A stretch of 64,000 nt of DNA from assembly GCA_946186375.1 (NCBI GenBank), contig CAMHMZ010000001.1, positions 62,001 to 126,000 of the forward strand. Reading direction: 5' to 3'. Positions 1 through 64,000 of the stretch are shown piece by piece. A program made the position numbers and the translations under genes. The notes under the pieces were generated by a model that was not told the DNA's origin, searched no databases, and saw nothing but the letters and a program-made list of their open reading frames with translations. Origin of the DNA: an uncultured Clostridia bacterium. Lineage in GTDB: Bacteria > Bacillota > Clostridia > Oscillospirales > Oscillospiraceae. Position 1 is the first letter of the stretch, and every line of letters begins with the position of its first letter.

Positions 1-101
1 GATTCGACATCATCAGCTAAGGTTTCGTTGCTATCGTAGTTTGTGATGGGCGTAATGTCGATGATGTTATCATCATCAAAAAAACTATTGTTTGACCCCA
101 T
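1..101 (-). CDS. Partial hypothetical protein (N-terminus only)
   Basis: The minus strand opens with ATG at 101 and stays open to the window edge, giving 33 residues that begin MGSNNSFFDDDNIDITPIT. A GAAAGG ribosome binding site lies about 10 nt upstream of the ATG, and a TTGACA-N17-TAAAAA promoter sits further upstream on the same strand. The visible part is acidic and polar, with no signal peptide and no motif I recognise. The gene is divergent from the rightward gene at 244. Function unknown; the rest lies outside the window. Confidence 0.55.
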   Translation of the reverse strand, partial: MGSNNSFFDDDNIIDITPITNYDSNETLADDVE

Positions 102-174
102 AAGAATCTATCGCCTTTCGTAAAGTGTTCGAACGCTGTATTGCGTTACAAGAGAATGTTTTTTCAATGTTAAC

Positions 175-203
175 TTTTTACCGTCGCAGTCCAAGTGTGT
201 CAA
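175..203 (-). promoter_or_regulatory. Leftward promoter for the truncated gene at 101
   Basis: On the minus strand TTGACA (198-203) is followed after 17 nt by TAAAAA (175-180). The -35 box is perfect and the spacing is optimal. It points at the ATG at 101. Confidence 0.5.
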
Positions 204-243
204 CAAAAATTATGGAAAACCATACGTAAATCAGGAGGTTTGC

Positions 244-1059
244 ATGAGCGTAGAAAAAGTGCAGCAGCAAGAAAAATTCCGCAGGATCTACAAGCAGGAT
301 GAAGACAGGCTGATGGCCGTCGTCAATCAAATGACGACCGTGTCAGAAGCAGATTCGGAGGCGGCGATCAAAGACAAGCAACGTCGCGCGAAACGCATCG
401 CGGAGTTCTATGAGAGATATCCGCGCGGCGAAGCGAGCCGCAGAGTACACAAAACACCAAAGCGGTTATGTTATGAAAACATCGGAGAGTTTATTGCCGC
501 GGCTGGGCTTTCCTATAAAGCGCTTCTTGAAATAACAGGAGGTTCTGATGGGAGCAAGGCCAAACTTGAGTGGCCGAACAAAATTGAGAGGATCATGTGC
601 TCGTATTGTGATTCTCTGAGCGATGAAGATCGGGATAAGGTTCTTGCTCTTGTGAAAGGTCTTGTGCCAAAATCGATCATGGACATCGTTGAAAGTGACG
701 CTGTCGTAGCCGTAAAGGTCTTTGATATAGCCGAAGCAAGGAAGATGGAGATCGGGCCGTTGGGTGGGAAGTTAAAAGATGACTACATGCTCAACAACGT
801 CTACACCTACTGCCATGACGCAAAGAAGAGCTGCGACACGATTCCGTTCTATGCCGCTAACAGGATCTCTGCTTTAGCTGACACGTCATATCACTTCATG
901 CTTGGTCTCGATGAAAATGATTGCATCCTGGCCAAAAACGGGAAGACTGAGACGATCATGGATTACTTCTGCCTTCTGCCGCTGATCTGGAAGGAACATG
1001 TGTTGGCCGCTGTGAAAGAGTATGCATCCAGGAAGAAAGGAGCTGTGTCCGCTGTATGA
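244..1059 (+). CDS. Hypothetical protein, possible HTH regulator
   Basis: A 271-residue soluble protein. The start is fixed by AGGAGG seven bases before the ATG. Residues 20-75 are rich in lysine and arginine. Residues about 206-226 (ISALADTSYHFMLGLDEND) resemble the last helices of XRE-type repressors, where a similar 'LA....FLLGL.D' pattern is common, but no full helix-turn-helix can be assigned with confidence. The stop overlaps the next gene by four bases (ATGA), so the two are translationally coupled. The next gene has a similar helix pattern, so the two may be distant relatives or partners. The position at the start of a rightward block next to a divergent promoter fits a regulatory role, but this is inference. 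Confidence 0.6.
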   Translation: MSVEKVQQQEKFRRIYKQDEDRLMAVVNQMTTVSEADSEAAIKDKQRRAKRIAEFYERYPRGEASRRVHKTPKRLCYENIGEFIAAAGLSYKALLEITGGSDGSKAKLEWPNKIERIMCSYCDSLSDEDRDKVLALVKGLVPKSIMDIVESDAVVAVKVFDIAEARKMEIGPLGGKLKDDYMLNNVYTYCHDAKKSCDTIPFYAANRISALADTSYHFMLGLDENDCILAKNGKTETIMDYFCLLPLIWKEHVLAAVKEYASRKKGAVSAV

Positions 1060-2006
1060 ATGAGCCGAACATCACCGCAGAAGAGTTCAAAAGTTCCGTG
1101 CAGTCGCGGATGAAAATCAAGCCGCTGCAAAACCCGTATATCGATTATCGATATATAGCGGGGTTCCCGCTTGCGACCAGGTACACGGCGAGCCAAAACG
1201 TGCTTTCGAAAGAAGAGCTTTTGAGCTTAGGCTTGAAGGAAGATTACCTGCCGGATATCATGTTGGCAAGGTGGCAAGCGGCAAAACGTCTCGCGGAGAT
1301 CATCAAGCAAAAGAAAATGAGTTTGCTCGATATCGCAGACATCACCAAAATCGACAGCACGATGCTTGCAAAAATAACAAACTGGCACAGGCCCCTATCG
1401 GTTGGCTCTGAATCGCTGGTGCCATTGTGTTACGAAGTTCTCCACATGTCATGCCACGATTTAATGTTTGGAGAAAAAGGCAAAGTTGTTTTGCCTGGTA
1501 TTTATTCGCATATTGCGAAATGTTTCTCGCAGTTGTCTGTGGAGGAAAAAGACGCGGTTCTTGAGAATTCTGACGTTGTGAGAAAACACTTTGAGAGGCT
1601 CTCCCCCACGACAGCAGGTGTTGGCCTGCACAGAGAGCCGCGTATGATTGCACGAGACAGGATCGTGTGCCTGGCACACGCACTTGGTCGAGGCGACGAC
1701 GTTTTGCTTGGGGATGAACAGAACAGACGTATGACAATAAACGTCCGCGCATATACGACCGATCTTGGGTATGCGTCCAAAGTCGCATTTTTGATGTTCC
1801 TGTCGAAAGAAACAGGCCTCGCGCTTGACTACTTCCTTGCTGAAGACTTCACAGCGTATGTACCGTGTTTCTACGAAGACAACGGCGAGGAAGTTGAAAT
1901 CAAAGATCGGGATGCGCTTCGCTTCATTGGAAATGTTCTTTCTGTTGATAATGAAACGAGCACGAAGATGACCGCTCCCTTGTATGCGGCCGTACTTGCA
2001 AAATGA
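1056..2006 (+). CDS. Hypothetical protein with HTH-like segment
   Basis: A 316-residue soluble protein starting inside the stop of the previous gene (ATGA overlap). Residues about 73-105 (RLAEIIKQKKMSLLDIADIT and following) look like an XRE-type helix-turn-helix: an 'AEIIKQKKMSLLDIA' first helix and turn, then a second helix. A second such pattern, FLSKETGLALDYFLAED, lies near residue 250. Two repressor-like halves would suit a DNA-binding protein, but I recognise no family by name. The downstream gene begins after an 85-nt gap with its own strong ribosome binding site. Confidence 0.55.
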   Translation: MNEPNITAEEFKSSVQSRMKIKPLQNPYIDYRYIAGFPLATRYTASQNVLSKEELLSLGLKEDYLPDIMLARWQAAKRLAEIIKQKKMSLLDIADITKIDSTMLAKITNWHRPLSVGSESLVPLCYEVLHMSCHDLMFGEKGKVVLPGIYSHIAKCFSQLSVEEKDAVLENSDVVRKHFERLSPTTAGVGLHREPRMIARDRIVCLAHALGRGDDVLLGDEQNRRMTINVRAYTTDLGYASKVAFLMFLSKETGLALDYFLAEDFTAYVPCFYEDNGEEVEIKDRDALRFIGNVLSVDNETSTKMTAPLYAAVLAK

Positions 2007-2091
2007 TTCGCAGCGGCAAGGTTTGAGGAGCTTTTCTCTCCTCAAGTCTTGCGTGCGAACGAACATACAGAATGTGGAGGATCATCATAAA

Positions 2092-3255
2092 ATGGAAGAA
2101 GCTGAAATCAAGAAACCACAGGATACCAATCTTGGGCTAAAAATACTATTGGGCGTTATTTTAACAGTATTAAGCATCATTATTCTGATCGAATCCTTTG
2201 TGATTATTTATAATTCCATGACCCACGGTGCTCTTGAAGGGGCCTTGGGGGCAATCTTATATTTCATTTTCTTTTTTGGCGGGTTTATCGTGGCTTTAAT
2301 TTTTTATATTGGCGGGTGTGTCACATCTATCGGCCAGATTAGCAAAGAATATACAGACAAAAAAGCGCTGCGCGAAGGAATATGCCGTTTGCTGGGTGCG
2401 TGGAGTGCCGCGTTGTTTGTTGCTATAGCATCTGAACTATATGCAAGAATTGCGGCAGTGGTATGCAAGGCGATATGGATGAGCACAAAATGGGAAAACC
2501 TGTATGCACCGACCAATATATTTTTGATCCCGTTGCTACTTTATTTTGCTGCTACAGCTTGTACCGGTTTAGAAAAAGAGTTCAGAGAAACACACTTGAG
2601 AGAACTGGAACGAAAGCGGCAAACAGGTGTAAAAAGATTTATTATAACGCTCATCTGCTTTTATTTGACGTTGTGTTTTGTGCCTCGTTTTGGAATATCT
2701 CTGACTCCGGCAGTTGTATATTTTCCAAAATTCATGCGCCCGGTGGAGTACATAGACTATATAAGTGATGTTGAATGGGACGCCGAAGAGGACGGTTATT
2801 ATATTGGGGAATACGGAAACCCGTGCGATGTTACCGTTCGTAAATACAGCGAGGACGGCAAGTACAAAGATTACGAAGATTACGAAGAGTACGACGAATA
2901 CGAAGAGTACGACGAATACGAAGAGTCTATCGAGCCGGTAAAAAGCATTTATCCGCAAGGAATCACAATCAAACTGGACAAAAACGGAAAGGGAACGTTT
3001 AAGGATGCGAGTGGCTCCAGACGCATCAAATGGCGTTGCAAAGACGGTTCACTTACCATACAAAATAACTTCGACGTTTTTCTGTCAGCAAGAGACGATT
3101 CGGACGTCACATTCATTCGCTTCGGAACGTTCCGCGAAAACGGAGACCTTGAGTTGCTTGAAAGGGTGTTCGAAAAAGGCGAAGATGGGAAACCAGTAGA
3201 GACGGAAGTGCGCTTTACACTTTTGGTGCCGTTGAGCGATAACGCAGGTGATTGA
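2092..3255 (+). CDS. Membrane protein with acidic Tyr-rich repeat
   Basis: A 387-residue protein. I place the start at the ATG at 2092, eleven bases after GGAGG; the frame is open further upstream but lacks a better site. Five hydrophobic stretches are visible within the first 200 residues (for example LLGVILTVLSIIILIESFVI near residue 16), followed by a soluble C-terminal half. Residues about 259-280 are a low-complexity run of D, E and Y in which a short EYDEYE unit recurs, built from tandem copies of a 15-18 bp unit that can grow or shrink in frame. The C-terminal part (GTFKDASGSRRIKWRCKDGS and following) looks like a lipocalin-type or 'DUF5640-like' beta domain; this is a guess. Function unknown. 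A strong terminator follows. Confidence 0.6.
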   Translation: MEEAEIKKPQDTNLGLKILLGVILTVLSIIILIESFVIIYNSMTHGALEGALGAILYFIFFFGGFIVALIFYIGGCVTSIGQISKEYTDKKALREGICRLLGAWSAALFVAIASELYARIAAVVCKAIWMSTKWENLYAPTNIFLIPLLLYFAATACTGLEKEFRETHLRELERKRQTGVKRFIITLICFYLTLCFVPRFGISLTPAVVYFPKFMRPVEYIDYISDVEWDAEEDGYYIGEYGNPCDVTVRKYSEDGKYKDYEDYEEYDEYEEYDEYEESIEPVKSIYPQGITIKLDKNGKGTFKDASGSRRIKWRCKDGSLTIQNNFDVFLSARDDSDVTFIRFGTFRENGDLELLERVFEKGEDGKPVETEVRFTLLVPLSDNAGD

Positions 3256-3339
3256 TGGTGTGGCACATGCACTCCTTCCCGGTTGACGCGGGCATCATGA
3301 TTTCGTAAAACAACAATTGTAGATAGCACTTGTAAAAAT

Positions 3340-3376
3340 GATAGTTCACCCGTAACAAGGTGAACTATCTTTTATT
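3340..3376 (+). terminator. Rho-independent terminator
   Basis: Perfect 11-bp stem GATAGTTCACC / GGTGAACTATC with an 8-nt loop, followed by TTTTATTAT. It ends the 244-3255 block. Confidence 0.85.
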
Positions 3377-3401
3377 ATATGTAAATCTTTTTTTGGCTGA
3401 G

Positions 3402-3428
3402 GCAGTGCAAAACGCACTGCTATTTTTT
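3402..3428 (+). terminator. Second terminator or leader attenuator
   Basis: A 7-bp stem GCAGTGC / GCACTGC, loop AAAAC, then TATTTTTT. It lies only 36 nt before the start of the AAA ATPase gene, so it may act as an attenuator in the leader of that operon rather than as a spare terminator. Confidence 0.6.
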
Positions 3429-3463
3429 ACGAGCCTCTGGCTCAGAAAGGAAAGGAGAAAAAC

Positions 3464-5311
3464 ATGGCTAACAACAATCCCGGATACAACCTGTTCCGGG
3501 ACTCGAAAGGGTTCGACACCAGCAAGCTGCCGGCACCGTACAACACGTGGGCAAAGACGTCAACGGACAAATCCGTGATGTCGATCCACAATCCGTCCGC
3601 AATGAAAGCAACGCTGCACAGATACGCGATGCTCGCGCTTCTGAATTACGCAGACGAAAAAAACTCCGAGATTGGCGTCGTTCGAATTGCTGACGGCAGC
3701 TATGCTTCGGAGTGGCCTCTGCCAGACGGAAGTTCGATCATTGCCCACGCGACAAAAGGCGGGATTCTGTCGGCTGGAATCCGTGACGCCAACACGGGCA
3801 AAATGCGCGCTCTGCCAAACATTGGAGCAAGCACCCAGGAGCTGAACGACTGTTCGATTCTGATCCTGTACCTTTTGATCGAGGCGGATATCAACGCCGC
3901 TGCCGGCAACACGACCGGCACCATTACGCATGATCTTCTCGCCGATGCACGTGCAGAGTTCGCCACGCGAGGAATGATCTCGGAAGAGATCGCGAGGCTC
4001 GTGTGCGACGACCTATACTTCGCCCTGGCATACGGCAAAATTCCAGTCAGCATCCGCGCCGGAGCGATCAGTCTTCTGACAGACCGTCGTTTGTCCAGCA
4101 ACGAATTCTCAACGGGCACCGTTGTGTGCGGCAATCCTGTGATCCTTACAGGGTCAAGCACAGGTTCGACCACGGGTTCGGGCAAGTCGTTCAACAGGCA
4201 TACGGTTGCCGTTGCCAAGGCTTTGGCTGAACCGTACACGGCCACACTGAAGTGGACGGCCGAGGAAGAGATGATGATCCCGGAATACCCCGACGATACG
4301 GAAGTCCCGGAGGAAGTCATGACGATCCTCAACCGCTTCATCGCCAGCCGTGAGTGGGTGAACCCGCTCAACAATCCTTGCTGGCGAGGCATTACGGCTT
4401 TCGGAAAGTCGACTGGTGTGAAGATCCTCGCATGCATCCTGCACACACCCTTGCTGTGGATGACGTGCTCCACGACTACTGAGACGGAAGATTTTCTGTC
4501 GAAGCATGTTCCGAACACGGACGGAGAAAACGAGCTGGCCGTTGGTCATTCTGGCCCGATGCCGTCGTTTGACGACATTGAAAACGACCCGGCCTATGTC
4601 TATCAGACTTTGACCGGAGTCGAAAAGCCTGACGCCACCTGCGAGGACGCGCTCATTGCGTATGGCAAAGTGGCTGCGGCCTCCGCTGCGGCGGTTGACA
4701 GCAAGCCGGCGAAGAACCCATTCAAAATCGTCGAGTCTGACTTTGTGCAGGCGCTCGTAAAGGGGTATATCGTCGAGGTGCAGGAGTTTTCGAGAATCCG
4801 AGACCCTGGTGTTCTTGTTGGTCTCAACAACTTTTGCGATCCCGGCTCTGTGATTCCACTTGTGGATGGCCGTCATGTGCGCCGTCACAGGAATGCTATG
4901 GTGGTTTGGACCGACAACATTGGTCTCGCCTCTTGCAGAAAGGTGGATGCGTCCGTGCTTCGCCGTTTCTCGTATATCATCGATTCGAATGATATGCCGA
5001 AAGACAGAGCGCTGCGCCGCATCAAGAAAAACACCGGCTGCAAGGACGACAGCCTGCTCGAAAGAATGTACGACGTCTGGCAGAAAATCGGGGAATACTG
5101 CAAGGTCAATGATATTACAGACGAAGGCACCTGTTCGCTTTCGGAGCTTGAAAACTGGGTTGCTCTGACACAGTTGGATGGAACCGATGCCATTTATGAC
5201 ACCTGCCGTCAAGCTGTGATCGCGAAGGTGACCTCAGACCCGACGACGCAGAAAGAAATCTGCGACAACTGCGCCAATCTGGCACTCAGTCAGGCTGGGT
5301 TTGCTTCTTGA
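3464..5311 (+). CDS. MoxR-type AAA ATPase
   Basis: A 615-residue cytosolic ATPase, started by the ATG after GGAAAGGAG. The N-terminal 300 residues are an unassigned domain. The AAA core follows: Walker A GITAFGKS at residues 309-316, then the family strand 'CSTTTETEDF', then the Walker B region 'VEVQEFSRI' near residue 440 followed by 'PGVLVGLNNF' and a sensor-like 'VVWTDN'. These blocks match the CobS/MoxR type, in which Walker B ends in Q-E. Such ATPases normally remodel a partner through a VWA protein, and the next gene encodes one 14 nt downstream. An S/T/G-rich segment (GSSTGSTTGSGKSFN) at about 229-243 imitates a P-loop but lacks the right context. Target unknown. Confidence 0.8.
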   Translation: MANNNPGYNLFRDSKGFDTSKLPAPYNTWAKTSTDKSVMSIHNPSAMKATLHRYAMLALLNYADEKNSEIGVVRIADGSYASEWPLPDGSSIIAHATKGGILSAGIRDANTGKMRALPNIGASTQELNDCSILILYLLIEADINAAAGNTTGTITHDLLADARAEFATRGMISEEIARLVCDDLYFALAYGKIPVSIRAGAISLLTDRRLSSNEFSTGTVVCGNPVILTGSSTGSTTGSGKSFNRHTVAVAKALAEPYTATLKWTAEEEMMIPEYPDDTEVPEEVMTILNRFIASREWVNPLNNPCWRGITAFGKSTGVKILACILHTPLLWMTCSTTTETEDFLSKHVPNTDGENELAVGHSGPMPSFDDIENDPAYVYQTLTGVEKPDATCEDALIAYGKVAAASAAAVDSKPAKNPFKIVESDFVQALVKGYIVEVQEFSRIRDPGVLVGLNNFCDPGSVIPLVDGRHVRRHRNAMVVWTDNIGLASCRKVDASVLRRFSYIIDSNDMPKDRALRRIKKNTGCKDDSLLERMYDVWQKIGEYCKVNDITDEGTCSLSELENWVALTQLDGTDAIYDTCRQAVIAKVTSDPTTQKEICDNCANLALSQAGFAS

Positions 5312-5325
5312 GGAAAGGAGTGCGC

Positions 5326-7506
5326 ATGAGTTTTGACTCGTCGATTCGCCGCAGGATAAAAGTTGCGGCGAACGAGACCGCTCAGAAATTGAGCGATCAG
5401 GAAGTGTTTTCATCCGATGAGATGAAGAATTACTTTCAGGGTCTCAGCACCACCATGACTGGTGGGAATGAGACCAGTATCGAACTATTTGAGGGAGACC
5501 GTGATGGCGTCGTTGCCTTCACGAATGGAAATCGCATTGTCATCAACACGAACAATGCGGTGAAATGGTACTTTCCCACACTGGAGCAGCGTTTCGTCTC
5601 GCTGTCAGGTCTTTTCTTCCACGAGATCGGCCACAACCTTTTCCTGGATTTCAATGAAGCCAAGAAAGCATTGGCCCGCATCTCGAAAGGAAGTTTTTAT
5701 GGTGACGCGCCGTCTAATCTTACCGCTAAAGAAGAGGCCGACTGGCTCGACATGGAGGCGGCGATTGCAAACGAAACCACGCGCCCGATCTTTGCCAGCG
5801 TATTCAAAGAGCTGTCGAACATCGTCAGCGACACACACGATGAGGACGCCATGATCGACAGGTACGGCTCGTTTGTCGGCGAGGGAATCTACCTTTGCCG
5901 CAACGCGCTTCACGCAAGCTGCTCTCTGTTTGAAGACATGAAGCAGCAGGCTGATGCAGCCGGTGGCAACGACCTCGTTATGGCATACAACCTGCTGCTT
6001 CAGATGACGCGTTTTGGGGATGTTCTGTGCAGAAACGAGAACAATCTCAAAAATAGCGTATTTGGCGAAATGCTGGAGAAGATTCGTCCGCACGCGGAAA
6101 TCGCGTGCGTTACAGATGATTCCGTTCGCCAGTTTTCGGAGTTGAACTACATCATGCTGTTTCTGTGGCCGTTTATTCGTGCGCAGATTCAGAAGATGCA
6201 GGACAGCAAGACGGACGCAAGCGCGGGGCAGCAGAGCGCCGGTGACGACTCCGGCTCGGGGCAGCCCAGTAATGGCAAAGACTCTGACGGAGGATCGCAG
6301 AACAACAGCAAAAGCGTTAACGGCAATAATGGCGGGAAAGGATCTGGCAACAAACCAACTAAAGAGCAGGTTGAGCAGATCGTGAAGCAGCTTGAAAAAG
6401 CTGCGGAAAAAGCGGGGACCACGCAAGCTCCGCAGAACAGGACATCTTCGCAAACAGCTGTTGGTCGTCGCAACGCTGAGAGAAAAGGCGCCGAAAAAGG
6501 CAAAAGCGTAGAAGGCGAAAAAAGAGACAAGCCGGCTTCCAAGACTGGATCTGACGCCATCTACAATGCGCTTGATGGAATCAAGAACCAAATTGCTCAG
6601 GCGAAGGCAGAGGCTGACGAAGAGAAAGCCGCAAAAGAAGCGGTTGAGGAGGAAGTCGAGACCGTGTTTGCCGAAGACGCCTGTTCTCCGCATCGTGGAA
6701 TTCCTCTTATCTTCACGAGAAAGCTGAACGTAACACCGGGCGACAAGCAAACGTACGACGCAGCCATGGCCGAACTTAGCGCGATCTCGAAGCGCCTTCA
6801 GAGGCAAATTGAGGAAGCGCTGCGCGACCTGAAAGACGGTTACGTGACTAGGCACAGGATCAACGGCAATATGCTTGTTGCCGACGATGCCTACAGGCCG
6901 GATGGGCGGTGCTTCGCACACAAAAAGCTTCCGCAGGATCTGCCGGATATGGCGATCTCGGTGCTTGTGGACCACTCAGGGTCCATGGGCGGCGAAAGGA
7001 TCCATACGGCAATGAAAGCAGCCATGCTCCTTCATGACTTCGCAACAGGCCTAGGCATTCCGATCAGCGTTGCCGGGCACAGAACCCCGGACAATGGAAA
7101 AATGGAATACATCCTGTATGCAGACTTCGAGCAGTACAGCAAGAACGATAAGTTCAGGCTTGCTAAAATGTCTGCTTCCGGATGCAACCGTGACGGCATG
7201 GCCTTGAAGATTTCTGAGAGTCGCCTGGAAAAGCGTCCGGAAGAAGTAAAGTTGCTCATCATCATTTCTGATGGGCGGCCGAATCATGGGAATTATGGCG
7301 GTGCAGCCGCGATTCAGGATATTCAGTCTATTGTGAGAGATTGCAAAAGAAAGAATATCGAGGTCATTGCCGCAGCCATTGGGAACGACAGGAAGCAGAT
7401 TCAGGAGATCTACAAGGATGCGTTTCTTGACATCTCGGATCTGACCAGGCTTCCCAGACTCATGACCGCCCTCGTAAAAAAACGCGTTCTCAGAAACGCA
7501 CTGTAA
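5326..7506 (+). CDS. VWA-domain protein, CobT-like, partner of the AAA ATPase
   Basis: A 726-residue protein. The ATG at 5326 follows AGGAAAGGAG and is preferred over an in-frame TTG 18 nt upstream. Residues 99-103 read HEIGH, a zincin-like metal motif, followed by a helical region. Residues about 295-440 are a low-complexity S/G/K/E/A linker. The C-terminal third is a von Willebrand A domain with a complete MIDAS motif D-x-S-x-S at 549-553 (DHSGS) and a later 'ISDGRPNH'. In CobS/CobT and MoxR/VWA pairs the VWA protein delivers substrate to the ATPase ring. Whether the HEIGH motif is catalytic is uncertain. It forms an operon with its neighbours on both sides. Confidence 0.8.
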   Translation: MSFDSSIRRRIKVAANETAQKLSDQEVFSSDEMKNYFQGLSTTMTGGNETSIELFEGDRDGVVAFTNGNRIVINTNNAVKWYFPTLEQRFVSLSGLFFHEIGHNLFLDFNEAKKALARISKGSFYGDAPSNLTAKEEADWLDMEAAIANETTRPIFASVFKELSNIVSDTHDEDAMIDRYGSFVGEGIYLCRNALHASCSLFEDMKQQADAAGGNDLVMAYNLLLQMTRFGDVLCRNENNLKNSVFGEMLEKIRPHAEIACVTDDSVRQFSELNYIMLFLWPFIRAQIQKMQDSKTDASAGQQSAGDDSGSGQPSNGKDSDGGSQNNSKSVNGNNGGKGSGNKPTKEQVEQIVKQLEKAAEKAGTTQAPQNRTSSQTAVGRRNAERKGAEKGKSVEGEKRDKPASKTGSDAIYNALDGIKNQIAQAKAEADEEKAAKEAVEEEVETVFAEDACSPHRGIPLIFTRKLNVTPGDKQTYDAAMAELSAISKRLQRQIEEALRDLKDGYVTRHRINGNMLVADDAYRPDGRCFAHKKLPQDLPDMAISVLVDHSGSMGGERIHTAMKAAMLLHDFATGLGIPISVAGHRTPDNGKMEYILYADFEQYSKNDKFRLAKMSASGCNRDGMALKISESRLEKRPEEVKLLIIISDGRPNHGNYGGAAAIQDIQSIVRDCKRKNIEVIAAAIGNDRKQIQEIYKDAFLDISDLTRLPRLMTALVKKRVLRNAL

Positions 7507-7533
7507 AGAGCGTATGCTCAGAAAGGAGCCTTG

Positions 7534-8424
7534 ATGGCGAATGAGAATCGCGTCTCTGACATGATCTGCAATGTCGGAGGCAGAAACAAATTTTTCGATA
7601 TGCGCTCGGCACTTGTGCCGGCGTATACCGACGACTACGCAATGATCCACGGAGTCGGTGGAAGTAAGCACGCCCCTACGAGCGGCATAATGCTTACGAT
7701 CACTGACTACTCCGAGGGCAAAGGTGACAAATCTAAATTTGTCACCGGCATCATCCCTCCGTTCCTCATCGACAAGATGTTGGCCGTGTGCCGCCAGAAT
7801 GCTGGCGAGCACCTCGGCGGCAACGCTGATGTCGCAGCGGCGCTTGGCGTCATCAACGCCAAGATGGATCGTGTGTATGCCGGGCTGCTCGCGGGGGCTG
7901 CCAAGGCGGTTACGGCCTGCAGCAACCTTGTGAGCGGCAAGGGACATGAAAAGGGCCCGATGGCCGACTTCGGTCAGGTGCTTCTCAGCATGAGAAAGAG
8001 CTTGACTGACAAAGAGGCGGGAGTTCAGACTTTCGGAATTCGTGACGGACACACCGAGTTCACTCACCATCAGGAAAGAGTGAACATGTACCGCAAGGAT
8101 CCGAAAGATGGCTTTGTGTTCGTCTCCACGGTGGATATCACCAGGAGACAGTACAATGAGCAGGGCGCCGAGCGGAAATATCCGTGGGTGATCAAGCTTA
8201 GGAACTTCTGGGCTCAGCCGAAAGAACAGGCAAACGGGACCACCGCTTATGTCTCGTCTTCGGCAAGAGACGTCACGGAATGCTTCATCCAGATCTCTGA
8301 CGATGACATGCATCGCTGCTGCTATACGGCCGATCATTTCATCAGAGTCTGGGAGAACGCGGTCACCATCCCGCTCGTGCTGCAGGGCCTCGAGCTGAAG
8401 CAGCAGGCGCGGCAGAATCGATAA
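7534..8424 (+). CDS. Hypothetical protein in the AAA/VWA/primase operon
   Basis: A 296-residue soluble protein. The ATG at 7534 follows GAAAGGAGCC. I do not recognise a family. There are no membrane segments and no signal peptide; the central part (about residues 100-140) is alanine-rich and helical (AGLLAGAAKAVTACSNLVSG). The gene is 27 nt after the VWA gene and 9 nt before the next gene, so it is co-transcribed with an AAA ATPase, a VWA protein and a primase. A structural or DNA-binding accessory role in the same complex is a reasonable inference. Confidence 0.65.
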   Translation: MANENRVSDMICNVGGRNKFFDMRSALVPAYTDDYAMIHGVGGSKHAPTSGIMLTITDYSEGKGDKSKFVTGIIPPFLIDKMLAVCRQNAGEHLGGNADVAAALGVINAKMDRVYAGLLAGAAKAVTACSNLVSGKGHEKGPMADFGQVLLSMRKSLTDKEAGVQTFGIRDGHTEFTHHQERVNMYRKDPKDGFVFVSTVDITRRQYNEQGAERKYPWVIKLRNFWAQPKEQANGTTAYVSSSARDVTECFIQISDDDMHRCCYTADHFIRVWENAVTIPLVLQGLELKQQARQNR

Positions 8425-8433
8425 GGAGGAAAT

Positions 8434-9189
8434 ATGTCAGAAAAAACCAATCTCGTGTCCGAAAGCGCTCAGGAGCAGCTTGCTCCTGAGCTGACGGATG
8501 ACGTCAAGATCATCCGGAAATGTTCGTTTAACCCGGCGGAGCACCTCATCAAAATCAAGTTTGAGAAGACCGGCGTCGAGAGTTTTTATCTCCCGGTTTA
8601 CTGGCGTCTCGTCTGGTTTGAGGTCTACTGCCAGGAGATGGAGTACGAGCAGTACGCCATTCTTGAGAACGACCCTCAGATGATCGGAAACTACATTTCG
8701 GCTTCTGCGACAGTCGAGATCGACGGCAAAACGGTCGGCAGGGCGATCGGCGGATGCTATATCGGCAAGGAAGGCGTCGAATACGCCATTCAGCAGGCCG
8801 GCACTATTGCCAAAGGCAGAGCGCTTGCAAACGCCGGCTTTGGCACTGTTCTCAGCGCAGCCGATGTGTCTGAGAACGGAAACTCTGAACCCGTCGTAGA
8901 CGGTGGCATCCAGACGTCTTCTTTTTCCGCCGGTTTCTTCAAAAGAAACCCTATGCTGAGTCAGAAGCCTTCTGGACAGCCCGAGACCACCGCGCCGGAA
9001 GAGCAGAAGAAGAAAATGACACGCGAGGAAGCGCTTCGCTTCATCGTCCCGACCGGCAGGTACGCCGGTGAGGCTATGGGCGACATCATGGGAAAGAGCC
9101 CGAATACGATCAAGTATTTCGCGGACAATTCCCGATTTGATGGCACAGAGATCCAGACCGCAGCGAAAACGATTCTTAACAAGAGTTAG
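8434..9189 (+). CDS. DNA-processing protein with ExoX-C-like module
   Basis: A 251-residue protein with an AAGGAGGAAAT ribosome binding site. The first 140 residues form a mixed alpha/beta region (ASATVEIDGKTVGRAIGGCY) of the kind seen in phage and plasmid proteins acting with recombinases, with 'AKGRALANAGFG' resembling Rad52/Sak-type annealing proteins; this is tentative. After a P/E/K linker, residues about 195-250 (ALRFIVPTGRYAGEAMGDIM...) fit the small module found at the C-terminus of exodeoxyribonuclease X and other DNA-processing proteins (consensus 'G.y.G..l.ei......yl.w.'). The next gene, 17 nt on, is a primase-like protein, which supports a role in element DNA replication or recombination. 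Confidence 0.6.
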   Translation: MSEKTNLVSESAQEQLAPELTDDVKIIRKCSFNPAEHLIKIKFEKTGVESFYLPVYWRLVWFEVYCQEMEYEQYAILENDPQMIGNYISASATVEIDGKTVGRAIGGCYIGKEGVEYAIQQAGTIAKGRALANAGFGTVLSAADVSENGNSEPVVDGGIQTSSFSAGFFKRNPMLSQKPSGQPETTAPEEQKKKMTREEALRFIVPTGRYAGEAMGDIMGKSPNTIKYFADNSRFDGTEIQTAAKTILNKS

Positions 9190-9206
9190 AAAGGGAGCGG
9201 ACATAG

Positions 9207-10655
9207 ATGTCCCATAAGGCATTCACAATTCCGATCACAGAAGTGGTCGATTTGCTCGGTCTCGAAAGAGACCCGCGAAGCAGAGACGGGGCATCTTCAT
9301 TCAACGTAAAATGTCCGTTCTGCAGCACCGCGCGCACGCGGAAGTATCACATGAACATCAATGTTCAAAAAAATGTGTACTTTTGCCCAAAGTGCATGGA
9401 TGCTTCTGCAGGTGGCTCAGGCGCGCTCGACCTTTATGGTCGAGTGCGTCTTGGGACCCCGCTGATGCCTGGTCGCAACGGAGCCGAGCTCTATCACAAG
9501 CTTGCGACAGAGTTGGAAGGCTGCAGCCGCATGAGCAACCATGCCATTAGAAATGATAAGCCTGTCGTTGAAGATATCTGCCCGGCGGAGAACAAGGCTC
9601 TTGATAAAGCGTATCGCACGCTTTTGACGCTTCCTTATTTGGCGCTCAATCGTAAACATGGCAGGAATCTTCTCGGTAGAGGCCTCGACAGAGACACGAT
9701 CGAAGAGGGACTGTATGCGTCTTTCCCGGCTGCGGAAAGTGTTCTCGCAAACCACGAGAAAGCTGACAAAGTGGCGGTCTGGTACGACAAATACGGCTGT
9801 GAGAGCTACCGCAAATCTTCCCCGATTCTTCGTTATTACAAGAAGGAAGACTTGCTTGTCGGTCTGCTCATCGCCAGTGATGTCCTGCATAAGGGCGCAA
9901 AGCTTGACAATGTACCTGGTTTTTTCAAGCTCAAGGGTGCTTGGTGTTTCCGTTATGATTATGGCATGGCCATTCCGACTGTCGCGATTGACGGAAATAT
10001 CGTTGGGATTCAAGTCCGGCGAGACGTTGCCACCGAGAAGGGGCTTCGGTACATGACCCTGTCCAGCAAAGATCTGGACTGCGGCGTGACGACTGGTATT
10101 GCCAGGACGCACGTAGCAACGGACCATGAGATCGATGAGAACACGGCTATTTTCATTACGGAAGGCCCGCTCAAGGCAAACATCATCCTTCATCTTCTCA
10201 GGGGCAGAGGCGCCAGCAACATCGCTGTCATTGCCATTCAGGGCGTAAATAACACAAAAGAACTTCCTGCAATCGCTAAAATCTTAACTGGCAAAGGGGT
10301 TAAAGAAATTATGAGCGCCTTCGATATGGACAAGACCGGGAATCTAGCCGTCGCCCGTGCTGCGGGAAACGTGAAGAAGATCTTCACGGATGCCGGACTC
10401 AAAGTTCAAACACTCTGTTGGGATGCTGAGTACGCGAAAGTGAAGTATGCCGAGCTTGCCGCGCTTTGCAAAAAAAACGCTATTTCTGTTCCGCAGCAGT
10501 GCGGGGATATCTACAAAGACGTTCACTCTCTCGCTGTTCTCTTAAACAGCAAAGGGATTGAGTATAACGTCAAGTGGGTGAACGGCAAGAAATACAAGGA
10601 TCATTGGCGCGAAAAATCGAAGGGAATGGATGACTATTTGTCGAATTACCAATAA
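9207..10655 (+). CDS. DnaG-like primase (zinc ribbon plus Toprim)
   Basis: A 482-residue protein. The N-terminus carries a CHC2-type zinc ribbon with cysteines at 36, 39, 60 and 63 (CPFC...CPKC). The C-terminal half has a Toprim core: the catalytic glutamate in 'ITEGPLKA' (E319) and the DxD in 'AFDMDKTGN' (D373, D375). This is the layout of bacterial and phage primases that lay down RNA primers for DNA synthesis. It lacks an obvious helicase domain and is shorter than chromosomal DnaG (about 600), as is usual for element-encoded primases. It is the last gene of the operon that starts at 3464. It could prime replication of the element or the complementary strand after conjugation. Confidence 0.75.
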   Translation: MSHKAFTIPITEVVDLLGLERDPRSRDGASSFNVKCPFCSTARTRKYHMNINVQKNVYFCPKCMDASAGGSGALDLYGRVRLGTPLMPGRNGAELYHKLATELEGCSRMSNHAIRNDKPVVEDICPAENKALDKAYRTLLTLPYLALNRKHGRNLLGRGLDRDTIEEGLYASFPAAESVLANHEKADKVAVWYDKYGCESYRKSSPILRYYKKEDLLVGLLIASDVLHKGAKLDNVPGFFKLKGAWCFRYDYGMAIPTVAIDGNIVGIQVRRDVATEKGLRYMTLSSKDLDCGVTTGIARTHVATDHEIDENTAIFITEGPLKANIILHLLRGRGASNIAVIAIQGVNNTKELPAIAKILTGKGVKEIMSAFDMDKTGNLAVARAAGNVKKIFTDAGLKVQTLCWDAEYAKVKYAELAALCKKNAISVPQQCGDIYKDVHSLAVLLNSKGIEYNVKWVNGKKYKDHWREKSKGMDDYLSNYQ

Positions 10656-10810
10656 ATGGAAGCAAATTACATTCTTTGTTAATTCCAATTACATCCTTCC
10701 GAACTGAAAACTTAACTTCCGATGACATGTCATTTTGCAAAAAACTGACATTGTCTACTCTGGTGGAGGAGCCTCCGAAAGTGAGGCCCAAATCAGTACA
10801 CAACGGCAGA

Positions 10811-10860
10811 AACGCGGGAAAGCCTTGATATTTCAGGCTTTTCCCGCGTTTTTCTTTTTT
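10811..10860 (+). terminator. Rho-independent terminator
   Basis: Left arm AACGCGGGAAAGCC (10811-10824) pairs with GGCTTTTCCCGCGTT (10836-10850) with one bulged T, followed by TTTCTTTTTT. Confidence 0.85.
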
Positions 10861-11052
10861 GTTGATATTCCAGATATGCCGCCCTTAATTCAAAAGAAGG
10901 AATTAATACATGTTTGTTTTTCCAGACGAAAATACCTAACGGAAGGATAGAAATACAAAAAGTAGATTTCTAATTGAATACTAACCTTCCGAAGAGGTAT
11001 ATGAAATACATTGTTCCTTTGACAATTTTTTTAATTATATTCTTTCGTTGGC

Positions 11053-11076
11053 GTTTCTGAGCAGAAACTTTTTTTT
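11053..11076 (+). terminator. Rho-independent terminator
   Basis: GTTTCT-GAGC-AGAAAC hairpin followed directly by eight T residues. Confidence 0.7.
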
Positions 11077-11099
11077 CGCGGAATGTCAAAAAATCACAG

Positions 11100-11134
11100 T
11101 GAGTCGCCTGTTATTGCAGGCGACTCATTTTTTG
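11100..11134 (+). terminator. Rho-independent terminator
   Basis: Perfect 11-bp stem TGAGTCGCCTG / CAGGCGACTCA with a 6-nt loop, then TTTTTT. Confidence 0.85.
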
Positions 11135-11233
11135 TGCCAGCAAAAATGCTTTAACAAAGCGCGTTGACAATCTGGCGTTTGCTGAGTAATAAAAAATGGG
11201 CGTAAAACTCGTGACACAACGAGCTGTATTTTG

Positions 11234-11262
11234 TTGACATACTTTTTTCATCTGAGTAAATA
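11234..11262 (+). promoter_or_regulatory. Promoter of the transfer operon
   Basis: TTGACA at 11234-11239, 17-nt spacer, TAAATA at 11257-11262, about 80 nt before the pilin-like gene. A second TTGACA at 11267 has no good -10 box. Confidence 0.6.
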
Positions 11263-11344
11263 CGTATTGACAAATAAATAAGGTCCTCCGAATTTATTTG
11301 ATATCAAAAATACGGCTCTTTAGGGGCAGAAAGGATGAAAAGCT

Positions 11345-11788
11345 ATGAAAAAGAATTCAATCGAGAGAACCAATACGATTAAAGACAGAGTGAATGCTGC
11401 GATGATCAGCGCATATGTCGCTTTGATGCCTTACCAGTCGATGATTGCGTTTGCAGCCAAAAACACTAAGAGCGCTGGAAACAAGACCGCTGATGCTGGC
11501 GGTGCAATCACACAAGGAATCCTTGGTGGCACCGAAAAAATCTGGAGTATTCTTGTAGCTGTTGTTGGGCCAATTGCTGCTGTTGCACTTGCTATTTGTG
11601 CAGTGAAGATGCTGTGGGGAAACCAGAAAGCAGCAGAAGATGCAAAGTCTACTGCGATTCGTATCATTATAGCAATCGGAATCGTGCTTCTTGCCCCGGC
11701 ACTCATTACTGCAGTGACGACATGGTTCAAAGAACAATCGGCCTGGAGTTTTGGGTCGTTTGTGATGACTCCGTTCATGTTTGGCTAA
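11345..11788 (+). CDS. VirB2/TrbC-like pilin subunit
   Basis: A 147-residue protein with the plan of type IV secretion pilins: a leader with a hydrophobic stretch ending near 'IAFAA' (about residue 38) and two transmembrane helices, 'ILVAVVGPIAAVALAICAVK' near 69-88 and 'IRIIIAIGIVLLAPALITAV' near 105-124, with a short lysine/glutamate loop between them. In conjugation systems this subunit makes the pilus or its Gram-positive counterpart in the envelope. It is the first gene after a strong promoter and is followed by a terminator-like hairpin, the usual way to make more pilin than downstream products. The start follows GGGGCAGAAAGGATG. Confidence 0.7.
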   Translation: MKKNSIERTNTIKDRVNAAMISAYVALMPYQSMIAFAAKNTKSAGNKTADAGGAITQGILGGTEKIWSILVAVVGPIAAVALAICAVKMLWGNQKAAEDAKSTAIRIIIAIGIVLLAPALITAVTTWFKEQSAWSFGSFVMTPFMFG

Positions 11789-11829
11789 TCTCAAACAAAT
11801 TGGCGCACATCAATGTGTGCCACACAATC

Positions 11830-11861
11830 ACGCCCCGCTGCAATTGCAGAGGGGCGTTTTC
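11830..11861 (+). terminator. Partial terminator after the pilin gene
   Basis: CGCCCC (11831-11836) pairs with GGGGCG (11851-11856) around an inner CTGCAATTGCAG palindrome, followed by TTTT. It probably lowers read-through into the rest of the operon. Confidence 0.65.
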
Positions 11862-11924
11862 CATAAGCGCGGCAAAAGTCCTATTTTGCCGTTCACATAA
11901 ACAAGTGAGTTTGGAGGTCTTGAT

Positions 11925-12959
11925 ATGACACTAACAGATATAAAGATCGGGCGCAAAAGAATGCTGGCACTCTTGTTGTCTTTTGCATTGATGCTGCCAA
12001 TCATATTTTCCGTGGCGATCACGGCGTATGCTGATGTTTCGATATCCAAGGATACAAACATGGCGCTGGCACAAACGGCGGCGAGCGTATATGAGAAAGC
12101 GTTAAAAAAAGGCGTAGAGGACGAAATAAATGTCGCAGAACAGGACTACAAAAGCAAATTATCCAAGTTAAATCCTGGCGATCTCGACGAGTTTCTTAAA
12201 ATGCTAAAAAGCGTCCAAATCGGCGAATCGACGCAAGCGTATCAAATGGCAAAGGAAGTTCTGTCCGGTGAAACGACTTGGCCAAAGGAAGGGACTATCA
12301 ATGCAACGCACGGAGCTGATTTGTATTTAGACCACGTAGCAGACGCGGATAAAAGTTTAGGCACATATCCAAAGGGCACGCGGGTGATTGCAACTGGATA
12401 CAGATTGGATGGGGCCGTACATTGGTACAGCGTTACGATCCCAAACGTAGATAGGCCAAATGACGAAGTGAGCGGATATATGTTGGCAAAAGCAATCGAG
12501 ATCCCTGGTTTCAAACCAACCTATGGAGCCTCGACACAACCGGTACAGGGTAGTGAAAAAGAAAAAGATGACGTAACGACCGAATTTATAGGCCAAGCAG
12601 GAACGCAGTCGCCTAGCGCGTCAGGTTCGTCAACCGGACAAACCGGATACACAGAAGAGCAAATCAAACAGTCTGTTTTGGGCGAAGAAAAGCACCTGGA
12701 AACTCCAGCCGAATATAACAGCTATGTCAATTCGATATTCAGTGTAATAATGACGCTGGGAACAGCGGGCGGCGCTGTCGGAATTGCTTGGTGCGGTATT
12801 GAGTATGCCTATGGGAGTGAAGAGGTCGCGAACAAGGCTAAAAGCAAGGCGATTGTGATTGCGGCCAGTGTCGCCGCATTATGCTTGCTCATATTGTTCA
12901 TAAAGCTCGGAGCGAACCTTGGCAAACAATATGCGTGGGATCCGGCAAATCTGAAGTAA
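11925..12959 (+). CDS. SH3b-like domain fused to a VirB2-like pilin unit
   Basis: A 344-residue envelope protein. Signal peptide at residues 10-37 (LALLLSFALMLPIIFSVAI...AYA). A helical region follows, then at about 125-185 an SH3b-like beta domain (GADLYLDHVADADKSLGTY...) of the type that binds peptidoglycan. After a G/S/T/Q linker, the C-terminal 85 residues carry two membrane helices split by a short charged loop (SEEVANKAKSKA), the same plan as the pilin encoded just upstream. This looks like a secreted wall-binding module tethered to a pilin-type anchor, perhaps a scaffold or minor pilin. The start follows TTTGGAGG. Only 17 nt separate it from the TrbL-like gene. Confidence 0.55.
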   Translation: MTLTDIKIGRKRMLALLLSFALMLPIIFSVAITAYADVSISKDTNMALAQTAASVYEKALKKGVEDEINVAEQDYKSKLSKLNPGDLDEFLKMLKSVQIGESTQAYQMAKEVLSGETTWPKEGTINATHGADLYLDHVADADKSLGTYPKGTRVIATGYRLDGAVHWYSVTIPNVDRPNDEVSGYMLAKAIEIPGFKPTYGASTQPVQGSEKEKDDVTTEFIGQAGTQSPSASGSSTGQTGYTEEQIKQSVLGEEKHLETPAEYNSYVNSIFSVIMTLGTAGGAVGIAWCGIEYAYGSEEVANKAKSKAIVIAASVAALCLLILFIKLGANLGKQYAWDPANLK

Positions 12960-12976
12960 GGCGGGGTGAACAATAA

Positions 12977-15802
12977 ATGTTTACAGCGATGTTTAACAGC
13001 TTAGTCTCTGGGCTAAGTGTGGTTCTCGACTTGATAATAAAAGGTTTCTTGAATGCGCTGGATCTGAGTCTGTCGACATACCTTACGTATTTCCCGTTTT
13101 TGGGCGAGCTGTATAATTTTCTGCGTTTCATAGCGCTTGGCTTGATCGTCATAATCGCTGGAAAAGAGCTTGCAACATTTTGGCTTGGCGCTGTTGATAC
13201 AAGTTACATGCAAGACAGGCCTGTAAACATCCTGCTTCGCTCAGCAATTGCAGCGGCGCTGGTGTATTTTGGCGGATATGTTCTGCAAATGATCGTAGAA
13301 TTTGGAACGCTGCCGTACAAAGCTCTTCTAGATGCGTCTGCGGTGATCAATCCGACGGCGACCGTTGCTGGAAACATAACTGCGGCTGTTGGGGAATTTG
13401 CTGCTGGCGCGTTGGTTGAGGCGGTTATTCCTGGGGCTATGGCAATCGATTTGGCGCTTTCATTGATGAACCTTACCATTATACTTCTGATAGCATTCAA
13501 TTTGTTCAAGTTGATGGTGGAGGTTGCTGAGCGATATCTTCTTGTTGGTGTACTTGTGTTCACGTCACCGATCGTTTATCCGACGCTGTCCACAAGGGCG
13601 TCTACGCAGATATTTAAGCGCTGGACAAGTATGTTTGTCAGTGCGGTCATAATGATGTCTGTGTCCGTGGCATTCTTGAAATTGATTATTGCCGGAATTG
13701 CGACATTAAGTTCATCAACAGGGCTGAAGATTCTGGTACATTTATTTTTGATTCTGGCAATGTGTAAAATTGCGCAAAGAGCAGATTCTTATTTACAGCA
13801 ATTGGGGCTGAATGTTGCCACGACAGGTTCCAATATGCTTGACGATATCCTGGCCATTTCAAGAATGACGCGAGGCGGAAAAGGCGGCGGAAGTAAGGCT
13901 TCTGTGCTCGGCGGAGGGGCCGTTGGCGCCATGTTCTCCAGAACGGCATTAGGGCGCGGTGTCAGCCGAGCAGCATCTGATTTCAAGTCAGGACGAGCAG
14001 AATCCTTGAGCGCAGCTGTTGCCTCGGGCGCACGAGAAGCAAAAGCTGCCTTTGGAAAAACAGCTTTTGGCGCAGGCGCTCATGCATTCCAGGCGGCAAA
14101 AGATGGCGGAAAACCAATCGCAGCTGCAGTTGGTGAAGGTTTGAAAGAGACTGGCAAAGCTACGCCAATAGGAAAAGGTGTGGCGGCAGTTAAGAAAAAT
14201 AATGAGCTCAAAGAAAAAATCGCGGACGGGAAAGAGCCGGAGAATGGTGAAAAACCGAGATCCGGGTTTGTCGCGTTTAATGCCGCAGCGCTTTCAGATT
14301 ATGCACACATGCGTTTTGCGAAAAATGCAAATGAAAGAGATGCGGCGATGGAAGAGCGGAAAAAGCTGGACGAACAAGACAAAAAGGCGGCTCAGGACGC
14401 GTCTGCTGAGCATAAAAGCACATACGCGCTTGGCAACAGGCCGTTGCCGGCAGCTGTTGAGGAAAGAGCCAACAGTGGTGGAAAGTTCACAAGACAAGAG
14501 GCCGACGATAACCGCCGCGCATATGGACTCGGAGGTAGTGCTTTTGCGTCCAGAGTCAATGATGTTGACGGAAGCCCGGCTCCGGCCCTTACAAATGAAG
14601 CTAGGGCGGCCGGCCTGCGAATGGATGAAACCGGCGAAGGAGATGCTTTTGTGAACGGAAATGGAAACGATGTAAACCTTGGCATGTGGCTGAACGGTGC
14701 CGCTGATGGAGGCGTTGTGGTTCCTCCGGAAGTTGGCGCAGACAGGTTTAATGATGAAAGCCTTTCAGAAGAAGAAGCTGCTTCATACGCGGCGCTTGAC
14801 AGAGCCGACTTCACAAGAGACGCGAACAACATAGTAGAAAACTCCATCGACAACGCCAGCCCGAAATCGTTACACAATATGCTGGAATCCGGCAAGGGTC
14901 TTAGTGGAAGCAAAAAGGATCTTGATAGTTATAAAGCAAACAATACACCTCAAGCTCCGGGCGAAAGCGCCGTCGACTATACAAAACGCATTGCGGAGAC
15001 GGCCGCACCGGCCGCGCGTGGTGCGCACTCGTTTAGCGCGGCCAACAAGTATTTTGGTCAATTAGCGAAGCCGGGTATGGAGATGACTTCATATAGTACC
15101 GCTGGAGGGAATTTGCCTGGCGCAAGGACTCACTCAATGACGTTCCAAAACAGCACAACAGGCGAAACGCATCAGGTGGCAGCTTTGAACGACGTCGCAT
15201 ACAAATCATTGTCACGCGATGAGCGAGAGAATTATACAGCTGAAACTATGAGTGATGGGTCTAAATACTACATCAGAAACGACAACTATGGTAGCTCAAA
15301 GACTGATGCCGTAGAGGGATCGGGCTCACAAGCAAGTGCCGTTAGCGTTGAAACTCCGATTTTCAACCGTGAGCAAGCAAGTGCCAACGCTTCACAAGAA
15401 CAAAGCGTTGAAACTCCAATTTTCAACCGTGAGCAAATAAGCGCCGACGCGTCACAGGAACCGAGCGTTGAACATGTCTCGTATGCTTCCGGTGTCGATA
15501 TACAGCCGGAAACACCGCAGGTGGTGCAAGAAAAATCAAATAACGCGCATAGTTCACAGGAAGACAAGATTCGCGTTTCTGACGCTGCGAGCCAAGTTTC
15601 CGGACATGACGCAGTGGAAAACGCAAACGCGCCTTCTCACAGGCGAGATGACAGCCCGCGCGGCGATAAAAGCAGAACGGAAAGAAGCCAAAACAGCGGG
15701 CAACGGCCGAAACAGACCCAAACGCCCCGTGGCAACAATCAGGCGAGGGCGGACGGATCTGGACGTGCCCCAAATTCTCGTCCTCCGAAAAAGAAAAAGT
15801 GA
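12977..15802 (+). CDS. TrbL/VirB6-like conjugation channel protein
   Basis: A 941-residue protein. The first 280 residues contain about six membrane helices (for example FIALGLIVIIAGKELATFWL, then NLTIILLIAFNLFKLMVEV), matching the polytopic VirB6/TrbL inner-membrane channel component. After 'LLDDILAISRMTRGGKGGGS' the protein becomes a long hydrophilic alanine/glutamate/serine-rich tail to the C-terminus, as in many Gram-positive TrbL proteins. The tail carries a 20-residue tandem repeat near residue 790-830 and ends in a basic RPPKKKK. The start follows GGGGTGA. A terminator hairpin lies 12 nt after the stop. Confidence 0.75.
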   Translation: MFTAMFNSLVSGLSVVLDLIIKGFLNALDLSLSTYLTYFPFLGELYNFLRFIALGLIVIIAGKELATFWLGAVDTSYMQDRPVNILLRSAIAAALVYFGGYVLQMIVEFGTLPYKALLDASAVINPTATVAGNITAAVGEFAAGALVEAVIPGAMAIDLALSLMNLTIILLIAFNLFKLMVEVAERYLLVGVLVFTSPIVYPTLSTRASTQIFKRWTSMFVSAVIMMSVSVAFLKLIIAGIATLSSSTGLKILVHLFLILAMCKIAQRADSYLQQLGLNVATTGSNMLDDILAISRMTRGGKGGGSKASVLGGGAVGAMFSRTALGRGVSRAASDFKSGRAESLSAAVASGAREAKAAFGKTAFGAGAHAFQAAKDGGKPIAAAVGEGLKETGKATPIGKGVAAVKKNNELKEKIADGKEPENGEKPRSGFVAFNAAALSDYAHMRFAKNANERDAAMEERKKLDEQDKKAAQDASAEHKSTYALGNRPLPAAVEERANSGGKFTRQEADDNRRAYGLGGSAFASRVNDVDGSPAPALTNEARAAGLRMDETGEGDAFVNGNGNDVNLGMWLNGAADGGVVVPPEVGADRFNDESLSEEEAASYAALDRADFTRDANNIVENSIDNASPKSLHNMLESGKGLSGSKKDLDSYKANNTPQAPGESAVDYTKRIAETAAPAARGAHSFSAANKYFGQLAKPGMEMTSYSTAGGNLPGARTHSMTFQNSTTGETHQVAALNDVAYKSLSRDERENYTAETMSDGSKYYIRNDNYGSSKTDAVEGSGSQASAVSVETPIFNREQASANASQEQSVETPIFNREQISADASQEPSVEHVSYASGVDIQPETPQVVQEKSNNAHSSQEDKIRVSDAASQVSGHDAVENANAPSHRRDDSPRGDKSRTERSQNSGQRPKQTQTPRGNNQARADGSGRAPNSRPPKKKK
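15344..15472 (+). repeat. 60-bp tandem repeat in the TrbL tail
   Basis: Two full units (15344-15403 and 15404-15463) and the start of a third. Each begins AGCGTTGAAACTCC and encodes SVETPIFNREQ.SA.ASQE.. in frame. Copy-number change would lengthen or shorten the tail by 20 residues without a frameshift. Confidence 0.8.
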
Positions 15803-15813
15803 CAAAACACATA

Positions 15814-15865
15814 AGAGCAAAGCAGCAGACGCTTATAGCAAATGCTGTTTTGCTCTTTCCTTTTT
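15814..15865 (+). terminator. Terminator after the TrbL-like gene
   Basis: AGAGCAAAGCAGCA (15814-15827) pairs with TGCTGTTTTGCTCT (15843-15856) with one G-U pair, then TTCCTTTTT. Confidence 0.75.
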
Positions 15866-15933
15866 ACGCGCGTTTCAGTTTACGTTCAGTGCCGCGCGAG
15901 GTAATAAATGATCAATAGGGTCAAAAGCGCACC

Positions 15934-16016
15934 GCTAACGCCTGTGAGCATAGGCCCTGACAAAAATCAAGTTCGCCGCAAGCCCACGACTTCAATCGTT
16001 GGAGCATGTCAGATTA
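15934..16016 (+). mobile_element. Possible remnant of an IS200/IS605-type right end
   Basis: The stretch ending in CCCACGACTTCAATCGTTGG (15983-16002) has the shape of the terminal hairpin of IS605-family elements: inverted arms around an ACTTCA loop, followed by a GCATGTCA-like end. The preceding AACGCCTGTGAGCATAGG resembles the 3' part of tnpB guide RNAs. The arms are partly decayed (CCCACGA against TCGTTGG). No transposase gene is attached. The intact tnpB right end at 51.7 kb has the same ACTTCA-loop design. Confidence 0.3.
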
Positions 16017-16031
16017 AGAAGGTGATTATTA

Positions 16032-17585
16032 ATGGCAGACGAACAGAACAGGACTGTAGGCGACGAAATAGCCAATGGCGCAAAGAAAACGGCAGAAACG
16101 GCCGCAAAGGCAGCCAATTCAGCAAAGAACGTCACAAAAGCAGCTGCGAAGGCGGCATCAGGTAATTATGTCGGCGCAGCGGCAGATGTACTAAAAGACG
16201 AAAACCTCAGAAGAGGTATAGCTATCGTGCTTATACTTTCCTTCTTCTTGACGACCATGATATTTTTCGCGGCCCCATTGGCTCTCTTTGCAACAATTAT
16301 GGATATTGCGGGGAGAGTTGAAGCATGGGCAAAAGAAAGCGGAGAAGCCTTTGACGAGGCATATTATCAAGGGTCAAGCGGTCGCTTTCTTTCATTTTTC
16401 AAAGCAACCGGCGCGATGATAGGCAGCTGGTTCAAAAGCAAAACTGATGAGGTTTATAGCGACACAACGTACGGCACTGAGGAAAAGGCAACGAACGACG
16501 ACCTGTTTGTTTTCCATGACCGGGCTTCTTTGAATGCAACATATGAAAGAAAGCTATATGCTTGCGAAGAAAAGATCAACTCAAGGATGGAAACGATTCG
16601 CAAGACGATTGCCTCGGACGTTAAACAGGCGGATGGGTATGTAAGCGAGTTGTTCCAGAATCGTTTCAATGCTGAGCGCGAAGAGATATACAAAAGTCTC
16701 GGCAAGAGCCCGGATGATCCAAGCGTCAATGTTGTCTATGGCGGTGTGAGAATAGAGCTGCTGTCGTCGACCGTCTCTAAGGAACAGGCGGCTCAATTGC
16801 TGTCGCTGTACTCTTCTCAAATCAACAGTTCTCTTGACCACGGGGATGTTGTTGGGCTGCTAAAATGGCTCGGATACAACGCCGGAGGTAATAAGACTGT
16901 GACGTTTTCACTTGGAGAGAATAGTGAGTACCAGTACACAATGCCAGCATGGAAGGGCACATTTCTGCCGCAGTATTTGATCGACGAGGCTGTTAGCCGG
17001 GACAATTACGACAAGAACATCAACGACAGAGATTCATTGAAAGAATATCAGGATAAATATGGCTGTGCGGTCGTTGACTACATGTTGATGATCGACTGTC
17101 CGAATTTCAACGCGGTACCTGCCATGTCTGACCAAATCAACAAAAACGGCACCGTACGCAAAACAACAGAAATAACATTCGATTGGCCAATATACAATGA
17201 TGCAGATGCCGATCCTACAACGCCACAAGTGTACTATGACGCGTCGAACAAAACACTTAGCTATGGTCGCTACGACAAAAGATATTACGAAGAAAAATGG
17301 AATGACACGCTTGGCATGAAATTTTTGTCACGCAAAGCGGACGCGCCCAAAAACGAGAATATATACACATATCACTACGTCATCAACAAGACTGAAGACG
17401 TCCAAATGGACATTGACGAAATAACTGTGAGCTATACTGTGCCCGTACAGATAACAGTTCGTCCTGTCAACGATATCATCGCTCTTGCTGGGTTGTGGCA
17501 GGGCGATCTTCCCGCAGAAGCAAAGCACTATTTTGGCGTCCTGCCGAGTGAGCAATCGGCCGAGCAAACAGATAAAGCGGCGTAA
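16032..17585 (+). CDS. Single-pass membrane protein of the transfer operon
   Basis: A 517-residue protein. Residues 1-55 are an alanine/lysine-rich cytoplasmic region, about 62-90 form one strong membrane segment (IAIVLILSFFLTTMIFFAAP...), and the remaining 420 residues are a polar, probably extracytoplasmic region with coiled-coil potential (about 170-230) and a C-terminal beta-rich part (YHYVINKTEDVQMDIDEITV). This topology is that of VirB8-like assembly proteins, but I see no clear family match. It sits between the TrbL-like channel and the cell-wall hydrolases, which supports an envelope-spanning role in mating. 12 nt separate it from the next gene. Confidence 0.6.
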   Translation: MADEQNRTVGDEIANGAKKTAETAAKAANSAKNVTKAAAKAASGNYVGAAADVLKDENLRRGIAIVLILSFFLTTMIFFAAPLALFATIMDIAGRVEAWAKESGEAFDEAYYQGSSGRFLSFFKATGAMIGSWFKSKTDEVYSDTTYGTEEKATNDDLFVFHDRASLNATYERKLYACEEKINSRMETIRKTIASDVKQADGYVSELFQNRFNAEREEIYKSLGKSPDDPSVNVVYGGVRIELLSSTVSKEQAAQLLSLYSSQINSSLDHGDVVGLLKWLGYNAGGNKTVTFSLGENSEYQYTMPAWKGTFLPQYLIDEAVSRDNYDKNINDRDSLKEYQDKYGCAVVDYMLMIDCPNFNAVPAMSDQINKNGTVRKTTEITFDWPIYNDADADPTTPQVYYDASNKTLSYGRYDKRYYEEKWNDTLGMKFLSRKADAPKNENIYTYHYVINKTEDVQMDIDEITVSYTVPVQITVRPVNDIIALAGLWQGDLPAEAKHYFGVLPSEQSAEQTDKAA

Positions 17586-17597
17586 GGCGGTGAGAGT

Positions 17598-20051
17598 ATG
17601 AGAAAACTTATAGCATTCATACTGGCACTGCTTACGTGCATGAATATCTTTATAACGCCGGCATTCGCAAAAGAAGACGAATCTGAAGATGTTGTGGTGT
17701 CAGGAGAAACAGCCGCGGCTCAATTCAAAACGGACAAAGGCATAGGCGGTGCTTACGCCATTCCCAGCGGAAGCGGAAACATGTTTTGCACCGATCGTGA
17801 AGCTTCGGAGAAGTTTTCAAAATTTGGTTTCACAGAAGTAACTGTCGACTACGCTTGCTTGACGGCCGGCGTTTCAAAAAAAGGAAAGATTGAAACGGCT
17901 AAATTCATGGATGCCGGGAATGTACAAAGAGAGGTCGGCGTCTATCTCCCATATGGCTATGACGCAAGCGACAAGACCAAGGCATATAACGTACTTGTTA
18001 TATTTCAAGGTTTGGCACCGTCCATAGACTCAACGCGCACGTTAAAAAGCAACAGCGCCGTGATGGATTACGTGATTTCCAACAAATTAGCTGAACCGTT
18101 TATTGTTTTTGACTGTCCCGAGGAATATGTCAAATACGATGGACGGGCAAAAAATGTTGTTGAAGGATTAATGAGCTTTGCGAAAGAAAGCTACAATGTT
18201 TACGGCGCGCAAGATCTTATGCCGGCAGATGATGTTCGCAATCATTATGCGCTTATGGGCTTCTCTTCTGGCGCGTCCGTTGTATGTGGACATGTGGCAG
18301 CATACAAAGATATGTTTGCTTCATTTGGCATATGTTCATTCCAGTCTTCAGCGGGGTTTCAAGAAGACGTGATAAAATCGTTAGCGTCAAAAAAATACCC
18401 GCTCAAAAACCTGTTCTTGTCGGCAGGGGACAAAGCCGGTGGCTACTCGCACGAAGACAGATCCGCTAGCGGAGCGGTTGCCAGATATAACACATCGGGC
18501 AAAAACGAAAACATTGAGTATAGAGAGTGCTTTTTATACAACGGATATCAACATGGAGACAGTAAAATCGGGAATGCGTCCATAGCGCGTTTTGTCTCTC
18601 TGTGTTTCGGTGGAGCAAAAACAGATTTGTTGCCGCCAAGCGAGCAGCCGGCAACTGGTTTAGATATTGCTGAAACGCCAACATGGCCGCAAGGGACGGT
18701 TTCACTGGACCAAATATCTTTTTCGAGCGACAGCGAAAAGCTGGCGAAACATTTCGCCGAACAATACGGTTGGGATTTTGACAAATTGAATGCCGCCGTA
18801 TGGGAAGGGAAAGACGGGAAAACATATGCGCGCCCTCAGGGATATGAAGCGGAAAGCTTCCTGGACGCGTGGCAGACCGATATCGAATTGTGCATCGAAC
18901 TCGGTATCCTTGATGAACGAAGCGCATTTAGTGGATCTGGCACAAGCATCGTCGAAATTGCGTTAGCTGAAGTTGGTACAACTGAGGACTATCCGGAGAG
19001 CAATACGACGAAATATAATCGTTGGTACTATGGAAAAAACGAAGCTGCGGCATGGTGTGCTATTTTCGTAAGTTGGTGTGCGTATAAAGCTGGATTGTTG
19101 GAAGGAACAAGTAACTGCGTTCATCCGATATTTCAGAAAACAGCCGGCGTAAAGGGACACTTCAACTATCTGACAGAAACGATGAATTTCCAGCATTACC
19201 CCGGAAGGAGCATCACACAGCTCGGTGGTGCCGGATATACAGCAAAGCTCGGAGACATTTTTTGTTTTTACGATAAAGAAAAGCGCTGTCTTGGACACAT
19301 AGGCATTGTGACAAAAGTCGGCTCCGACTTTTTTGAAGTAACGCAAGGAAACACTGGTAATGGGAAAAATGATGCCGTTAAAACGTTTCGGTACACAGCA
19401 AAAAACATATCCGACCCCAAAGACCTGTGGGTCAGCAACGGTGAAATCATAGCGATGAAGTACCCTTACGCATACGCCGGAACAGTAACAGGTATTGGCG
19501 CGTCGACGCTATCTACAGACCAGCAAAAACTATTGGATACTTGCTATGAGGTTTTGAAAGACCCATCGCTTCTTGGTAAGGTGGGTTCTGGAAAAGGCTA
19601 CTACATGGGATGTGCAGCGTTTGTGCAAGGGGTATACAATCGAGCGGGCTTTAGTGCTTACCCAGGAAACGGATACACATACTGGCAAGAGTATTCATCA
19701 TCAGGATCCACAGATTTAAGTCGTATACCTATCGGCGCGCTTATATCAGGGCCACATCCGTCTCCTTGGGGGCATGTTGGTATTTATGTTGGCAACGGAA
19801 TGGTTTTGCACTACACAAGCGGTAAAGTGTGTTTGTGGCCACTATATAAGATAGAAGAGTACAAATCCGAAGATCGCGTTGCGTTTATAAAAGCCAATTC
19901 CGTCAACGGTTGGAACAACTCATTTATTGGTTGGGCCGACATTAGGGGTGGAAATGGCGGCTGGTGTTGGCCAAAAAATATGAGCTTAGGCGATGCTGCA
20001 GATTACACCAATCCTTCGGCAAAGAAAAACGTAGAAAAGGGGTCTGAATAA
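17598..20051 (+). CDS. Secreted esterase-CHAP-NlpC/P60 fusion
   Basis: An 817-residue exported enzyme with a signal peptide (residues 1-25, cleavage after AFA). Three catalytic modules follow. (1) About 100-340: an alpha/beta-hydrolase of the Fes/esterase-D type, with 'REVGVYLPYGYD' and the nucleophile in G-F-S-S-G (S223), and a late histidine in 'GYQHGDSK'. (2) About 450-625: a CHAP amidase/peptidase with catalytic C487 in 'AWCAIFVSWC' and H567 in 'LGHIGIV'. (3) About 650-790: an NlpC/P60-type peptidase with C672 in 'MGCAAFVQGV' and H726 in 'WGHVGIYVG'. CHAP and NlpC/P60 enzymes cut peptidoglycan so the secretion channel can cross the wall. The esterase is unusual here and might deacetylate wall sugars or teichoic acids; that is inference. 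It overlaps the next start (TAATG). Confidence 0.75.
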   Translation: MRKLIAFILALLTCMNIFITPAFAKEDESEDVVVSGETAAAQFKTDKGIGGAYAIPSGSGNMFCTDREASEKFSKFGFTEVTVDYACLTAGVSKKGKIETAKFMDAGNVQREVGVYLPYGYDASDKTKAYNVLVIFQGLAPSIDSTRTLKSNSAVMDYVISNKLAEPFIVFDCPEEYVKYDGRAKNVVEGLMSFAKESYNVYGAQDLMPADDVRNHYALMGFSSGASVVCGHVAAYKDMFASFGICSFQSSAGFQEDVIKSLASKKYPLKNLFLSAGDKAGGYSHEDRSASGAVARYNTSGKNENIEYRECFLYNGYQHGDSKIGNASIARFVSLCFGGAKTDLLPPSEQPATGLDIAETPTWPQGTVSLDQISFSSDSEKLAKHFAEQYGWDFDKLNAAVWEGKDGKTYARPQGYEAESFLDAWQTDIELCIELGILDERSAFSGSGTSIVEIALAEVGTTEDYPESNTTKYNRWYYGKNEAAAWCAIFVSWCAYKAGLLEGTSNCVHPIFQKTAGVKGHFNYLTETMNFQHYPGRSITQLGGAGYTAKLGDIFCFYDKEKRCLGHIGIVTKVGSDFFEVTQGNTGNGKNDAVKTFRYTAKNISDPKDLWVSNGEIIAMKYPYAYAGTVTGIGASTLSTDQQKLLDTCYEVLKDPSLLGKVGSGKGYYMGCAAFVQGVYNRAGFSAYPGNGYTYWQEYSSSGSTDLSRIPIGALISGPHPSPWGHVGIYVGNGMVLHYTSGKVCLWPLYKIEEYKSEDRVAFIKANSVNGWNNSFIGWADIRGGNGGWCWPKNMSLGDAADYTNPSAKKNVEKGSE

Positions 20052-21292
20052 TGCTTAAGAAAAGAATTCTTTCGTTGTTTTTGCTTCTTGTGATGGTCTT
20101 TTCTTGTTTTCCTGGAAATGCTTATGCAAGTTCTAAGAAGCATGCGAAAGACACGCAGGCAAAAACAGAGACGACACAGACGAACACCGAAAAACAGAAC
20201 AAAAAGAGCAAAAAGAAAACCGATATAAAAGAAGATAAAAAAGAAGAAGCGCCAGAAGTAGAAAAACCGTTCGTAAGCCTCGCAGATATCTATCTTAAGA
20301 ACAAAGTGCTCGGCAATCCGTACGAAGGCCTGCAGATAAAGTCTATCGCAGAGATCGCAGAGAACGAATTGAAAGCTGCCGACAACACAGAAAAGCCGCT
20401 CGGATCGGATTGCATCAAGTATAACACCTGGCTTTACGATGGCCCCATGAGCAACAAATATGAAAACGGGAAATATCAAGAGGAGCATAGCTGGAACACA
20501 GCCTTTGTGTCTTGGTGCGCTAACAACGCGTCTCTCATTCGGTTAGGGTGTTTCCCTAAGGCCCGTACAGGTGCAGAGCTGCATGCTTGGTTTGCCTCAG
20601 ACATAAGTAAGAGAATACCAAAGGCTATATTCACAAAGGATGGTTCTGATATCATTCCAGAAAGAGACGATCTCCTCTTCTTCCCGTTCCGTGATGACTT
20701 TAAGGTCGCCATTGTCACTTCTTGTGAAAACAATGTGGTGACATACATCATGGGCGACGCGAATTATAGTGTGAAAGAATTCAAGTCGTCTTTCACTGGG
20801 CTGCCTGCAGACACGGAGCTGATCCGTTGGCGTACAGAATATGATCAATTGCGTTTCTTCGTCGATTACCTGTGTAACGAGATAGGCTTCACGAAAACGG
20901 CCGCCTGTGGCGTTCTCGCAAACATGAAATGCGAATCAGGTTTCAATCCGCATGCGATCGGTGATGAAGGCACGTCATTCGGTTTGTGCCAGTGGCACAA
21001 CGGACGTTGGGACACGCTTGTGGAAGTCTGTTATAAAAACGGTCTGGACTGGACAAGCATCGATGGGCAATTGTTTTTCTTGAAGTACGAGCTCACGACC
21101 TACAGAAGCCTGTTGACGCTTGTCGACAGGATGAATGCGTGTGGTGAGACTCAAGAAGGCGCCTACGAGGCAGCAGCCTTGTTCTGCGAGATTTTTGAGC
21201 GCCCTGCTGATATTGAGAAAGGATCGGAACGCCGTGGAAATATTGCGGCCTATACATACTACCAAGCAATAGTAGAGAACGGACACGGCTGA
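20051..21292 (+). CDS. Secreted lysozyme-like protein with inactive CHAP domain
   Basis: A 413-residue exported protein: signal peptide 1-26 (cleavage near AYA), a lysine/threonine-rich linker, a CHAP-like domain at about 100-260 and a phage-tail-lysozyme-like domain at about 270-410. In the CHAP domain the position of the catalytic cysteine reads W-N-T-A-F (N149), where the upstream protein has W-C-A-I-F, so the fold is probably kept for binding rather than catalysis. The C-terminal domain has the motif 'ANMKCESGFNPHAIGDEG...FGLCQW' with a likely catalytic glutamate E295, as in glycosidases that help conjugation machines cross the peptidoglycan. Last gene of the block; a bidirectional terminator follows. 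Confidence 0.7.
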   Translation: MLKKRILSLFLLLVMVFSCFPGNAYASSKKHAKDTQAKTETTQTNTEKQNKKSKKKTDIKEDKKEEAPEVEKPFVSLADIYLKNKVLGNPYEGLQIKSIAEIAENELKAADNTEKPLGSDCIKYNTWLYDGPMSNKYENGKYQEEHSWNTAFVSWCANNASLIRLGCFPKARTGAELHAWFASDISKRIPKAIFTKDGSDIIPERDDLLFFPFRDDFKVAIVTSCENNVVTYIMGDANYSVKEFKSSFTGLPADTELIRWRTEYDQLRFFVDYLCNEIGFTKTAACGVLANMKCESGFNPHAIGDEGTSFGLCQWHNGRWDTLVEVCYKNGLDWTSIDGQLFFLKYELTTYRSLLTLVDRMNACGETQEGAYEAAALFCEIFERPADIEKGSERRGNIAAYTYYQAIVENGHG

Positions 21293-21315
21293 TTTCAAAA
21301 GCAACATATCAAGCG

Positions 21316-21362
21316 AAAAAAAGAACGACTCAACCATTTTGGTTGGGTCGTTCTTGCTTTTT
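21316..21362. terminator. Bidirectional terminator
   Basis: 15-bp stem AAGAACGACTCAACC / GGTTGGGTCGTTCTT (one G-U pair), loop ATTTT, with an A-run on the left and a T-run on the right. It serves the rightward lysozyme gene and the leftward XcyI-like gene. Confidence 0.85.
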
Positions 21363-21370
21363 AGATCAGA

Positions 21371-22345
21371 TCATGCTTCGCTGCATAGGCTGAGGATAGA
21401 TTCAGAAAAGGCTTTGTATGATGCTCCGGTTCTTGATACAACATCGTTGATATCGAACCACTTATCCGTCGAGGGAGACTCTGTGAGCAGTTTTTTCCGC
21501 TGTTCTTCGTTTAATCCATTCAGTAGGATCAGCGTCCACTTCTCTTTGAAACCGGCCTTGGTCGCCTTCTGATGGGATTTCTCGGCTTCCCCGGCACGGT
21601 TATGTACGTTAGCAATGTCCTGTCCGCCTTTGATCTCAATGCAAAGCGTCTTTTCTTCCGTATTTTTTACGATAGAAATGTCTGGATCAGAACTTGAGAA
21701 AACAGCGTATTCATTTCCGCCGCACGTGCACGTAAACGAACTCGCATTGCCTCCGGCATCCGTCAGATCACAGCCGTTCTGCGCCAAGATGTCACGGACG
21801 GCAGAAAAGACCTTGTCGGCCGCCTGCCTTCCGATGGCATTGCGCCAAACGCCGTCAGCATAAACACCGAGAGTCATCAGCGGAAGGTCATGAACGTCGA
21901 GTGAAAGCGCTTCATCGCCGATGACACTGAGAAAAGTGCTGATAGACTCGTTGATCGCCGTGCACAAACGAGGGAGTTCATCTTTCACAGACTCGCTGAT
22001 TATCCCGTTGTGTTCCATAGAGGCGAACGCGGCCAAGCCAGACGCGCCGGAATAGAACTGCTTCTCGCTGATGCCGAGCAGAAGGCGATGATAGCCGAGG
22101 AGACGCGGATTCTCCTTCAAAACGCTTGGAAGAGCAAAGACATCTTCGTCGCGAATGTGGTCCGCCTGCAGCCGCCTCATACCTTCTTCGGGCACATAGG
22201 CCAGGATCTCCTCGTGGATCGTCTTTGGGCTTATTTGAGCGACAGTGTTTCGTAGGCAAATAGCGTCGATATTGTTCCTGTACTCATGTAGGATATTCAC
22301 AACAAAAAGCTGTTTAGCAACCGGAGGAACAGAAAAGTTAATCAT
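21371..22345 (-). CDS. XcyI/Cfr9I-like type II restriction endonuclease
   Basis: A 324-residue protein on the minus strand, against all its neighbours. The C-terminal third has the PD-(D/E)xK nuclease signature: D222 in 'SSSDPDISIV' and E237-x-K239 in 'LCIEIKGGQD', followed by 'ANVHNRAGEAEKSHQKA', a block I recognise from the XcyI family (isoschizomers cutting CCCGGG). No cognate cytosine methyltransferase is adjacent; the only methyltransferase in the window is an adenine enzyme of the EcoRI family 36 kb away. The gene has its own promoter. Specificity for CCCGGG is inferred from the family. The partner may be elsewhere on the element. Confidence 0.75.
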   Translation of the reverse strand: MINFSVPPVAKQLFVVNILHEYRNNIDAICLRNTVAQISPKTIHEEILAYVPEEGMRRLQADHIRDEDVFALPSVLKENPRLLGYHRLLLGISEKQFYSGASGLAAFASMEHNGIISESVKDELPRLCTAINESISTFLSVIGDEALSLDVHDLPLMTLGVYADGVWRNAIGRQAADKVFSAVRDILAQNGCDLTDAGGNASSFTCTCGGNEYAVFSSSDPDISIVKNTEEKTLCIEIKGGQDIANVHNRAGEAEKSHQKATKAGFKEKWTLILLNGLNEEQRKKLLTESPSTDKWFDINDVVSRTGASYKAFSESILSLCSEA

Positions 22346-22667
22346 ATATTAGATCACCAACCATAAAAAGCGCATTCGGTCAGTACGCACACTTGATTTA
22401 TTGTGTTACAATATTACTAAAAATCGCCGTATAAGTCAATATCGGGCAAAACGAAAAAGGCCGTTTTTTCTGTTTTTTCGGCTTTTTATGTGATTTCCAA
22501 GGAGTGGTCGCGGCTGCATCAAACAGCGTAGACACACATGCCATATCGCACACTTTAGTTTGCGTTTTATGCACGAAGCGGCAGTTCACGTATTGACGTA
22601 GGGTGACAAACAGAAACGCAATTGGTAAAAAGAAACTGATACTACCGATTGCTTAGGAGGGGGTTCT
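22346..22667. other. Intergenic region between divergent genes
   Basis: About 320 nt between the leftward endonuclease and rightward VirD4 genes. It holds the endonuclease promoter with an inverted repeat next to its -10 box. An A-rich GGCCG...CGGC hairpin with T-runs (about 22451-22490) may act as a terminator. I see no clear promoter for virD4 beyond a TTGACG near 22593. Confidence 0.5.
22400..22439 (-). promoter_or_regulatory. Promoter and possible operator of the XcyI-like gene
   Basis: On the minus strand TTGACT (22434-22439), 17-nt spacer, TAATAT (22411-22416). The inverted repeat ATTGT-GTT-ACAAT (22400-22412) overlaps the end of the -10 box and the start site, a good place for a repressor or controller protein. 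Confidence 0.6.
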
Positions 22668-25139
22668 ATGACAGATTCCTTTAAAAGTATATTCAAAAAG
22701 CGAGTGCACATCGCGCTGGTGTTCGTTGTGTTGGTGAGCTTATATCTCACAGGCTTCATTGACACAATTATAGATCCGAAGTTCAACCGCAACATAGGGT
22801 TCGGTTCTGCGGTACTCGCTATATTTCAAACAACGTATTCGCTATACATCTTCCCGATTGCGTTCCTATTGATCGCAGGCCTTGCGATATTCCTTCTGCA
22901 CAAATCATGGAAGGACGGACTTCTGGACGACAAGATGGGCCGCGCGTTCAAGTATTCGCAGAAGATCTCCCCGTATGGTGACGCGCATGCGATGGAGCCC
23001 CACGAATATAAAGACGTTGCTCAGATCCGTAAATTAGAGGATTGCAAGGGCATCATCGTTGGCCAGTTGACAGAGAACGGCGAGGAATGCATAGATTTCA
23101 ACGCAAAGCGAATTAACACGCACATGTACGTTGTAGCCATGTCTGGTTCCGGTAAGACGTTCGGTTTCGTAAAGCCATACATCTTCCAGTCCGTAAAACG
23201 CAGGCACTCGCTTGTCGTAACTGACCCAAAGGGCGAACTATTTCAGGACACAGCCGGTTTCCTGCAGGATAACGGATATCACGTAAGAAGGCTTGATTTC
23301 AAGAATCTGGACAAATCTGACGGTTGGGATTGTCTGAAGCTGTTACGCGGAGAAAATATGAGAACAAAAGTTCAGATCTTCTCGAACGCGGCTATTTCTA
23401 ACATTAACCCGAACGACAACAGCATCTTTGCTAAAGGCTCTGACTCGCTGCTGCAGGCACTGATCCTTCGCGTTCTTCTTGGTCACGATTTCTCTGACAA
23501 AGAGAAAAACATCAAGTCGGTATACCAGATGCTTCAGAACCCGGCCGGCTACGAATTCCTCGATCAGATGTTCGATAAAAACAGCTTGACAGAAGATGAG
23601 CTGCCGTGTCTGCCGCCGTTTCTGGCGTACAAGCAGGGCTCTGCAAACTTGAGTGCAAACATTGCAACGCACCTCGCAAACGGCCTCCAGCTCTTCCAGG
23701 ACGAGCTTCTGTGCGACGTTCTGTCTACGGATGACATAGATCTCATTCTTCCAGGAGAAGAGCCTTGCGCCTATTTCTGCGTGTTTCCTGACGACCATGA
23801 TACATACAGGTTCATCATCTCACTGTTCTTCACAATGTTCTTCATTGAACTTGTAGACCACGCAGACGCGCAACCTGGCCTCCGCCTCCCTGTCCCGGTG
23901 GATTTCCTGCTTGACGAATTCCCGTCCATTGGCATCATCCCTGACTGGGCAAAGAAGATGTCCACTATTCGAAGCCGCGGTATCAGCGCGGTCATGATCA
24001 CGCAGGACTTTACGCAGCTCAAGCAGAACTATCGTGACACATGGGCTACGATCCTAAACAACTGCGGCGCCCTGATAACCTTAGGCATCAATGAGATGGA
24101 AACAGCCGACTGGATCTCAAAACGTATCGGCGAAACTTCAATCGAGGTTGAGTCCACTTCACAGACTAAAGTCGCTGGGCAAAAGAGAACTGACCTGGTC
24201 AAAAAAGACTCTATCGGCGTTGGTAAGAGAGCACTGTTCACTTCATCGGAGATCTTTGAGATCGGTCAAGACAACAACCTTGTTGTCATTGCCGGTAGAA
24301 ACCCGATCTTCTCAAAGAAGACGCCTTACACGATCTTTCCTCAGGCAAAACTGCTTCGCAGCGTTGTAAAGGATAGCCTTATTGACATCAACGACAGAGA
24401 CGCCAAGCGCGTATTCCGCGAGTGTGAAAACAACTACATCAAGCAGTACTGGTCAACACACAACCCAAAGCCTGTCGGCGATCCTTGGGATCTTTCCGAT
24501 GCGCTGTATACTGAAGAAGGTCAAGATCCTGTCTCTATGGTGATGGACGTTCTAAAAGAGGACTTCCATTCTATAAAGAGCGTTTTCAAGAAAAAAGATA
24601 GGTCTGTTCCGATCGTGCCTGCAAGTGAAGAGAAAGAAGGTTCAGCGGAAAAGCAGCTCACCAATGCGTTGGCTGAAAAAGGCGCCTTCCTGGAATACTA
24701 CAACGCTTGCAAAGATTCCTTTGCCGCAACAGTTGCTGAAGAAGATCCCGTCGGCATAGATATACCGGACTTCGTGATAGATGATGAAACAGGAGATGTA
24801 AAATTCGTTGCCGGTTCTTCAGATGATTCCTTTGATATTTTCCGGACTGCCCAGGATCATGATTTGGAGATAGAGGAAGATACGGACGTTGCACAGAAAC
24901 CTGGCGGAAAAGCGGCAGAGCCTGACGATGAATTCATAGAGGAGCCGGTCGCGTTCCAGCCGGAGAATGACCCACCGGCAAAAAAGCCTCGGTTTAACAC
25001 GTCGCCCACGCCACCAGCCAAGAAGAACACGCCGGTCTTCGATTTCAAAGATGATATGGATGTGAGTCAGTCTTCTTCCAAAGGCTTCACACGTCCGCCT
25101 TCTTTCAAGAAGTCCAAGCAGAGCGAAAACAAGAACTGA
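22668..25139 (+). CDS. virD4: VirD4/TraG-type coupling protein
   Basis: An 823-residue ATPase that links the relaxosome to the secretion channel. Two N-terminal membrane helices (about 12-32 and 45-72), then the P-loop 'MSGSGKT' (K163, T164), the family block 'VVTDPKGELF', and Walker B 'VDFLLDEFPSIG' (D416, E417). The C-terminal 200 residues form an acidic, proline-rich tail ending in lysines, likely a substrate- or partner-binding region. The start follows TAGGAGGGGG. The gene stands alone between the leftward endonuclease and the repeat region. A fragment of a second, diverged copy lies at 51.7-52.1 kb. Confidence 0.9.
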   Translation: MTDSFKSIFKKRVHIALVFVVLVSLYLTGFIDTIIDPKFNRNIGFGSAVLAIFQTTYSLYIFPIAFLLIAGLAIFLLHKSWKDGLLDDKMGRAFKYSQKISPYGDAHAMEPHEYKDVAQIRKLEDCKGIIVGQLTENGEECIDFNAKRINTHMYVVAMSGSGKTFGFVKPYIFQSVKRRHSLVVTDPKGELFQDTAGFLQDNGYHVRRLDFKNLDKSDGWDCLKLLRGENMRTKVQIFSNAAISNINPNDNSIFAKGSDSLLQALILRVLLGHDFSDKEKNIKSVYQMLQNPAGYEFLDQMFDKNSLTEDELPCLPPFLAYKQGSANLSANIATHLANGLQLFQDELLCDVLSTDDIDLILPGEEPCAYFCVFPDDHDTYRFIISLFFTMFFIELVDHADAQPGLRLPVPVDFLLDEFPSIGIIPDWAKKMSTIRSRGISAVMITQDFTQLKQNYRDTWATILNNCGALITLGINEMETADWISKRIGETSIEVESTSQTKVAGQKRTDLVKKDSIGVGKRALFTSSEIFEIGQDNNLVVIAGRNPIFSKKTPYTIFPQAKLLRSVVKDSLIDINDRDAKRVFRECENNYIKQYWSTHNPKPVGDPWDLSDALYTEEGQDPVSMVMDVLKEDFHSIKSVFKKKDRSVPIVPASEEKEGSAEKQLTNALAEKGAFLEYYNACKDSFAATVAEEDPVGIDIPDFVIDDETGDVKFVAGSSDDSFDIFRTAQDHDLEIEEDTDVAQKPGGKAAEPDDEFIEEPVAFQPENDPPAKKPRFNTSPTPPAKKNTPVFDFKDDMDVSQSSSKGFTRPPSFKKSKQSENKN

Positions 25140-25204
25140 TCTGTCAAAATAGTATAGTAGCAGGGAGCAACGATGACTTCCTACTCAAAGCATAATACCG
25201 GCAT

Positions 25205-25264
25205 GTGTACTTGTAAGCATGTAAGCAAAAGTATACATGTCGGTATTTGTCTACATATACACAT
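25205..25264 (+). repeat. Octamer array, cluster 1 (GTNNACAT)
   Basis: Seven units on an 8-nt period, such as GTAAGCAT, GTATACAT, GTCTACAT; two units carry two extra bases. The boundary between adjacent units often makes ACATGT. Confidence 0.65.
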
Positions 25265-25334
25265 CCATCCAAAAGTTATAAAATCGAGCAAAAGCGTCTG
25301 ATTCCACGAACAATTCCGGCGCAAATCTTTAAAT

Positions 25335-25400
25335 GTACACATACCAGCATGTATATATGTATATATTTGTGTACATGCTTACATGTTGGCATGTACACAT
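25335..25400 (+). repeat. Octamer array, cluster 2 (GTNNACAT)
   Basis: Eight units: GTACACAT, ACCAGCAT, GTATATAT, GTATATAT plus two extra T, GTGTACAT, GCTTACAT, GTTGGCAT, GTACACAT. Confidence 0.75.
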
Positions 25401-25462
25401 CCAAGCAAATCAAAGCTCAGCGAGACGCGGATCTGTAAGATCACATATGGGCAAAATCAGAA

Positions 25463-25660
25463 ATGCCGAAACGGCACAATGTGTGTATCTGGATCACGGC
25501 AGAAATTCAAGCGGCTCTGATTTGTGCCCGTCAGCGGGCGAGCCGCAGATCCCTTTCACTCTCCCAGATTCGTGAAGGTCGGCCGCAAAACACGGAAAGC
25601 GACAGCATTTTTCCAATCAGAAATGCAGACAAGTACACATGTGAATATGTAACTATGTAG
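25463..25660 (+). CDS. Possible small ribbon-helix-helix protein
   Basis: A 65-codon frame lying between octamer clusters 2 and 3. Its first 40 residues (RHNVCIWITAEIQAALICAR then RSLSLSQIREG) follow the ribbon-helix-helix pattern: a short strand, 'aEi.aAl..A', then 'RSLS..IRE'. Small proteins of this fold bind tandem short repeats in plasmid centromeres. Against it: a weak ribosome binding site and a C-terminus that runs into repeat cluster 3. Treat as tentative. Confidence 0.25.
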   Translation: MPKRHNVCIWITAEIQAALICARQRASRRSLSLSQIREGRPQNTESDSIFPIRNADKYTCEYVTM

Positions 25661-25759
25661 ACATGTCCACTTGTAGACCTTTTGGCCACATAAAAGTAAA
25701 CATGTAAACAAGTACATATGTACACATGTAAGCATGTAAACATGTGGACATGTGTATAT
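25633..25759 (+). repeat. Octamer array, cluster 3 (GTNNACAT)
   Basis: Fourteen units on an exact 8-nt period, six at 25633-25680 and eight at 25696-25759, split by a 15-nt gap. Examples: GTACACAT, GTAGACAT, GTAAACAT, GTGGACAT. The GT and ACAT positions are nearly constant; the middle two vary. There are no spacers between units. Confidence 0.85.
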
Positions 25760-25857
25760 GCTTATATTAGGTTAACTAAATAACGCGCGCGTGCATACGC
25801 TTACGCGTATAGAGAATTTTTTAAAATTTTGCGCGTTATAGTTTATTAAATAATTAA

Positions 25858-25953
25858 TTTATATTATTTCCCGTCCTGCACCATCTCGGATAATCCTCCC
25901 TACTTACGTAGGGAGTCTTATCCTCGCTGGTGCAGTCCGGAAAATAATATTTA
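25858..25953. repeat. 92-nt imperfect palindrome with TC/TC internal loops
   Basis: Nested arms around a TTAC loop at 25904-25907: CTCCCTAC/GTAGGGAG, GGATAA/TTATCC, CTGCACCA/TGGTGCAG, CCG/CGG and ATATTATTT/AAATAATAT. The arms are separated by symmetric mismatches, two of them TC opposite TC and one TCTC opposite TCGC. It lies in an AT-rich stretch flanked by CGCG-rich words. It could be an origin, an oriT, a recombination site or a folded RNA. Confidence 0.7.
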
Positions 25954-26055
25954 AATCTTAACATTTCGCGCGCGCGAATTGATAGTGTGGCGCGCGAGGC
26001 GTTTCCTGGCCGATGCAGCGCAAAAATCCGGTTCGATTTTGCACGCTGTTTGCTG

Positions 26056-26084
26056 TTGACAAGGCGTTTCGTTTGCAGTAAGAT
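26056..26084 (+). promoter_or_regulatory. Promoter of the first lipoprotein gene
   Basis: TTGACA (26056-26061), 17-nt spacer, TAAGAT (26079-26084), about 140 nt before the start codon. Confidence 0.65.
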
Positions 26085-26222
26085 ACTCGACGCTGCGGTT
26101 CTGACCGAACCGGAGTTTTTGAAAATTCGTCCGTTGACAAACAGGTCGACAAAAAGTAAAAAGCAAACACGGGCGGATGTCCGAACCGGCGTCCGCGACA
26201 TAATCGTTTGGAGGTAAAACCC

Positions 26223-27302
26223 ATGAAATATCAGAGAATTATCGCTGCCATCCTTGCTCTCAGCATGCTTTTCGTGCTTTCTGCTTGCGCACAAGACCGT
26301 GATCTTCGCGCGGAAAGAGACCCTGCGCAAACAGCGGAACCTGCTGAGCAGACCGAAACACCCGCAGAGCCCACGCCAGAGCCGGTCGAAGTGAAAATGC
26401 CAACGGCAACAAGCGATGACGTTGAGCTGTACACACTTGATGCCGCCACAGGCCGTATCGTAGTCAACGTCTACGGACAGCCGGCAGCGAGCTACACGCT
26501 GGACAGCGTCGGGAACATCATGGACAAGGACGGTCGCTATGTCGTTGCGGCCGAGAATGTCAAAGAGTTCAAAGCCATTGAAAAGCTCAAGTTCAGCGAG
26601 CCTGAGTATGCGGCCACGTTAGCCGTCGAAGAAGAAGTCTCCAAAGACGACGAGCACGTTACGACCTACAAGCAGACCCCGGTCAATGTGACGCTCCTGA
26701 TGTCGGCTGAAGTTGAAAACGCAACGAACCACATCATCGTGCTCGAGATCCAGGACAAGGATATCGCTGAGATCAAGGCAAACGCTAACGCGAAGATCCT
26801 TGCCGACGGCGCATTCAAGATCAACGACAACCAGATCGCGGTCGAGCTGCCGGAGAACGGAAATGCCCGTGTTACCGTGACAGCTAAAGCTGCCGGCAAA
26901 ACGTCCGTGACCGCGTTAAATCTTTCCGGTGTCCTTCTGACGAGCTGTGTGCTCAACGTTGAGAACGGGCCTACGCCGGGCAACGATCCTGAGAGCAATC
27001 TCAGCGAGATCATTATCGCCAGCGACGACCCCATGACGCATGCGCACTCCTACAAGAAGACCGTTGTTCCTCCGACCCCGTACGAGAAGGGTTACACCGA
27101 GTATGTGTGTGAGTGCGGACACAGCTACCGCGATGATTACACTGCTCCGCTGCCGATGCCGACAGCGGCTCCCGAAGAGCACGTCCACGTGTATAATTCC
27201 TCCGTCGTGGCACCCACGGCTACCGAGCGCGGATACACCCTGCATGTGTGTGAATGCGGCGACTCTTACAAGGACAGTTTCGTCGCTCCGACAGGAAAGT
27301 AA
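26223..27302 (+). CDS. Lipoprotein with CxCG-type repeats
   Basis: A 359-residue predicted lipoprotein. The ATG at 26223 follows TTGGAGG; the frame is open 15 nt further up, but that ATG lies inside the ribosome binding site. Lipobox LSAC (cysteine near residue 22). A P/E/T-rich linker follows, then a beta-rich region (about 60-255) with a possible Ig-like part (NGNARVTVTAKAAGKTSVTA). The C-terminus holds two copies of a short module of the form '..Y.......P.....GYT.YVCECG.SY.D', each with a C-x-C-G pair that may bind metal. The next gene is a clear paralogue. Both are probably surface proteins of the recipient-contact or wall-associated kind. Function unknown. Confidence 0.7.
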   Translation: MKYQRIIAAILALSMLFVLSACAQDRDLRAERDPAQTAEPAEQTETPAEPTPEPVEVKMPTATSDDVELYTLDAATGRIVVNVYGQPAASYTLDSVGNIMDKDGRYVVAAENVKEFKAIEKLKFSEPEYAATLAVEEEVSKDDEHVTTYKQTPVNVTLLMSAEVENATNHIIVLEIQDKDIAEIKANANAKILADGAFKINDNQIAVELPENGNARVTVTAKAAGKTSVTALNLSGVLLTSCVLNVENGPTPGNDPESNLSEIIIASDDPMTHAHSYKKTVVPPTPYEKGYTEYVCECGHSYRDDYTAPLPMPTAAPEEHVHVYNSSVVAPTATERGYTLHVCECGDSYKDSFVAPTGK

Positions 27303-27354
27303 TTATCGAAACCTTTGCTCCGGCGCAACCGCCTGGCAGGTTAAAAAGCATATC

Positions 27355-27390
27355 AAAAGAGCAGAGAAAAAACTCTGCTCTTTTTTCTTT
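27355..27390 (+). terminator. Rho-independent terminator
   Basis: Perfect 12-bp stem AAAAGAGCAGAG / CTCTGCTCTTTT with a 6-nt A loop, then a T-run. Confidence 0.9.
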
Positions 27391-27420
27391 AGACGAATGG
27401 CAAAACAGCCTCTTTTATAC

Positions 27421-27449
27421 TTGACAAAGGCGAGAAAATATAGTAAATT
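27421..27449 (+). promoter_or_regulatory. Promoter of the second lipoprotein gene
   Basis: TTGACA (27421-27426), 17-nt spacer, TAAATT (27444-27449). Confidence 0.6.
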
Positions 27450-27552
27450 CAAAATATAGGATATTACTGTAAATCAATAGAAATTTGCAGAAAAAATCAT
27501 TTGAAGGAGGCAAGAGCAAAGGTATGAAGTAACGACTTTATGCTCGAATAAA

Positions 27553-29328
27553 ATGTTTAACGGAAAGAAGATTATGACGCTGCTGATCATCGCAGCGATG
27601 TTCGTTGTGTGTCTCGCGGGATGTGCACACACGGAAGAAACGGCTCCGCCTGTCGATCTGCCTAATACGACAAGCGCTGAAGCAAACATCTACGCAAACG
27701 GGGAAGTCCTTTGCAATTCTGTTGGGACGATCCTCGCTGATTACCGCTTTGACGAATTCGGAAATGTCCTGGATCGGGACGGGAACCCGGTCATCGCGGC
27801 TGAAAATCTGGAGCAGTATACTTATGTGACTGCTGTTACCGCAAAAGAAGAGATCGATCTGGTCGCTTCCATCAAAGCTGAGAAGCTGGAAAACGATCTT
27901 CTCGCGACAAGGCCCGTGACGATTGAGTTCTCTCTGGCCGGCTCGCCTGAAAAGTTTGTTGACGGCCGCATCCGTCTGGAAAGCAGAGATCCCGGCGCAC
28001 TTTATTTCCCCTATGAGTCGAACAAAGATATCCTGGCTGCTGAAATCACCCCTCCCGCTGATGATGCGATGCCGGAAATCAGCGTTGATCTGAATACGCT
28101 GCAGGAAGAGAGCGTTCATGTCATTGGCGTATTTGATGGGGAATATGTGGTTATTGTCAAGAATGCGCTTGACGAAACTGTCGGCGAGCTCCATTTCATT
28201 CTCACCCCGGAGTACGTTGATGACATCAACGCTGATCTGGAAGGGGAGTTTGAGCCGCACGATCATGATTTTCGCGACGTTGTAGTCGACCCCACGCCGA
28301 AGATGCAGGGTTACACGCTGCACATCTGCAAGATCTGCGGGTTTACGTTCAGAGATACTTATGTAGATAAGCTACCGTGCACGCATGAATATGAAGACAC
28401 GGTCGTTCCGCCCACGTACACGGCGGGAGGATATACGCTCCATGTTTGCTCGATCTGCGGGGACACTTATAAAGACTCCGAGACTGCACCTCTGGTGTGC
28501 AAGCATGAAAAACTCAAGAAGACCGTTGTGGAGCCCACCTGCACGGAAAAGGGCTACACGATCTATGAATGTGAGATCTGCAAGAACTACACCGAAAAGA
28601 AGGATGAGACACCCGCTGCAGGCCACAAGTGGGACAAGGGCAAGGTAACGACTGAGCCTACGTGCGGTGAGGCTGGCGTAAAGACCTTCACATGCAAAGT
28701 ATGCAAGGTAACGAAGACGGAAAGTGTTGCGGCAACTGGTAAGCACAATTATGAAGACACGGTGCTGAACCCGACATGCGACGAGTCAGGCTACACGCTG
28801 CATAAATGCAAGGTGTGCGGTGACAGTTACAAGGACACGTACACTGATGCGCTCGGCCACACTGATCCGGTTTGGTCTGTGACCAAGGAAGCAACATGCG
28901 CTGAGACAGGCACAAAGGAAGGCGTTTGTGAACGTTGCGGAGAAGTTATCGCCACAGAAACGATCGAAAAAACCACAGATCATGACTACGAAACAACGGT
29001 CGTGGAACCTGATTGCGAGAATGCTGGGTACACAAAGCATACTTGCAAGGTGTGCGGAGATGTCTACAAGGATCAGAAGAAGACGGCTCTTGGACATGAT
29101 TGGGAAGAAAAAACCAAGAAGATGTACAAAGGCAAGGAAAAGCATGTTTTTTGCGGTGACTGCGGCAAAGATTTGACTGCAGCCGGAATAACTGGCGACG
29201 GGATAGCAGATCACGCAGAGGCTCATGTGCTCAAAGGTGGAAGTGGCCGCACGTATACTGAATACGTAAAAGTGTATGAAACAGTGACGAAAAAAGTCTG
29301 CACACGCTGCGGGAAAGAAAAGAGTTAA
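27553..29328 (+). CDS. Lipoprotein with an extended CxxCG repeat array
   Basis: A 591-residue lipoprotein, lipobox LAGC (cysteine near residue 24). The N-terminal 235 residues match the plan of the upstream paralogue. The rest is about eight modules of 30-45 residues built on 'P.C...GYT.H.C..CG..YKD', each with C-x-x-C (KICG, SICG, KVCG, ERCG and so on). Such modules are common in clostridial surface proteins; metal binding is likely but unproven. The start lacks a close ribosome binding site. The strong one, GAAGGAGG at 27503-27510, sits ahead of a two-codon frame (ATG AAG TAA at 27524), so translation may depend on re-initiation. It has its own promoter and terminator, separate from the first lipoprotein. 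Confidence 0.7.
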   Translation: MFNGKKIMTLLIIAAMFVVCLAGCAHTEETAPPVDLPNTTSAEANIYANGEVLCNSVGTILADYRFDEFGNVLDRDGNPVIAAENLEQYTYVTAVTAKEEIDLVASIKAEKLENDLLATRPVTIEFSLAGSPEKFVDGRIRLESRDPGALYFPYESNKDILAAEITPPADDAMPEISVDLNTLQEESVHVIGVFDGEYVVIVKNALDETVGELHFILTPEYVDDINADLEGEFEPHDHDFRDVVVDPTPKMQGYTLHICKICGFTFRDTYVDKLPCTHEYEDTVVPPTYTAGGYTLHVCSICGDTYKDSETAPLVCKHEKLKKTVVEPTCTEKGYTIYECEICKNYTEKKDETPAAGHKWDKGKVTTEPTCGEAGVKTFTCKVCKVTKTESVAATGKHNYEDTVLNPTCDESGYTLHKCKVCGDSYKDTYTDALGHTDPVWSVTKEATCAETGTKEGVCERCGEVIATETIEKTTDHDYETTVVEPDCENAGYTKHTCKVCGDVYKDQKKTALGHDWEEKTKKMYKGKEKHVFCGDCGKDLTAAGITGDGIADHAEAHVLKGGSGRTYTEYVKVYETVTKKVCTRCGKEKS

Positions 29329-29346
29329 TCCAAAGAGATAAACGAG

Positions 29347-29377
29347 CAGGCCGGGCAATTTGCCCGGCCTGTTTTAT
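29347..29377 (+). terminator. Rho-independent terminator
   Basis: 11-bp stem CAGGCCGGGCA / TGCCCGGCCTG, loop ATT, then TTTTAT. Confidence 0.9.
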
Positions 29378-29396
29378 AAATAGTCTTGTCAGACAC

Positions 29397-29424
29397 TTGA
29401 CAAACTTTAATTTCGTAGTAAAAT
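29397..29424 (+). promoter_or_regulatory. Promoter of a likely small RNA
   Basis: TTGACA (29397-29402), 16-nt spacer, TAAAAT (29419-29424). No gene follows on this strand; the transcript would meet a terminator within 100 nt. Confidence 0.6.
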
Positions 29425-29430
29425 AAAAAC

Positions 29431-29521
29431 GTGGAAACCAAACGGTGCCCACAAACGAATTGATTAAGGCATATGCCTTAAAAATGCAAGCCGTCTGTTA
29501 GTGGCAGACGGCTTACTTTTT
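29431..29521 (+). ncRNA. Candidate small RNA of about 90 nt
   Basis: It lies between a good promoter and a terminator, with no open frame. The transcript would contain the perfect 18-bp palindrome TTAAGGCATATGCCTTAA (29464-29481), which can fold as a hairpin or act as an operator in DNA. It ends in the stem AAGCCGTCTG / CAGACGGCTT (29488-29497 and 29505-29514) and the tail ACTTTTT. No RNA family is recognised. Confidence 0.45.
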
Positions 29522-29562
29522 ATCTCTCATGGCCGACGCGAGCGTTAGAATTGCAGAAAGTA

Positions 29563-29600
29563 CAGCCCGTCTGTTTAAAGGCAGACGGGCTGTTATTTTT
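29563..29600 (+). terminator. Second, near-identical terminator hairpin
   Basis: 11-bp stem CAGCCCGTCTG / CAGACGGGCTG, then TTATTTTT. It repeats the design of the hairpin at 29488 with one extra base pair. It also faces the end of the leftward zinc-ribbon gene. Confidence 0.7.
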
Positions 29601-29820
29601 CTCCAAACACAATGGCTGCTGCGTGATGATAGTTGCGCCAATCTAACTTCTGACCGCAACGGTCGCAAAACGACTGATATTCGCGTTCCATTGTGCGTCG
29701 GCAGCGTGGACAGATCGGAAATGCTTCTGCCGCAACATTTTTGCGTAAATAAAACACTTCCGAAACGATCATAGGCTTGCGATAATCTTCTGCGACTACA
29801 GTGCAAAATAGTTCAGCCAC
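29593..29820 (-). CDS. Small zinc-ribbon protein
   Basis: A leftward gene of about 75 residues. The C-terminal half carries two C-x-x-C knuckles, 'CPRC' and 'CDRC', in 'ICPRCRRTMEREYQSFCDRC', the pattern of small zinc ribbons in Bacillota elements. I take the GTG at 29820, which follows GAGGCGAG; an ATG at 29772 would give a shorter form, and the frame is open up to 29907. No membrane segment is seen. Function unknown; such proteins often bind nucleic acid or form part of regulatory complexes. Confidence 0.5.
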   Translation of the reverse strand: MAELFCTVVAEDYRKPMIVSEVFYLRKNVAAEAFPICPRCRRTMEREYQSFCDRCGQKLDWRNYHHAAAIVFGEK

Positions 29821-29907
29821 GGTTCGACTCGCCTCTTTAAAACATAATAGGCTGGAACAAGGGCTGCTGTTTGTTGCGTGAGATTTCGTAAAACCATTAT
29901 ATACCAT

Positions 29908-30244
29908 ATATGCTATTCAGTGCCATATATTTATGCGTTTATACAAGCAAAAAGCTGAACGTCTAGCTTACCGCCAGATGTTCAGCTTATACTTTTTGTG
30001 GGATATTTGTCTCACCATGTTTGATGGTCTATCTATTGTGGTTGAATTCCATCGTATGGTGTACTAGGAAGATTTTTCACTAGAAGGAGACAAGAAAAAA
30101 GGCTTGTGAATGCAGTTGACAAAAAAACACAGCAAAAGTAAATCAACTACATGAAGACGTCCGTTTTTAGGACGGTTAACATATATCACTCGCTCATGTG
30201 AATGACGTTCATGAGCGAGATTATTCTGAAAAGGAGTTTTTGCT
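29908..30244. other. Leader and control region of the giant adhesin gene
   Basis: About 340 nt without a gene. It holds a terminator-like hairpin (29952-29988: AAGCTGAAC / GTTCAGCTT extended inward, then ACTTTTTG), a possible promoter (TTGACA 30116-30121, 17 nt, TAAATC 30139-30144), a small CGTCC/GGACG hairpin near 30160-30175, and a perfect 10-bp hairpin (30189-30219: CTCGCTCATG / CATGAGCGAG) just before the ribosome binding site AAAAGGAG. The untranslated leader of about 95 nt is structured and may control translation. Confidence 0.5.
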
Positions 30245-33200
30245 ATGAAAATTTCGTCAAAACGCATCATTTCATTTATTCTGTTTTTCGTCATGTTGGC
30301 AACATGCTTGCCGACGGGCGCTATGGTACCTGAAGCATATGCCGCTGATGAAGCGTACAGACAGGAAACCACCGGCTATTTCACAATGAAAAACCGAGAT
30401 GTGAAAATTATGGGAAAGCTCCCATATCGTTTCATAAAACCAGGCACGAATGAGCAGTCCGGGCAAGGTCAGTTTGGGCCTGACACAGGGGTCGACGTTG
30501 TATATTTCCACCAGTTAACAATTAACAACGTAAAAACGCCGGTTTATTGTATGCAGCCTTACGCAAACGCTGGCTCCTATTACACGCCAAACAACGAGCA
30601 AGCAAAAACGTTGTGGAACGCGTGGAAAGTAGCACACATCACAGTCTATGATGCCTATGGGCCATATGCTGGAGACAACGATGAATACGGCAACGGTAAG
30701 GCCACGCAGACGCTGAACTATAACGCTGCCGACATTGCAGCGCACGCTCTATACTGGGGCTATCCGAGTTATATTGACACAAACTATACAAACGAGGAAA
30801 ACCAGGCCGCGTTGCAAGCCATGATATTTGATATTTCTTGTGGCTTTGTGGTGACCAAAAATGGTGAATACGTGCGTCGCAGATATAGTAAATTCCATAC
30901 GAACGGCGATGAAACCGATGTATCAAACTATTATATGTCAATTGGTTTTTCTGACCCCTCGTATGGTGTCGATAACGCCAATGTCATCAAGGCTTACAAT
31001 GCGTTACTGAAACGCATGAATTCCAGTAGCACAAACGTTGGCATCCCTTCATTTGCGAATGAATCTTCCATTGGCGTAAATGATGATGACGCGAACATCA
31101 TCGATTTAAGTTTTGATTCTGCAACTAATAAATACAAAGCAACTGTAACAGATTCTCTTGGCTTTGCCAAGTATTACGATTTTGAGGAAACCAAAAACGG
31201 TATTACAGTTGAGCAAAACGGGAACAAAGTGACAATTTCTGTTGATAAAAGCACCGTTGACGGTTGGAACGCTGGCTCTATACACAAGATGTCGACGAAA
31301 AAATCTAACACGCCAAATGTAAATGTATCTGTCAACGATGTTAATCTGTACGGCGACACGTCTGACACAAATTATCAGGCAATGGTTATGTATATAGGCG
31401 AAACGCCTGAGCAGCAGAAGCCGAAAGCATACATTGCTGTTCGCGCTGAATCTATGGGTGAGGCGCAATTGATCAAGGTGTCTGATAATCCTGATCTCAC
31501 TTCTGGAAACGATTGTTATTCGCTTGCTGGCGCCGTGTATGGTGTTTACAAGAAGAAAGCTGACGCGAACAATGGGGAAAACGAAGTTGGCCGTCTGACC
31601 ACCAAAGCAAACGGTAAGAGCAATGTGTTGGATCTCTCCGCGGGTAATTACTGGGTCAAGGAGCTCACAGCTCCAAAGGGATTTGCTCTTGATACAGTCG
31701 CGCACAAAATCACTGTTGAACCTGGCGAAACAGCTATTTTGAATGTAACAGACGAAGCTAAATCTGACCCTGTGCCAATCTGGCTGAAGAAGGTTGATGC
31801 AGCTATCGGCACAGAAGGCGAAACGTCTGGTAAAATGGGTCTTGCCGGTGCGGAATTTACGGTGAAATACTATGACGGTATTTACAATACGGTCGCCAAG
31901 GCGGAGGAAAGCGGGGATCCGACTCGTACGTGGGTCATCAAGACAAACGAAAACGGTGTTGCTGACTTGCGCCGTGAAAGCTGCTTTGTTTCTGGTGATG
32001 ATTTGTATTATGACGGTGGCGAAGTTGCGATTCCGATTGGTACTGTTGTCATTCAGGAGACAAAGGCTCCGGCTGGCTATATTCTAAACGCAAAGAAGTT
32101 TTTGGTAAAAATCGATGAAAGTGGCTCTGCCTCAGTTATTGAAACCTACAACGCTCCGATCATTCCTGAAACCGCTATCAAGGGCGGCGTAAAGGTCAAG
32201 AAGGTCGACGAAGAGCGTGCTGCTGGGCAAGGCAATGCAACCTTGGCTGGCGCTGAGTTCACCATTTACAACAAATGCGGAAAGTCTGTCATAGTTGATG
32301 GAACGACATATGCAAACAATGCCGCCGTCAAGACGATCGAGACAAATAGTAATGGTGTGGCCTCGACGGCGAAGGATCTCCTCCCATATGGCACTTACCT
32401 CATCAAAGAGACTAAGGCGTCTCCTGGTTATAAGATCAATTCTGATTGGTCGAAGACGTTTACGATCTCCGAAAACGAAGTGATCATTGACCTCGACACC
32501 ATGCCTGAGCCTCTCATCCGCGGTGGTTTGAAGCTCAATAAGATCGACCATGAGCTGTCCGGCGGTCAGGGCGCTGCTGAACTTGGCGGAGCGAAGTTTA
32601 CGATCTATAACGCTTCCGATAAACCCGTTGTCGTTGAAGGAACAACATACGCGGTTGGCGCGGCTGTTAAAGTAATCGAGACAAACGACTCTGGCGTCGC
32701 CACTACCGGAAACGGTATTCTTCCTTACGGAACATACACTGTTAAAGAGACAAAAGCCCCGAAGGGCTATAAGCTGAACAGCACATGGTCTGCCACAGTC
32801 AACATCACAACCGCTTCGGTCGTCACTGTGGACAACAACTGTCCGGATGATGTCATCCGCGGCGGCGCGAAGGTCACCAAGAGTGATGTGGAACGCGCTG
32901 ATGGACAGGGCAACGGAACATATGAGGGTGCCGAGTTCACCATTTACAACAAGTCTGGAAAGCCTGTTGTTGTTGCTGGAAAGACATACGCTGACGGTGC
33001 TGCTGTTGGGAAAATCGTCACGGACGGTACTGGCTCAGGTTCAACTGCTGCCGACCTGCTTCCGTACGGCAGCTACACGATGAAAGAAACCAAGGCTCCT
33101 GCTGGATATAAACTCAACACTGAGTGGAGCAAAGACTTCACGATCAGAACAGAAGGCTCCATTGCGAATGCTGGAATCTGCAAAGACGAAATCCTTCGCG

Positions 33201-36200
33201 GTGGCATTAGCATTAAGAAGATCGACTCGGTAACCACGAGCGCGCAGGGTAATGCAACACTGGCCGGCGCAGAGTTCTCCATCTACAACGCTTCTGACAA
33301 ACCTGTCATGATTGATGGAACTGAATATGCCAAGGGCGCTCTCGTAAAAGTCATTACCGCAAACAGCTCTGGCGTTGCTTCAACCGGAAACGGTGTTCTG
33401 CCTTACGGCAAGTATACTGTGAAAGAAACAAAAGCCCCGACCGGATACAAGCTCAATTCTTCCTGGTCGGCTACGGTCGAAGTAAATAAGGCTAATGTGA
33501 TTGCCGGACCTGACTGCCCTGAACCCGTCATCCGCGGCGGCGTGAAGGTCACCAAGAGTGACGTTGAGCGCGGCGCAGGACAGGGCAACGGAACATTCAA
33601 GGGTGCAGTATTTACGATTTACAATGCGTCCACGCACAACGTAACGGTCGAAGGCAAGGATTGCGCGCCTGGCGCCGTAGTCAAGACGATTGAAACAAAC
33701 GATGCGGGCGTCGCCTCCACTGCAGCCGACCTCCTGCCTTACGGCAAATACACAATGAAGGAGACAAAGGCTCCTGCTGGATATAAGCTCAACACTGAGT
33801 GGAGCAAGGAATTTACAATCACAACCGATGGGAATATCGTCAACGCAGGAACATGCACTGACGAAATTCTCCGTGGCGGCCTTAAGGTCACAAAGATCGA
33901 CAAGACTTCGACAACAGCCCAGGGTGCTGCCGAACTGAAGGGCGCAGAATTCACGATCTACAACGCCTCGGATAAGCCTGTGGTCGTTGAAGGGCACACT
34001 TACGCAGTAGGTGAAGCTGTCAAGACGATCGTTGTCAAAGATAACGGCGTTGCATCTACTGCAAAAGACCTTCTTCCGTACGGTAAATACACAGTCAAAG
34101 AAACAAAGGCACCTAAGGGCTACAATCTGAACACGTCCTGGTCCAAGACTGTTACGATCTCGTCGGCGAACGTGATCGTTGACGCAGCCACCTGCCCTGA
34201 TACGGTCATCCTCGGCCGCGTGAGGGTTCAGAAGAAAGACGCTGACATGAACACGCTTCAAGGTGACGCTATCTTCAAGGGCGCTCAGTTCACGATTTAC
34301 AACGAGAATGAAGCTCCTGTGACTGTGAACGGAACAAGCTACGAAAAGGGCGCGGCCGTTCTGATGATTGAGGCGTCCGAAGCCGGTGTTGCGACATCCG
34401 CTAAAGTACTTCCTTATGGTAAGTATTCGATCAAGGAAACAAAAGCTCCTGTCGGATACAAACTCAACGCTGAATGGCGTCAGGAATTCACAATCGCTGA
34501 AGAGAATGTTATCGTAGAAGTCGGAACCTGCGCCGAGCCTATCATCCGCGGCGGTATTAACGTACAAAAAGTTGACGCTGATCAATCTGCAAATCCGCAG
34601 GGAGGCGCAGTGTACGCAGGCGCAGAATTCACGATCTACAATGCATCAGGCAATCCTGTGCTTGTCGAAGGCAACGTGTACGCGGCCGGTGACGCGGTTA
34701 AGACAATCATCGCTGACGAGACTGGTTTTGCGCAGACCGAAAAAGACCTCCTGCCATACGGCACATATACAGTCAAAGAAACAAAGGCCCCGGCTGGATA
34801 CATGCTGAATGAAGACTGGTCCAGCACGGTAAAGGTGACAAAGCAGAACACGCGTGTTTTTGCCGGACAGTGTCCAAACATTGTTATGCGCGGCGGCATA
34901 AAGGTCGTTAAGCAAGACGCCGAGCACGACGGTATTCAGGGTGAAGCCACGTTCGAAGGCGCAGAATTCACCATTTATAACAATTCAGGCAAGTCCGTCG
35001 TTGTCGATGGCGAGACACTCGAGAACGGCGCCGCGGTCAAGACGATCGTAACAGACGAAACAGGCATGGCGGCAACTGCCATCGACCTGCTTCCGTACGG
35101 TAAGTACATCGTCCGTGAGACGAAGGCTCCTGTTGGATACGATCTGAACCGCGATTTCGAAGTTGAAGTCTTTGTGAACAGCAACGAATTCATGTTCGAT
35201 GCTGGTGTATGCAAGGATAACGTGACGCGCGGCGGCCTTAGCGTCCAGAAGATGGACGCTGGTCTCGATGCGGCGCATCCGTACGGCGATGCCTCCTTCG
35301 AGGGTATCGTGTTCTCGATCAGCAACGCTTCCGCAAATGACGTTGTTGTTGGCGGTGAGACATTTGCCCCTGGCGCAGAAATCACGCAGATCGTCACTGA
35401 TAAAACAGGTTTTGCAACCACAGAAAACGATCTCCTTCCTTACGGCAAGTACACAGTTAGAGAGATCAGCATTCCGGAAGGCAACGGATACGCTCTGAAT
35501 GAGAACTATGTGTCCACCGTCATGGTCGATACGTATCATGTCGTTATTGAAGCCAACCCGTGCAAGGACGAAGGTAACATCTTCGGTTCCATCCGGATCA
35601 GCAAGTTCGATGCGGATACGCTACTTGCAAAGCCGCAGGGCGATGCTTCTCTGGCTGGTGCGAAATTCGTAATCATCAACGAGTCCAAGAATCCTGTGAT
35701 CGTGGACGGTCACACCTACGGTGTCGGCGACGAGATCATGGAAGTCACAACAGACGAGAACGGCGTTGCTGTAACAGAGCAGGTGTTCCCGATGGGCACG
35801 TACAGAGTTAAAGAAGTCGAGCCCTCGGAAGGCTATTTGAACAACGATGATTGGAGTGCTGTTGCTGTCATCAGAGAAGACGGGCAGCAGTATGACATCA
35901 GCTTCGATGATTCCTGCAAAGAAATCGTGATTCGCGGCGGTGTGCTTGTTCAGAAACTCGATAAGGACACCAACGAAAATCACGGTATTGGCGGTCTTGA
36001 GATGAAGGACGCTGAGTTCATCATCATAAACCGCTCCGCTGAGCCGGTCGTAGTAAACGGCATTTCTGTCAATCCTTATGATGGCGAGTTCGATCTCAAC
36101 AGTATTGACGAAAGCGCTGTTGTCATGAGAATTTACACAGATGAAGACGCAGTCGCCTCCACAGGTGATCACGATCTGCCTTACGGCACCTACGAGATCC

Positions 36201-39200
36201 ACGAATCTGTGGCGCCGGCTGGATACAGACTCAATACAGAGTGGGTCAAGACATTTAAGATTGAAGAAGATGGAACGATCGTTCGCCTTGACGGCGAAGA
36301 CGCCATCATTGATGAGATCAGCAGAAGTGACCTGCAGTTCAACAAAGAAGGCGTGAAGGGCAACAACTACGAGCCTCTGCCCGGAGTTGTGTTTAAGCTC
36401 ACGAACGTTGAGACCGGCGAAAGTCATATTGTTGTGACAGACGTCAACGGTTCGTTCGACAGTGCATCCAACCCGCACTCCTACAAGACGAACGCCAACG
36501 ACGCGGCTCTGCTGCCTGACGGAACGCTTGACGAGAGCAAGATCGATCCAGAAGCCGGCATTTGGTTCGGCGGCGGACGTCCTGTTGACCAGGCACCTAA
36601 TGGTATGACAGTCGGTGCTCTCACCTGCGGAACTTATCTGCTGGAAGAGCTCGAGTGTGAAGGGAACAGACGTTACGACCTCTGCGACCCGAACCCGCTT
36701 ACTGTCATCATTTACAAGAGGCCTATTACAAGCGAATCCTATCACTTCGGCACAGTTACTGACTCTGCTCCTGAAGGCATCAGAACAGTCCTCCTCGATA
36801 AGGACACTCAGATCCATCAGGCCGCCGCAGACGGAAAGATCACTCTGATCGACACCGTTTCGTTTGACGGCGTAAGGCTCGGTAAGACTTACACTGTGAA
36901 GGGCGTTCTTATGGATAAGGCGACCGAGGCACCGCTCGTTGTTGACGGAAAGACCATCGAGGCCGAGAAGACGTTCGTTGCGATGGCAACAAGCGGAACA
37001 GTGAACATCGCGTTCACGTTTGATGCTTCCGAACTCGCTGGCCGCACGGTGGTTGCTTTTGAGAAACTTTATCTCGGAACGAAGCTCCTGGCTGAGCATG
37101 AAGATATCGACAGCGAAGACCAGACAGTTTCCTTCCCGAGCATCAGAACGATCGCCCATAACGAAAAGAACGGAAAGATGATTGACGCTTCTGAGGAAAT
37201 CACCCTTATTGACACCGTGTACTACTCCAACCTCGAGCCTGGTGTAACGTACGAGCTCAAGGCTCAGCTGATGGATGCAGACACCGGTAAAGAACTCAGA
37301 GACGACAACAATGATCCGATCGTAGCTACGGCTACATTCAAGCCGAAATCCAGAAATGGTCAGGCTGATGTGACATTCAGAATCAAGGCATCTGTAATTG
37401 AAGGAAAGATCGGCGTGGTCTTTGAAGAGCTTTACATTGGCCCTGTGAAGATCGCGGACCACAAAGATATTGACGATGAAGACCAGACGATCTACTTCCC
37501 GAAGATCCGCACAACGCTGGCAGACAGCGCAGGCGCAAAGATCATTTATGCCGGCGAAAACGTCGAGCTGATTGACGTTGTGAAGTATGAAGGTGTAGTG
37601 CCTGGGCAGACTTACAAGCTCACAGGAACGCTTATGAGCCGCGAAACCGGTTCGGCCATCCTCGACAAGAACGGCGATAAGATCGAATCTTCCGCCTCGT
37701 TCACAGCGAAAGAGTCTTCAGGCACAGTAGAAGTCAAGTTTGTATTCGACGCTTCTGCGTTGGATGGCAGCGTTCTCGTCGCTTACGAGACGCTATTTGA
37801 CGAGAATGGACCTGTTGTGTCTCACGAGGATATCAACGATGAAGGCCAGACGGTAAGAATTCCGTCCGTAAAGACAAGCGCACATGACGCCGCTGGTAAC
37901 AGCGAGCTTTATGCCGACGAGGTCGTAACGATCATTGACGACGTCAAGTACGACGCGCTGATCGTTGGCGAGAAGTACACCGTCAAGGGTGTGCTGATGG
38001 ACAAGGAAACCGGAGCGGAAGTTCTGAAAGCAAACGGAAAGCCCGTTGTGGCTGAGAAGACATTTGTTGCTGAAGCCGAATCCGGCACGATCAGCCTCAC
38101 GTTCGAACTGAAGCGCATGGATCTGGCTGGACGCACATTGGTCGCGTTTGAGAAGCTGTACTACGGTGAAGCGCTCATTGCTGACCACAGCGATATCGAC
38201 GACGAAGACCAGACAATCCACTTCCCGAAGATTCGCACGAGCTTCGTTGACGATGCCGAGCATCATGTCGCGCAGGTTGGAACAGTAAAACTTACTGACC
38301 ACGTATACTATGAGAACCTGAAGCCTGGCCATGAGTACACCGTAACTGGTGCGTTGGTCAGACGCGTAAACGGCAAGGCTGTGAAGTTGCTTGACGAAAG
38401 CGGCGACCAGTATGTGGCTGAAGCGAAATTCAAGGCTGACGAAAACGGAAGCGGTGTGGTCGACATCGTATTTGAGATCGACAGCACACAGCTCGCCGAT
38501 CAGTCGGTGGTTGCTTTTGAGAAGCTACTTGATCTTGATCGTGTTATCGCGCTGCATGAAGATGTTGACGACGAGGACCAGACGGTACACTTCCCGACGA
38601 TCTCCACCGTTGCAACAGACGGCAAGCGTAACAAGATAGTTGACGTTTCTCACGGGAAGAACGCCAAGATCAAGGACGTTGTTCGTTATAAGAACCTCGT
38701 TCCCGGACTTGAGTACACGGTTTCCGGCGTACTTAGAGTGAAGGAAAACGGCGGCGTTGTGAAAGACGCCAATGGTGAAGCAATCGTCTCTGAAGTGAAA
38801 TTCACTCCTGAGAAGAGTTCTGGAAAGGTGACTGTAGAGTTCTCCATCCCGTATGAGAGCGTTCAGGGTAAGCATCTCGTAGCAATTGAAACATTGCTCC
38901 TTGATGCAAGCACGGTCGCTGTACACGACGATATGGAAGACGAGGATCAGACGGTTTATGTGCCGTATGAGCAGAAGGTCTACAAGTACAACGCAACGAA
39001 CCACAAGCCCGTTGCCGGTGCTGAATTTGAAATCACAGATATCACATTCGGTGCGGCGGAGAATGGCCAGGTTCAGACGGCTATCTCCGACAAGACAGGC
39101 TATGTCTACTTCGACGGTCTGCCCGGCCATGAATACGCGCTCAAGGAAACGCGTCTGCCTGCGGGTTACATTGCAATGGGCCCGACAGAGTTCTTCGTGA

Positions 39201-40051
39201 CTGTAAAGGAAGACGGCTCTCTGGAAGGCGATCTGGAGATCGGCAACGTCCGAGGCGGTACAGTTGTTATCACGAAGGTCGACGTCATCACAGGCGATCC
39301 TGTTGAGGGCTGCGAAGTCACTATCTACAGAATCAAAGAGAAGGTAGACAAGAAGGCAACTCAGAAAGCCATTGAAGAGGCTGCCGCAAAGGCTGGCGTT
39401 CCTGTTGAAGAGTTCGACTCCTCCAAGGTCGAGCCGATCATGAAGGAAGCAAGCCGCAAAGAAGTGTTCAAGCAGACTACCGACAAGAACGGACGCATCT
39501 ACTTCTACACAACGACTCCTGGAAAATACGTGTACAAAGAGACAATGACACGTACAGGCTACTATCTCAACGAAGATGAATACACCTTCGAAGTCGCTGA
39601 AGATCTCACTGTGACCGGAACGGTTCGCTTCCACAACGTACCGTTCGGAACGGTTGTCATCAAGAAGTTCGACAAGTCTGGTGCTCCTCTGCAGGGTGCT
39701 GAGATCGCGATTTACGAAGAGACGACCAACAAGTTCCTTGGTAAGGGTGTGACCGGCGCCAACGGAAGACTCTACTTCGTATCTCCCGGACCCGGAAAGT
39801 ACTACTTTGTAGAAACAAAGGCGCCTGAAGGATACAAACTGATCTCTGATCACTTCCACTTTGAGATTGCTTCGGATTACACCGTGACGGGCACTGTGTC
39901 CATCATCAACGATCGTACTCCGGAGATCACAAAGACAGGCGACACAAACAACATCTGGCTGTGGGTCGGCTTGGCTGCTTTCGCAGTAACCGCGACAGTT
40001 GGAATCGGCATCTACTTCCTGAAAGGGAAGAAGAGCCGCAAAGAGGAGTAA
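30245..40051 (+). CDS. Giant wall-anchored adhesin with SpaA and VaFE repeats
   Basis: A 3268-residue surface protein. Signal peptide 1-35 (AYA-A). Residues about 50-240 look like a thioester domain, with the cysteine in 'PVYCMQPY' and a glutamine in 'AALQAMIFD' as bond partners; such domains attach covalently to host surfaces. Two SpaA/Cna-B-like domains follow (about 400-640), then twelve tandem units of about 112 residues (644-2023), each with 'RGG..V.K.D', 'GAEFTIYN', 'LLPYG.Y..KETKAP.GY.L'. Six VaFE-type repeats (2179-2906; 'VAFEKL', 'HEDIDDEDQT') should form internal ester bonds. Three SpaA domains follow (2910-3225). The sorting signal is 'ITKTGD' (about 3228), then a membrane helix and a basic tail. 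No sortase gene is in the window. Likely role: attachment or mating-pair contact. Confidence 0.85.
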   Translation: MKISSKRIISFILFFVMLATCLPTGAMVPEAYAADEAYRQETTGYFTMKNRDVKIMGKLPYRFIKPGTNEQSGQGQFGPDTGVDVVYFHQLTINNVKTPVYCMQPYANAGSYYTPNNEQAKTLWNAWKVAHITVYDAYGPYAGDNDEYGNGKATQTLNYNAADIAAHALYWGYPSYIDTNYTNEENQAALQAMIFDISCGFVVTKNGEYVRRRYSKFHTNGDETDVSNYYMSIGFSDPSYGVDNANVIKAYNALLKRMNSSSTNVGIPSFANESSIGVNDDDANIIDLSFDSATNKYKATVTDSLGFAKYYDFEETKNGITVEQNGNKVTISVDKSTVDGWNAGSIHKMSTKKSNTPNVNVSVNDVNLYGDTSDTNYQAMVMYIGETPEQQKPKAYIAVRAESMGEAQLIKVSDNPDLTSGNDCYSLAGAVYGVYKKKADANNGENEVGRLTTKANGKSNVLDLSAGNYWVKELTAPKGFALDTVAHKITVEPGETAILNVTDEAKSDPVPIWLKKVDAAIGTEGETSGKMGLAGAEFTVKYYDGIYNTVAKAEESGDPTRTWVIKTNENGVADLRRESCFVSGDDLYYDGGEVAIPIGTVVIQETKAPAGYILNAKKFLVKIDESGSASVIETYNAPIIPETAIKGGVKVKKVDEERAAGQGNATLAGAEFTIYNKCGKSVIVDGTTYANNAAVKTIETNSNGVASTAKDLLPYGTYLIKETKASPGYKINSDWSKTFTISENEVIIDLDTMPEPLIRGGLKLNKIDHELSGGQGAAELGGAKFTIYNASDKPVVVEGTTYAVGAAVKVIETNDSGVATTGNGILPYGTYTVKETKAPKGYKLNSTWSATVNITTASVVTVDNNCPDDVIRGGAKVTKSDVERADGQGNGTYEGAEFTIYNKSGKPVVVAGKTYADGAAVGKIVTDGTGSGSTAADLLPYGSYTMKETKAPAGYKLNTEWSKDFTIRTEGSIANAGICKDEILRGGISIKKIDSVTTSAQGNATLAGAEFSIYNASDKPVMIDGTEYAKGALVKVITANSSGVASTGNGVLPYGKYTVKETKAPTGYKLNSSWSATVEVNKANVIAGPDCPEPVIRGGVKVTKSDVERGAGQGNGTFKGAVFTIYNASTHNVTVEGKDCAPGAVVKTIETNDAGVASTAADLLPYGKYTMKETKAPAGYKLNTEWSKEFTITTDGNIVNAGTCTDEILRGGLKVTKIDKTSTTAQGAAELKGAEFTIYNASDKPVVVEGHTYAVGEAVKTIVVKDNGVASTAKDLLPYGKYTVKETKAPKGYNLNTSWSKTVTISSANVIVDAATCPDTVILGRVRVQKKDADMNTLQGDAIFKGAQFTIYNENEAPVTVNGTSYEKGAAVLMIEASEAGVATSAKVLPYGKYSIKETKAPVGYKLNAEWRQEFTIAEENVIVEVGTCAEPIIRGGINVQKVDADQSANPQGGAVYAGAEFTIYNASGNPVLVEGNVYAAGDAVKTIIADETGFAQTEKDLLPYGTYTVKETKAPAGYMLNEDWSSTVKVTKQNTRVFAGQCPNIVMRGGIKVVKQDAEHDGIQGEATFEGAEFTIYNNSGKSVVVDGETLENGAAVKTIVTDETGMAATAIDLLPYGKYIVRETKAPVGYDLNRDFEVEVFVNSNEFMFDAGVCKDNVTRGGLSVQKMDAGLDAAHPYGDASFEGIVFSISNASANDVVVGGETFAPGAEITQIVTDKTGFATTENDLLPYGKYTVREISIPEGNGYALNENYVSTVMVDTYHVVIEANPCKDEGNIFGSIRISKFDADTLLAKPQGDASLAGAKFVIINESKNPVIVDGHTYGVGDEIMEVTTDENGVAVTEQVFPMGTYRVKEVEPSEGYLNNDDWSAVAVIREDGQQYDISFDDSCKEIVIRGGVLVQKLDKDTNENHGIGGLEMKDAEFIIINRSAEPVVVNGISVNPYDGEFDLNSIDESAVVMRIYTDEDAVASTGDHDLPYGTYEIHESVAPAGYRLNTEWVKTFKIEEDGTIVRLDGEDAIIDEISRSDLQFNKEGVKGNNYEPLPGVVFKLTNVETGESHIVVTDVNGSFDSASNPHSYKTNANDAALLPDGTLDESKIDPEAGIWFGGGRPVDQAPNGMTVGALTCGTYLLEELECEGNRRYDLCDPNPLTVIIYKRPITSESYHFGTVTDSAPEGIRTVLLDKDTQIHQAAADGKITLIDTVSFDGVRLGKTYTVKGVLMDKATEAPLVVDGKTIEAEKTFVAMATSGTVNIAFTFDASELAGRTVVAFEKLYLGTKLLAEHEDIDSEDQTVSFPSIRTIAHNEKNGKMIDASEEITLIDTVYYSNLEPGVTYELKAQLMDADTGKELRDDNNDPIVATATFKPKSRNGQADVTFRIKASVIEGKIGVVFEELYIGPVKIADHKDIDDEDQTIYFPKIRTTLADSAGAKIIYAGENVELIDVVKYEGVVPGQTYKLTGTLMSRETGSAILDKNGDKIESSASFTAKESSGTVEVKFVFDASALDGSVLVAYETLFDENGPVVSHEDINDEGQTVRIPSVKTSAHDAAGNSELYADEVVTIIDDVKYDALIVGEKYTVKGVLMDKETGAEVLKANGKPVVAEKTFVAEAESGTISLTFELKRMDLAGRTLVAFEKLYYGEALIADHSDIDDEDQTIHFPKIRTSFVDDAEHHVAQVGTVKLTDHVYYENLKPGHEYTVTGALVRRVNGKAVKLLDESGDQYVAEAKFKADENGSGVVDIVFEIDSTQLADQSVVAFEKLLDLDRVIALHEDVDDEDQTVHFPTISTVATDGKRNKIVDVSHGKNAKIKDVVRYKNLVPGLEYTVSGVLRVKENGGVVKDANGEAIVSEVKFTPEKSSGKVTVEFSIPYESVQGKHLVAIETLLLDASTVAVHDDMEDEDQTVYVPYEQKVYKYNATNHKPVAGAEFEITDITFGAAENGQVQTAISDKTGYVYFDGLPGHEYALKETRLPAGYIAMGPTEFFVTVKEDGSLEGDLEIGNVRGGTVVITKVDVITGDPVEGCEVTIYRIKEKVDKKATQKAIEEAAAKAGVPVEEFDSSKVEPIMKEASRKEVFKQTTDKNGRIYFYTTTPGKYVYKETMTRTGYYLNEDEYTFEVAEDLTVTGTVRFHNVPFGTVVIKKFDKSGAPLQGAEIAIYEETTNKFLGKGVTGANGRLYFVSPGPGKYYFVETKAPEGYKLISDHFHFEIASDYTVTGTVSIINDRTPEITKTGDTNNIWLWVGLAAFAVTATVGIGIYFLKGKKSRKEE

Positions 40052-40064
40052 TTCTCCGAAAGAC

Positions 40065-40102
40065 ATCGGAGGCGGGCATCCGCCCGTCTCCGATATTTTT
40101 TT
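40065..40102 (+). terminator. Rho-independent terminator
   Basis: ATCGGAGGCGGG pairs with CCCGTCTCCGAT (one G-U pair), loop CATCCG, followed by ATTTTTTT. Confidence 0.9.
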
Positions 40103-40172
40103 GCACATGGATGACAAACACGATAAATACAGGTAAAAACATAACACTACTTTATTAAAGGAGGCTTTTATT

Positions 40173-41321
40173 ATGCCACAGAAAGCAAAAAAAGAGCAGA
40201 ATGATGTCCTTGACCGTCTGGACAAGGATGTAAACCCTGAAATGGAAATGTCCGCTGCACCGGCCAAGGCCGAGGAGCAGAACGCCGAAGCTTCCGCTCC
40301 GGCGAGCAGAAAGAAGGAACGCGCCAAGGCAAATGAGGCGCGAGTATCCCGTGAACAGAGGCTGGCCGATGAGCAGGCCGAGCTGACAGCAGAAAGCAGC
40401 ATCCGCTCTGCCATCAAAGCGGGAACCGTATTTAGCGGAGTAGCATCTGCCGTTGAGGTTATCAAAGGCAAGGGCGAGGAAGAGGAAGTGGCACTGATCG
40501 TGCTGCTGAACCGTACCGTTAAGGTGGTTATCCCGTTCGCAGATCTGTTCACCTACAATCCAATTGAGATGAAGACCGTTGATCTTTCCTCTCCTGAGGG
40601 CCGCCGCGAGTATATCAAGCGCAAGCGTGCTTTTGCTGAGAAGATGATTGGCGCTTCTATCTCGTTCACAATCTCCAACGTATTCCCCGATGGGATCGTC
40701 ATGACCACTCTCGGCTCTCGTGCGGACGCCATGAAGCGCATGAGCAAGAGGATCTTCTCCGGCCAGAACCCGCGCTGCAAGGTTGGCGACATCGGAGATG
40801 CCGTCATCACGGCCGTTTCCAGACACGCCATTGCGGTCGAGTTCAACGGTGTGGACGTTGTGATTCCGCAGTACAAGCTGACCCTGCGCTGGATGCTCTA
40901 TGTCCAGGAGTACTACTCCATCGGCGACAAGATTCGCGTAAAGGTCCGTCAGATCGATCTGGCCGAAAACGGCGACGTGAAGGCTGTTGTGCTGGATCCC
41001 ATCGCATGCGAGCTGGCCGACTCGAAGGAGCGCTATGCGCTTCTCAAGGATGGTTCTCGCGTTCGCGGCATTGTGACGAATGTATATCGTCCCGTCGGCA
41101 CGCGTAACATCTTCATCTATGCCTGGCTGCCGCAGTGGGAGATCCCCGCAAAGATTCTCCGTATCAACGCGAACGATTTCGGTCGTGAGATTAAGGCCGG
41201 CACGCAGCTTCGTCTCGAGGTCGCCGGACACGATGAGAACGGTTACGTCACCTGCATCGCTCTGAGCGAGCATGGAAACGGCGGCATGTTCAACAGGAGC
41301 CGTCCTGTTAACAACCACTAA
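40173..41321 (+). CDS. S1-domain RNA-binding-like protein
   Basis: A 382-residue cytosolic protein with a very strong ribosome binding site (AAAGGAGG). The N-terminal 75 residues are A/K/E-rich and disordered. The centre (about 85-190) is a beta-rich region. Residues about 205-275 fit the S1 fold ('VGDIGDAVITAVSRHAIAVE', 'YSIGDKIRVKVRQIDL'), and a second, looser OB-like unit follows ('LLKDGSRVRGIVTNVYR'). S1 domains bind RNA or single-stranded DNA. It sits just upstream of the prgI-virB4 pair but is separated from it by a hairpin. A role in element gene control or DNA handling is inference. Confidence 0.6.
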   Translation: MPQKAKKEQNDVLDRLDKDVNPEMEMSAAPAKAEEQNAEASAPASRKKERAKANEARVSREQRLADEQAELTAESSIRSAIKAGTVFSGVASAVEVIKGKGEEEEVALIVLLNRTVKVVIPFADLFTYNPIEMKTVDLSSPEGRREYIKRKRAFAEKMIGASISFTISNVFPDGIVMTTLGSRADAMKRMSKRIFSGQNPRCKVGDIGDAVITAVSRHAIAVEFNGVDVVIPQYKLTLRWMLYVQEYYSIGDKIRVKVRQIDLAENGDVKAVVLDPIACELADSKERYALLKDGSRVRGIVTNVYRPVGTRNIFIYAWLPQWEIPAKILRINANDFGREIKAGTQLRLEVAGHDENGYVTCIALSEHGNGGMFNRSRPVNNH

Positions 41322-41327
41322 AATGAC

Positions 41328-41370
41328 GCCATCCCTGCGAGAACGATCCTGCAGGGATGGCTAAACAAAA
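41328..41370 (+). terminator. Terminator or attenuator hairpin
   Basis: Perfect 11-bp stem GCCATCCCTGC / GCAGGGATGGC (41328-41338 and 41351-41361) with a 12-nt loop, followed by an A-rich rather than T-rich tail. It ends 31 nt before the PrgI-like start codon, so it may act as an mRNA stabiliser or processing site rather than a strict terminator. Confidence 0.5.
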
Positions 41371-41392
41371 ACAAGAAGGGGTTGTGATAAAT

Positions 41393-42097
41393 ATGTCTGA
41401 GAAAGGAAACAACGAACTCAGAGTGTATTACATACCTGACAATTTTATAGGCGAGTCTCGCATTTTAGGCGGCCGCATCAATGTGAGATATCTATTCGAC
41501 GCCGTTGTGCTTGCAGCTCTATTCTTCTTGCTTCTCGGAGCACCAATCGCGCTTCTCGCGATGAAAAACGCTCCAACGCAGTATCGTATCGGAGTAGCTA
41601 TCATTTCGGCTGCACCGGGTATTATGCTTGGCATGGCAGGCTTCAATGGCGATCCGTTTTCTGTTTTTCTAGTCAACGTGTTTTCCTGGCTCAAGCAAAG
41701 TGCTGTCAGGATCTATAACGAAAACCCGAGGCGTCTTGGCACAGACCCGGTCAAAGCGTCCTACGAAGCGCGCAAGCGCATGGACAAGTTTGTGACCATG
41801 GTCGAGGATTATCAACAGGCGCGAATCGACAAGAAAAATGCTGAGGAATTCATTGAAGGCAAAACCTTCAATTTCCAATACGACCCGTCGATCGACGGCT
41901 ATCTCAAGGACACGGGTGACTACACAGACGACGCGATAGGCTCCGGTGACTACTGGCCCGTGGCCGACATCGAAATTGAATCTGGAAGCGATCTGGACGG
42001 TCTGGAGAGCCTTTTGAATAGTGATTGGTATAACGAGCTTGCTACAAGCAGCGAGCGAAATAACGGCGCCTCAGACGCCGCAGAAGGGGAGGAGTAA
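41393..42097 (+). CDS. PrgI-like (VirB3-type) membrane protein
   Basis: About 234 residues. I choose the ATG at 41393 (MSEKGNNELRVYYIPDNF), preceded by GAAGGGG, over an in-frame ATG at 41357 that lies inside the hairpin. The sequence has two adjacent membrane helices at about 35-75 (VVLAALFFLLLGAPIALLAM, then IGVAIISAAPGIMLGMAGF), the plan of PrgI/VirB3 proteins that sit beside VirB4. The C-terminal half is a polar cytoplasmic tail rich in acidic residues. It ends 4 nt before virB4, so the two are translated together. Family assignment rests on topology and position. Confidence 0.65.
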   Translation: MSEKGNNELRVYYIPDNFIGESRILGGRINVRYLFDAVVLAALFFLLLGAPIALLAMKNAPTQYRIGVAIISAAPGIMLGMAGFNGDPFSVFLVNVFSWLKQSAVRIYNENPRRLGTDPVKASYEARKRMDKFVTMVEDYQQARIDKKNAEEFIEGKTFNFQYDPSIDGYLKDTGDYTDDAIGSGDYWPVADIEIESGSDLDGLESLLNSDWYNELATSSERNNGASDAAEGEE

Positions 42098-42100
42098 AGC

Positions 42101-44587
42101 ATGGCAAAGAAACTGAAAAGCGTCGCCAGTACGCAGCAATTCCTTCCTGTTCTGGACGTGCGGGATGACATTGTGCTTCTGAAAGATGGAACCTACGCGA
42201 AGCTTATGGAGTTTTCGCCGATCAACTTCGAACTGAGATCTCCGGAGGAGCAAAACCAGATCATAGACGCTTTCGGCTCAGCGCTGAGAACATGGCCGAA
42301 CGACGTGCATATCAAAATCGTGACAACGCCTTCCAATGTAAGCGATTTCGTTGATGAAATTCAGAAATGCATGGAGACAGAGCCGAGCGAAAAATGCAGA
42401 GAGCTCCAGCAAGACCAAATCGACATGCTGGAAAGCATCAGCCAGAATCAGGGTGTAACAAGACGCTTCTTCGTTTCGTTTCCGTATGAGCTCAGCGGCG
42501 GTTTTCGCCGAACCCCGACGTTCAAAGAAATCAAGCAGTCTATGGACCGTCAGGCCAGAAACATTCAGGCAACGCTCGAAAATTGCGGAAACTCCCTTGT
42601 ATCTACGAGTGACAGAGACTACGTGTTGAGCGCGCTTTATACTTGCGCGTGCAAGGCTCAGTCTGACATCATCACATGGGAAGAACGCAAGGCGTATGTG
42701 GTCGACCGATACAAGGAAAAGTTCGGATACAACATCAACGAGAACAGGATCCCTGCGTCAGATTTCTTCGCTCCGGAGCGCATGGACAGCTCGTTTAGCA
42801 TCAACTACATGATCATAGACGGAACGTATGTAGCACATTGTTATCTCCCGTCAAACGCTTATCCTGTGCGCGCTTATGCCGGCTGGCTACAGGTTCTGTT
42901 CAGCTACATGGATGACGTGTATGTGGACTTTTGGATCCACAAAGAATCTGTAAAAGAGATCCAGCCGAAGCTGCAGTTCGCCTTAAAAAACAACAAGATC
43001 AAAGAGAAAAACACTGACGATATCTCGCAGGACTATGACGACATCGAAGCTGCGGTAAACGCCGGTTATTATATCAAGCAAGCGCTTTCTTCCGGTGACG
43101 ACTTCTGCTATATGTCCACAATGCTGACCATTTTTGCCGACTCTCTGGAAGAGTTGAAGAACAAATTCCGCGAGATGTCCAACTACTGCATTCGAAACGA
43201 CATGATGATTCGGTACTGCTCCGCGCAGCAGGATGATTGCTATCTTTCATCACTGCCGTGCATGCCGATCAACAAAGGTATCTTCTCAAAAGCGAAGCGA
43301 AATATCATGGCAATGCAGCTTGGCTCATGCTATCCGTTCACCGCGTATGAACTGTGTGACAAGGGCGGCGTTTTCCTTGGAATCAACGCTCGCTATGGGT
43401 CTCCGGTGTTCGTAAATCTTTTCGATACGGCAAAATATCAAAACGCAAACATGATGATATTCGGGCCTTCAGGCTCTGGTAAAACATACACGCTTCTCTC
43501 GATGCTTCTCAGAATGCGTCAGAAAAACATTCAAGTATTCGTCATCGCGCCGCTCAAAGGTTTTGAGTTTATGCGCGCGTGTACGGCGACTGGCGGCGAG
43601 TTTATTCGCATCAATCCTGGTTCGCCGCAGAACATAAACATCATGGAAATAAGAAAGAAAGACACGTCGGACAGCGACATCATTGACGGCGTTGATGACA
43701 CGGTCAAAGGCTCGATTTTGGTCAACAAGATCCAGCAGTTACACAGATTTTTCTCTCTGATATTCACCGACATGGATGCAATCGAGAAGCAGATTTTGGA
43801 CGAAGCGCTCGTCAAAACTTATGCCCGTTATGGTATCACATCCAGAAACAAGAGTCTCTTGGATCCCGCCAGCGGTCAATATAAAAAGATGCCCATTCTT
43901 GGAGATCTCCACAAAGAACTCGAAAAAATGGGCGAACCAGCTCGCCGCATGTATAACCTGCTTACGCGTTTCGTGACCGGTTCAGCGAAGTCTTTCAACA
44001 TGCCGACGAACGTAAACCTCGACAACAAATTTGTTGTCATTGATGTCTCTGCGCTGACGCCGGAGCTTCTTCCGATAGGAATGTTTATTGCGCTCGACTA
44101 CGTTATGGATAAGGCGCAAGCCGACAGAACGAAGCGCAAAGTAATTGCTATCGACGAGATGTGGAAGCTCATGAAGGCATCTAAAATGTCGTCAGAATTC
44201 GTAGTAGAGGTGTTCAAGATCATTCGTGGTTACGCCGGAAGCGCTATCGGTGCGACGCAGGATCTCGATGACGTTCTCGCAAATGAATTCGGTGCAGCGA
44301 TCATAAACAACAGCAAAACGAAGCTTCTTTTGCCTATGGATAAGAAAGAAGCCGACGCTGTTTCATCTGTAATTGAGCTCACAGCTGAAGAGATGAAGCA
44401 GTTGAAACGAACAGAAACCCAGAGCACTTCGACAGGAAAACGTAAAGCGTCGAAGGCATTAATGGTAGCAAACACGAACCATATTTTCATTAACATTCAA
44501 GCTTCGAAAACGGAGCATGACCTTATTACTACTTCTGCTGACGACCTGCGGAAATTGGCGCACATGAATCAAGCCGAAGTGAGCTAA
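42101..44587 (+). CDS. virB4: VirB4/TraE-type conjugation ATPase
   Basis: An 828-residue ATPase that powers assembly of the secretion channel. The N-terminal 400 residues form the VirB4 N-domain (GVTRRFFVSFPYELSGGFRR). The P-loop 'GPSGSGKT' is at 455-462 and Walker B 'VIAIDEMWKLM' has D685 and E686. The downstream 'GATQDLDDVL' and 'KTKLLLPM' match the family's sensor region. It ends with a coupled gene 16 nt later. It is complete and unbroken, unlike the second VirD4 copy at 51.7 kb. Confidence 0.9.
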   Translation: MAKKLKSVASTQQFLPVLDVRDDIVLLKDGTYAKLMEFSPINFELRSPEEQNQIIDAFGSALRTWPNDVHIKIVTTPSNVSDFVDEIQKCMETEPSEKCRELQQDQIDMLESISQNQGVTRRFFVSFPYELSGGFRRTPTFKEIKQSMDRQARNIQATLENCGNSLVSTSDRDYVLSALYTCACKAQSDIITWEERKAYVVDRYKEKFGYNINENRIPASDFFAPERMDSSFSINYMIIDGTYVAHCYLPSNAYPVRAYAGWLQVLFSYMDDVYVDFWIHKESVKEIQPKLQFALKNNKIKEKNTDDISQDYDDIEAAVNAGYYIKQALSSGDDFCYMSTMLTIFADSLEELKNKFREMSNYCIRNDMMIRYCSAQQDDCYLSSLPCMPINKGIFSKAKRNIMAMQLGSCYPFTAYELCDKGGVFLGINARYGSPVFVNLFDTAKYQNANMMIFGPSGSGKTYTLLSMLLRMRQKNIQVFVIAPLKGFEFMRACTATGGEFIRINPGSPQNINIMEIRKKDTSDSDIIDGVDDTVKGSILVNKIQQLHRFFSLIFTDMDAIEKQILDEALVKTYARYGITSRNKSLLDPASGQYKKMPILGDLHKELEKMGEPARRMYNLLTRFVTGSAKSFNMPTNVNLDNKFVVIDVSALTPELLPIGMFIALDYVMDKAQADRTKRKVIAIDEMWKLMKASKMSSEFVVEVFKIIRGYAGSAIGATQDLDDVLANEFGAAIINNSKTKLLLPMDKKEADAVSSVIELTAEEMKQLKRTETQSTSTGKRKASKALMVANTNHIFINIQASKTEHDLITTSADDLRKLAHMNQAEVS

Positions 44588-44602
44588 GGGGAGGACAAAA
44601 CT

Positions 44603-45163
44603 ATGATTTACAAATATACAGAGAAAAATATTCTCTCACTTTTACAGAGCGTCGGCACGTTAGAAGAGGCACAGCTCATTCGTTTTTTCTCGGATGAGCT
44701 GCAGCCGGTGAGGGTTCAGTATCTGTTGAACCAGCTCGTATTGGATCACGAAATCACCTTTGATGCAGACAAGAAAACTTACTCCGCGCTCGGTGTTCCT
44801 GACGTGATCGACGAGATTGCGGAGCGAAGAATTCTTGCGTTCTGGGTGATCGCGAACATGGGATCGAACGGCGTTTACGAAGTCATGACGACACGCTATC
44901 CGACTCAGTTTTTGGTCATCGCGCCAGATGCAACAACGTATGATTTCACGGTTGTTGAGAACCCAACAGAGGCTCGCGTAGCGTCTCGAGTTATGGCTGA
45001 ATCGCTTCTCCGCGGTGTTGAAGATGACATCACACACGTTGCGATTTTGCGCCGTCCTTCGGATGGAGATAAGCTAAAATCTGCGCTGATCGAGTCGGGG
45101 TTTGACTGCTACTGCACGATCGATTTCCAGACGAAGATGCCGACTTACGTGCAGTTTGATTAA
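44603..45163 (+). CDS. DUF5697-like protein after virB4
   Basis: A 186-residue soluble protein with ribosome binding site GGGGAGG. The first 70 residues (ILSLLQSVGTLEEAQLIRFF...) look like a winged helix. The rest is an alpha/beta domain with 'HVAILRRPSDGDKLKSALIE'. Proteins of this plan, which I associate with DUF5697, commonly follow virB4 in Bacillota conjugative elements; the name is from memory and not certain. Function unknown. Confidence 0.6.
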   Translation: MIYKYTEKNILSLLQSVGTLEEAQLIRFFSDELQPVRVQYLLNQLVLDHEITFDADKKTYSALGVPDVIDEIAERRILAFWVIANMGSNGVYEVMTTRYPTQFLVIAPDATTYDFTVVENPTEARVASRVMAESLLRGVEDDITHVAILRRPSDGDKLKSALIESGFDCYCTIDFQTKMPTYVQFD

Positions 45164-45169
45164 ACGCCT

Positions 45170-46075
45170 ATGACTGAGAACGCGCAAAAGAGAGATGATG
45201 ATGCCGTCATTTTTGCGCTGACAAACGAAGCGATTGATGCGTGTAACGAGTTGTCGGTCTGCGCGGAGCGTATTGGAAAAAACGTAGGAAAATCGGCTTA
45301 TGAGATACGCGAAGCTCTGCTTGATAGGCAGCACGCGCTGAAAGAAAGTCACGGATTTGATAAGAAAAAAATTGCTTTTCTCATTAACGATTCCATCGTG
45401 GATTTTATCGTGGAAATGCGAAGGCAAACGCTATTCATGTACAATACCTTCAATGCGCTTCCAAAATCAGCACTGTTTTTCGAAGCTATCGGCGAAAAAA
45501 AACATCACGTGGAGCTGCAAAATCCAGAAGGGAATGAAGTGTTAGTCCGCCTGGAACATGACGCGATTTTCGTAAAAACGCCGATGCTTTGGAGCAAAAA
45601 TCCGAACAAAAAAAGTCAGCGTCTCGAGAAAAACCAAATTGATCAGAGGGTTGTTTTCTTTCGCGAAGCAATATCAAACGCGTTCAAAACGGCACCGAAT
45701 TTTGACATATACGACCTCTCAAAATACGCGTGCAAGATCATTCATTTCTGTTACGTTTACAACGACGAATCCGCGAAAAAAATGATGGCCACAGATAACG
45801 ATGACCACGAAACCAAGTACGTCCAAGACGCGATCGCAATGTATCTTCCGGGTGGTGACAGCCCATTTTCAACATCGATTTTCAGTTCGGCTGTTCTGAC
45901 AAACGAGATTCAGGAGGGAACATATATCACAGTGACCCAACGCGATCATGGCGTCCTTCCGGAGCAAAAAATCATATCGTTTTGGCGCGAAGATAGCAGT
46001 AAACGCAACACCAAAAACAACGAAACAATCTCGCGCGAAGACAGCGAAACGGCATCAAAAACGAGCTTCGCTTAG
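45170..46075 (+). CDS. Hypothetical protein
   Basis: A 301-residue protein starting 6 nt after the previous stop, probably translated by coupling because no clear ribosome binding site is visible. It is rich in K, N, D and E with no membrane segment. 'ELSVCAERIGKNVGKSAYEIR' near the N-terminus suggests a helical coiled region. I recognise no family. Several GCGAAGC heptamers begin in this gene and continue through the next 3 kb. Confidence 0.55.
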   Translation: MTENAQKRDDDAVIFALTNEAIDACNELSVCAERIGKNVGKSAYEIREALLDRQHALKESHGFDKKKIAFLINDSIVDFIVEMRRQTLFMYNTFNALPKSALFFEAIGEKKHHVELQNPEGNEVLVRLEHDAIFVKTPMLWSKNPNKKSQRLEKNQIDQRVVFFREAISNAFKTAPNFDIYDLSKYACKIIHFCYVYNDESAKKMMATDNDDHETKYVQDAIAMYLPGGDSPFSTSIFSSAVLTNEIQEGTYITVTQRDHGVLPEQKIISFWREDSSKRNTKNNETISREDSETASKTSFA

Positions 46076-46118
46076 CCACAACATCAAGGCTCTGCGAAGC
46101 TCTTAAAATACGTTTTTC

Positions 46119-46160
46119 AAGTAGTGAAAAACATGACGGAAAAGTAGTGAAAAACATGAC
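46119..46160 (+). repeat. 19-bp direct repeat
   Basis: AAGTAGTGAAAAACATGAC at 46119-46137 and again at 46142-46160, in the 240-nt gap before the gene at 46317. Possibly a protein-binding site. Confidence 0.75.
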
Positions 46161-46316
46161 ACTTTTTGAAACTGCCTTTTTATTTACCGCGAAGCGCATA
46201 AAAACACTTGTGTTTTCAATGGTTTCTAAGCGATTCGCAAGACACGTTTTAAGGGTGGGTGCGGCGAGGGCACAACGCATACGAAAACCAAAGACACTAT
46301 GAACGGGGGGGTTAAA

Positions 46317-47570
46317 ATGGACGAAATGACATATGATAAGTTCTTACGCCTGTTGATGTTTAATCGTGTATATGACAGCGAAACAATAACATTTCTCATC
46401 GGGAACAACAACAAAGCATCTCGATATAGACAAAAAGGACTTTCAGAGGGGCACATCAAAAAGAAAACATACAAAAAGCGAGAGCGAACGATACACTCAA
46501 CAACACTCTTCTCATTAACCAAGAAGGGAATTCAGTACATCGGAGATCACGATGAATTCATCACTCAATCAATGGCCCTGAATGAACTCGAACAAATGAT
46601 AACAGCAATGAGACGAGACGACAGAAAAGGGGAGAGAAAAGAAAAGATCGCAAGAGACACATCTGTTCTTACTTTCGCTTCAAAAGCAGGCATGGCGATC
46701 CCATATGACAATTACACAGCATCGACGCACGAGCTACAGGGTGACGCCGGGAAAGATGCAGCAGCATCTCTTTCAATCGATGACTACATGCGGCTAACCC
46801 TTTCGGAAGAAAAATATACGGGAATAGATTTATACGAGAAGCAGACAGAGAGCGGCGCAAAAATAGTTTTCCACAACGGTATCTGCATCAAAGCGTTTTC
46901 TGGCGAAGCGAACAGCTTCGTTGGTTCAAGAGATTATGCGGGTGGAAGATATAGCGGCGTAGCGGACAGTTCTTTCAAGTCGGTTTTTCTCTACGCATCG
47001 CCGATGTTTGGCATGCGTTGGAACAGATGGCAAAACGAAAGGGAGCTTGCGTCATACAGAATCTGGCGGAAGGCGCGAAGCGCAGCCGCTTCGGATGCGT
47101 TCCGGCGTAGCGGCAGTTGCGCAGCCATGATCGTAGAATCTCCGAAAAAATTTGCTGGCTTATATTTTGACATAGACAAGATGCGAAGCCAAAACGGTGA
47201 AGAGCTCGGTGGCAGCTATGACCATTTTTACATTTTACCTTTTTCCAAAGAAGGAACAGAACACGTTCGGTGGCTCATGACAACAGACGATGAAGAGGTG
47301 AATCGGCAAGCGGTGGAGGACGCCGTGAACAGCGGAGCATACATCAAAAACTCAGGTATCAATTTTCAACTGTTCCCGCTCATCAATTCATCCGGAGAGA
47401 AAACAGCGATCGGATTTCAGCTTGACGTCAAGAAACTAATAAGCATCGAGCGCATAGCAAACATGGTTCCGGATCAATCATTTAACATCTTATGCTTCAA
47501 ATGGCAGATCCCTTATTACGAAGCGGTCATCCCACAGAACGTGAATTTAACTTCGGTTGATCTTGCGTAG
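46317..47570 (+). CDS. Hypothetical protein with N-terminal winged-helix-like region
   Basis: A 417-residue protein; the ATG at 46317 follows a run of seven G residues and is preferred over ATG 46299. The first 80 residues are basic (KKKTYKKRERTIHSTTLFSL, then TKKGIQYIG), close to the start of 'replication-relaxation' winged-helix proteins of conjugative plasmids. The middle and C-terminal parts are alpha/beta (KIVFHNGICIKAFSGEANSF) with no motif known to me. I checked for the HUH motif and catalytic tyrosines of a relaxase and did not see them. Possibly a DNA-binding plasmid-maintenance protein. Confidence 0.5.
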   Translation: MDEMTYDKFLRLLMFNRVYDSETITFLIGNNNKASRYRQKGLSEGHIKKKTYKKRERTIHSTTLFSLTKKGIQYIGDHDEFITQSMALNELEQMITAMRRDDRKGERKEKIARDTSVLTFASKAGMAIPYDNYTASTHELQGDAGKDAAASLSIDDYMRLTLSEEKYTGIDLYEKQTESGAKIVFHNGICIKAFSGEANSFVGSRDYAGGRYSGVADSSFKSVFLYASPMFGMRWNRWQNERELASYRIWRKARSAAASDAFRRSGSCAAMIVESPKKFAGLYFDIDKMRSQNGEELGGSYDHFYILPFSKEGTEHVRWLMTTDDEEVNRQAVEDAVNSGAYIKNSGINFQLFPLINSSGEKTAIGFQLDVKKLISIERIANMVPDQSFNILCFKWQIPYYEAVIPQNVNLTSVDLA

Positions 47571-48082
47571 CCGACAATGACAAACAGAGCGCAGACAAGT
47601 AATAATGTTTCACGTGAAACATATCGGCCGCGAAGCGACGTGTGCAGATGGGCGGACATTGCGAAACTGTTCGTGCTTACGATTTCAAGATCGCCGTCAC
47701 AGTCTTTTTCGTTCATTTAACGAGAAAACAAATTTAAACATTCAAGAAACGGCATTGTATTTCGGAGTAAAGCAGACATGGACAGTTTGTCCATGAAGAT
47801 GTCCGTCAAAGATTTTTCCAGTTCGTTGCAGATCTAAAAAAATGAAAGGAAAAGATTATGACGGTAGAAGATGTCGATTATTGAGCGAGGTATCGAGATG
47901 GCATTTTAAAAGCGAAGCCGAACCATTTTGCCAGCGGCGGCAATATGCTTCAATAGATCCGCGAAGCCGAGACAACAGTGCGAAGCGAGACGGTAAAACA
48001 ACAAGGCGAAGCAACGCAAAAACCATTTTGTTGGCGTCAACAAAATGGTCATGTTTACACAAAACCAAGGTGGTGAGGGAGC
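47571..48082. other. Non-coding region with parS and GCGAAGC heptamers
   Basis: About 510 nt without a convincing gene. It holds a perfect parS site (47606), five GCGAAGC heptamers and two tiny frames with plausible ribosome binding sites: 19 codons at 47778-47837 (MDSLSMKMSVKDFSSSLQI) and 8 codons at 47858-47884 (MTVEDVDY). Both may be chance or remains of a decayed gene. Confidence 0.5.
47606..47621. promoter_or_regulatory. parS: parS site (Spo0J/ParB binding)
   Basis: TGTTTCACGTGAAACA is an exact match to the 16-bp bacterial chromosomal consensus TGTTNCACGTGAAACA. No ParA or ParB gene is recognised in the window, so the site may recruit a ParB encoded by the host or elsewhere on the element. 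Confidence 0.75.
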
Positions 48083-48772
48083 ATGCAAATAGCACCGATA
48101 AAAATCATGTGCCCGATATGCGGGACGGTCGATTGGTACGACATTTTGATGAGCGCGTTTATCGCGGCAAGGGAACCGGATTTAGACCTTAGGCCGCCGG
48201 AGATGCTGCGCAGCTCGATGTCTATGTGGGCTCATGAGTGCAAGAAGTGCAGCTACGTGATATCTCAGTCAAAGAACCCGTTTGTTGATCCCGTCTTTTT
48301 AAATTCGGAAAAATACATCGATTGTGACGGCGTAGCTCTGCGCAGCGATCTGGCGAAGCGATTTTTCAGGGAGTACCTGATCGCGTTGGAAGTCAATGAT
48401 AAGGAAAAAGCTGCGTACGCCATAAGGAATGCCGCATGGGTTTGCGACGATAACGGTGACGGGCTAAACGCGATAGAGTGTAGAAAGCGGTTGTGTAATA
48501 TCTTGCCGGATGTAATAAAAGCGTCTCGCAGATTTCCAAAGATGTTAAAGCGAGAAGACAGAAAGAAAACAGAAAACTTGATCTTACTGTATGCTGACGC
48601 GCTGAGGCGTTCAGAGCAGGACGCGAAGCTGTATGCGCTGTGCAAAAAGATATTATTCGGGAGCAAACGTCTTGGCGAAGCGCTGTTGTATCAGGCGGAG
48701 TTGGCAAAGACGAACGACAGATCCTGTCACACATTCGACGATCTTCGGGAAAGCGAAGATAGTAAACAATGA
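48083..48772 (+). CDS. Zinc-ribbon protein, DUF2225-like
   Basis: A 229-residue cytosolic protein with ribosome binding site GTGAGGGAG. The N-terminus has two C-x-x-C pairs, 'CPICG' (residues 10-14) and 'CKKC' (about 55-58), forming a zinc ribbon; the rest is helical, of TPR type (YLIALEVNDKEKAAYAIRNA). This arrangement resembles DUF2225. Function unknown. Its stop overlaps the traX start (ATGA). Confidence 0.6.
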   Translation: MQIAPIKIMCPICGTVDWYDILMSAFIAAREPDLDLRPPEMLRSSMSMWAHECKKCSYVISQSKNPFVDPVFLNSEKYIDCDGVALRSDLAKRFFREYLIALEVNDKEKAAYAIRNAAWVCDDNGDGLNAIECRKRLCNILPDVIKASRRFPKMLKREDRKKTENLILLYADALRRSEQDAKLYALCKKILFGSKRLGEALLYQAELAKTNDRSCHTFDDLRESEDSKQ

Positions 48773-49530
48773 GCGATGTCACGAAGAAGCTTGGCGGCGT
48801 AGGCTTGACCGGTGCAAGTCTGAAATGGATCGCTCTGGTCACAATGCTTTTAGACCACATTGCATACGCGGTTCTATATAAGGCGTACATAGTTCCGAAT
48901 TCGATTTCCTCGGGTGCAACGTTATATGGGATATATAGGATCATGCGAGCGATTGGCCGCGTATCATTCCCCTTGTTCTGTTTTCTGATAACGGAGGGAT
49001 GGAGGCATACAAGCAACAGAGCCAGATATGCTTTTAGATTGTTTGTGTTTGGCCTATTGTCTGAGATACCGTATGATTTGGCATTTCAAGGTGCACTGGT
49101 GAGCATGTCGCATCAAAACGTATTCTTTACACTATTCCTCGGCTTGGTTGCCATAGCTGTTTGGGACAGGGTGACAGAGGACAATAAAACGTGGGTCGGA
49201 AAATGTCTTGGCACCGTTCTTGTGTTTGGCGTGGCGTCTATTGCGCAGTTGACCGATACAGATTACGGATTGGCGGGCGTGTTGATCATCTTTGTCTTTC
49301 ATGTATTCCGAGGTCATACGCTGTTGATGTTTATCGCCTATGTCGGTGCGCTTGGTGTGTCTGTTGGTTTCGGTTCGTCAGAAATTGAGATGTTCGCATC
49401 GGCTGCTTTTCTGCTGATGCTTCTATATAACGGTCAAAGAGGGAAACAGAACAAATATCTGTTTTATGTTTTTTATCCGGCGCACCTTTTAGTGCTGGCC
49501 GGTCTGAGATATGTATTGATGTGGATTTGA
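48769..49530 (+). CDS. traX: TraX-family membrane protein
   Basis: A 253-residue polytopic membrane protein. The opening 'GASLKWIALVTMLLDHIAYA', followed by 'RAIGRVSFPLFCFLITEG' and 'RLFVFGLLSEIPYDLAF', are the conserved blocks of the TraX family, which includes the F-plasmid enzyme that acetylates pilin. In Bacillota TraX homologues occur both on elements and in chromosomes, and their substrate is not known. About eight membrane helices are visible. It is coupled to the upstream zinc-ribbon gene and 17 nt from the VanZ-like gene. Confidence 0.85.
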   Translation: MSDVTKKLGGVGLTGASLKWIALVTMLLDHIAYAVLYKAYIVPNSISSGATLYGIYRIMRAIGRVSFPLFCFLITEGWRHTSNRARYAFRLFVFGLLSEIPYDLAFQGALVSMSHQNVFFTLFLGLVAIAVWDRVTEDNKTWVGKCLGTVLVFGVASIAQLTDTDYGLAGVLIIFVFHVFRGHTLLMFIAYVGALGVSVGFGSSEIEMFASAAFLLMLLYNGQRGKQNKYLFYVFYPAHLLVLAGLRYVLMWI

Positions 49531-49547
49531 GAAAGAGAGTGAGATAA

Positions 49548-50171
49548 ATGCAAACAGCGATAGCAGCAATCTTCATCGTGTCGTCGATCATGCTGCTGAG
49601 AATAAATGAAAAATGGAAGTGGCCTTTAGTGACAGCATACCTGGCGGCGTCAGCATATCTCACCTTGTTCATGCGGGCGCCAATGGCAGAGGCATTCTAC
49701 AGCACGGACTTGGGATATGGACTTCGCGATGCGATTGCGTTCAACGGCGATATTATAAAAAGCTTACTGCAGGGCAACGCGACAATAGAGAACTGGGACA
49801 GCTTAGAAGGCATCATCCTGAACATTTTGATGTTCATACCGGTCGGCTATCTGGCCCCGCTCATTTTCAAGCGCATAAATAAATGGTGGAAAACGATGCT
49901 GGTCGGTTTTCTTTTCAGCTTACTCATTGAGGCGACGCAGTTAGTCACGCATCTCGGTTTTGCTGAAGTAGATGACCTGTTCAACAACACGCTTGGGTCT
50001 ATTGTCGGGTGGGTATTCTATCTGAACTTCATCAGCATCCCGCTCAGATCATCCAGGCCGAAAACGGAGAAGCTGCTGCCGATCACTCCGAAAACGAACC
50101 CGTTTCCGGAGAGTGTTCAGGCAGGCAAAAATGATCAAGAACCCATCATATTGCGCCATAACGGTGAGTGA
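49548..50171 (+). CDS. VanZ-like membrane protein
   Basis: A 207-residue protein with four membrane helices. 'ILNILMFIPVGYLAPLIF' and 'SLLIEATQLVTHLGFAEVDD', then 'LFNNTLGSIVGW', match the VanZ family, some of whose members give low-level teicoplanin resistance or alter surface properties. Resistance is not implied here. It begins after AAGAGAGTGAG and ends about 75 nt before tnpB. Confidence 0.8.
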   Translation: MQTAIAAIFIVSSIMLLRINEKWKWPLVTAYLAASAYLTLFMRAPMAEAFYSTDLGYGLRDAIAFNGDIIKSLLQGNATIENWDSLEGIILNILMFIPVGYLAPLIFKRINKWWKTMLVGFLFSLLIEATQLVTHLGFAEVDDLFNNTLGSIVGWVFYLNFISIPLRSSRPKTEKLLPITPKTNPFPESVQAGKNDQEPIILRHNGE

Positions 50172-50247
50172 TCGCAGCCGCGAACAGGTTCGCAGCTACA
50201 TGGAAAGCCAAAAACAAAGATAACATTCAGAAAGGAGGCCACCGCAG

Positions 50248-51588
50248 ATGACGATCTACACGTCATACGACATCAGAATTCCGAACCACGATCTGAATAA
50301 AGTGTTTGCAGACACCGCAAATAAGTATCGCGCTGCGGTGGACTTCTTTATTTGGGTTCGCATGAAGGAAGCTGCGTCGTTTGCCGACACCAAAAACCAG
50401 CACGCCGCTTTGCTTATTATGGAGCAATTGACCAACCGCACGAAGAACAACCCCGACCCGAAGTATGACTTCGGTGAAGAATTTTACAAATTCCCATGTT
50501 ATTACCGTCGTGCGGCTATCGTCGAAGCTCTTGGCGCGGTGTCGTCTTACGAGAGTCTGCTCGCCAATTGGAACCAAACTCACGAAGGGAAGAAGCCTGG
50601 CCTACCCAAAGCCGGTTGCACATATCCAACACTTTATAGAGATAACACCTTTGTTCGTGTGGATGATCTCACCGCTGAGATCAAGGTTTGGATCAACAAC
50701 ACGTGGGATTGGGTAACGATCCCGATTCGGAAAACGGATGTTTCTTATATCAAGAAACACTGCTCCGATCGAACCGAGTGCGTTCCGACGCTTACGCGTC
50801 GCCATAAATGCTGGACGCTTTCCTTCGCATTTAAAGAAGAGGCTGTTTTGTCCAAAATCCAGATCGAGGATCAGATCATCCTTGCTGTTGACCTCGGCAT
50901 CAATAGCGCCTGCGTTTGCACAGCGATGTGCGCAGATGGCACTATCGTCGGAAGAAAGTTTCTTGATCTCCCGGCAGAAGAAGACTCTCTGCGCCATGCA
51001 CTGAACAAAATAAAAAAGGCACAACAGAATGGAAATCACAAGAATCCAAAGCTGTGGGCAAAAGCCAAAGGCATCAACGACAGGATATCTGTTCTGACAG
51101 CTCAATTCATTGCTGACACCGCTGTGCTCTATTGCGCGACGACCGTTGTCTTTGAGCATCTGAATACCAGAGGCAAGAAGCGCGGAGGTCGTCGCATGCG
51201 GCAGAGGATTCACCACTGGAGAGCTGATTACGTGCAGCGAATGGTGACCGACAAGGTCCACCGCCTCGGTATGCACGTGACTCGCATCAATCCATACGGG
51301 ACGTCTCGTCTCGCTTTCGACGGAAGCGGGAAAGTGGTCAGAGGCAAAGATGCCGGATTCGCTACAGCGGCGCTGTGCCGCTTCCAGAACGGAAAGATCT
51401 ACAACTGCGATCTTAACGCCAGTTACAACATTGGCGCGAGATACTTTATACGCGAGATCCTAAAATCCTTGCCGGTAACGGCAAGGTTGTGCATTGAGGC
51501 TAAAGTCCCTCAATGCAGTAAGAGAAGCACCTGCACCTTGTCCACTCTAATTAGCCTTAATGCGGAACTTGCTGCTGCGGCAGCATGA
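50248..51588 (+). CDS. tnpB: TnpB RNA-guided nuclease
   Basis: A 446-residue protein with a GAAAGGAGG ribosome binding site. The RuvC-like catalytic residues are all present: D215 in 'ILAVDLGINSA', E303 in 'TVVFEHLN' and D388 in 'YNCDLNASYNIG'. The usual four-cysteine zinc finger between the last two is degenerate; the segment reads 'GTSRLAFDGSGKVVRGKDAG' then 'ALCRFQNGKIYNC'. TnpB cuts DNA matching a guide carried at the 3' end of the adjacent omegaRNA, helping the element persist. The last 50 codons overlap the start of that RNA. No tnpA partner. Confidence 0.85.
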   Translation: MTIYTSYDIRIPNHDLNKVFADTANKYRAAVDFFIWVRMKEAASFADTKNQHAALLIMEQLTNRTKNNPDPKYDFGEEFYKFPCYYRRAAIVEALGAVSSYESLLANWNQTHEGKKPGLPKAGCTYPTLYRDNTFVRVDDLTAEIKVWINNTWDWVTIPIRKTDVSYIKKHCSDRTECVPTLTRRHKCWTLSFAFKEEAVLSKIQIEDQIILAVDLGINSACVCTAMCADGTIVGRKFLDLPAEEDSLRHALNKIKKAQQNGNHKNPKLWAKAKGINDRISVLTAQFIADTAVLYCATTVVFEHLNTRGKKRGGRRMRQRIHHWRADYVQRMVTDKVHRLGMHVTRINPYGTSRLAFDGSGKVVRGKDAGFATAALCRFQNGKIYNCDLNASYNIGARYFIREILKSLPVTARLCIEAKVPQCSKRSTCTLSTLISLNAELAAAAA

Positions 51589-51736
51589 CGACCTCTGAGT
51601 TAAGGCTGTATCAGTGGAAGAGGAGGCCGAGACCCCTAAATGGTCAACTGGCGGGAAATCCGCCGGCTAATCGGCAACTGCGGCTTGTCGCACCGCTTCT
51701 TAGGAAGCACGCGACTTCAGTCGTGTGAGGCTTCAC
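50248..51736 (+). mobile_element. IS200/IS605-type element with tnpB only
   Basis: tnpB is followed by its structured RNA end. The right end is the hairpin CACGCGAC-TTCA-GTCGTGTG (51705-51724 region) and TTCAC at 51732-51736, typical of IS605-family cleavage sites. No tnpA gene is present, so the element cannot move by itself. The left end was not located; it must lie between 50172 and 50247. The sequence directly after the right end continues a VirD4-like coding fragment. Confidence 0.7.
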
Positions 51737-51752
51737 AAGCTGAAATACAGGA
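51466..51752 (+). ncRNA. omegaRNA of TnpB (scaffold plus guide)
   Basis: A series of hairpins begins inside tnpB and runs past its stop: CCTTGCCG / CGGCAAGG, TGCATTGAGG / CCTCAATGCA, GGCGG / CCGCC, and the terminal CACGCGAC / GTCGTGTG. By analogy with characterised TnpB systems the scaffold ends at TTCAC (51736) and the following 16-20 nt, beginning AAGCTGAAATACAGG, are the guide. The guide is part of the adjacent VirD4-like fragment. Confidence 0.6.
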
Positions 51753-52096
51753 TGCAGATGTTCGTGGATGATCGTCTGGATATGCTGCTGGCAAAAGACG
51801 ACATCGATCTGACTCTTCCTGCTGAAAGAAAATGCGTCTATTTCCTGCATGCAGAAGACAGACACAGCCTAGCAAATCATTTCCTCGTTCTGTTCCTGGC
51901 GCAGACGATCGTGGCGATAGAGAATAAATGCCGGGAGAGCGGGGACTATGATAGTGGCGAACCGGTGATCATTGTGGCGTCGCAAAAAATCATGGATGAG
52001 ATGAAAGAGCTCAGTCGATGGATGCCGTTTTTCGGCTATATCGTTGACGCGGTGCCGCGCAAGGTGATTCTGTTGTCTAACGTTATGCCTTACTGA
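51737..52096 (+). pseudogene. Remnant of a second VirD4/TraG gene
   Basis: About 120 codons open immediately after the tnpB right end. The translation aligns with the middle of the intact VirD4 at 22.7 kb: 'LLAKDDIDLTLPAERKCVYF' against 'VLSTDDIDLILPGEEPCAYF', then a hydrophobic stretch and 'VIIVASQKIMDEMKEL' where VirD4 has 'PVDFLLDEFPSI'. The P-loop half is missing and the Walker B aspartate/glutamate pair is altered, so it cannot act as an ATPase. The 5' part was probably lost when the IS inserted, or in a later deletion. Confidence 0.65.
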
Positions 52097-52143
52097 TCAA
52101 GGCGTACGTAAAACATAAATTAAGAAGTAAGAGGTGTTTTGGG

Positions 52144-52893
52144 ATGAAATCAAGAAAAGAACTGAAAGAAATCGGCAAGATGTCCATGAAGGCAAATTAC
52201 TGGAACTGCGTGTTGGTTGTCCTGCTCATGACGGCGATATTTAGCGTCCTGAGCTGGCTTTCCGGCGGAGAGCAGCTCATGGCTACCGTGCAGAGCGGTA
52301 TGCAGATGGCAGCAGATGGGAGCGCGGAGACGCCAACATATATGACTGTCAGCGCTGGCAGCGGTGCTGGTGGTTTATTATCGTTTTTGATCAGTGGTCC
52401 GCTGTCGATCGGTATGTGTTTCTTCTTCGTGAAAAACCTTCATGATGAGAACAGAGGTGACTTATCCGTTGTGACCCCGTTCAAGGAGGCATTCAATAAT
52501 TTCCCGCGCAAACTTGGCGGAAGTCTGTGGATGGGTCTGTTTGTGTTTCTCTGGTCGCTGCTATTCGTTATTCCGGGTATTATCAAGTCGTATTCTTACA
52601 GTATGACTGAATACATACTGGCGGACTGCCCGAATGTGAAGGCGCAGGATGCTCTGAAGCTGTCCATGCGTATGATGAAGGGCCACAAGTGGGAATTCTT
52701 CGTATTGCAGTTAAGCTTCCTGGGGTGGGTGCTTCTGACGATTCTGACGCTTGGTATCCTCGGCATTTTCTATGTCGATCCTTATCGCAACAGTACATAT
52801 GCGGCTTACTATGAAAGCGTGAGAGACCAGGCGATCCTCTATGGCGCCGTCACGAAAGACGAGCTGAACGGTGCTCCGCTGCAGGCAGAATAA
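52144..52893 (+). CDS. DUF975-family membrane protein
   Basis: A 249-residue membrane protein. The opening 'MKSRKELKEIGKMSMKANYW' followed by a hydrophobic helix is the hallmark of DUF975. Further blocks are 'FVKNLHDENRGDLSVVTPFK', 'FLWSLLFVIPGIIKSYSYSM' and 'DALKLSMRMMKGHKWEFFVL'. Five or six membrane helices. Function unknown; members are widespread in Bacillota. The start follows AAGAGGTG. Confidence 0.8.
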   Translation: MKSRKELKEIGKMSMKANYWNCVLVVLLMTAIFSVLSWLSGGEQLMATVQSGMQMAADGSAETPTYMTVSAGSGAGGLLSFLISGPLSIGMCFFFVKNLHDENRGDLSVVTPFKEAFNNFPRKLGGSLWMGLFVFLWSLLFVIPGIIKSYSYSMTEYILADCPNVKAQDALKLSMRMMKGHKWEFFVLQLSFLGWVLLTILTLGILGIFYVDPYRNSTYAAYYESVRDQAILYGAVTKDELNGAPLQAE

Positions 52894-53215
52894 AGTTCGG
52901 CTCAGACCAGTCAAAATCAAGAAAAAAACAAGATGTACATAGGGCTCCATAGACTATCATGAGGTAAAAGTCTATGGGGCCCTTATGCTCGTGTGCGGCT
53001 TCCGCAATTATTGCGCAATAAAGCAATATAGGCCATCGGGCGGAAATAATCACAGATTTTACATAACGTAAATAAATGACATAAGCAACTAAAAAGAGTG
53101 GAAAAGTAAATTTGAACGTGCTATACTATCAATCAGAAATGAAGGCGCCGGTATTCCTTGGCAGGAGATGTGATGCTGGGAAAGGCGCGAAGAAACATGA
53201 TCGGAGGAACCGAAT
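52894..53215. other. Intergenic region with a long hairpin
   Basis: About 320 nt. A 15-bp hairpin (52941-52983: AGGGCTCCATAGACT / AGTCTATGGGGCCCT, one G-U pair) lacks a T-run and may be a weak terminator or RNA processing site. A TATACT box at 53122-53127 with TGGAAA 17 nt upstream is a possible promoter for the next gene. I see nothing else. Confidence 0.5.
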
Positions 53216-53773
53216 ATGTACTACATCTATGAACTCAACATGCCGGAAGAAGTCAAAGAGAAGCTGGTACAGACGGCTGCGGAAAGAGGCGTGACCACAG
53301 ACGAGCTTGTACAAAGCTGGCTCGAGTGGGCGGTCGAACATAAGGCCGAGTTCGAGGAGATGGTCAAGAATCACAAGGCTTTGTCTGAAGAGGAACGCGC
53401 AAAGGGCGAAGCCATCAAGATCGTGCGAAGCTATCCCGTTCACGACGGGGAAAGCGAAGCGGAGGCGAAGCTGCGCGCGCTGCGTGAGGAAACAGGGCGC
53501 ACGCTTGGGCCGTTGTCGAACGATGTCGAAACGATGATGCTGCCTATGATCTCGGAAGAAGAGTTCTGCGAGCACGTGGAAGACGAGAATTTCTACGAGA
53601 AGTACGGAAACCCATGTGTGATCGTAGGGAAAGACGGTCGGAAAATCGTTTTTGAGTCTTTCGCGCTCTACAAGCGTGATATGCACCTCGCCGGCATGGA
53701 CGACGAACTGGCGGAGATAGAGAAGCAGATCGAAGAGGACGGCCGCAGACAGAAAGAAGCTGGTGGAGTATGA
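53216..53773 (+). CDS. Hypothetical protein, antitoxin-like architecture
   Basis: A 185-residue soluble protein with a strong CGGAGG ribosome binding site. The first 40 residues (NMPEEVKEKLVQTAAERGVT...) have the strand-helix-turn-helix pattern of ribbon-helix-helix or 'DUF6290-type' antitoxins. The C-terminal part has 'NPCVIVGKDGRKIVFES', the pattern of Phd/YefM-like antitoxins. The arrangement is only suggestive. It overlaps the next small gene by 4 nt. Four GCGAAGC heptamers fall inside it. Confidence 0.5.
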   Translation: MYYIYELNMPEEVKEKLVQTAAERGVTTDELVQSWLEWAVEHKAEFEEMVKNHKALSEEERAKGEAIKIVRSYPVHDGESEAEAKLRALREETGRTLGPLSNDVETMMLPMISEEEFCEHVEDENFYEKYGNPCVIVGKDGRKIVFESFALYKRDMHLAGMDDELAEIEKQIEEDGRRQKEAGGV

Positions 53774-54006
53774 GGAAGAAGATCGCAAAAAGAAAGCGTC
53801 GGGCGCTGCTGCGCGCCGGCTGTAAGATCACAAAAGAAAAGATGGTGAAAGAACCAGGCTGGCCGAGAAAGCAGTGTGGCTACTGGCTGAACTTTGAAGA
53901 TAAGGATGGAATGAAGTGTTCCTGCGGCGGCTTTGATATGCTGGAGACATTCGGCCTTGCGCTATGGATGCTTGAGATCGGTCCGGAACCGAGGTGCGAG
54001 AAGTGA
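53770..54006 (+). CDS. Small hypothetical protein
   Basis: A 78-residue basic protein coupled to the previous gene by an ATGA overlap. The N-terminus is strongly basic (RKKIAKRKRRALLRAGCKIT) and the C-terminus has cysteines in 'MKCSCGGFDM'. The position after an antitoxin-like gene would fit a toxin partner, but no toxin motif is visible. Confidence 0.45.
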   Translation: MRKKIAKRKRRALLRAGCKITKEKMVKEPGWPRKQCGYWLNFEDKDGMKCSCGGFDMLETFGLALWMLEIGPEPRCEK

Positions 54007-54008
54007 GC

Positions 54009-54860
54009 ATGGATAAAGTGATCGTGATCGGCTGTCCCGGTGCTGGGAAAAGCGTGTTTTCTAAAGAGCTTCAGAAAATAACGGATCTTCCGTTGTATCA
54101 TCTGGATAACATCTGGCACAAGCCTGATAAAACAACGATAGACAGAGATGAATTTGACAAGAAACTTCATGAGATCATGCGCTGCAAGTACTGGATCATG
54201 GACGGCAATTACATGCGGACGATGCCGGAGAGAATGCAGGCGTGTGATACCGTGATTTTCCTGGACTTTCCGCTGGATGTATGCTTGAAAGGTGCTGAGA
54301 GTCGTGTCGGGATCGAGCATGATGATCTACCGTTTGTTGAAGAGTCCTTTGATCCGGAGTTCAGAAAATACATTCTGGACTTCCCGAAAGCAGCCATTCC
54401 GAGGATCTACGAGTTGCTGAAGCAGCACCTGGCAGATAAGACGATCTGGATCTGCAAGAGCAGGGAAGAAGCGGCGGCGCTGCTGCATCACTTTAAGAGA
54501 GACGCGCTGGCAGAAAAGGCCGCCGAGCTCCTCGGCATCTACGAGTCCGAGTCCTTTAAAAACAGGGATTGGTCGAAGAAATGCGACGCCTTGTACGTGT
54601 GGAGCCTGGACGGAGGCGGGAAATCGATTCTGCTGAATATCGACGGCGAGTATTTACTGTCGAAAAATGGCGAAAGCCGTGAAGAACTGGAGCGGGCGTT
54701 TCTGGAAGGGCCGCGAGATACGTGGCCTATGGAAATCAAGCAGAGTGAGTCGGAACCCGAGCAGGCCCAAGAGGCAAAACCCGCGTCGGCGCAGAAAAGA
54801 GTTGTAAAGAAGAAGGCGACTCGTACTGTGAGGAAAAAGAAGGTCATTAATGGTGAGTAA
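54009..54860 (+). CDS. P-loop kinase-like NTPase
   Basis: A 283-residue protein. I take the ATG at 54009, which follows GAGAAG, over the GTG at 53994. The N-terminal domain is an adenylate-kinase-type P-loop enzyme: Walker A 'GCPGAGKS' (K14), then 'LYHLDNIWHKPDK' and 'WIMDGNYMRTMPERMQACDT', blocks shared with FlaR-type 'DNA topology modulation' proteins. After about residue 160 a second domain follows, ending in a lysine/arginine-rich tail. Substrate unknown. It overlaps the next gene by 11 nt. Confidence 0.65.
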   Translation: MDKVIVIGCPGAGKSVFSKELQKITDLPLYHLDNIWHKPDKTTIDRDEFDKKLHEIMRCKYWIMDGNYMRTMPERMQACDTVIFLDFPLDVCLKGAESRVGIEHDDLPFVEESFDPEFRKYILDFPKAAIPRIYELLKQHLADKTIWICKSREEAAALLHHFKRDALAEKAAELLGIYESESFKNRDWSKKCDALYVWSLDGGGKSILLNIDGEYLLSKNGESREELERAFLEGPRDTWPMEIKQSESEPEQAQEAKPASAQKRVVKKKATRTVRKKKVINGE

Positions 54861-55716
54861 GAAAATCGTTGCTCCGTGGTATTCGGAGCGGAAAACTGTA
54901 TATAGAAACGGCAGGTTTGAAGAGAAAGTCCTTCCGGAAGGATGCCTATTTTCAAAAGGGGAATATAAGGCCGGCATCAAGCGTGAAGATCTTCCGGAGC
55001 ACTATGTCGAGATTTGGAACCATGGACTCCTGCTGATGGATGTAAAAAACGTGGTAGATATGGAATATAAGCCAAACTATTTCGTAGACAACCATGTTTT
55101 CAAGGATGACTCGCTGTACATCTCCTGGTCGGAAAAGCTCATTCCGGCAGCATCAGAGAAGGCGTTTTCGCCTTTTGGAAATTACGATAAGATCCTGTGG
55201 AACTGGTCTATTCTGACTTTTGTGGAGAGCGTCATGAAGTACGCGGACGGGCCGATCAAGGAAAAGGCTGCGGAGATTGAGAAGCTGGTCAGAGACAAGA
55301 TCGTCTGGTACATCCACACAGATCCGGAGCACTATGAAGTGCCAAGCGAGTACATGCCGTTCAGTCCGAAAGTGACCTACATCGTAAGGGACATGTCAAA
55401 GCTGAAACGGCCTCGGTCAAAAGAAGAGCAGATCAAGACCTTGGACGTATTCTGCAAAAAGTTTCATTTGGACCACGAGGCGACGGTGGAGCTTCCGGCG
55501 GGGACGCCGGGAAGAGTGCGTCTCGCGGAGATGGCAGAACAGTACCCGGTGCTTTCACGACAGGCACCTATCAGACCGATCTTCCTTTACTGTTTCACCG
55601 AAGAATACGGAGACGCTCACGAAGATATGATCCACGAAGAGATCATGAGCGCATTCGGGCGAGACAGGGGAACAGTCATGCGTGTATACGCTCGCATGCA
55701 CGAAGAGACGCATTGA
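54850..55716 (+). CDS. Hypothetical protein
   Basis: A 288-residue soluble protein overlapping the NTPase gene. No family recognised. It contains 'LYISWSEKLIPAASEKAFSP' and an alpha-helical C-terminal half. The next gene lies 84 nt on, after a good ribosome binding site. It probably belongs to the same accessory operon as the NTPase. Confidence 0.5.
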   Translation: MVSKKIVAPWYSERKTVYRNGRFEEKVLPEGCLFSKGEYKAGIKREDLPEHYVEIWNHGLLLMDVKNVVDMEYKPNYFVDNHVFKDDSLYISWSEKLIPAASEKAFSPFGNYDKILWNWSILTFVESVMKYADGPIKEKAAEIEKLVRDKIVWYIHTDPEHYEVPSEYMPFSPKVTYIVRDMSKLKRPRSKEEQIKTLDVFCKKFHLDHEATVELPAGTPGRVRLAEMAEQYPVLSRQAPIRPIFLYCFTEEYGDAHEDMIHEEIMSAFGRDRGTVMRVYARMHEETH

Positions 55717-55800
55717 GTGGCATCTTAAAATCAAATAAAACTGACAAACGCAACAAAGATAAGTCAAACAAATACATAAATTGAAAGGAAAATATAAATC

Positions 55801-56454
55801 ATGAGTTACGATCTTTATCTGAGAGACCCCGTCACGAACGCCGAGCTTAAGGTGCCTGCGCATCTGATGACCGGGCCTAATATCCCGTGCCGGATGGTCA
55901 ATGGCCAGTTTGTTCAGGTGCCCAGCACAGAGGCATACCTGAACATCACATACAACTACGCGCGCTACTACTACGATGCTTTTCCCGGTGCTGAAGATCA
56001 GGGGCGTTTTGAAGAGGATATGAAGCAGTTCCCGACGATCAGCGAAGAGGGCGGCATCCGCTCTTTGAACGGTATGACCGGCGCGGAGGCTATCCCCATG
56101 CTGAAGGAGATGATCCGGCGTATCACTGCAGAGTATCGTCTTTCGGATGGGTCTTGGAAGAAATCTGAGAGAGAGAATCATTACCTGACTGACAATGATA
56201 CGGGTAAGCGAGTCTCTTCTACGGCCAAGATGGATTTCTTCTTCGATAAGACGAGAGCTGGTCTGGACGAAAAAGCAGCGGGAAAGCTTGCCGACGCGAA
56301 GTTTACGAGCCATGTGGAGACGATCACAGTCGACGAGGGTGACGCTGACGGCAGCTACTGGGACGCTACGGCTGTGAAGGCTATTCGGCCGCTGTATCAG
56401 CTCATTGCTCTGTCACAGCTTCGTCCGGACGGTGTATGGAGCGAAGAATCTTAA
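55801..56454 (+). CDS. Hypothetical protein
   Basis: A 217-residue soluble protein with ribosome binding site GAAAGGAAAA. The opening 'MSYDLYLRDPVTNAELKVPA' and 'YLNITYNYARYYYDAFPG' belong to a conserved family I have seen in Bacillota genomes and phages but cannot name. No catalytic motif is evident. A hairpin follows its stop. Confidence 0.55.
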   Translation: MSYDLYLRDPVTNAELKVPAHLMTGPNIPCRMVNGQFVQVPSTEAYLNITYNYARYYYDAFPGAEDQGRFEEDMKQFPTISEEGGIRSLNGMTGAEAIPMLKEMIRRITAEYRLSDGSWKKSERENHYLTDNDTGKRVSSTAKMDFFFDKTRAGLDEKAAGKLADAKFTSHVETITVDEGDADGSYWDATAVKAIRPLYQLIALSQLRPDGVWSEES

Positions 56455-56468
56455 CTACGCCACGTAAG

Positions 56469-56496
56469 AACGTATTGCCGGTGTCGGCAATACGTT
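56469..56496 (+). terminator. Hairpin, possible terminator
   Basis: Perfect 12-bp stem AACGTATTGCCG / CGGCAATACGTT with loop GTGT; the tail TCAAATT is poor in T, so termination may be partial. Confidence 0.5.
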
Positions 56497-56524
56497 TCAA
56501 ATTCCAGAAAGGTAGGTTTTGACT

Positions 56525-57151
56525 ATGAATAGAATCAAATCTTTGACTCTTGTGTTTGAAAACATCGAGAGTATCGAGATCGACGGCCGGCATATCGGCG
56601 CCTTCGAAATAAATGGCATCGAGAAGCAGATCTCTCGAATTGCCGTAAACGCGATCATTGAGCATGAAAGCTGCCGGCGCTTCTTCATGGAACTGCATCC
56701 AGACGCGAACAAACCTTATTTTCCGTTCGGGATCAAGGATTGGGAAGAGCAGGAGTCCGTGTTTGACAGGATCCGCAAGTGGCGGGATATCACCCGTATT
56801 GAATTCGACATGTGTACGGATGAAGTCTATTACGGAAAAGAAGAGCCGAACGAGACGAACTGCAAGCATTCCGAGTACTACGTATCCTGGAGGCCCGACG
56901 CAGACGACGATGATGCTCCTGGTGAAGAGAACATCGATCAGAAGTCGCTGATCAGCAAGGCCGGCTGGCTTTATCTGCTGGTTGAGCCGGATATGAGTCT
57001 GGAGAAGCTTCTGGCAAATGCCGATATCAACAGTGAAGGTTACGCAGAAGCAGAGGAGCTCCTGTGCGATCTCGGAGACAAGCGCTACGAGATGGCAAAA
57101 GCTCGATTCATGGAAGGGGAAGAGGACGATGGACCCGATTGTAAAAGTTGA
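56525..57151 (+). CDS. Hypothetical protein
   Basis: A 208-residue soluble acidic protein; the ATG at 56525 follows AAAGGTAGG. It contains 'IESIEIDGRHIGAFEINGIE' and a tryptophan/aspartate-rich middle. I recognise no family. Its end overlaps the acetyltransferase gene by 23 nt, so the two are coupled. Confidence 0.5.
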   Translation: MNRIKSLTLVFENIESIEIDGRHIGAFEINGIEKQISRIAVNAIIEHESCRRFFMELHPDANKPYFPFGIKDWEEQESVFDRIRKWRDITRIEFDMCTDEVYYGKEEPNETNCKHSEYYVSWRPDADDDDAPGEENIDQKSLISKAGWLYLLVEPDMSLEKLLANADINSEGYAEAEELLCDLGDKRYEMAKARFMEGEEDDGPDCKS

Positions 57152-57725
57152 GAAGCCGATTCTTACAGACAGGTTGATCCTTCGTCCATTCCGTATGACT
57201 GACGCCGAAGACGTGTTCGAATACGCGTCCGTCGACGGCGTTGGCCAGATGGCCCGTTGGATTCCGCATAGAGATATCGAGATCACAAAGGCTTGGCTCA
57301 AGAAGACCATCGAAAATCAGAAAACATATGCGATCACATACCGCGGAAAGGTGATTGGCACTATCAGTATCAACCATTCCAAGGAAGACATGTTCCCGCA
57401 GTTCAAAGACCGCGAATGCAAGAGCCTCGGCGCGGTCGTATCAAAAGACTTCTGGGGCAAGGGCTTTGCCTCTGAAGCGCTGGAAGCGGTCATTACATGG
57501 CTGTTTACCGGCACACAGGTAGATGTTCTCTTTGCCTCTCACTACGACTTCAATGAACGCTCAGCGAGGCTGCAGCATCATTGTGGACTACACAAGCTCG
57601 GAGAGACCTCGGAATACGACGATATATGGAAGAAAGATGTGAAATTTATCCACAATGTCCTGACTAAAGAGGAATGGCTGGACGGACGTTGGGCCGATAT
57701 TGTTGGCAAAATCACCGATTGTTGA
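57129..57725 (+). CDS. GNAT acetyltransferase (RimJ/RimL type)
   Basis: A 198-residue enzyme. The ATG at 57129 (MDPIVKVEKPILTDRLILRP) is the family's natural start; a longer frame upstream overlaps the previous gene. The 'ILTDRLILRPFRMTDAEDVF' opening, 'SLGAVVSKDFWGKGFASEAL' (acetyl-CoA binding) and 'FASHYDFNERSARLQHHCGL' are the conserved blocks of the RimJ/RimL group that acetylates N-terminal amines of proteins or small molecules. The substrate cannot be read from sequence. Confidence 0.8.
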   Translation: MDPIVKVEKPILTDRLILRPFRMTDAEDVFEYASVDGVGQMARWIPHRDIEITKAWLKKTIENQKTYAITYRGKVIGTISINHSKEDMFPQFKDRECKSLGAVVSKDFWGKGFASEALEAVITWLFTGTQVDVLFASHYDFNERSARLQHHCGLHKLGETSEYDDIWKKDVKFIHNVLTKEEWLDGRWADIVGKITDC

Positions 57726-57750
57726 CGTTTTTGTAAACCGTGCATAAAAC
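57722..57750 (+). promoter_or_regulatory. Possible promoter of the methyltransferase locus
   Basis: TTGACG (57722-57727), 17-nt spacer, TAAAAC (57745-57750), ahead of the leader peptide and methyltransferase. Both boxes are imperfect. Confidence 0.4.
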
Positions 57751-57812
57751 ATACACATCGGCAATAATACAAAATTTTGCCGATATGCAGTAGTGCTGAA
57801 AGGAGCTTTTGC

Positions 57813-57848
57813 ATGGACTACAAAAATCAACGTTCGGCGGTAATGTAA
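57813..57848 (+). CDS. 11-residue leader peptide
   Basis: ATG at 57813 seven bases after AAAGGAGC, one of the best ribosome binding sites in the region, encoding MDYKNQRSAVM and then TAA. It lies 82 nt before the methyltransferase start and 47 nt before the hairpin that hides that start. Too short to be an enzyme; the position suggests a translated leader. Confidence 0.4.
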   Translation: MDYKNQRSAVM

Positions 57849-57895
57849 GCTAGTTGCTTGTTGTTGTGAGATATTTGTTTGAGAAAAAAATGTTG

Positions 57896-57921
57896 CCTCC
57901 CGAACGGAATCATTCGGGAGG
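57896..57921 (+). promoter_or_regulatory. Hairpin sequestering the methyltransferase ribosome binding site
   Basis: Perfect 9-bp stem CCTCCCGAA / TTCGGGAGG with an 8-nt loop. The right arm contains GGGAGG, the ribosome binding site eight or nine bases before the ATG at 57931. When the hairpin is closed, translation should be weak. Confidence 0.6.
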
Positions 57922-57930
57922 TATCTGTTT

Positions 57931-59223
57931 ATGGCGAACAAGAATCTGACAGCAGCGAAGAAAGCTAAGAATGACGAGTTTTATACACAGTTTGAAGACA
58001 TTCAGAAAGAACTGACTCATTACAAAGACCATTTTAAGGATAAAATCATCTTTTGCAACTGTGATGATCCGACATGGAGCAACTTCTGGCGATATTTTCA
58101 TCTCAATTTCGAGTTCTTTGGCATCAAGAAACTAATCGCGACACACTACGATGCCACGCAGAGTACATACAAAATGGAATACACGGGCGGAGATGACACA
58201 AACTTTGAAGCCGGCGTCGTGACGCCGCTTATGCAAAACGGAGATTTCAGGTCTCCTGAATGTGTTGAGTTACTGAAAGAGGCTGATATTGTTGTTACAA
58301 ATCCAATGTTTTCACTTTTCAGGCAGTATGTGGCTCAACTGATTGAGTATAAGAAGAAATTCGTGATAATGGGCAACATGAACGCAGTTACATATAAAGA
58401 GTTTTTCCCGTTGCTTAAAGACAATGAAGTTTGGGCGGGATACAGTTTCAATAAGACTTTGGTTTTTGCCGTTCCGGATACATACGACACAAGCAAAAGT
58501 ATTGGGCAGGATGAGTTTGGGAGGAAGCTTGTAAGAGTGCCGGCTATATGCTGGTTTACGAATTTGGATATTCCAAAGCGCCACGAAGAAATCAAACTGA
58601 CAGAAAAATATGATCCAGAAAGGTACCCGCAATACGAAAACTACCAAGGAATCAACGTGGATAAGGTGACAGATATTCCAAAGGACTATTTCCCGTGCTG
58701 GTATGAGTGCCCGCATGTAGATGAATGTGTTTATGCAAAGACAGAGGAAAAAGAAGACAACGCTCTCTGCGAACAGTCATGCAATGGTGAGATGGGTGTT
58801 CCGATAAGCTTCATGGATAAACATAACACAGAGCAATTTGAGATACTTGGCAATGCGGGATCTTATTCGGGTGACGGAAGTGTAGCGGATGAATTATTCG
58901 TATCGGATTCTTGTGGTCTGCCTGATGAAGAGAAGAGAAGAGAAGAGAAGAGAAGAGAAGAGAAGAGAAGAGACGCAAAGTGTACAAGAGAATCATCATT
59001 CGCAGGACGAAGAAAATGTAACGGTATCATCGGAGTTCCAATCTCGTACACAGACAAGCATTGTTGCGAGAAATTCAGAATCATCTGGCAGGCATCAGGG
59101 AACACAAGAGCGTCGACAGATAGGACGATCCTTAAAGAGCTTGGATATATTGAGAATAGAAACGACAGAGGTGGTTGCACAGTCATTCACGGCAAACGAA
59201 CATACGGAAGGATCTTCATTTAA
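57931..59223 (+). CDS. EcoRI-family adenine methyltransferase, switchable C-terminus
   Basis: Encodes 430 residues as read here. The N-terminal 280 residues are an EcoRI-type N6-adenine methyltransferase: 'KNDEFYTQFEDIQKEL', 'FCNCDDPTWSNFWRYF', and the catalytic motif N-P-M-F at 124-127 in 'DIVVTNPMFSLFRQYV', followed by 'FVIMGNMNAVTYKE'. From residue 284 the first C-terminal module begins (CNGEMGVPISFMDKHNTEQF). It runs into an (AGAAG)8 tract and, with eight units, continues in frame into module 2 (from 59017), ending 'GKRTYGRIFI'. With seven units the protein would instead end 'KVYKRIIIRRTKKM' at 361 residues, the normal length and end for this family. With nine it would enter the frame of module 3. 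The gene therefore looks phase-variable, not broken. Confidence 0.85.
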   Translation: MANKNLTAAKKAKNDEFYTQFEDIQKELTHYKDHFKDKIIFCNCDDPTWSNFWRYFHLNFEFFGIKKLIATHYDATQSTYKMEYTGGDDTNFEAGVVTPLMQNGDFRSPECVELLKEADIVVTNPMFSLFRQYVAQLIEYKKKFVIMGNMNAVTYKEFFPLLKDNEVWAGYSFNKTLVFAVPDTYDTSKSIGQDEFGRKLVRVPAICWFTNLDIPKRHEEIKLTEKYDPERYPQYENYQGINVDKVTDIPKDYFPCWYECPHVDECVYAKTEEKEDNALCEQSCNGEMGVPISFMDKHNTEQFEILGNAGSYSGDGSVADELFVSDSCGLPDEEKRREEKRREEKRRDAKCTRESSFAGRRKCNGIIGVPISYTDKHCCEKFRIIWQASGNTRASTDRTILKELGYIENRNDRGGCTVIHGKRTYGRIFI

Positions 59224-59629
59224 AAAGTGCAACGGTGAAATAGGTGTTCCAATAAGTTTTATAGATAAGCTTGCTCCATCTCAATTTGAAATCATTGCCG
59301 CAGATTATGAAGTTGCCGGACAAGTCCAGTTGGATGACGGAAAAACTGGAACAGGTCGTTTTTACGTGAGTGAAACGTATGGTCTGAACGATGAACACAC
59401 ACACACACACACAGGATGTACAGCAGGATTGTCATTCGCAGGACGAAGAAAGTGTAACGGAATCATCGGTGTGCCTATCTCATTCCTCGATAAATACTGT
59501 GAAACGCAGTTCAGCATCGTCGGAGTCTTCAACCACGGGACAGATGGTGACTGGGACTTCTCGCCAGCAAAGTGTAGCGGAAAAGAGAAGTATAAACGGC
59601 TGGCAATTCGCAGAAAGGCGAAAATGTAA
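58889..59629 (+). CDS. Alternative methyltransferase C-terminus, modules 3 and 4
   Basis: An overlapping frame (+1 relative to the main methyltransferase frame) that is open through the (AGAAG) tract and the whole of module 2, then encodes module 3 (59228; CNGEIGVPISFIDKLAPSQF) and module 4 (59453; CNGIIGVPISFLDKYCETQF), ending 'EKYKRLAIRRKAKM'. It would be joined to the methyltransferase when the AGAAG count is 9 or 6, giving 567 residues with (AC)9. With (AC)8 or 11 it would end right after module 3 as 'MYSRIVIRRTKKV' (509 residues). It has no good ribosome binding site and is probably not translated alone. Confidence 0.6.
   Translation: MNYSYRILVVCLMKRREEKRREEKRREETQSVQENHHSQDEENVTVSSEFQSRTQTSIVARNSESSGRHQGTQERRQIGRSLKSLDILRIETTEVVAQSFTANEHTEGSSFKKCNGEIGVPISFIDKLAPSQFEIIAADYEVAGQVQLDDGKTGTGRFYVSETYGLNDEHTHTHTGCTAGLSFAGRRKCNGIIGVPISFLDKYCETQFSIVGVFNHGTDGDWDFSPAKCSGKEKYKRLAIRRKAKM
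58931..58970 (+). repeat. (AGAAG)8 phase-switch tract
   Basis: Eight perfect copies of a 5-bp unit inside the methyltransferase gene, encoding EEKRR repeats. Because 5 is not a multiple of 3, each gain or loss of a unit changes the downstream frame. Count mod 3 = 1, 2 or 0 leads to the module 1 end, to module 2 or to module 3. Confidence 0.9.
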
Positions 59630-59867
59630 TGGAGTGATTGGTGTACCTCTATCATTCTTCAACGTTTATTGCACCAGTCAATTCACAATTCTTGGAATGT
59701 GCGAAAACATGGATTTGTACGGCCTGAAAACAAAAGTTTACACATCGCAAGAATGTAGGAATAAATATTTTGAATTATTCAACAAGAAAGGGACGTACGA
59801 CATGAACGCGGCCGGAGTAATAAACGGGAAGAAAGTCTATCAACGTTTACTAATAAGGCGACGTTAG
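59391..59867 (+). CDS. Alternative methyltransferase C-terminus, module 5
   Basis: A third overlapping frame, open across the (AC) tract and all of module 4 (QDVQQDCHSQDEESVTESSV...), then encoding module 5 from 59625 (CNGVIGVPLSFFNVYCTSQF) and ending 'GKKVYQRLLIRRR', a typical family terminus. It would be joined when the AC count is 10 or 7, giving a 647-residue protein if the AGAAG tract is also set to 9 or 6. No independent ribosome binding site is evident. Confidence 0.6.
   Translation: MNTHTHTQDVQQDCHSQDEESVTESSVCLSHSSINTVKRSSASSESSTTGQMVTGTSRQQSVAEKRSINGWQFAERRKCNGVIGVPLSFFNVYCTSQFTILGMCENMDLYGLKTKVYTSQECRNKYFELFNKKGTYDMNAAGVINGKKVYQRLLIRRR
59395..59413 (+). repeat. (AC)9 phase-switch tract
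   Basis: Nine and a half AC units at the end of module 3, encoding HTHTHT. Counts of 8, 9 and 10 give the module 3 end, module 4 and module 5. Confidence 0.9.
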
Positions 59868-59978
59868 TTTCCATTGCATGCGTTACTATAGAGGCATTCT
59901 ATGTGCAGATCGTTTTCGGTGAAAGTTCAAGAAAATACTTTAATGAATTTAAAAAAATGTAAAGGATGGTGATTTAAA

Positions 59979-61124
59979 ATGCAAATAACAAGACGACAGA
60001 TTTTGATCCGCGATGTTGTCCATGGATATGACGTCGAAAGCGATGGTCATGTTGTTGGATACGGAGGGAGGTTAGACATCCGCCCGATATACCAGCGCGA
60101 ATTCTGCTACAAAGACAAACAAAGAGATGCGGTTATTGATACAGTCAGAAAAGGTTTTCCGTTAAATGTGATCTACTGGGCAACCAAAAGTGACGGTGGT
60201 TTCGAGGTGCTGGACGGGCAGCAGCGCATCCTGTCGATTTGCCAATATGTGAATGGGGATTACGCAGTTGATTACCGTTTCTACCACAATTTAACGGAGC
60301 CCGAGAAAAACAGGATTCTGGATTACCCGCTCGATGTGTATCTGTGCGAGGGGGACGATGAGGAAAAATTAGGTTGGTTTAAGACGATCAATATCAGCGG
60401 CGAAAAACTGACAGATCAAGAACTACGCAACGCTGTATATGCGGGCGTTTGGACAGTGGCCGCCAAAAAGCTTTTTTCAGCCAACAATTGTGTTGCATAT
60501 AGGATCGGAAAAGAATATGTTTCCGGCACACCGATCCGACAGGATTTTTTAGAGACAGCACTAAGTTGGATCGCAAACAAAGAAGGAAAAACAATCGAGC
60601 TGTATATGGCCGAACACCAAAACAAAGAGGACGCTGACGAGCTCTGGAACTACTTCGAAACCGTCATCGACTGGGTCAAGGAAAAGTTCCCAAACTACAG
60701 AAGGGAAATGAAAGGGCTTCCGTGGGGTATATGGTACAATGAATGTATGAACGGGGAGCACAAGGGGCAGATCATTGATGAATCGCCGTCTGTGATTGAG
60801 GCTCATTTCAGAGATCTGCTTGACGATGATGAGGTACAGAGCGTCAAAGGCATTTACACATATATCGTGACAGGGCTTGAAAAGAACCTGAACCTCAGAC
60901 AGTTCGACGTAAAGATCGCCAGGAAAGTCTACGAGCGCCAGGGCCACAAATGCCCATATTGCGACCGCAGTGTCGATGGCCGTACATATCCGGAAGGGAA
61001 AACAGAGTACGAATTCGAGGAGATGGAGGCAGACCATATCCTCCCGTGGAATGCTGGTGGAAAAACAGAAGAGGACAACTGTCAGATGCTCTGCAAGTAC
61101 CACAACGGCCACAAGGGCGGCTAA
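59979..61124 (+). CDS. DUF262-HNH nuclease next to the methyltransferase
   Basis: A 381-residue protein. The N-terminal domain is DUF262 (ParB/Srx-like NTPase fold): 'DIRPIYQREFCYKDKQRDAV' and the signature 'VLDGQQR' (D79). The C-terminal 65 residues are an HNH nuclease: 'CPYC' (C325), 'EADHILPWNAGG' (H353) and 'CKYHNGHKG'. Proteins joining DUF262 to a nuclease include GmrSD, which attacks modified DNA, and SspE, which senses phosphorothioated DNA. Placed directly after a methyltransferase, it is likely the restriction arm, possibly sensing modification state rather than a fixed site. 111 nt separate it from module 5; the start follows AAAGGATGGTG. Confidence 0.75.
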   Translation: MQITRRQILIRDVVHGYDVESDGHVVGYGGRLDIRPIYQREFCYKDKQRDAVIDTVRKGFPLNVIYWATKSDGGFEVLDGQQRILSICQYVNGDYAVDYRFYHNLTEPEKNRILDYPLDVYLCEGDDEEKLGWFKTINISGEKLTDQELRNAVYAGVWTVAAKKLFSANNCVAYRIGKEYVSGTPIRQDFLETALSWIANKEGKTIELYMAEHQNKEDADELWNYFETVIDWVKEKFPNYRREMKGLPWGIWYNECMNGEHKGQIIDESPSVIEAHFRDLLDDDEVQSVKGIYTYIVTGLEKNLNLRQFDVKIARKVYERQGHKCPYCDRSVDGRTYPEGKTEYEFEEMEADHILPWNAGGKTEEDNCQMLCKYHNGHKGG

Positions 61125-61262
61125 TAGCCATCATTGAGAAAATCAACCTGCACGCAAATAACATACCGGCATCAAGTTGGCCTCACGAAAGGCCCAGTTT
61201 AGGCTAGAAAATCGTCCTCGAATTATTAAACCTGATCTCAAAAGACACGAAAGGAAAACATC

Positions 61263-62024
61263 ATGAAAATTCTTATTCAATCCAACACAGACAAAACGCC
61301 TCAGAACGAGAGCCATTACAGTGCGAGCAAAGGTTTCAAGGCGATGGGCTTCGAAACCGTTCCATTCTGCGACTTAGCGGAGGCAGAGGCTTGCTCAGAC
61401 GAAGATATGGTTGTCGGCGGAGTCGGCACGATCAGGAGTGCACTTAAGGCTAAAGGCATCAATGTGCCGGAAATCAACTATCCTGAAGAATTGGTAGAGT
61501 TCTACGGAAGGAAAATGTGGATATCCAGGATAGACGAAATCCTGCAGGACAGATCTATGCGCCCTGTATTTGTAAAGCCTGACAGGTTGAAGCGTTTTCC
61601 GGGAACGATCCTTCGCACGGAAAATGATGTTCCGGATCTTTCACGCGCTGCGGACAATGAGCTTGTTCATTGTAGTGAAGTCGTGAGCTTTGCTTCAGAG
61701 TGGCGGGCATTCATCAGATACGGCCGTATACTGGATGTGCGTCCGTATAAGGGTGATTGGCGGAAAGTGTATAACCCATATACGATCGCTGTTGCCGTGG
61801 ACGCATGGAAATCTGCCCCTGCTGGCTGCGCGTTGGACTTTGGCGTCACGTCAGATGGTAGAACGCTCGTGATCGAGGCAAACGATGGATACTCCTTAGG
61901 GAGTTACGGTCTGCCATCCGTGGACTACGCAAAGCTTTTGTCGGCTCGGTGGGCCGAGTTAACAGGCTCACAGGACGAGTGCGATTTCCTCAATGAGAAG
62001 AGACGCTGGAAGGGAAGGGAATAG
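61263..62024 (+). CDS. ATP-grasp-like protein (DUF4343 type)
   Basis: A 253-residue cytosolic protein. 'PVFVKPDRLKRFPGTIL' contains the ATP-contacting lysine strand of ATP-grasp enzymes, 'WRAFIRYGRILDVRPYKGDW' the second lobe, and 'LVIEANDGYSLGSYGL' the metal-binding E-x-N of the active site. These blocks match a group of small ATP-grasp proteins (DUF4343) of unknown substrate. Coupled to the phosphatase gene 4 nt downstream; the pair could carry out and reverse a modification, but this is speculation. Confidence 0.7.
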   Translation: MKILIQSNTDKTPQNESHYSASKGFKAMGFETVPFCDLAEAEACSDEDMVVGGVGTIRSALKAKGINVPEINYPEELVEFYGRKMWISRIDEILQDRSMRPVFVKPDRLKRFPGTILRTENDVPDLSRAADNELVHCSEVVSFASEWRAFIRYGRILDVRPYKGDWRKVYNPYTIAVAVDAWKSAPAGCALDFGVTSDGRTLVIEANDGYSLGSYGLPSVDYAKLLSARWAELTGSQDECDFLNEKRRWKGRE

Positions 62025-62028
62025 AAAG

Positions 62029-62757
62029 ATGACTTATGTGATGTCAGATATCCACGGAAACCTGGAGCAGTTCAATTCGATTCTGAAGCAGATCGAGCTC
62101 AAGCCGGAAGACACGCTGTACATCGCAGGCGACGTCATTGACCGGCATCCGGACGGGATCAAGATCCTGAAGAAGATCATGAAGATGCCGAATGCAAAAA
62201 TGCTTCTGGGAAATCACGAGTACATGATGATCAACGCGATTTACCCAGGAACACTTCCGTGGGAATACTACAGGAGCTCAGATGATATAAGCATCTGGTA
62301 CAGAAATGGCGGAGGTGTCACGAACTACGCTTTCAAAAAGCAGAAGAACGAGGACAAGCAGAAGATTTTCGAGTACCTCCTGTTTCTGCCGACACACTAT
62401 GATCTGGAGATTGACGGACAAAAGTGGCAGATCGTCCACTCAGCGCCGGAAGACTGTATGACATGGCGAGATTGGATGAAATACAGCAGCAAGCTCGAGT
62501 TCAGTGTTTGGAAGAGGAACTTTGATTTCGATCTGATTCCTGACGGCAGGAAAGTGATCTTCGGTCATATGCCGACATATTTGTACCGGTCAGATCAGAG
62601 CGGGCCCTTGTCTATCTGGCGCTGTCCGAACGGGAAGGTGATCGGGATCGATTGCGGCTCTGGCTTCCCGAATCCAGGCGATGCGCAGGACTTTCCTTAT
62701 GTGGGTCGTCTTGCCTGCCTGCGTCTGGAAGACATGAAAGAGTTTTATGGGCGCTAG
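62029..62757 (+). CDS. Calcineurin-like metallophosphatase (PPP type)
   Basis: A 242-residue enzyme. I choose the ATG at 62029, giving MTYVMSDIHGNLEQFNSILK; upstream in-frame starts overlap the previous gene. All metal-binding blocks of PPP/ApaH-type phosphatases are present: D-x-H in 'SDIHGN', 'GDVIDR', 'GNHEYM', and later histidines in 'QIVHSAPE' and 'IFGHMPTYL'. It could act on phosphoproteins or dinucleotides. Confidence 0.85.
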   Translation: MTYVMSDIHGNLEQFNSILKQIELKPEDTLYIAGDVIDRHPDGIKILKKIMKMPNAKMLLGNHEYMMINAIYPGTLPWEYYRSSDDISIWYRNGGGVTNYAFKKQKNEDKQKIFEYLLFLPTHYDLEIDGQKWQIVHSAPEDCMTWRDWMKYSSKLEFSVWKRNFDFDLIPDGRKVIFGHMPTYLYRSDQSGPLSIWRCPNGKVIGIDCGSGFPNPGDAQDFPYVGRLACLRLEDMKEFYGR

Positions 62758-62961
62758 GCCGTTGCGAGTCTTGCAATAGTTGGAACAAATCGAGTTCATA
62801 TATGCTGTTTACTTGATCGTTACTTGACTGTATTTTTGGTAATTCACAAATTCGTTCAATAAATCGCGCAAAACATAAAGGCCTGTTCACTTTTGCATTG
62901 AAAAAAGTTCCATTTCTAATTTGCCGGCCATTTGCTGGCGTCGACAAAAATCGACACCCAG

Positions 62962-62997
62962 AAAGCTCCGCTGCAGAAATTTGTAGCGGAGCTTTTG
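62962..62997 (+). terminator. Rho-independent terminator
   Basis: Perfect 11-bp stem AAAGCTCCGCT / AGCGGAGCTTT with a 12-nt loop and a short T-run. Confidence 0.75.
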
Positions 62998-63067
62998 GTA
63001 TATCTGAAATTGCGCGCGAATGCGCAGAAAAAATATGAAGAAATTTGATGTTTGGCCACTTTTAGGG

Positions 63068-63096
63068 CTGACAAACAGGACTGAATATAGTAAAAT
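63068..63096 (+). promoter_or_regulatory. Promoter of the helicase gene
   Basis: CTGACA (63068-63073), 17-nt spacer, TAAAAT (63091-63096), about 50 nt before the start codon. Confidence 0.65.
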
Positions 63097-63148
63097 AAGA
63101 TATGCAAAAAAGAGCGGCAAAAGGCCGGAAGAGGTGAGAAAACATTTC

Positions 63149-64000
63149 ATGAATCCATACTTGGAAAAACTGAATCCTGAGCAATACGCTGCGGCTACGC
63201 ACATGGATGGGCCGCTGCTGATCATAGCCGGAGCGGGAAGTGGTAAGACGCATACGCTGATTGGACGCGTGATCAACTTGGTCGAGCATGACGTGGCACC
63301 GGAGTCCATCCTTCTGCTTACGTTCACAAACAAGGCGGCAGATGAGATGAAAAGCCGCGCTGTTGCTGCTTCTGATAAGAGATGCGGGAAGATTATGGCA
63401 TGTACGTATCATTCATTCTGTGCGGCCATGCTGCGCCGATATGCAGAACATATCGGATATAAGCGGAACTTCACGATCCTTTCGTCTCCGGAGATGGAAG
63501 ATGCGATCAAGTTCGTGAAAGCGAAAGCCGGAGATAAATACAAGAAACTTAGAGGCTTCCCTCCAACGAAGGCAATTGCGTCTATCATTTCCGGTGCTGT
63601 AAATACCATGCGGACGATACCTGATTATATGAGGGAAACTGCTTCAAAATATGAAGGCTTCTCGTTGGAAGTGGAGCAGATAGCGAAAGGGTACACGGTA
63701 TATAAACGCGAGAGAAACATGATGGACTTCGACGACCTGCTCGTACAGTTTGCCAAGCTATTGGAGACAGACGAGAGGGCGAGAAAGCAAATCTCCGATA
63801 CGTATCGATACATCATGGTAGACGAGTATCAGGACACGAACGCGCTGCAGGAAAAGATCGTTATGCTGCTGAGGAAAGACTGTGACAATCTCGCCGTCGT
63901 TGGAGACGACGCGCAGTCCATTTATGCATTCAGGGGTGCAGATATCAACATCATCCTGAGCTTCAAAGATAAGATGCCAGGATGTGAGACCGTAAACCTC
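63149..64000 (+). CDS. UvrD/PcrA-type superfamily 1 helicase (partial)
   Basis: The first 284 residues of an SF1A helicase; the gene continues past the window. Start MNPYLEKLNPEQYAAATHMD with ribosome binding site GAGGTGAG. Q-motif 'LNPEQ', Walker A 'AGAGSGKT' (K33), motif Ia 'LTFTNKAADEM', motif II 'VDEYQDTN' (D225, E226) and motif III 'GDDAQSIYAFRGA'. In motif III the usual 'GDDDQ' reads 'GDDAQ'. Such helicases unwind DNA during repair and plasmid replication. It has its own promoter. Confidence 0.9.
   Translation, partial: MNPYLEKLNPEQYAAATHMDGPLLIIAGAGSGKTHTLIGRVINLVEHDVAPESILLLTFTNKAADEMKSRAVAASDKRCGKIMACTYHSFCAAMLRRYAEHIGYKRNFTILSSPEMEDAIKFVKAKAGDKYKKLRGFPPTKAIASIISGAVNTMRTIPDYMRETASKYEGFSLEVEQIAKGYTVYKRERNMMDFDDLLVQFAKLLETDERARKQISDTYRYIMVDEYQDTNALQEKIVMLLRKDCDNLAVVGDDAQSIYAFRGADINIILSFKDKMPGCETVNL

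Follow-up and report, generated by a model that had tools for sequence, protein, structure and literature searches.

Phase variation through simple sequence repeats (SSRs) is usually treated as an on/off phenomenon. Type III mod phasevarions have a non-triplet repeat within the methyltransferase gene and, in the descriptions available, are turned on and off through a premature stop, and in Type I hsdS inversion and recombination systems, as far as the available accounts go, one modification system shuffles several target-recognition domains. In the Type I system NgoAV of Neisseria gonorrhoeae, slippage of a late polyG tract in the specificity gene hsdS1 joins on or splits off a second recognition part, whereby the methylated motif changes from GCAN8TGC to GCAN7STCA (available sections of PMC9577141). 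In Helicobacter canadensis, C-terminal phase variation is described for genes in which a tract near the 3' end leads to three alternative C-termini (available sections of PMC2823697). In its available sections, a 2026 review attributes phase-variable methylation to on/off expression and to hsdS recombination, and neither these sections nor those of a second review describe a design like the one reported here (PMC13076061 and PMC12707154). A search of the open-licence PMC literature returned no description of the design among the matches listed.

The locus lies in a 64-kb stretch of DNA (hereafter the window; positions 62001-126000 of contig C1) from a 3.29-Mb genome in 133 contigs that is 83.9% complete. 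The core of the methyltransferase matches the Pfam family EcoRI_methylase (PF13651) at 401.3 bits against a curated cut-off of 26.4 (E 5.3e-120), which bears out the EcoRI-family identity proposed in an earlier, sequence-only reading of this DNA. Catalytic motif IV (residues 124-127) is NPMF, as in 13 of the 228 homologues in which the motif was found; 207 have NPPF. The core is followed by five copies of a C-terminal module, at exactly the starts that had been proposed and distributed over three frames (Table 1). All five share one plan: the start is constant (CNG..GVP.S), the part that follows is variable, and the strand that closes the module is of the Y.RI.I type. One slippery tract lies inside module 1 and the other inside module 3, both 5' of the closing strand. 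The second is the (AC)9 originally reported, ending at 59412 or 59413, whereas the first, originally given as (AGAAG)8, was measured as a perfect period-5 run of 47 nt. At the cut-offs used, no other long perfect non-triplet tract occurs in the 64 kb, and none of 100 dinucleotide shuffles of the window contained a five-base run of at least 4 copies or a two-base run of at least 8. The gene combines long non-triplet tracts within its coding region, one mark of SSR phase-variable genes, with the mark of C-terminal phase variation, a late tract and alternative C-termini in different frames.

Table 1. Features of the methyltransferase locus and its neighbor (nucleotide positions in the 64-kb window)
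Feature	Position	Strand	Details
Inverted repeat	57887..57930	+	18-nt arms, 78% complementary, 8 nt between
Methyltransferase core	57931..58779	+	M.EcoRI family (PF13651), motif IV NPMF
Module 1, constant start and variable part	58780..58926	+	CNGEMGVPISF..., frame 0
Slippery tract 1	58927..58973	+	(GAAGA)9.4
Module 1, natural end	58974..59021	+	KVYKRIIIRRTKKM, then stop; frame 2; one unit fewer, 361 aa
Module 2	59017..59223	+	frame 0; present state, 430 aa
Skip reading across module 2	58974..59227	+	frame 1, open; chance p = 0.11
Module 3, start and variable part	59228..59394	+	frame 1; one unit more
Slippery tract 2	59395..59413	+	(AC)9
Module 3, natural end	59414..59457	+	RMYSRIVIRRTKKV, then stop; frame 0, 509 aa
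Module 4	59453..59629	+	frame 1, 567 aa
Skip reading across module 4	59414..59624	+	frame 2, open; chance p = 0.29
Module 5	59625..59867	+	frame 2, 647 aa
DUF262 (GmrSD_N) and HNH protein	59979..61124	+	381 aa; PADLOC REase_II

When the two tracts were changed in silico by one repeat unit in either direction, the five predicted product lengths were reproduced exactly, and each of the five count states ends in a complete M.EcoRI-type C-terminal module. At tract 1, one unit fewer closes module 1, the present count reads module 2, and one unit more passes module 2 and enters module 3. From module 3, the same three changes at tract 2 close module 3, read module 4, or pass on to module 5. Successive modules overlap, the same DNA encoding the close of one and the opening of the next in differing frames; nucleotides 59001-59025, for example, are read as RRTKKM followed by a stop in frame 2 and as AGRRKCNG in frame 0. 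A direct repeat (105 nt, 73%, spacing 436 nt) links the module-1/2 junction to the module-3/4 junction, and because it joins both, the locus has probably grown by duplication of a two-module unit. An Rfam scan of 57500-60100 gave no match.

This arrangement departs from each of the described systems. Type III mod genes, in the accounts available, are turned off in the alternative frames, whereas here every frame leads to an intact alternative end. The hsdS systems, as described in the same partial literature, rely on recombination, whereas at this locus repeat tracts would do the switching; only one inverted repeat of at least 14 nt occurs in 57800-60000, 5' of the start codon, and the five module matches in the window's own genome (83.9% complete) all fall at this locus, with no further copies. 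NgoAV has two specificities and a separate S subunit, and the available sections describe neither a tandem three-frame domain cassette nor chained tracts (PMC9577141). The H. canadensis case involves polyG only, in eight genes whose tails range from 0 to 104 residues, and in the sections available no homology among the tails is stated and the variation is not presented as a specificity switch (PMC2823697). Known pairs of an M.EcoRI-family methyltransferase with a DUF262-HNH protein (MTase_II and REase_II) have the same core family and the same partner. However, among 80 loci fetched by core similarity, only 5 have a non-triplet tract between the core and the partner gene (the C-terminal zone), and 75 have none.

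The tract-bearing design is thus uncommon. Counted by region, the 80 loci hold 3 tracts of at least 20 bp in the 29.9 kb that separate core from partner, 2 in the 23.8 kb immediately 5' of the core, none in 74.3 kb of core sequence and 4 in the remaining 500.8 kb, a distribution that speaks for the switch. Module matches were found in 13 of 391 genomes of the class, with more than one module in the window genome only; in the family of G447, 10 of 41 genomes have module matches and 4 have adjacent modules. In the window's genus, the methyltransferase family is present in 7 of 102 genomes. The tract-free loci read in that genus (L176 of G559, L177 and L178 of G512, L179 of G510) consist of one module and the partner gene, L159 of G022 has a form with three alternative tails, and L180 and L181 have no module by the motif used. 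Single modules and no tract in the gene were also found in the plasmid records L183 (Psychrobacter) and L184 (Moraxella). Modules in tandem need not imply a switch: in L112 (a virus contig, 4016-4366), two complete modules are joined in one frame with no tract.

Relatives with the layout were nevertheless found in the kind of genome search that the sequence-only reading had suggested. A natural end, a second module and a skip to a third follow the tract in L021 (a rabbit Clostridia MAG, (ACAG)12), L148 ((GACA)13), L149 ((ACAG)14), L113 ((ACAG)4) and L115 ((A)9). L150 has the same layout with a stop in its skip frame. In L110, (A)11 precedes a complete module in each of the three frames, and in L111 the choice is two-way only. 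In a second form, one tract is followed by three alternative tails: L159, from the window's genus, with (AG)21; L151 with (G)9; L030 with (GA)6; L061 with (G)10; and L074 with (AGCA)15. The last two are carried under strain-collection names, Fibrobacter intestinalis ATCC 43854 and Anaerococcus degeneri DSM 29674 respectively. Going by record titles, three-frame layouts are spread across Clostridia, Anaerococcus, Fibrobacter, an Abditibacteriota bacterium and virus contigs, with differing repeat units, which supports the proposed tandem-frame switch as an architecture. The window locus is the most elaborate member found of this wider set and is not unique.

Some other members of the family have tracts in a different position. 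In L013 (an Acinetobacter MAG), (GAAAC)4 at 3417-3436 lies just 5' of the conserved start of the M.EcoRI-family gene, and in L015 (Neisseria polysaccharea) the same is true of (GGCTT)7 at 3896-3930; the position of these tracts suggests ordinary on/off phase variation. Contig C21 of G450 holds two M.EcoRI-family genes about 11.5 kb apart (L158, 1900 and 13417), and its opposite strand has weak matches of module size.

Several relatives appear to have switched, as far as their predicted proteins show. Of 231 proteins, 46 have one or more RAEQ motifs beyond residue 250, and these fall into 9 that end naturally with RR(T/I)VYARICIR, 7 that read a second tail (ELLSPGSDGWHI...), 25 that continue into the next module and 5 others. 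A five-residue repeat, SRAEQ, fits three 5-nt units, and the protein lengths of these relatives step by five residues (643, 648, 653, 658, 663), with the number of repeats varying among predicted proteins of the SRAEQ type. P0148 and P0198 are 99.3% identical over the 455 positions before the tract and differ in their tails; P0195 and P0165 are 98.2% identical over the 499 positions before theirs. The two homologue protein lists each comprise the best 120 of about 8000 scored. Genome scans for the DNA of the SRAEQ relatives found only the known L110 contig or other clades (8 of 398 genomes, the window's included). Four of the related contigs (L029, L148, L149 and L150) end inside a tract, as expected if repeat counts vary in the sample, and limits of assembly could also explain this.

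The frames that skip a module were said in the sequence-only reading to be open to a degree unlikely without selection. They are open, but with the protein and codon usage held fixed from the tract to the end of the module, both of the window's skip frames fall within chance (Table 1), and the argument for selection is weak at this locus taken singly. The case for selection consequently rests on the relatives. The +1 skip frames are open in nine of the ten tested, the window included, at chance p values from 0.0012 to 0.29, with five between 0.001 and 0.05; the tenth, in L150, contains a stop. The layout of L110 further requires a second open frame across module 1, and that frame is indeed open (p = 0.0032). 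The skip-frame peptide of P0013, in a search that requires shared 5-residue words, matched only itself among 112 candidates, which fits a frame that is kept open rather than a functional linker.

The modules appear to be exchanged among methyltransferases in the manner of target-recognition domains. Where cores are at least 70% identical, the variable regions are unrelated in 855 of 989 pairs (110 of 120 proteins parsed, many of them near relatives; the pairs are not independent), including cores up to 98.7% identical. Conversely, 94 of 1321 pairs with cores below 58% identity have a variable region in common (at least 50%). This swapping on near-identical cores lends indirect support to the view that the module affects the choice of target. 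Structural evidence bears mainly on the core. The model of the homologue P0031 (pLDDT 89.9, pTM 0.87) has a predicted Rossmann N6-adenine methyltransferase core, with the variable part between two C-terminal strands, and VIA-align placed this core with KsgA/Dim1, M.TaqI, MmeI and HsdM, with few rows past residue 277. Foldseek gave weak matches only, no structural match from either method covers the module, and a search of solved structures by sequence returned nothing useful. Structure prediction had also been proposed for the window's modules; a model of the 430-aa product was made, and its confidence over the modules is low (pLDDT block means of 36-76 beyond residue 280).

Immediately downstream of the methyltransferase is a gene that the sequence-only reading had left out, for a DUF262-HNH protein that makes the locus a Type II-like restriction-modification pair. 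The adjoining methyltransferase and endonuclease genes of a Type II system are recognised here by profile only (PADLOC MTase_II, 3.8e-107; REase_II, 1.7e-122). A DUF262-HNH gene lies within 3 kb downstream of the methyltransferase in 72 of the 74 genome loci that leave space for it (at least 1.5 kb), and this neighbor is probably the restriction partner. Of the eight virus-contig loci with a core, three have the partner (L011, L012, L111) and five lack it (L010, L110, L112, L113, L115). In the vicinity of GmrSD homologues, Type I components are reported to rank with the most strongly enriched domains (available sections of PMC4619093), and the word EcoRI is absent from the main text of that paper. 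The partner does not follow the module: when partners are at least 85% identical, 49 of 61 locus pairs have unrelated modules (79 loci parsed, including duplicates of the same locus, L059/L156 and L053/L152), and in L027 and L031 the partners are 99.7% and the cores 97.9% identical while the modules are unrelated. Two explanations would fit: the nuclease is guided to its target by the methyltransferase, as in Type I systems, or specificity is not set by the module. Because of the module swapping pattern, we favor a nuclease that would be aimed through the methyltransferase.

Taken together, these comparisons make it probable that the locus belongs to a Type II-like restriction-modification pair in which microsatellites drive a multi-way switch of specificity, carried in this case on conjugative DNA. 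A rather unlikely alternative is that the repeats do switch the C-terminus while the ends tune activity, stability, dimerisation, partner binding or on/off state and leave the target site unchanged. In its favor, the module is replaced beside a partner that stays up to 99.7% identical, which a classical Type II pair, with its matched specificities, would forbid. The lack of a matched structure with the module on DNA and the resemblance of the upstream L013 and L015 tracts to ordinary on/off switches also agree with it. The alternative is opposed by the pattern expected of a specificity domain, with unrelated variable regions on nearly identical cores and one variable type shared by distant cores, and by the finding that nearly every readout is a complete module rather than a truncation.

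That finding comes from reading the three frames behind 15 tracts in 14 loci, one tract per switch, where 41 of 45 readouts end in the last-strand motif. The test omits L029, in which the tract runs up to the contig end, as well as the T9 adjacent to (ACAG)4 of L113 and the L013 and L015 tracts upstream of the gene. The 15 tracts are not independent, since L021 and L148-L150 share a host family and L113 and L115 one metagenome. The four misses comprise near misses in L030 (YGRIFL) and L110 (YKRLFA), an immediate stop in one frame of L111 and the stop in L150. The motif catches 53 of 73 natural ends, and it was met in only 1 of 146 off-frame readouts of 73 tract-free homologues and in 6 of 9000 shuffles. 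A locus in which C-termini duplicated in tandem are decaying after frameshifts, and the microsatellites are incidental, is consistent with the 105-nt direct repeat as a sign of duplication and with the broken skip frame of L150, but is hardly credible, and already disfavored, against those readouts and controls, the recurrence of the layout with different repeat units and the three states seen in relatives. The same results speak against ordinary frameshifted debris, and the three-frame layout reads as a recurring design. Several endings made at once from one DNA state, by programmed ribosomal frameshifting or transcriptional slippage, are scarcely more probable than decay. The homopolymers of L110 and L115 would be plausible slippage sites; however, 2- and 5-base units such as those of the window are, to our knowledge, not usual slippery sites for ribosomes or polymerases, and the repeat number differs among the predicted proteins of relatives.

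Under the preferred reading, a specificity switch, slipped-strand mispairing would alter the counts at the window's two tracts and so pick the C-terminal module of the M.EcoRI-family adenine methyltransferase. Each tract would offer three outcomes, to close the current module, read the next or skip to the one after, and two tracts in series would give five endings. If the module is a target-recognition domain, a new ending is predicted to direct marking to other DNA sites, and a single slip may re-aim modification and restriction together. In a fuller version, slightly less likely than not, the design would be a genetic multiplexer: microsatellites would select one of three complete modules that are encoded in overlapping frames, tracts could be chained to reach five or more states, and one module would aim both the marking and the DUF262-HNH nuclease of a Type II-like pair. 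The use of all three frames behind a tract, with an apparently intact end in each, would make repeat slippage a multi-way selector, and if the module sets specificity, one gene could produce up to five methylomes with no recombinases. The constant partner raises the question of how restriction and modification stay matched when the module changes.

The window also encodes a coupling protein (22668-25139), a TraG-like ATPase (42101-44587), TraX (48769-49530), a CHAP/NlpC protein and a phage-tail-lysozyme-type protein, and no tRNA was found in it. The carrier is probably a conjugative element, on which an altered methylation signature would be of advantage where hosts differ in their restriction. 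Beside the coupling-protein gene are two adjoining imperfect 8-nt tandem arrays (25619-25753). The inverted repeat upstream of the methyltransferase carries in its 3' arm a ribosome-binding-like sequence, GGGAGG, just 5' of the start codon; pairing of the arms would occupy this sequence, and translational control is possible. A 446-aa protein (50248-51588) matches a Cas12f1-like TNB domain at 25.1 bits, just below the curated cut-off of 26.3, and is perhaps of the transposon TnpB type. Finally, a single open reading frame of 3268 aa extends from 30245 to 40051.
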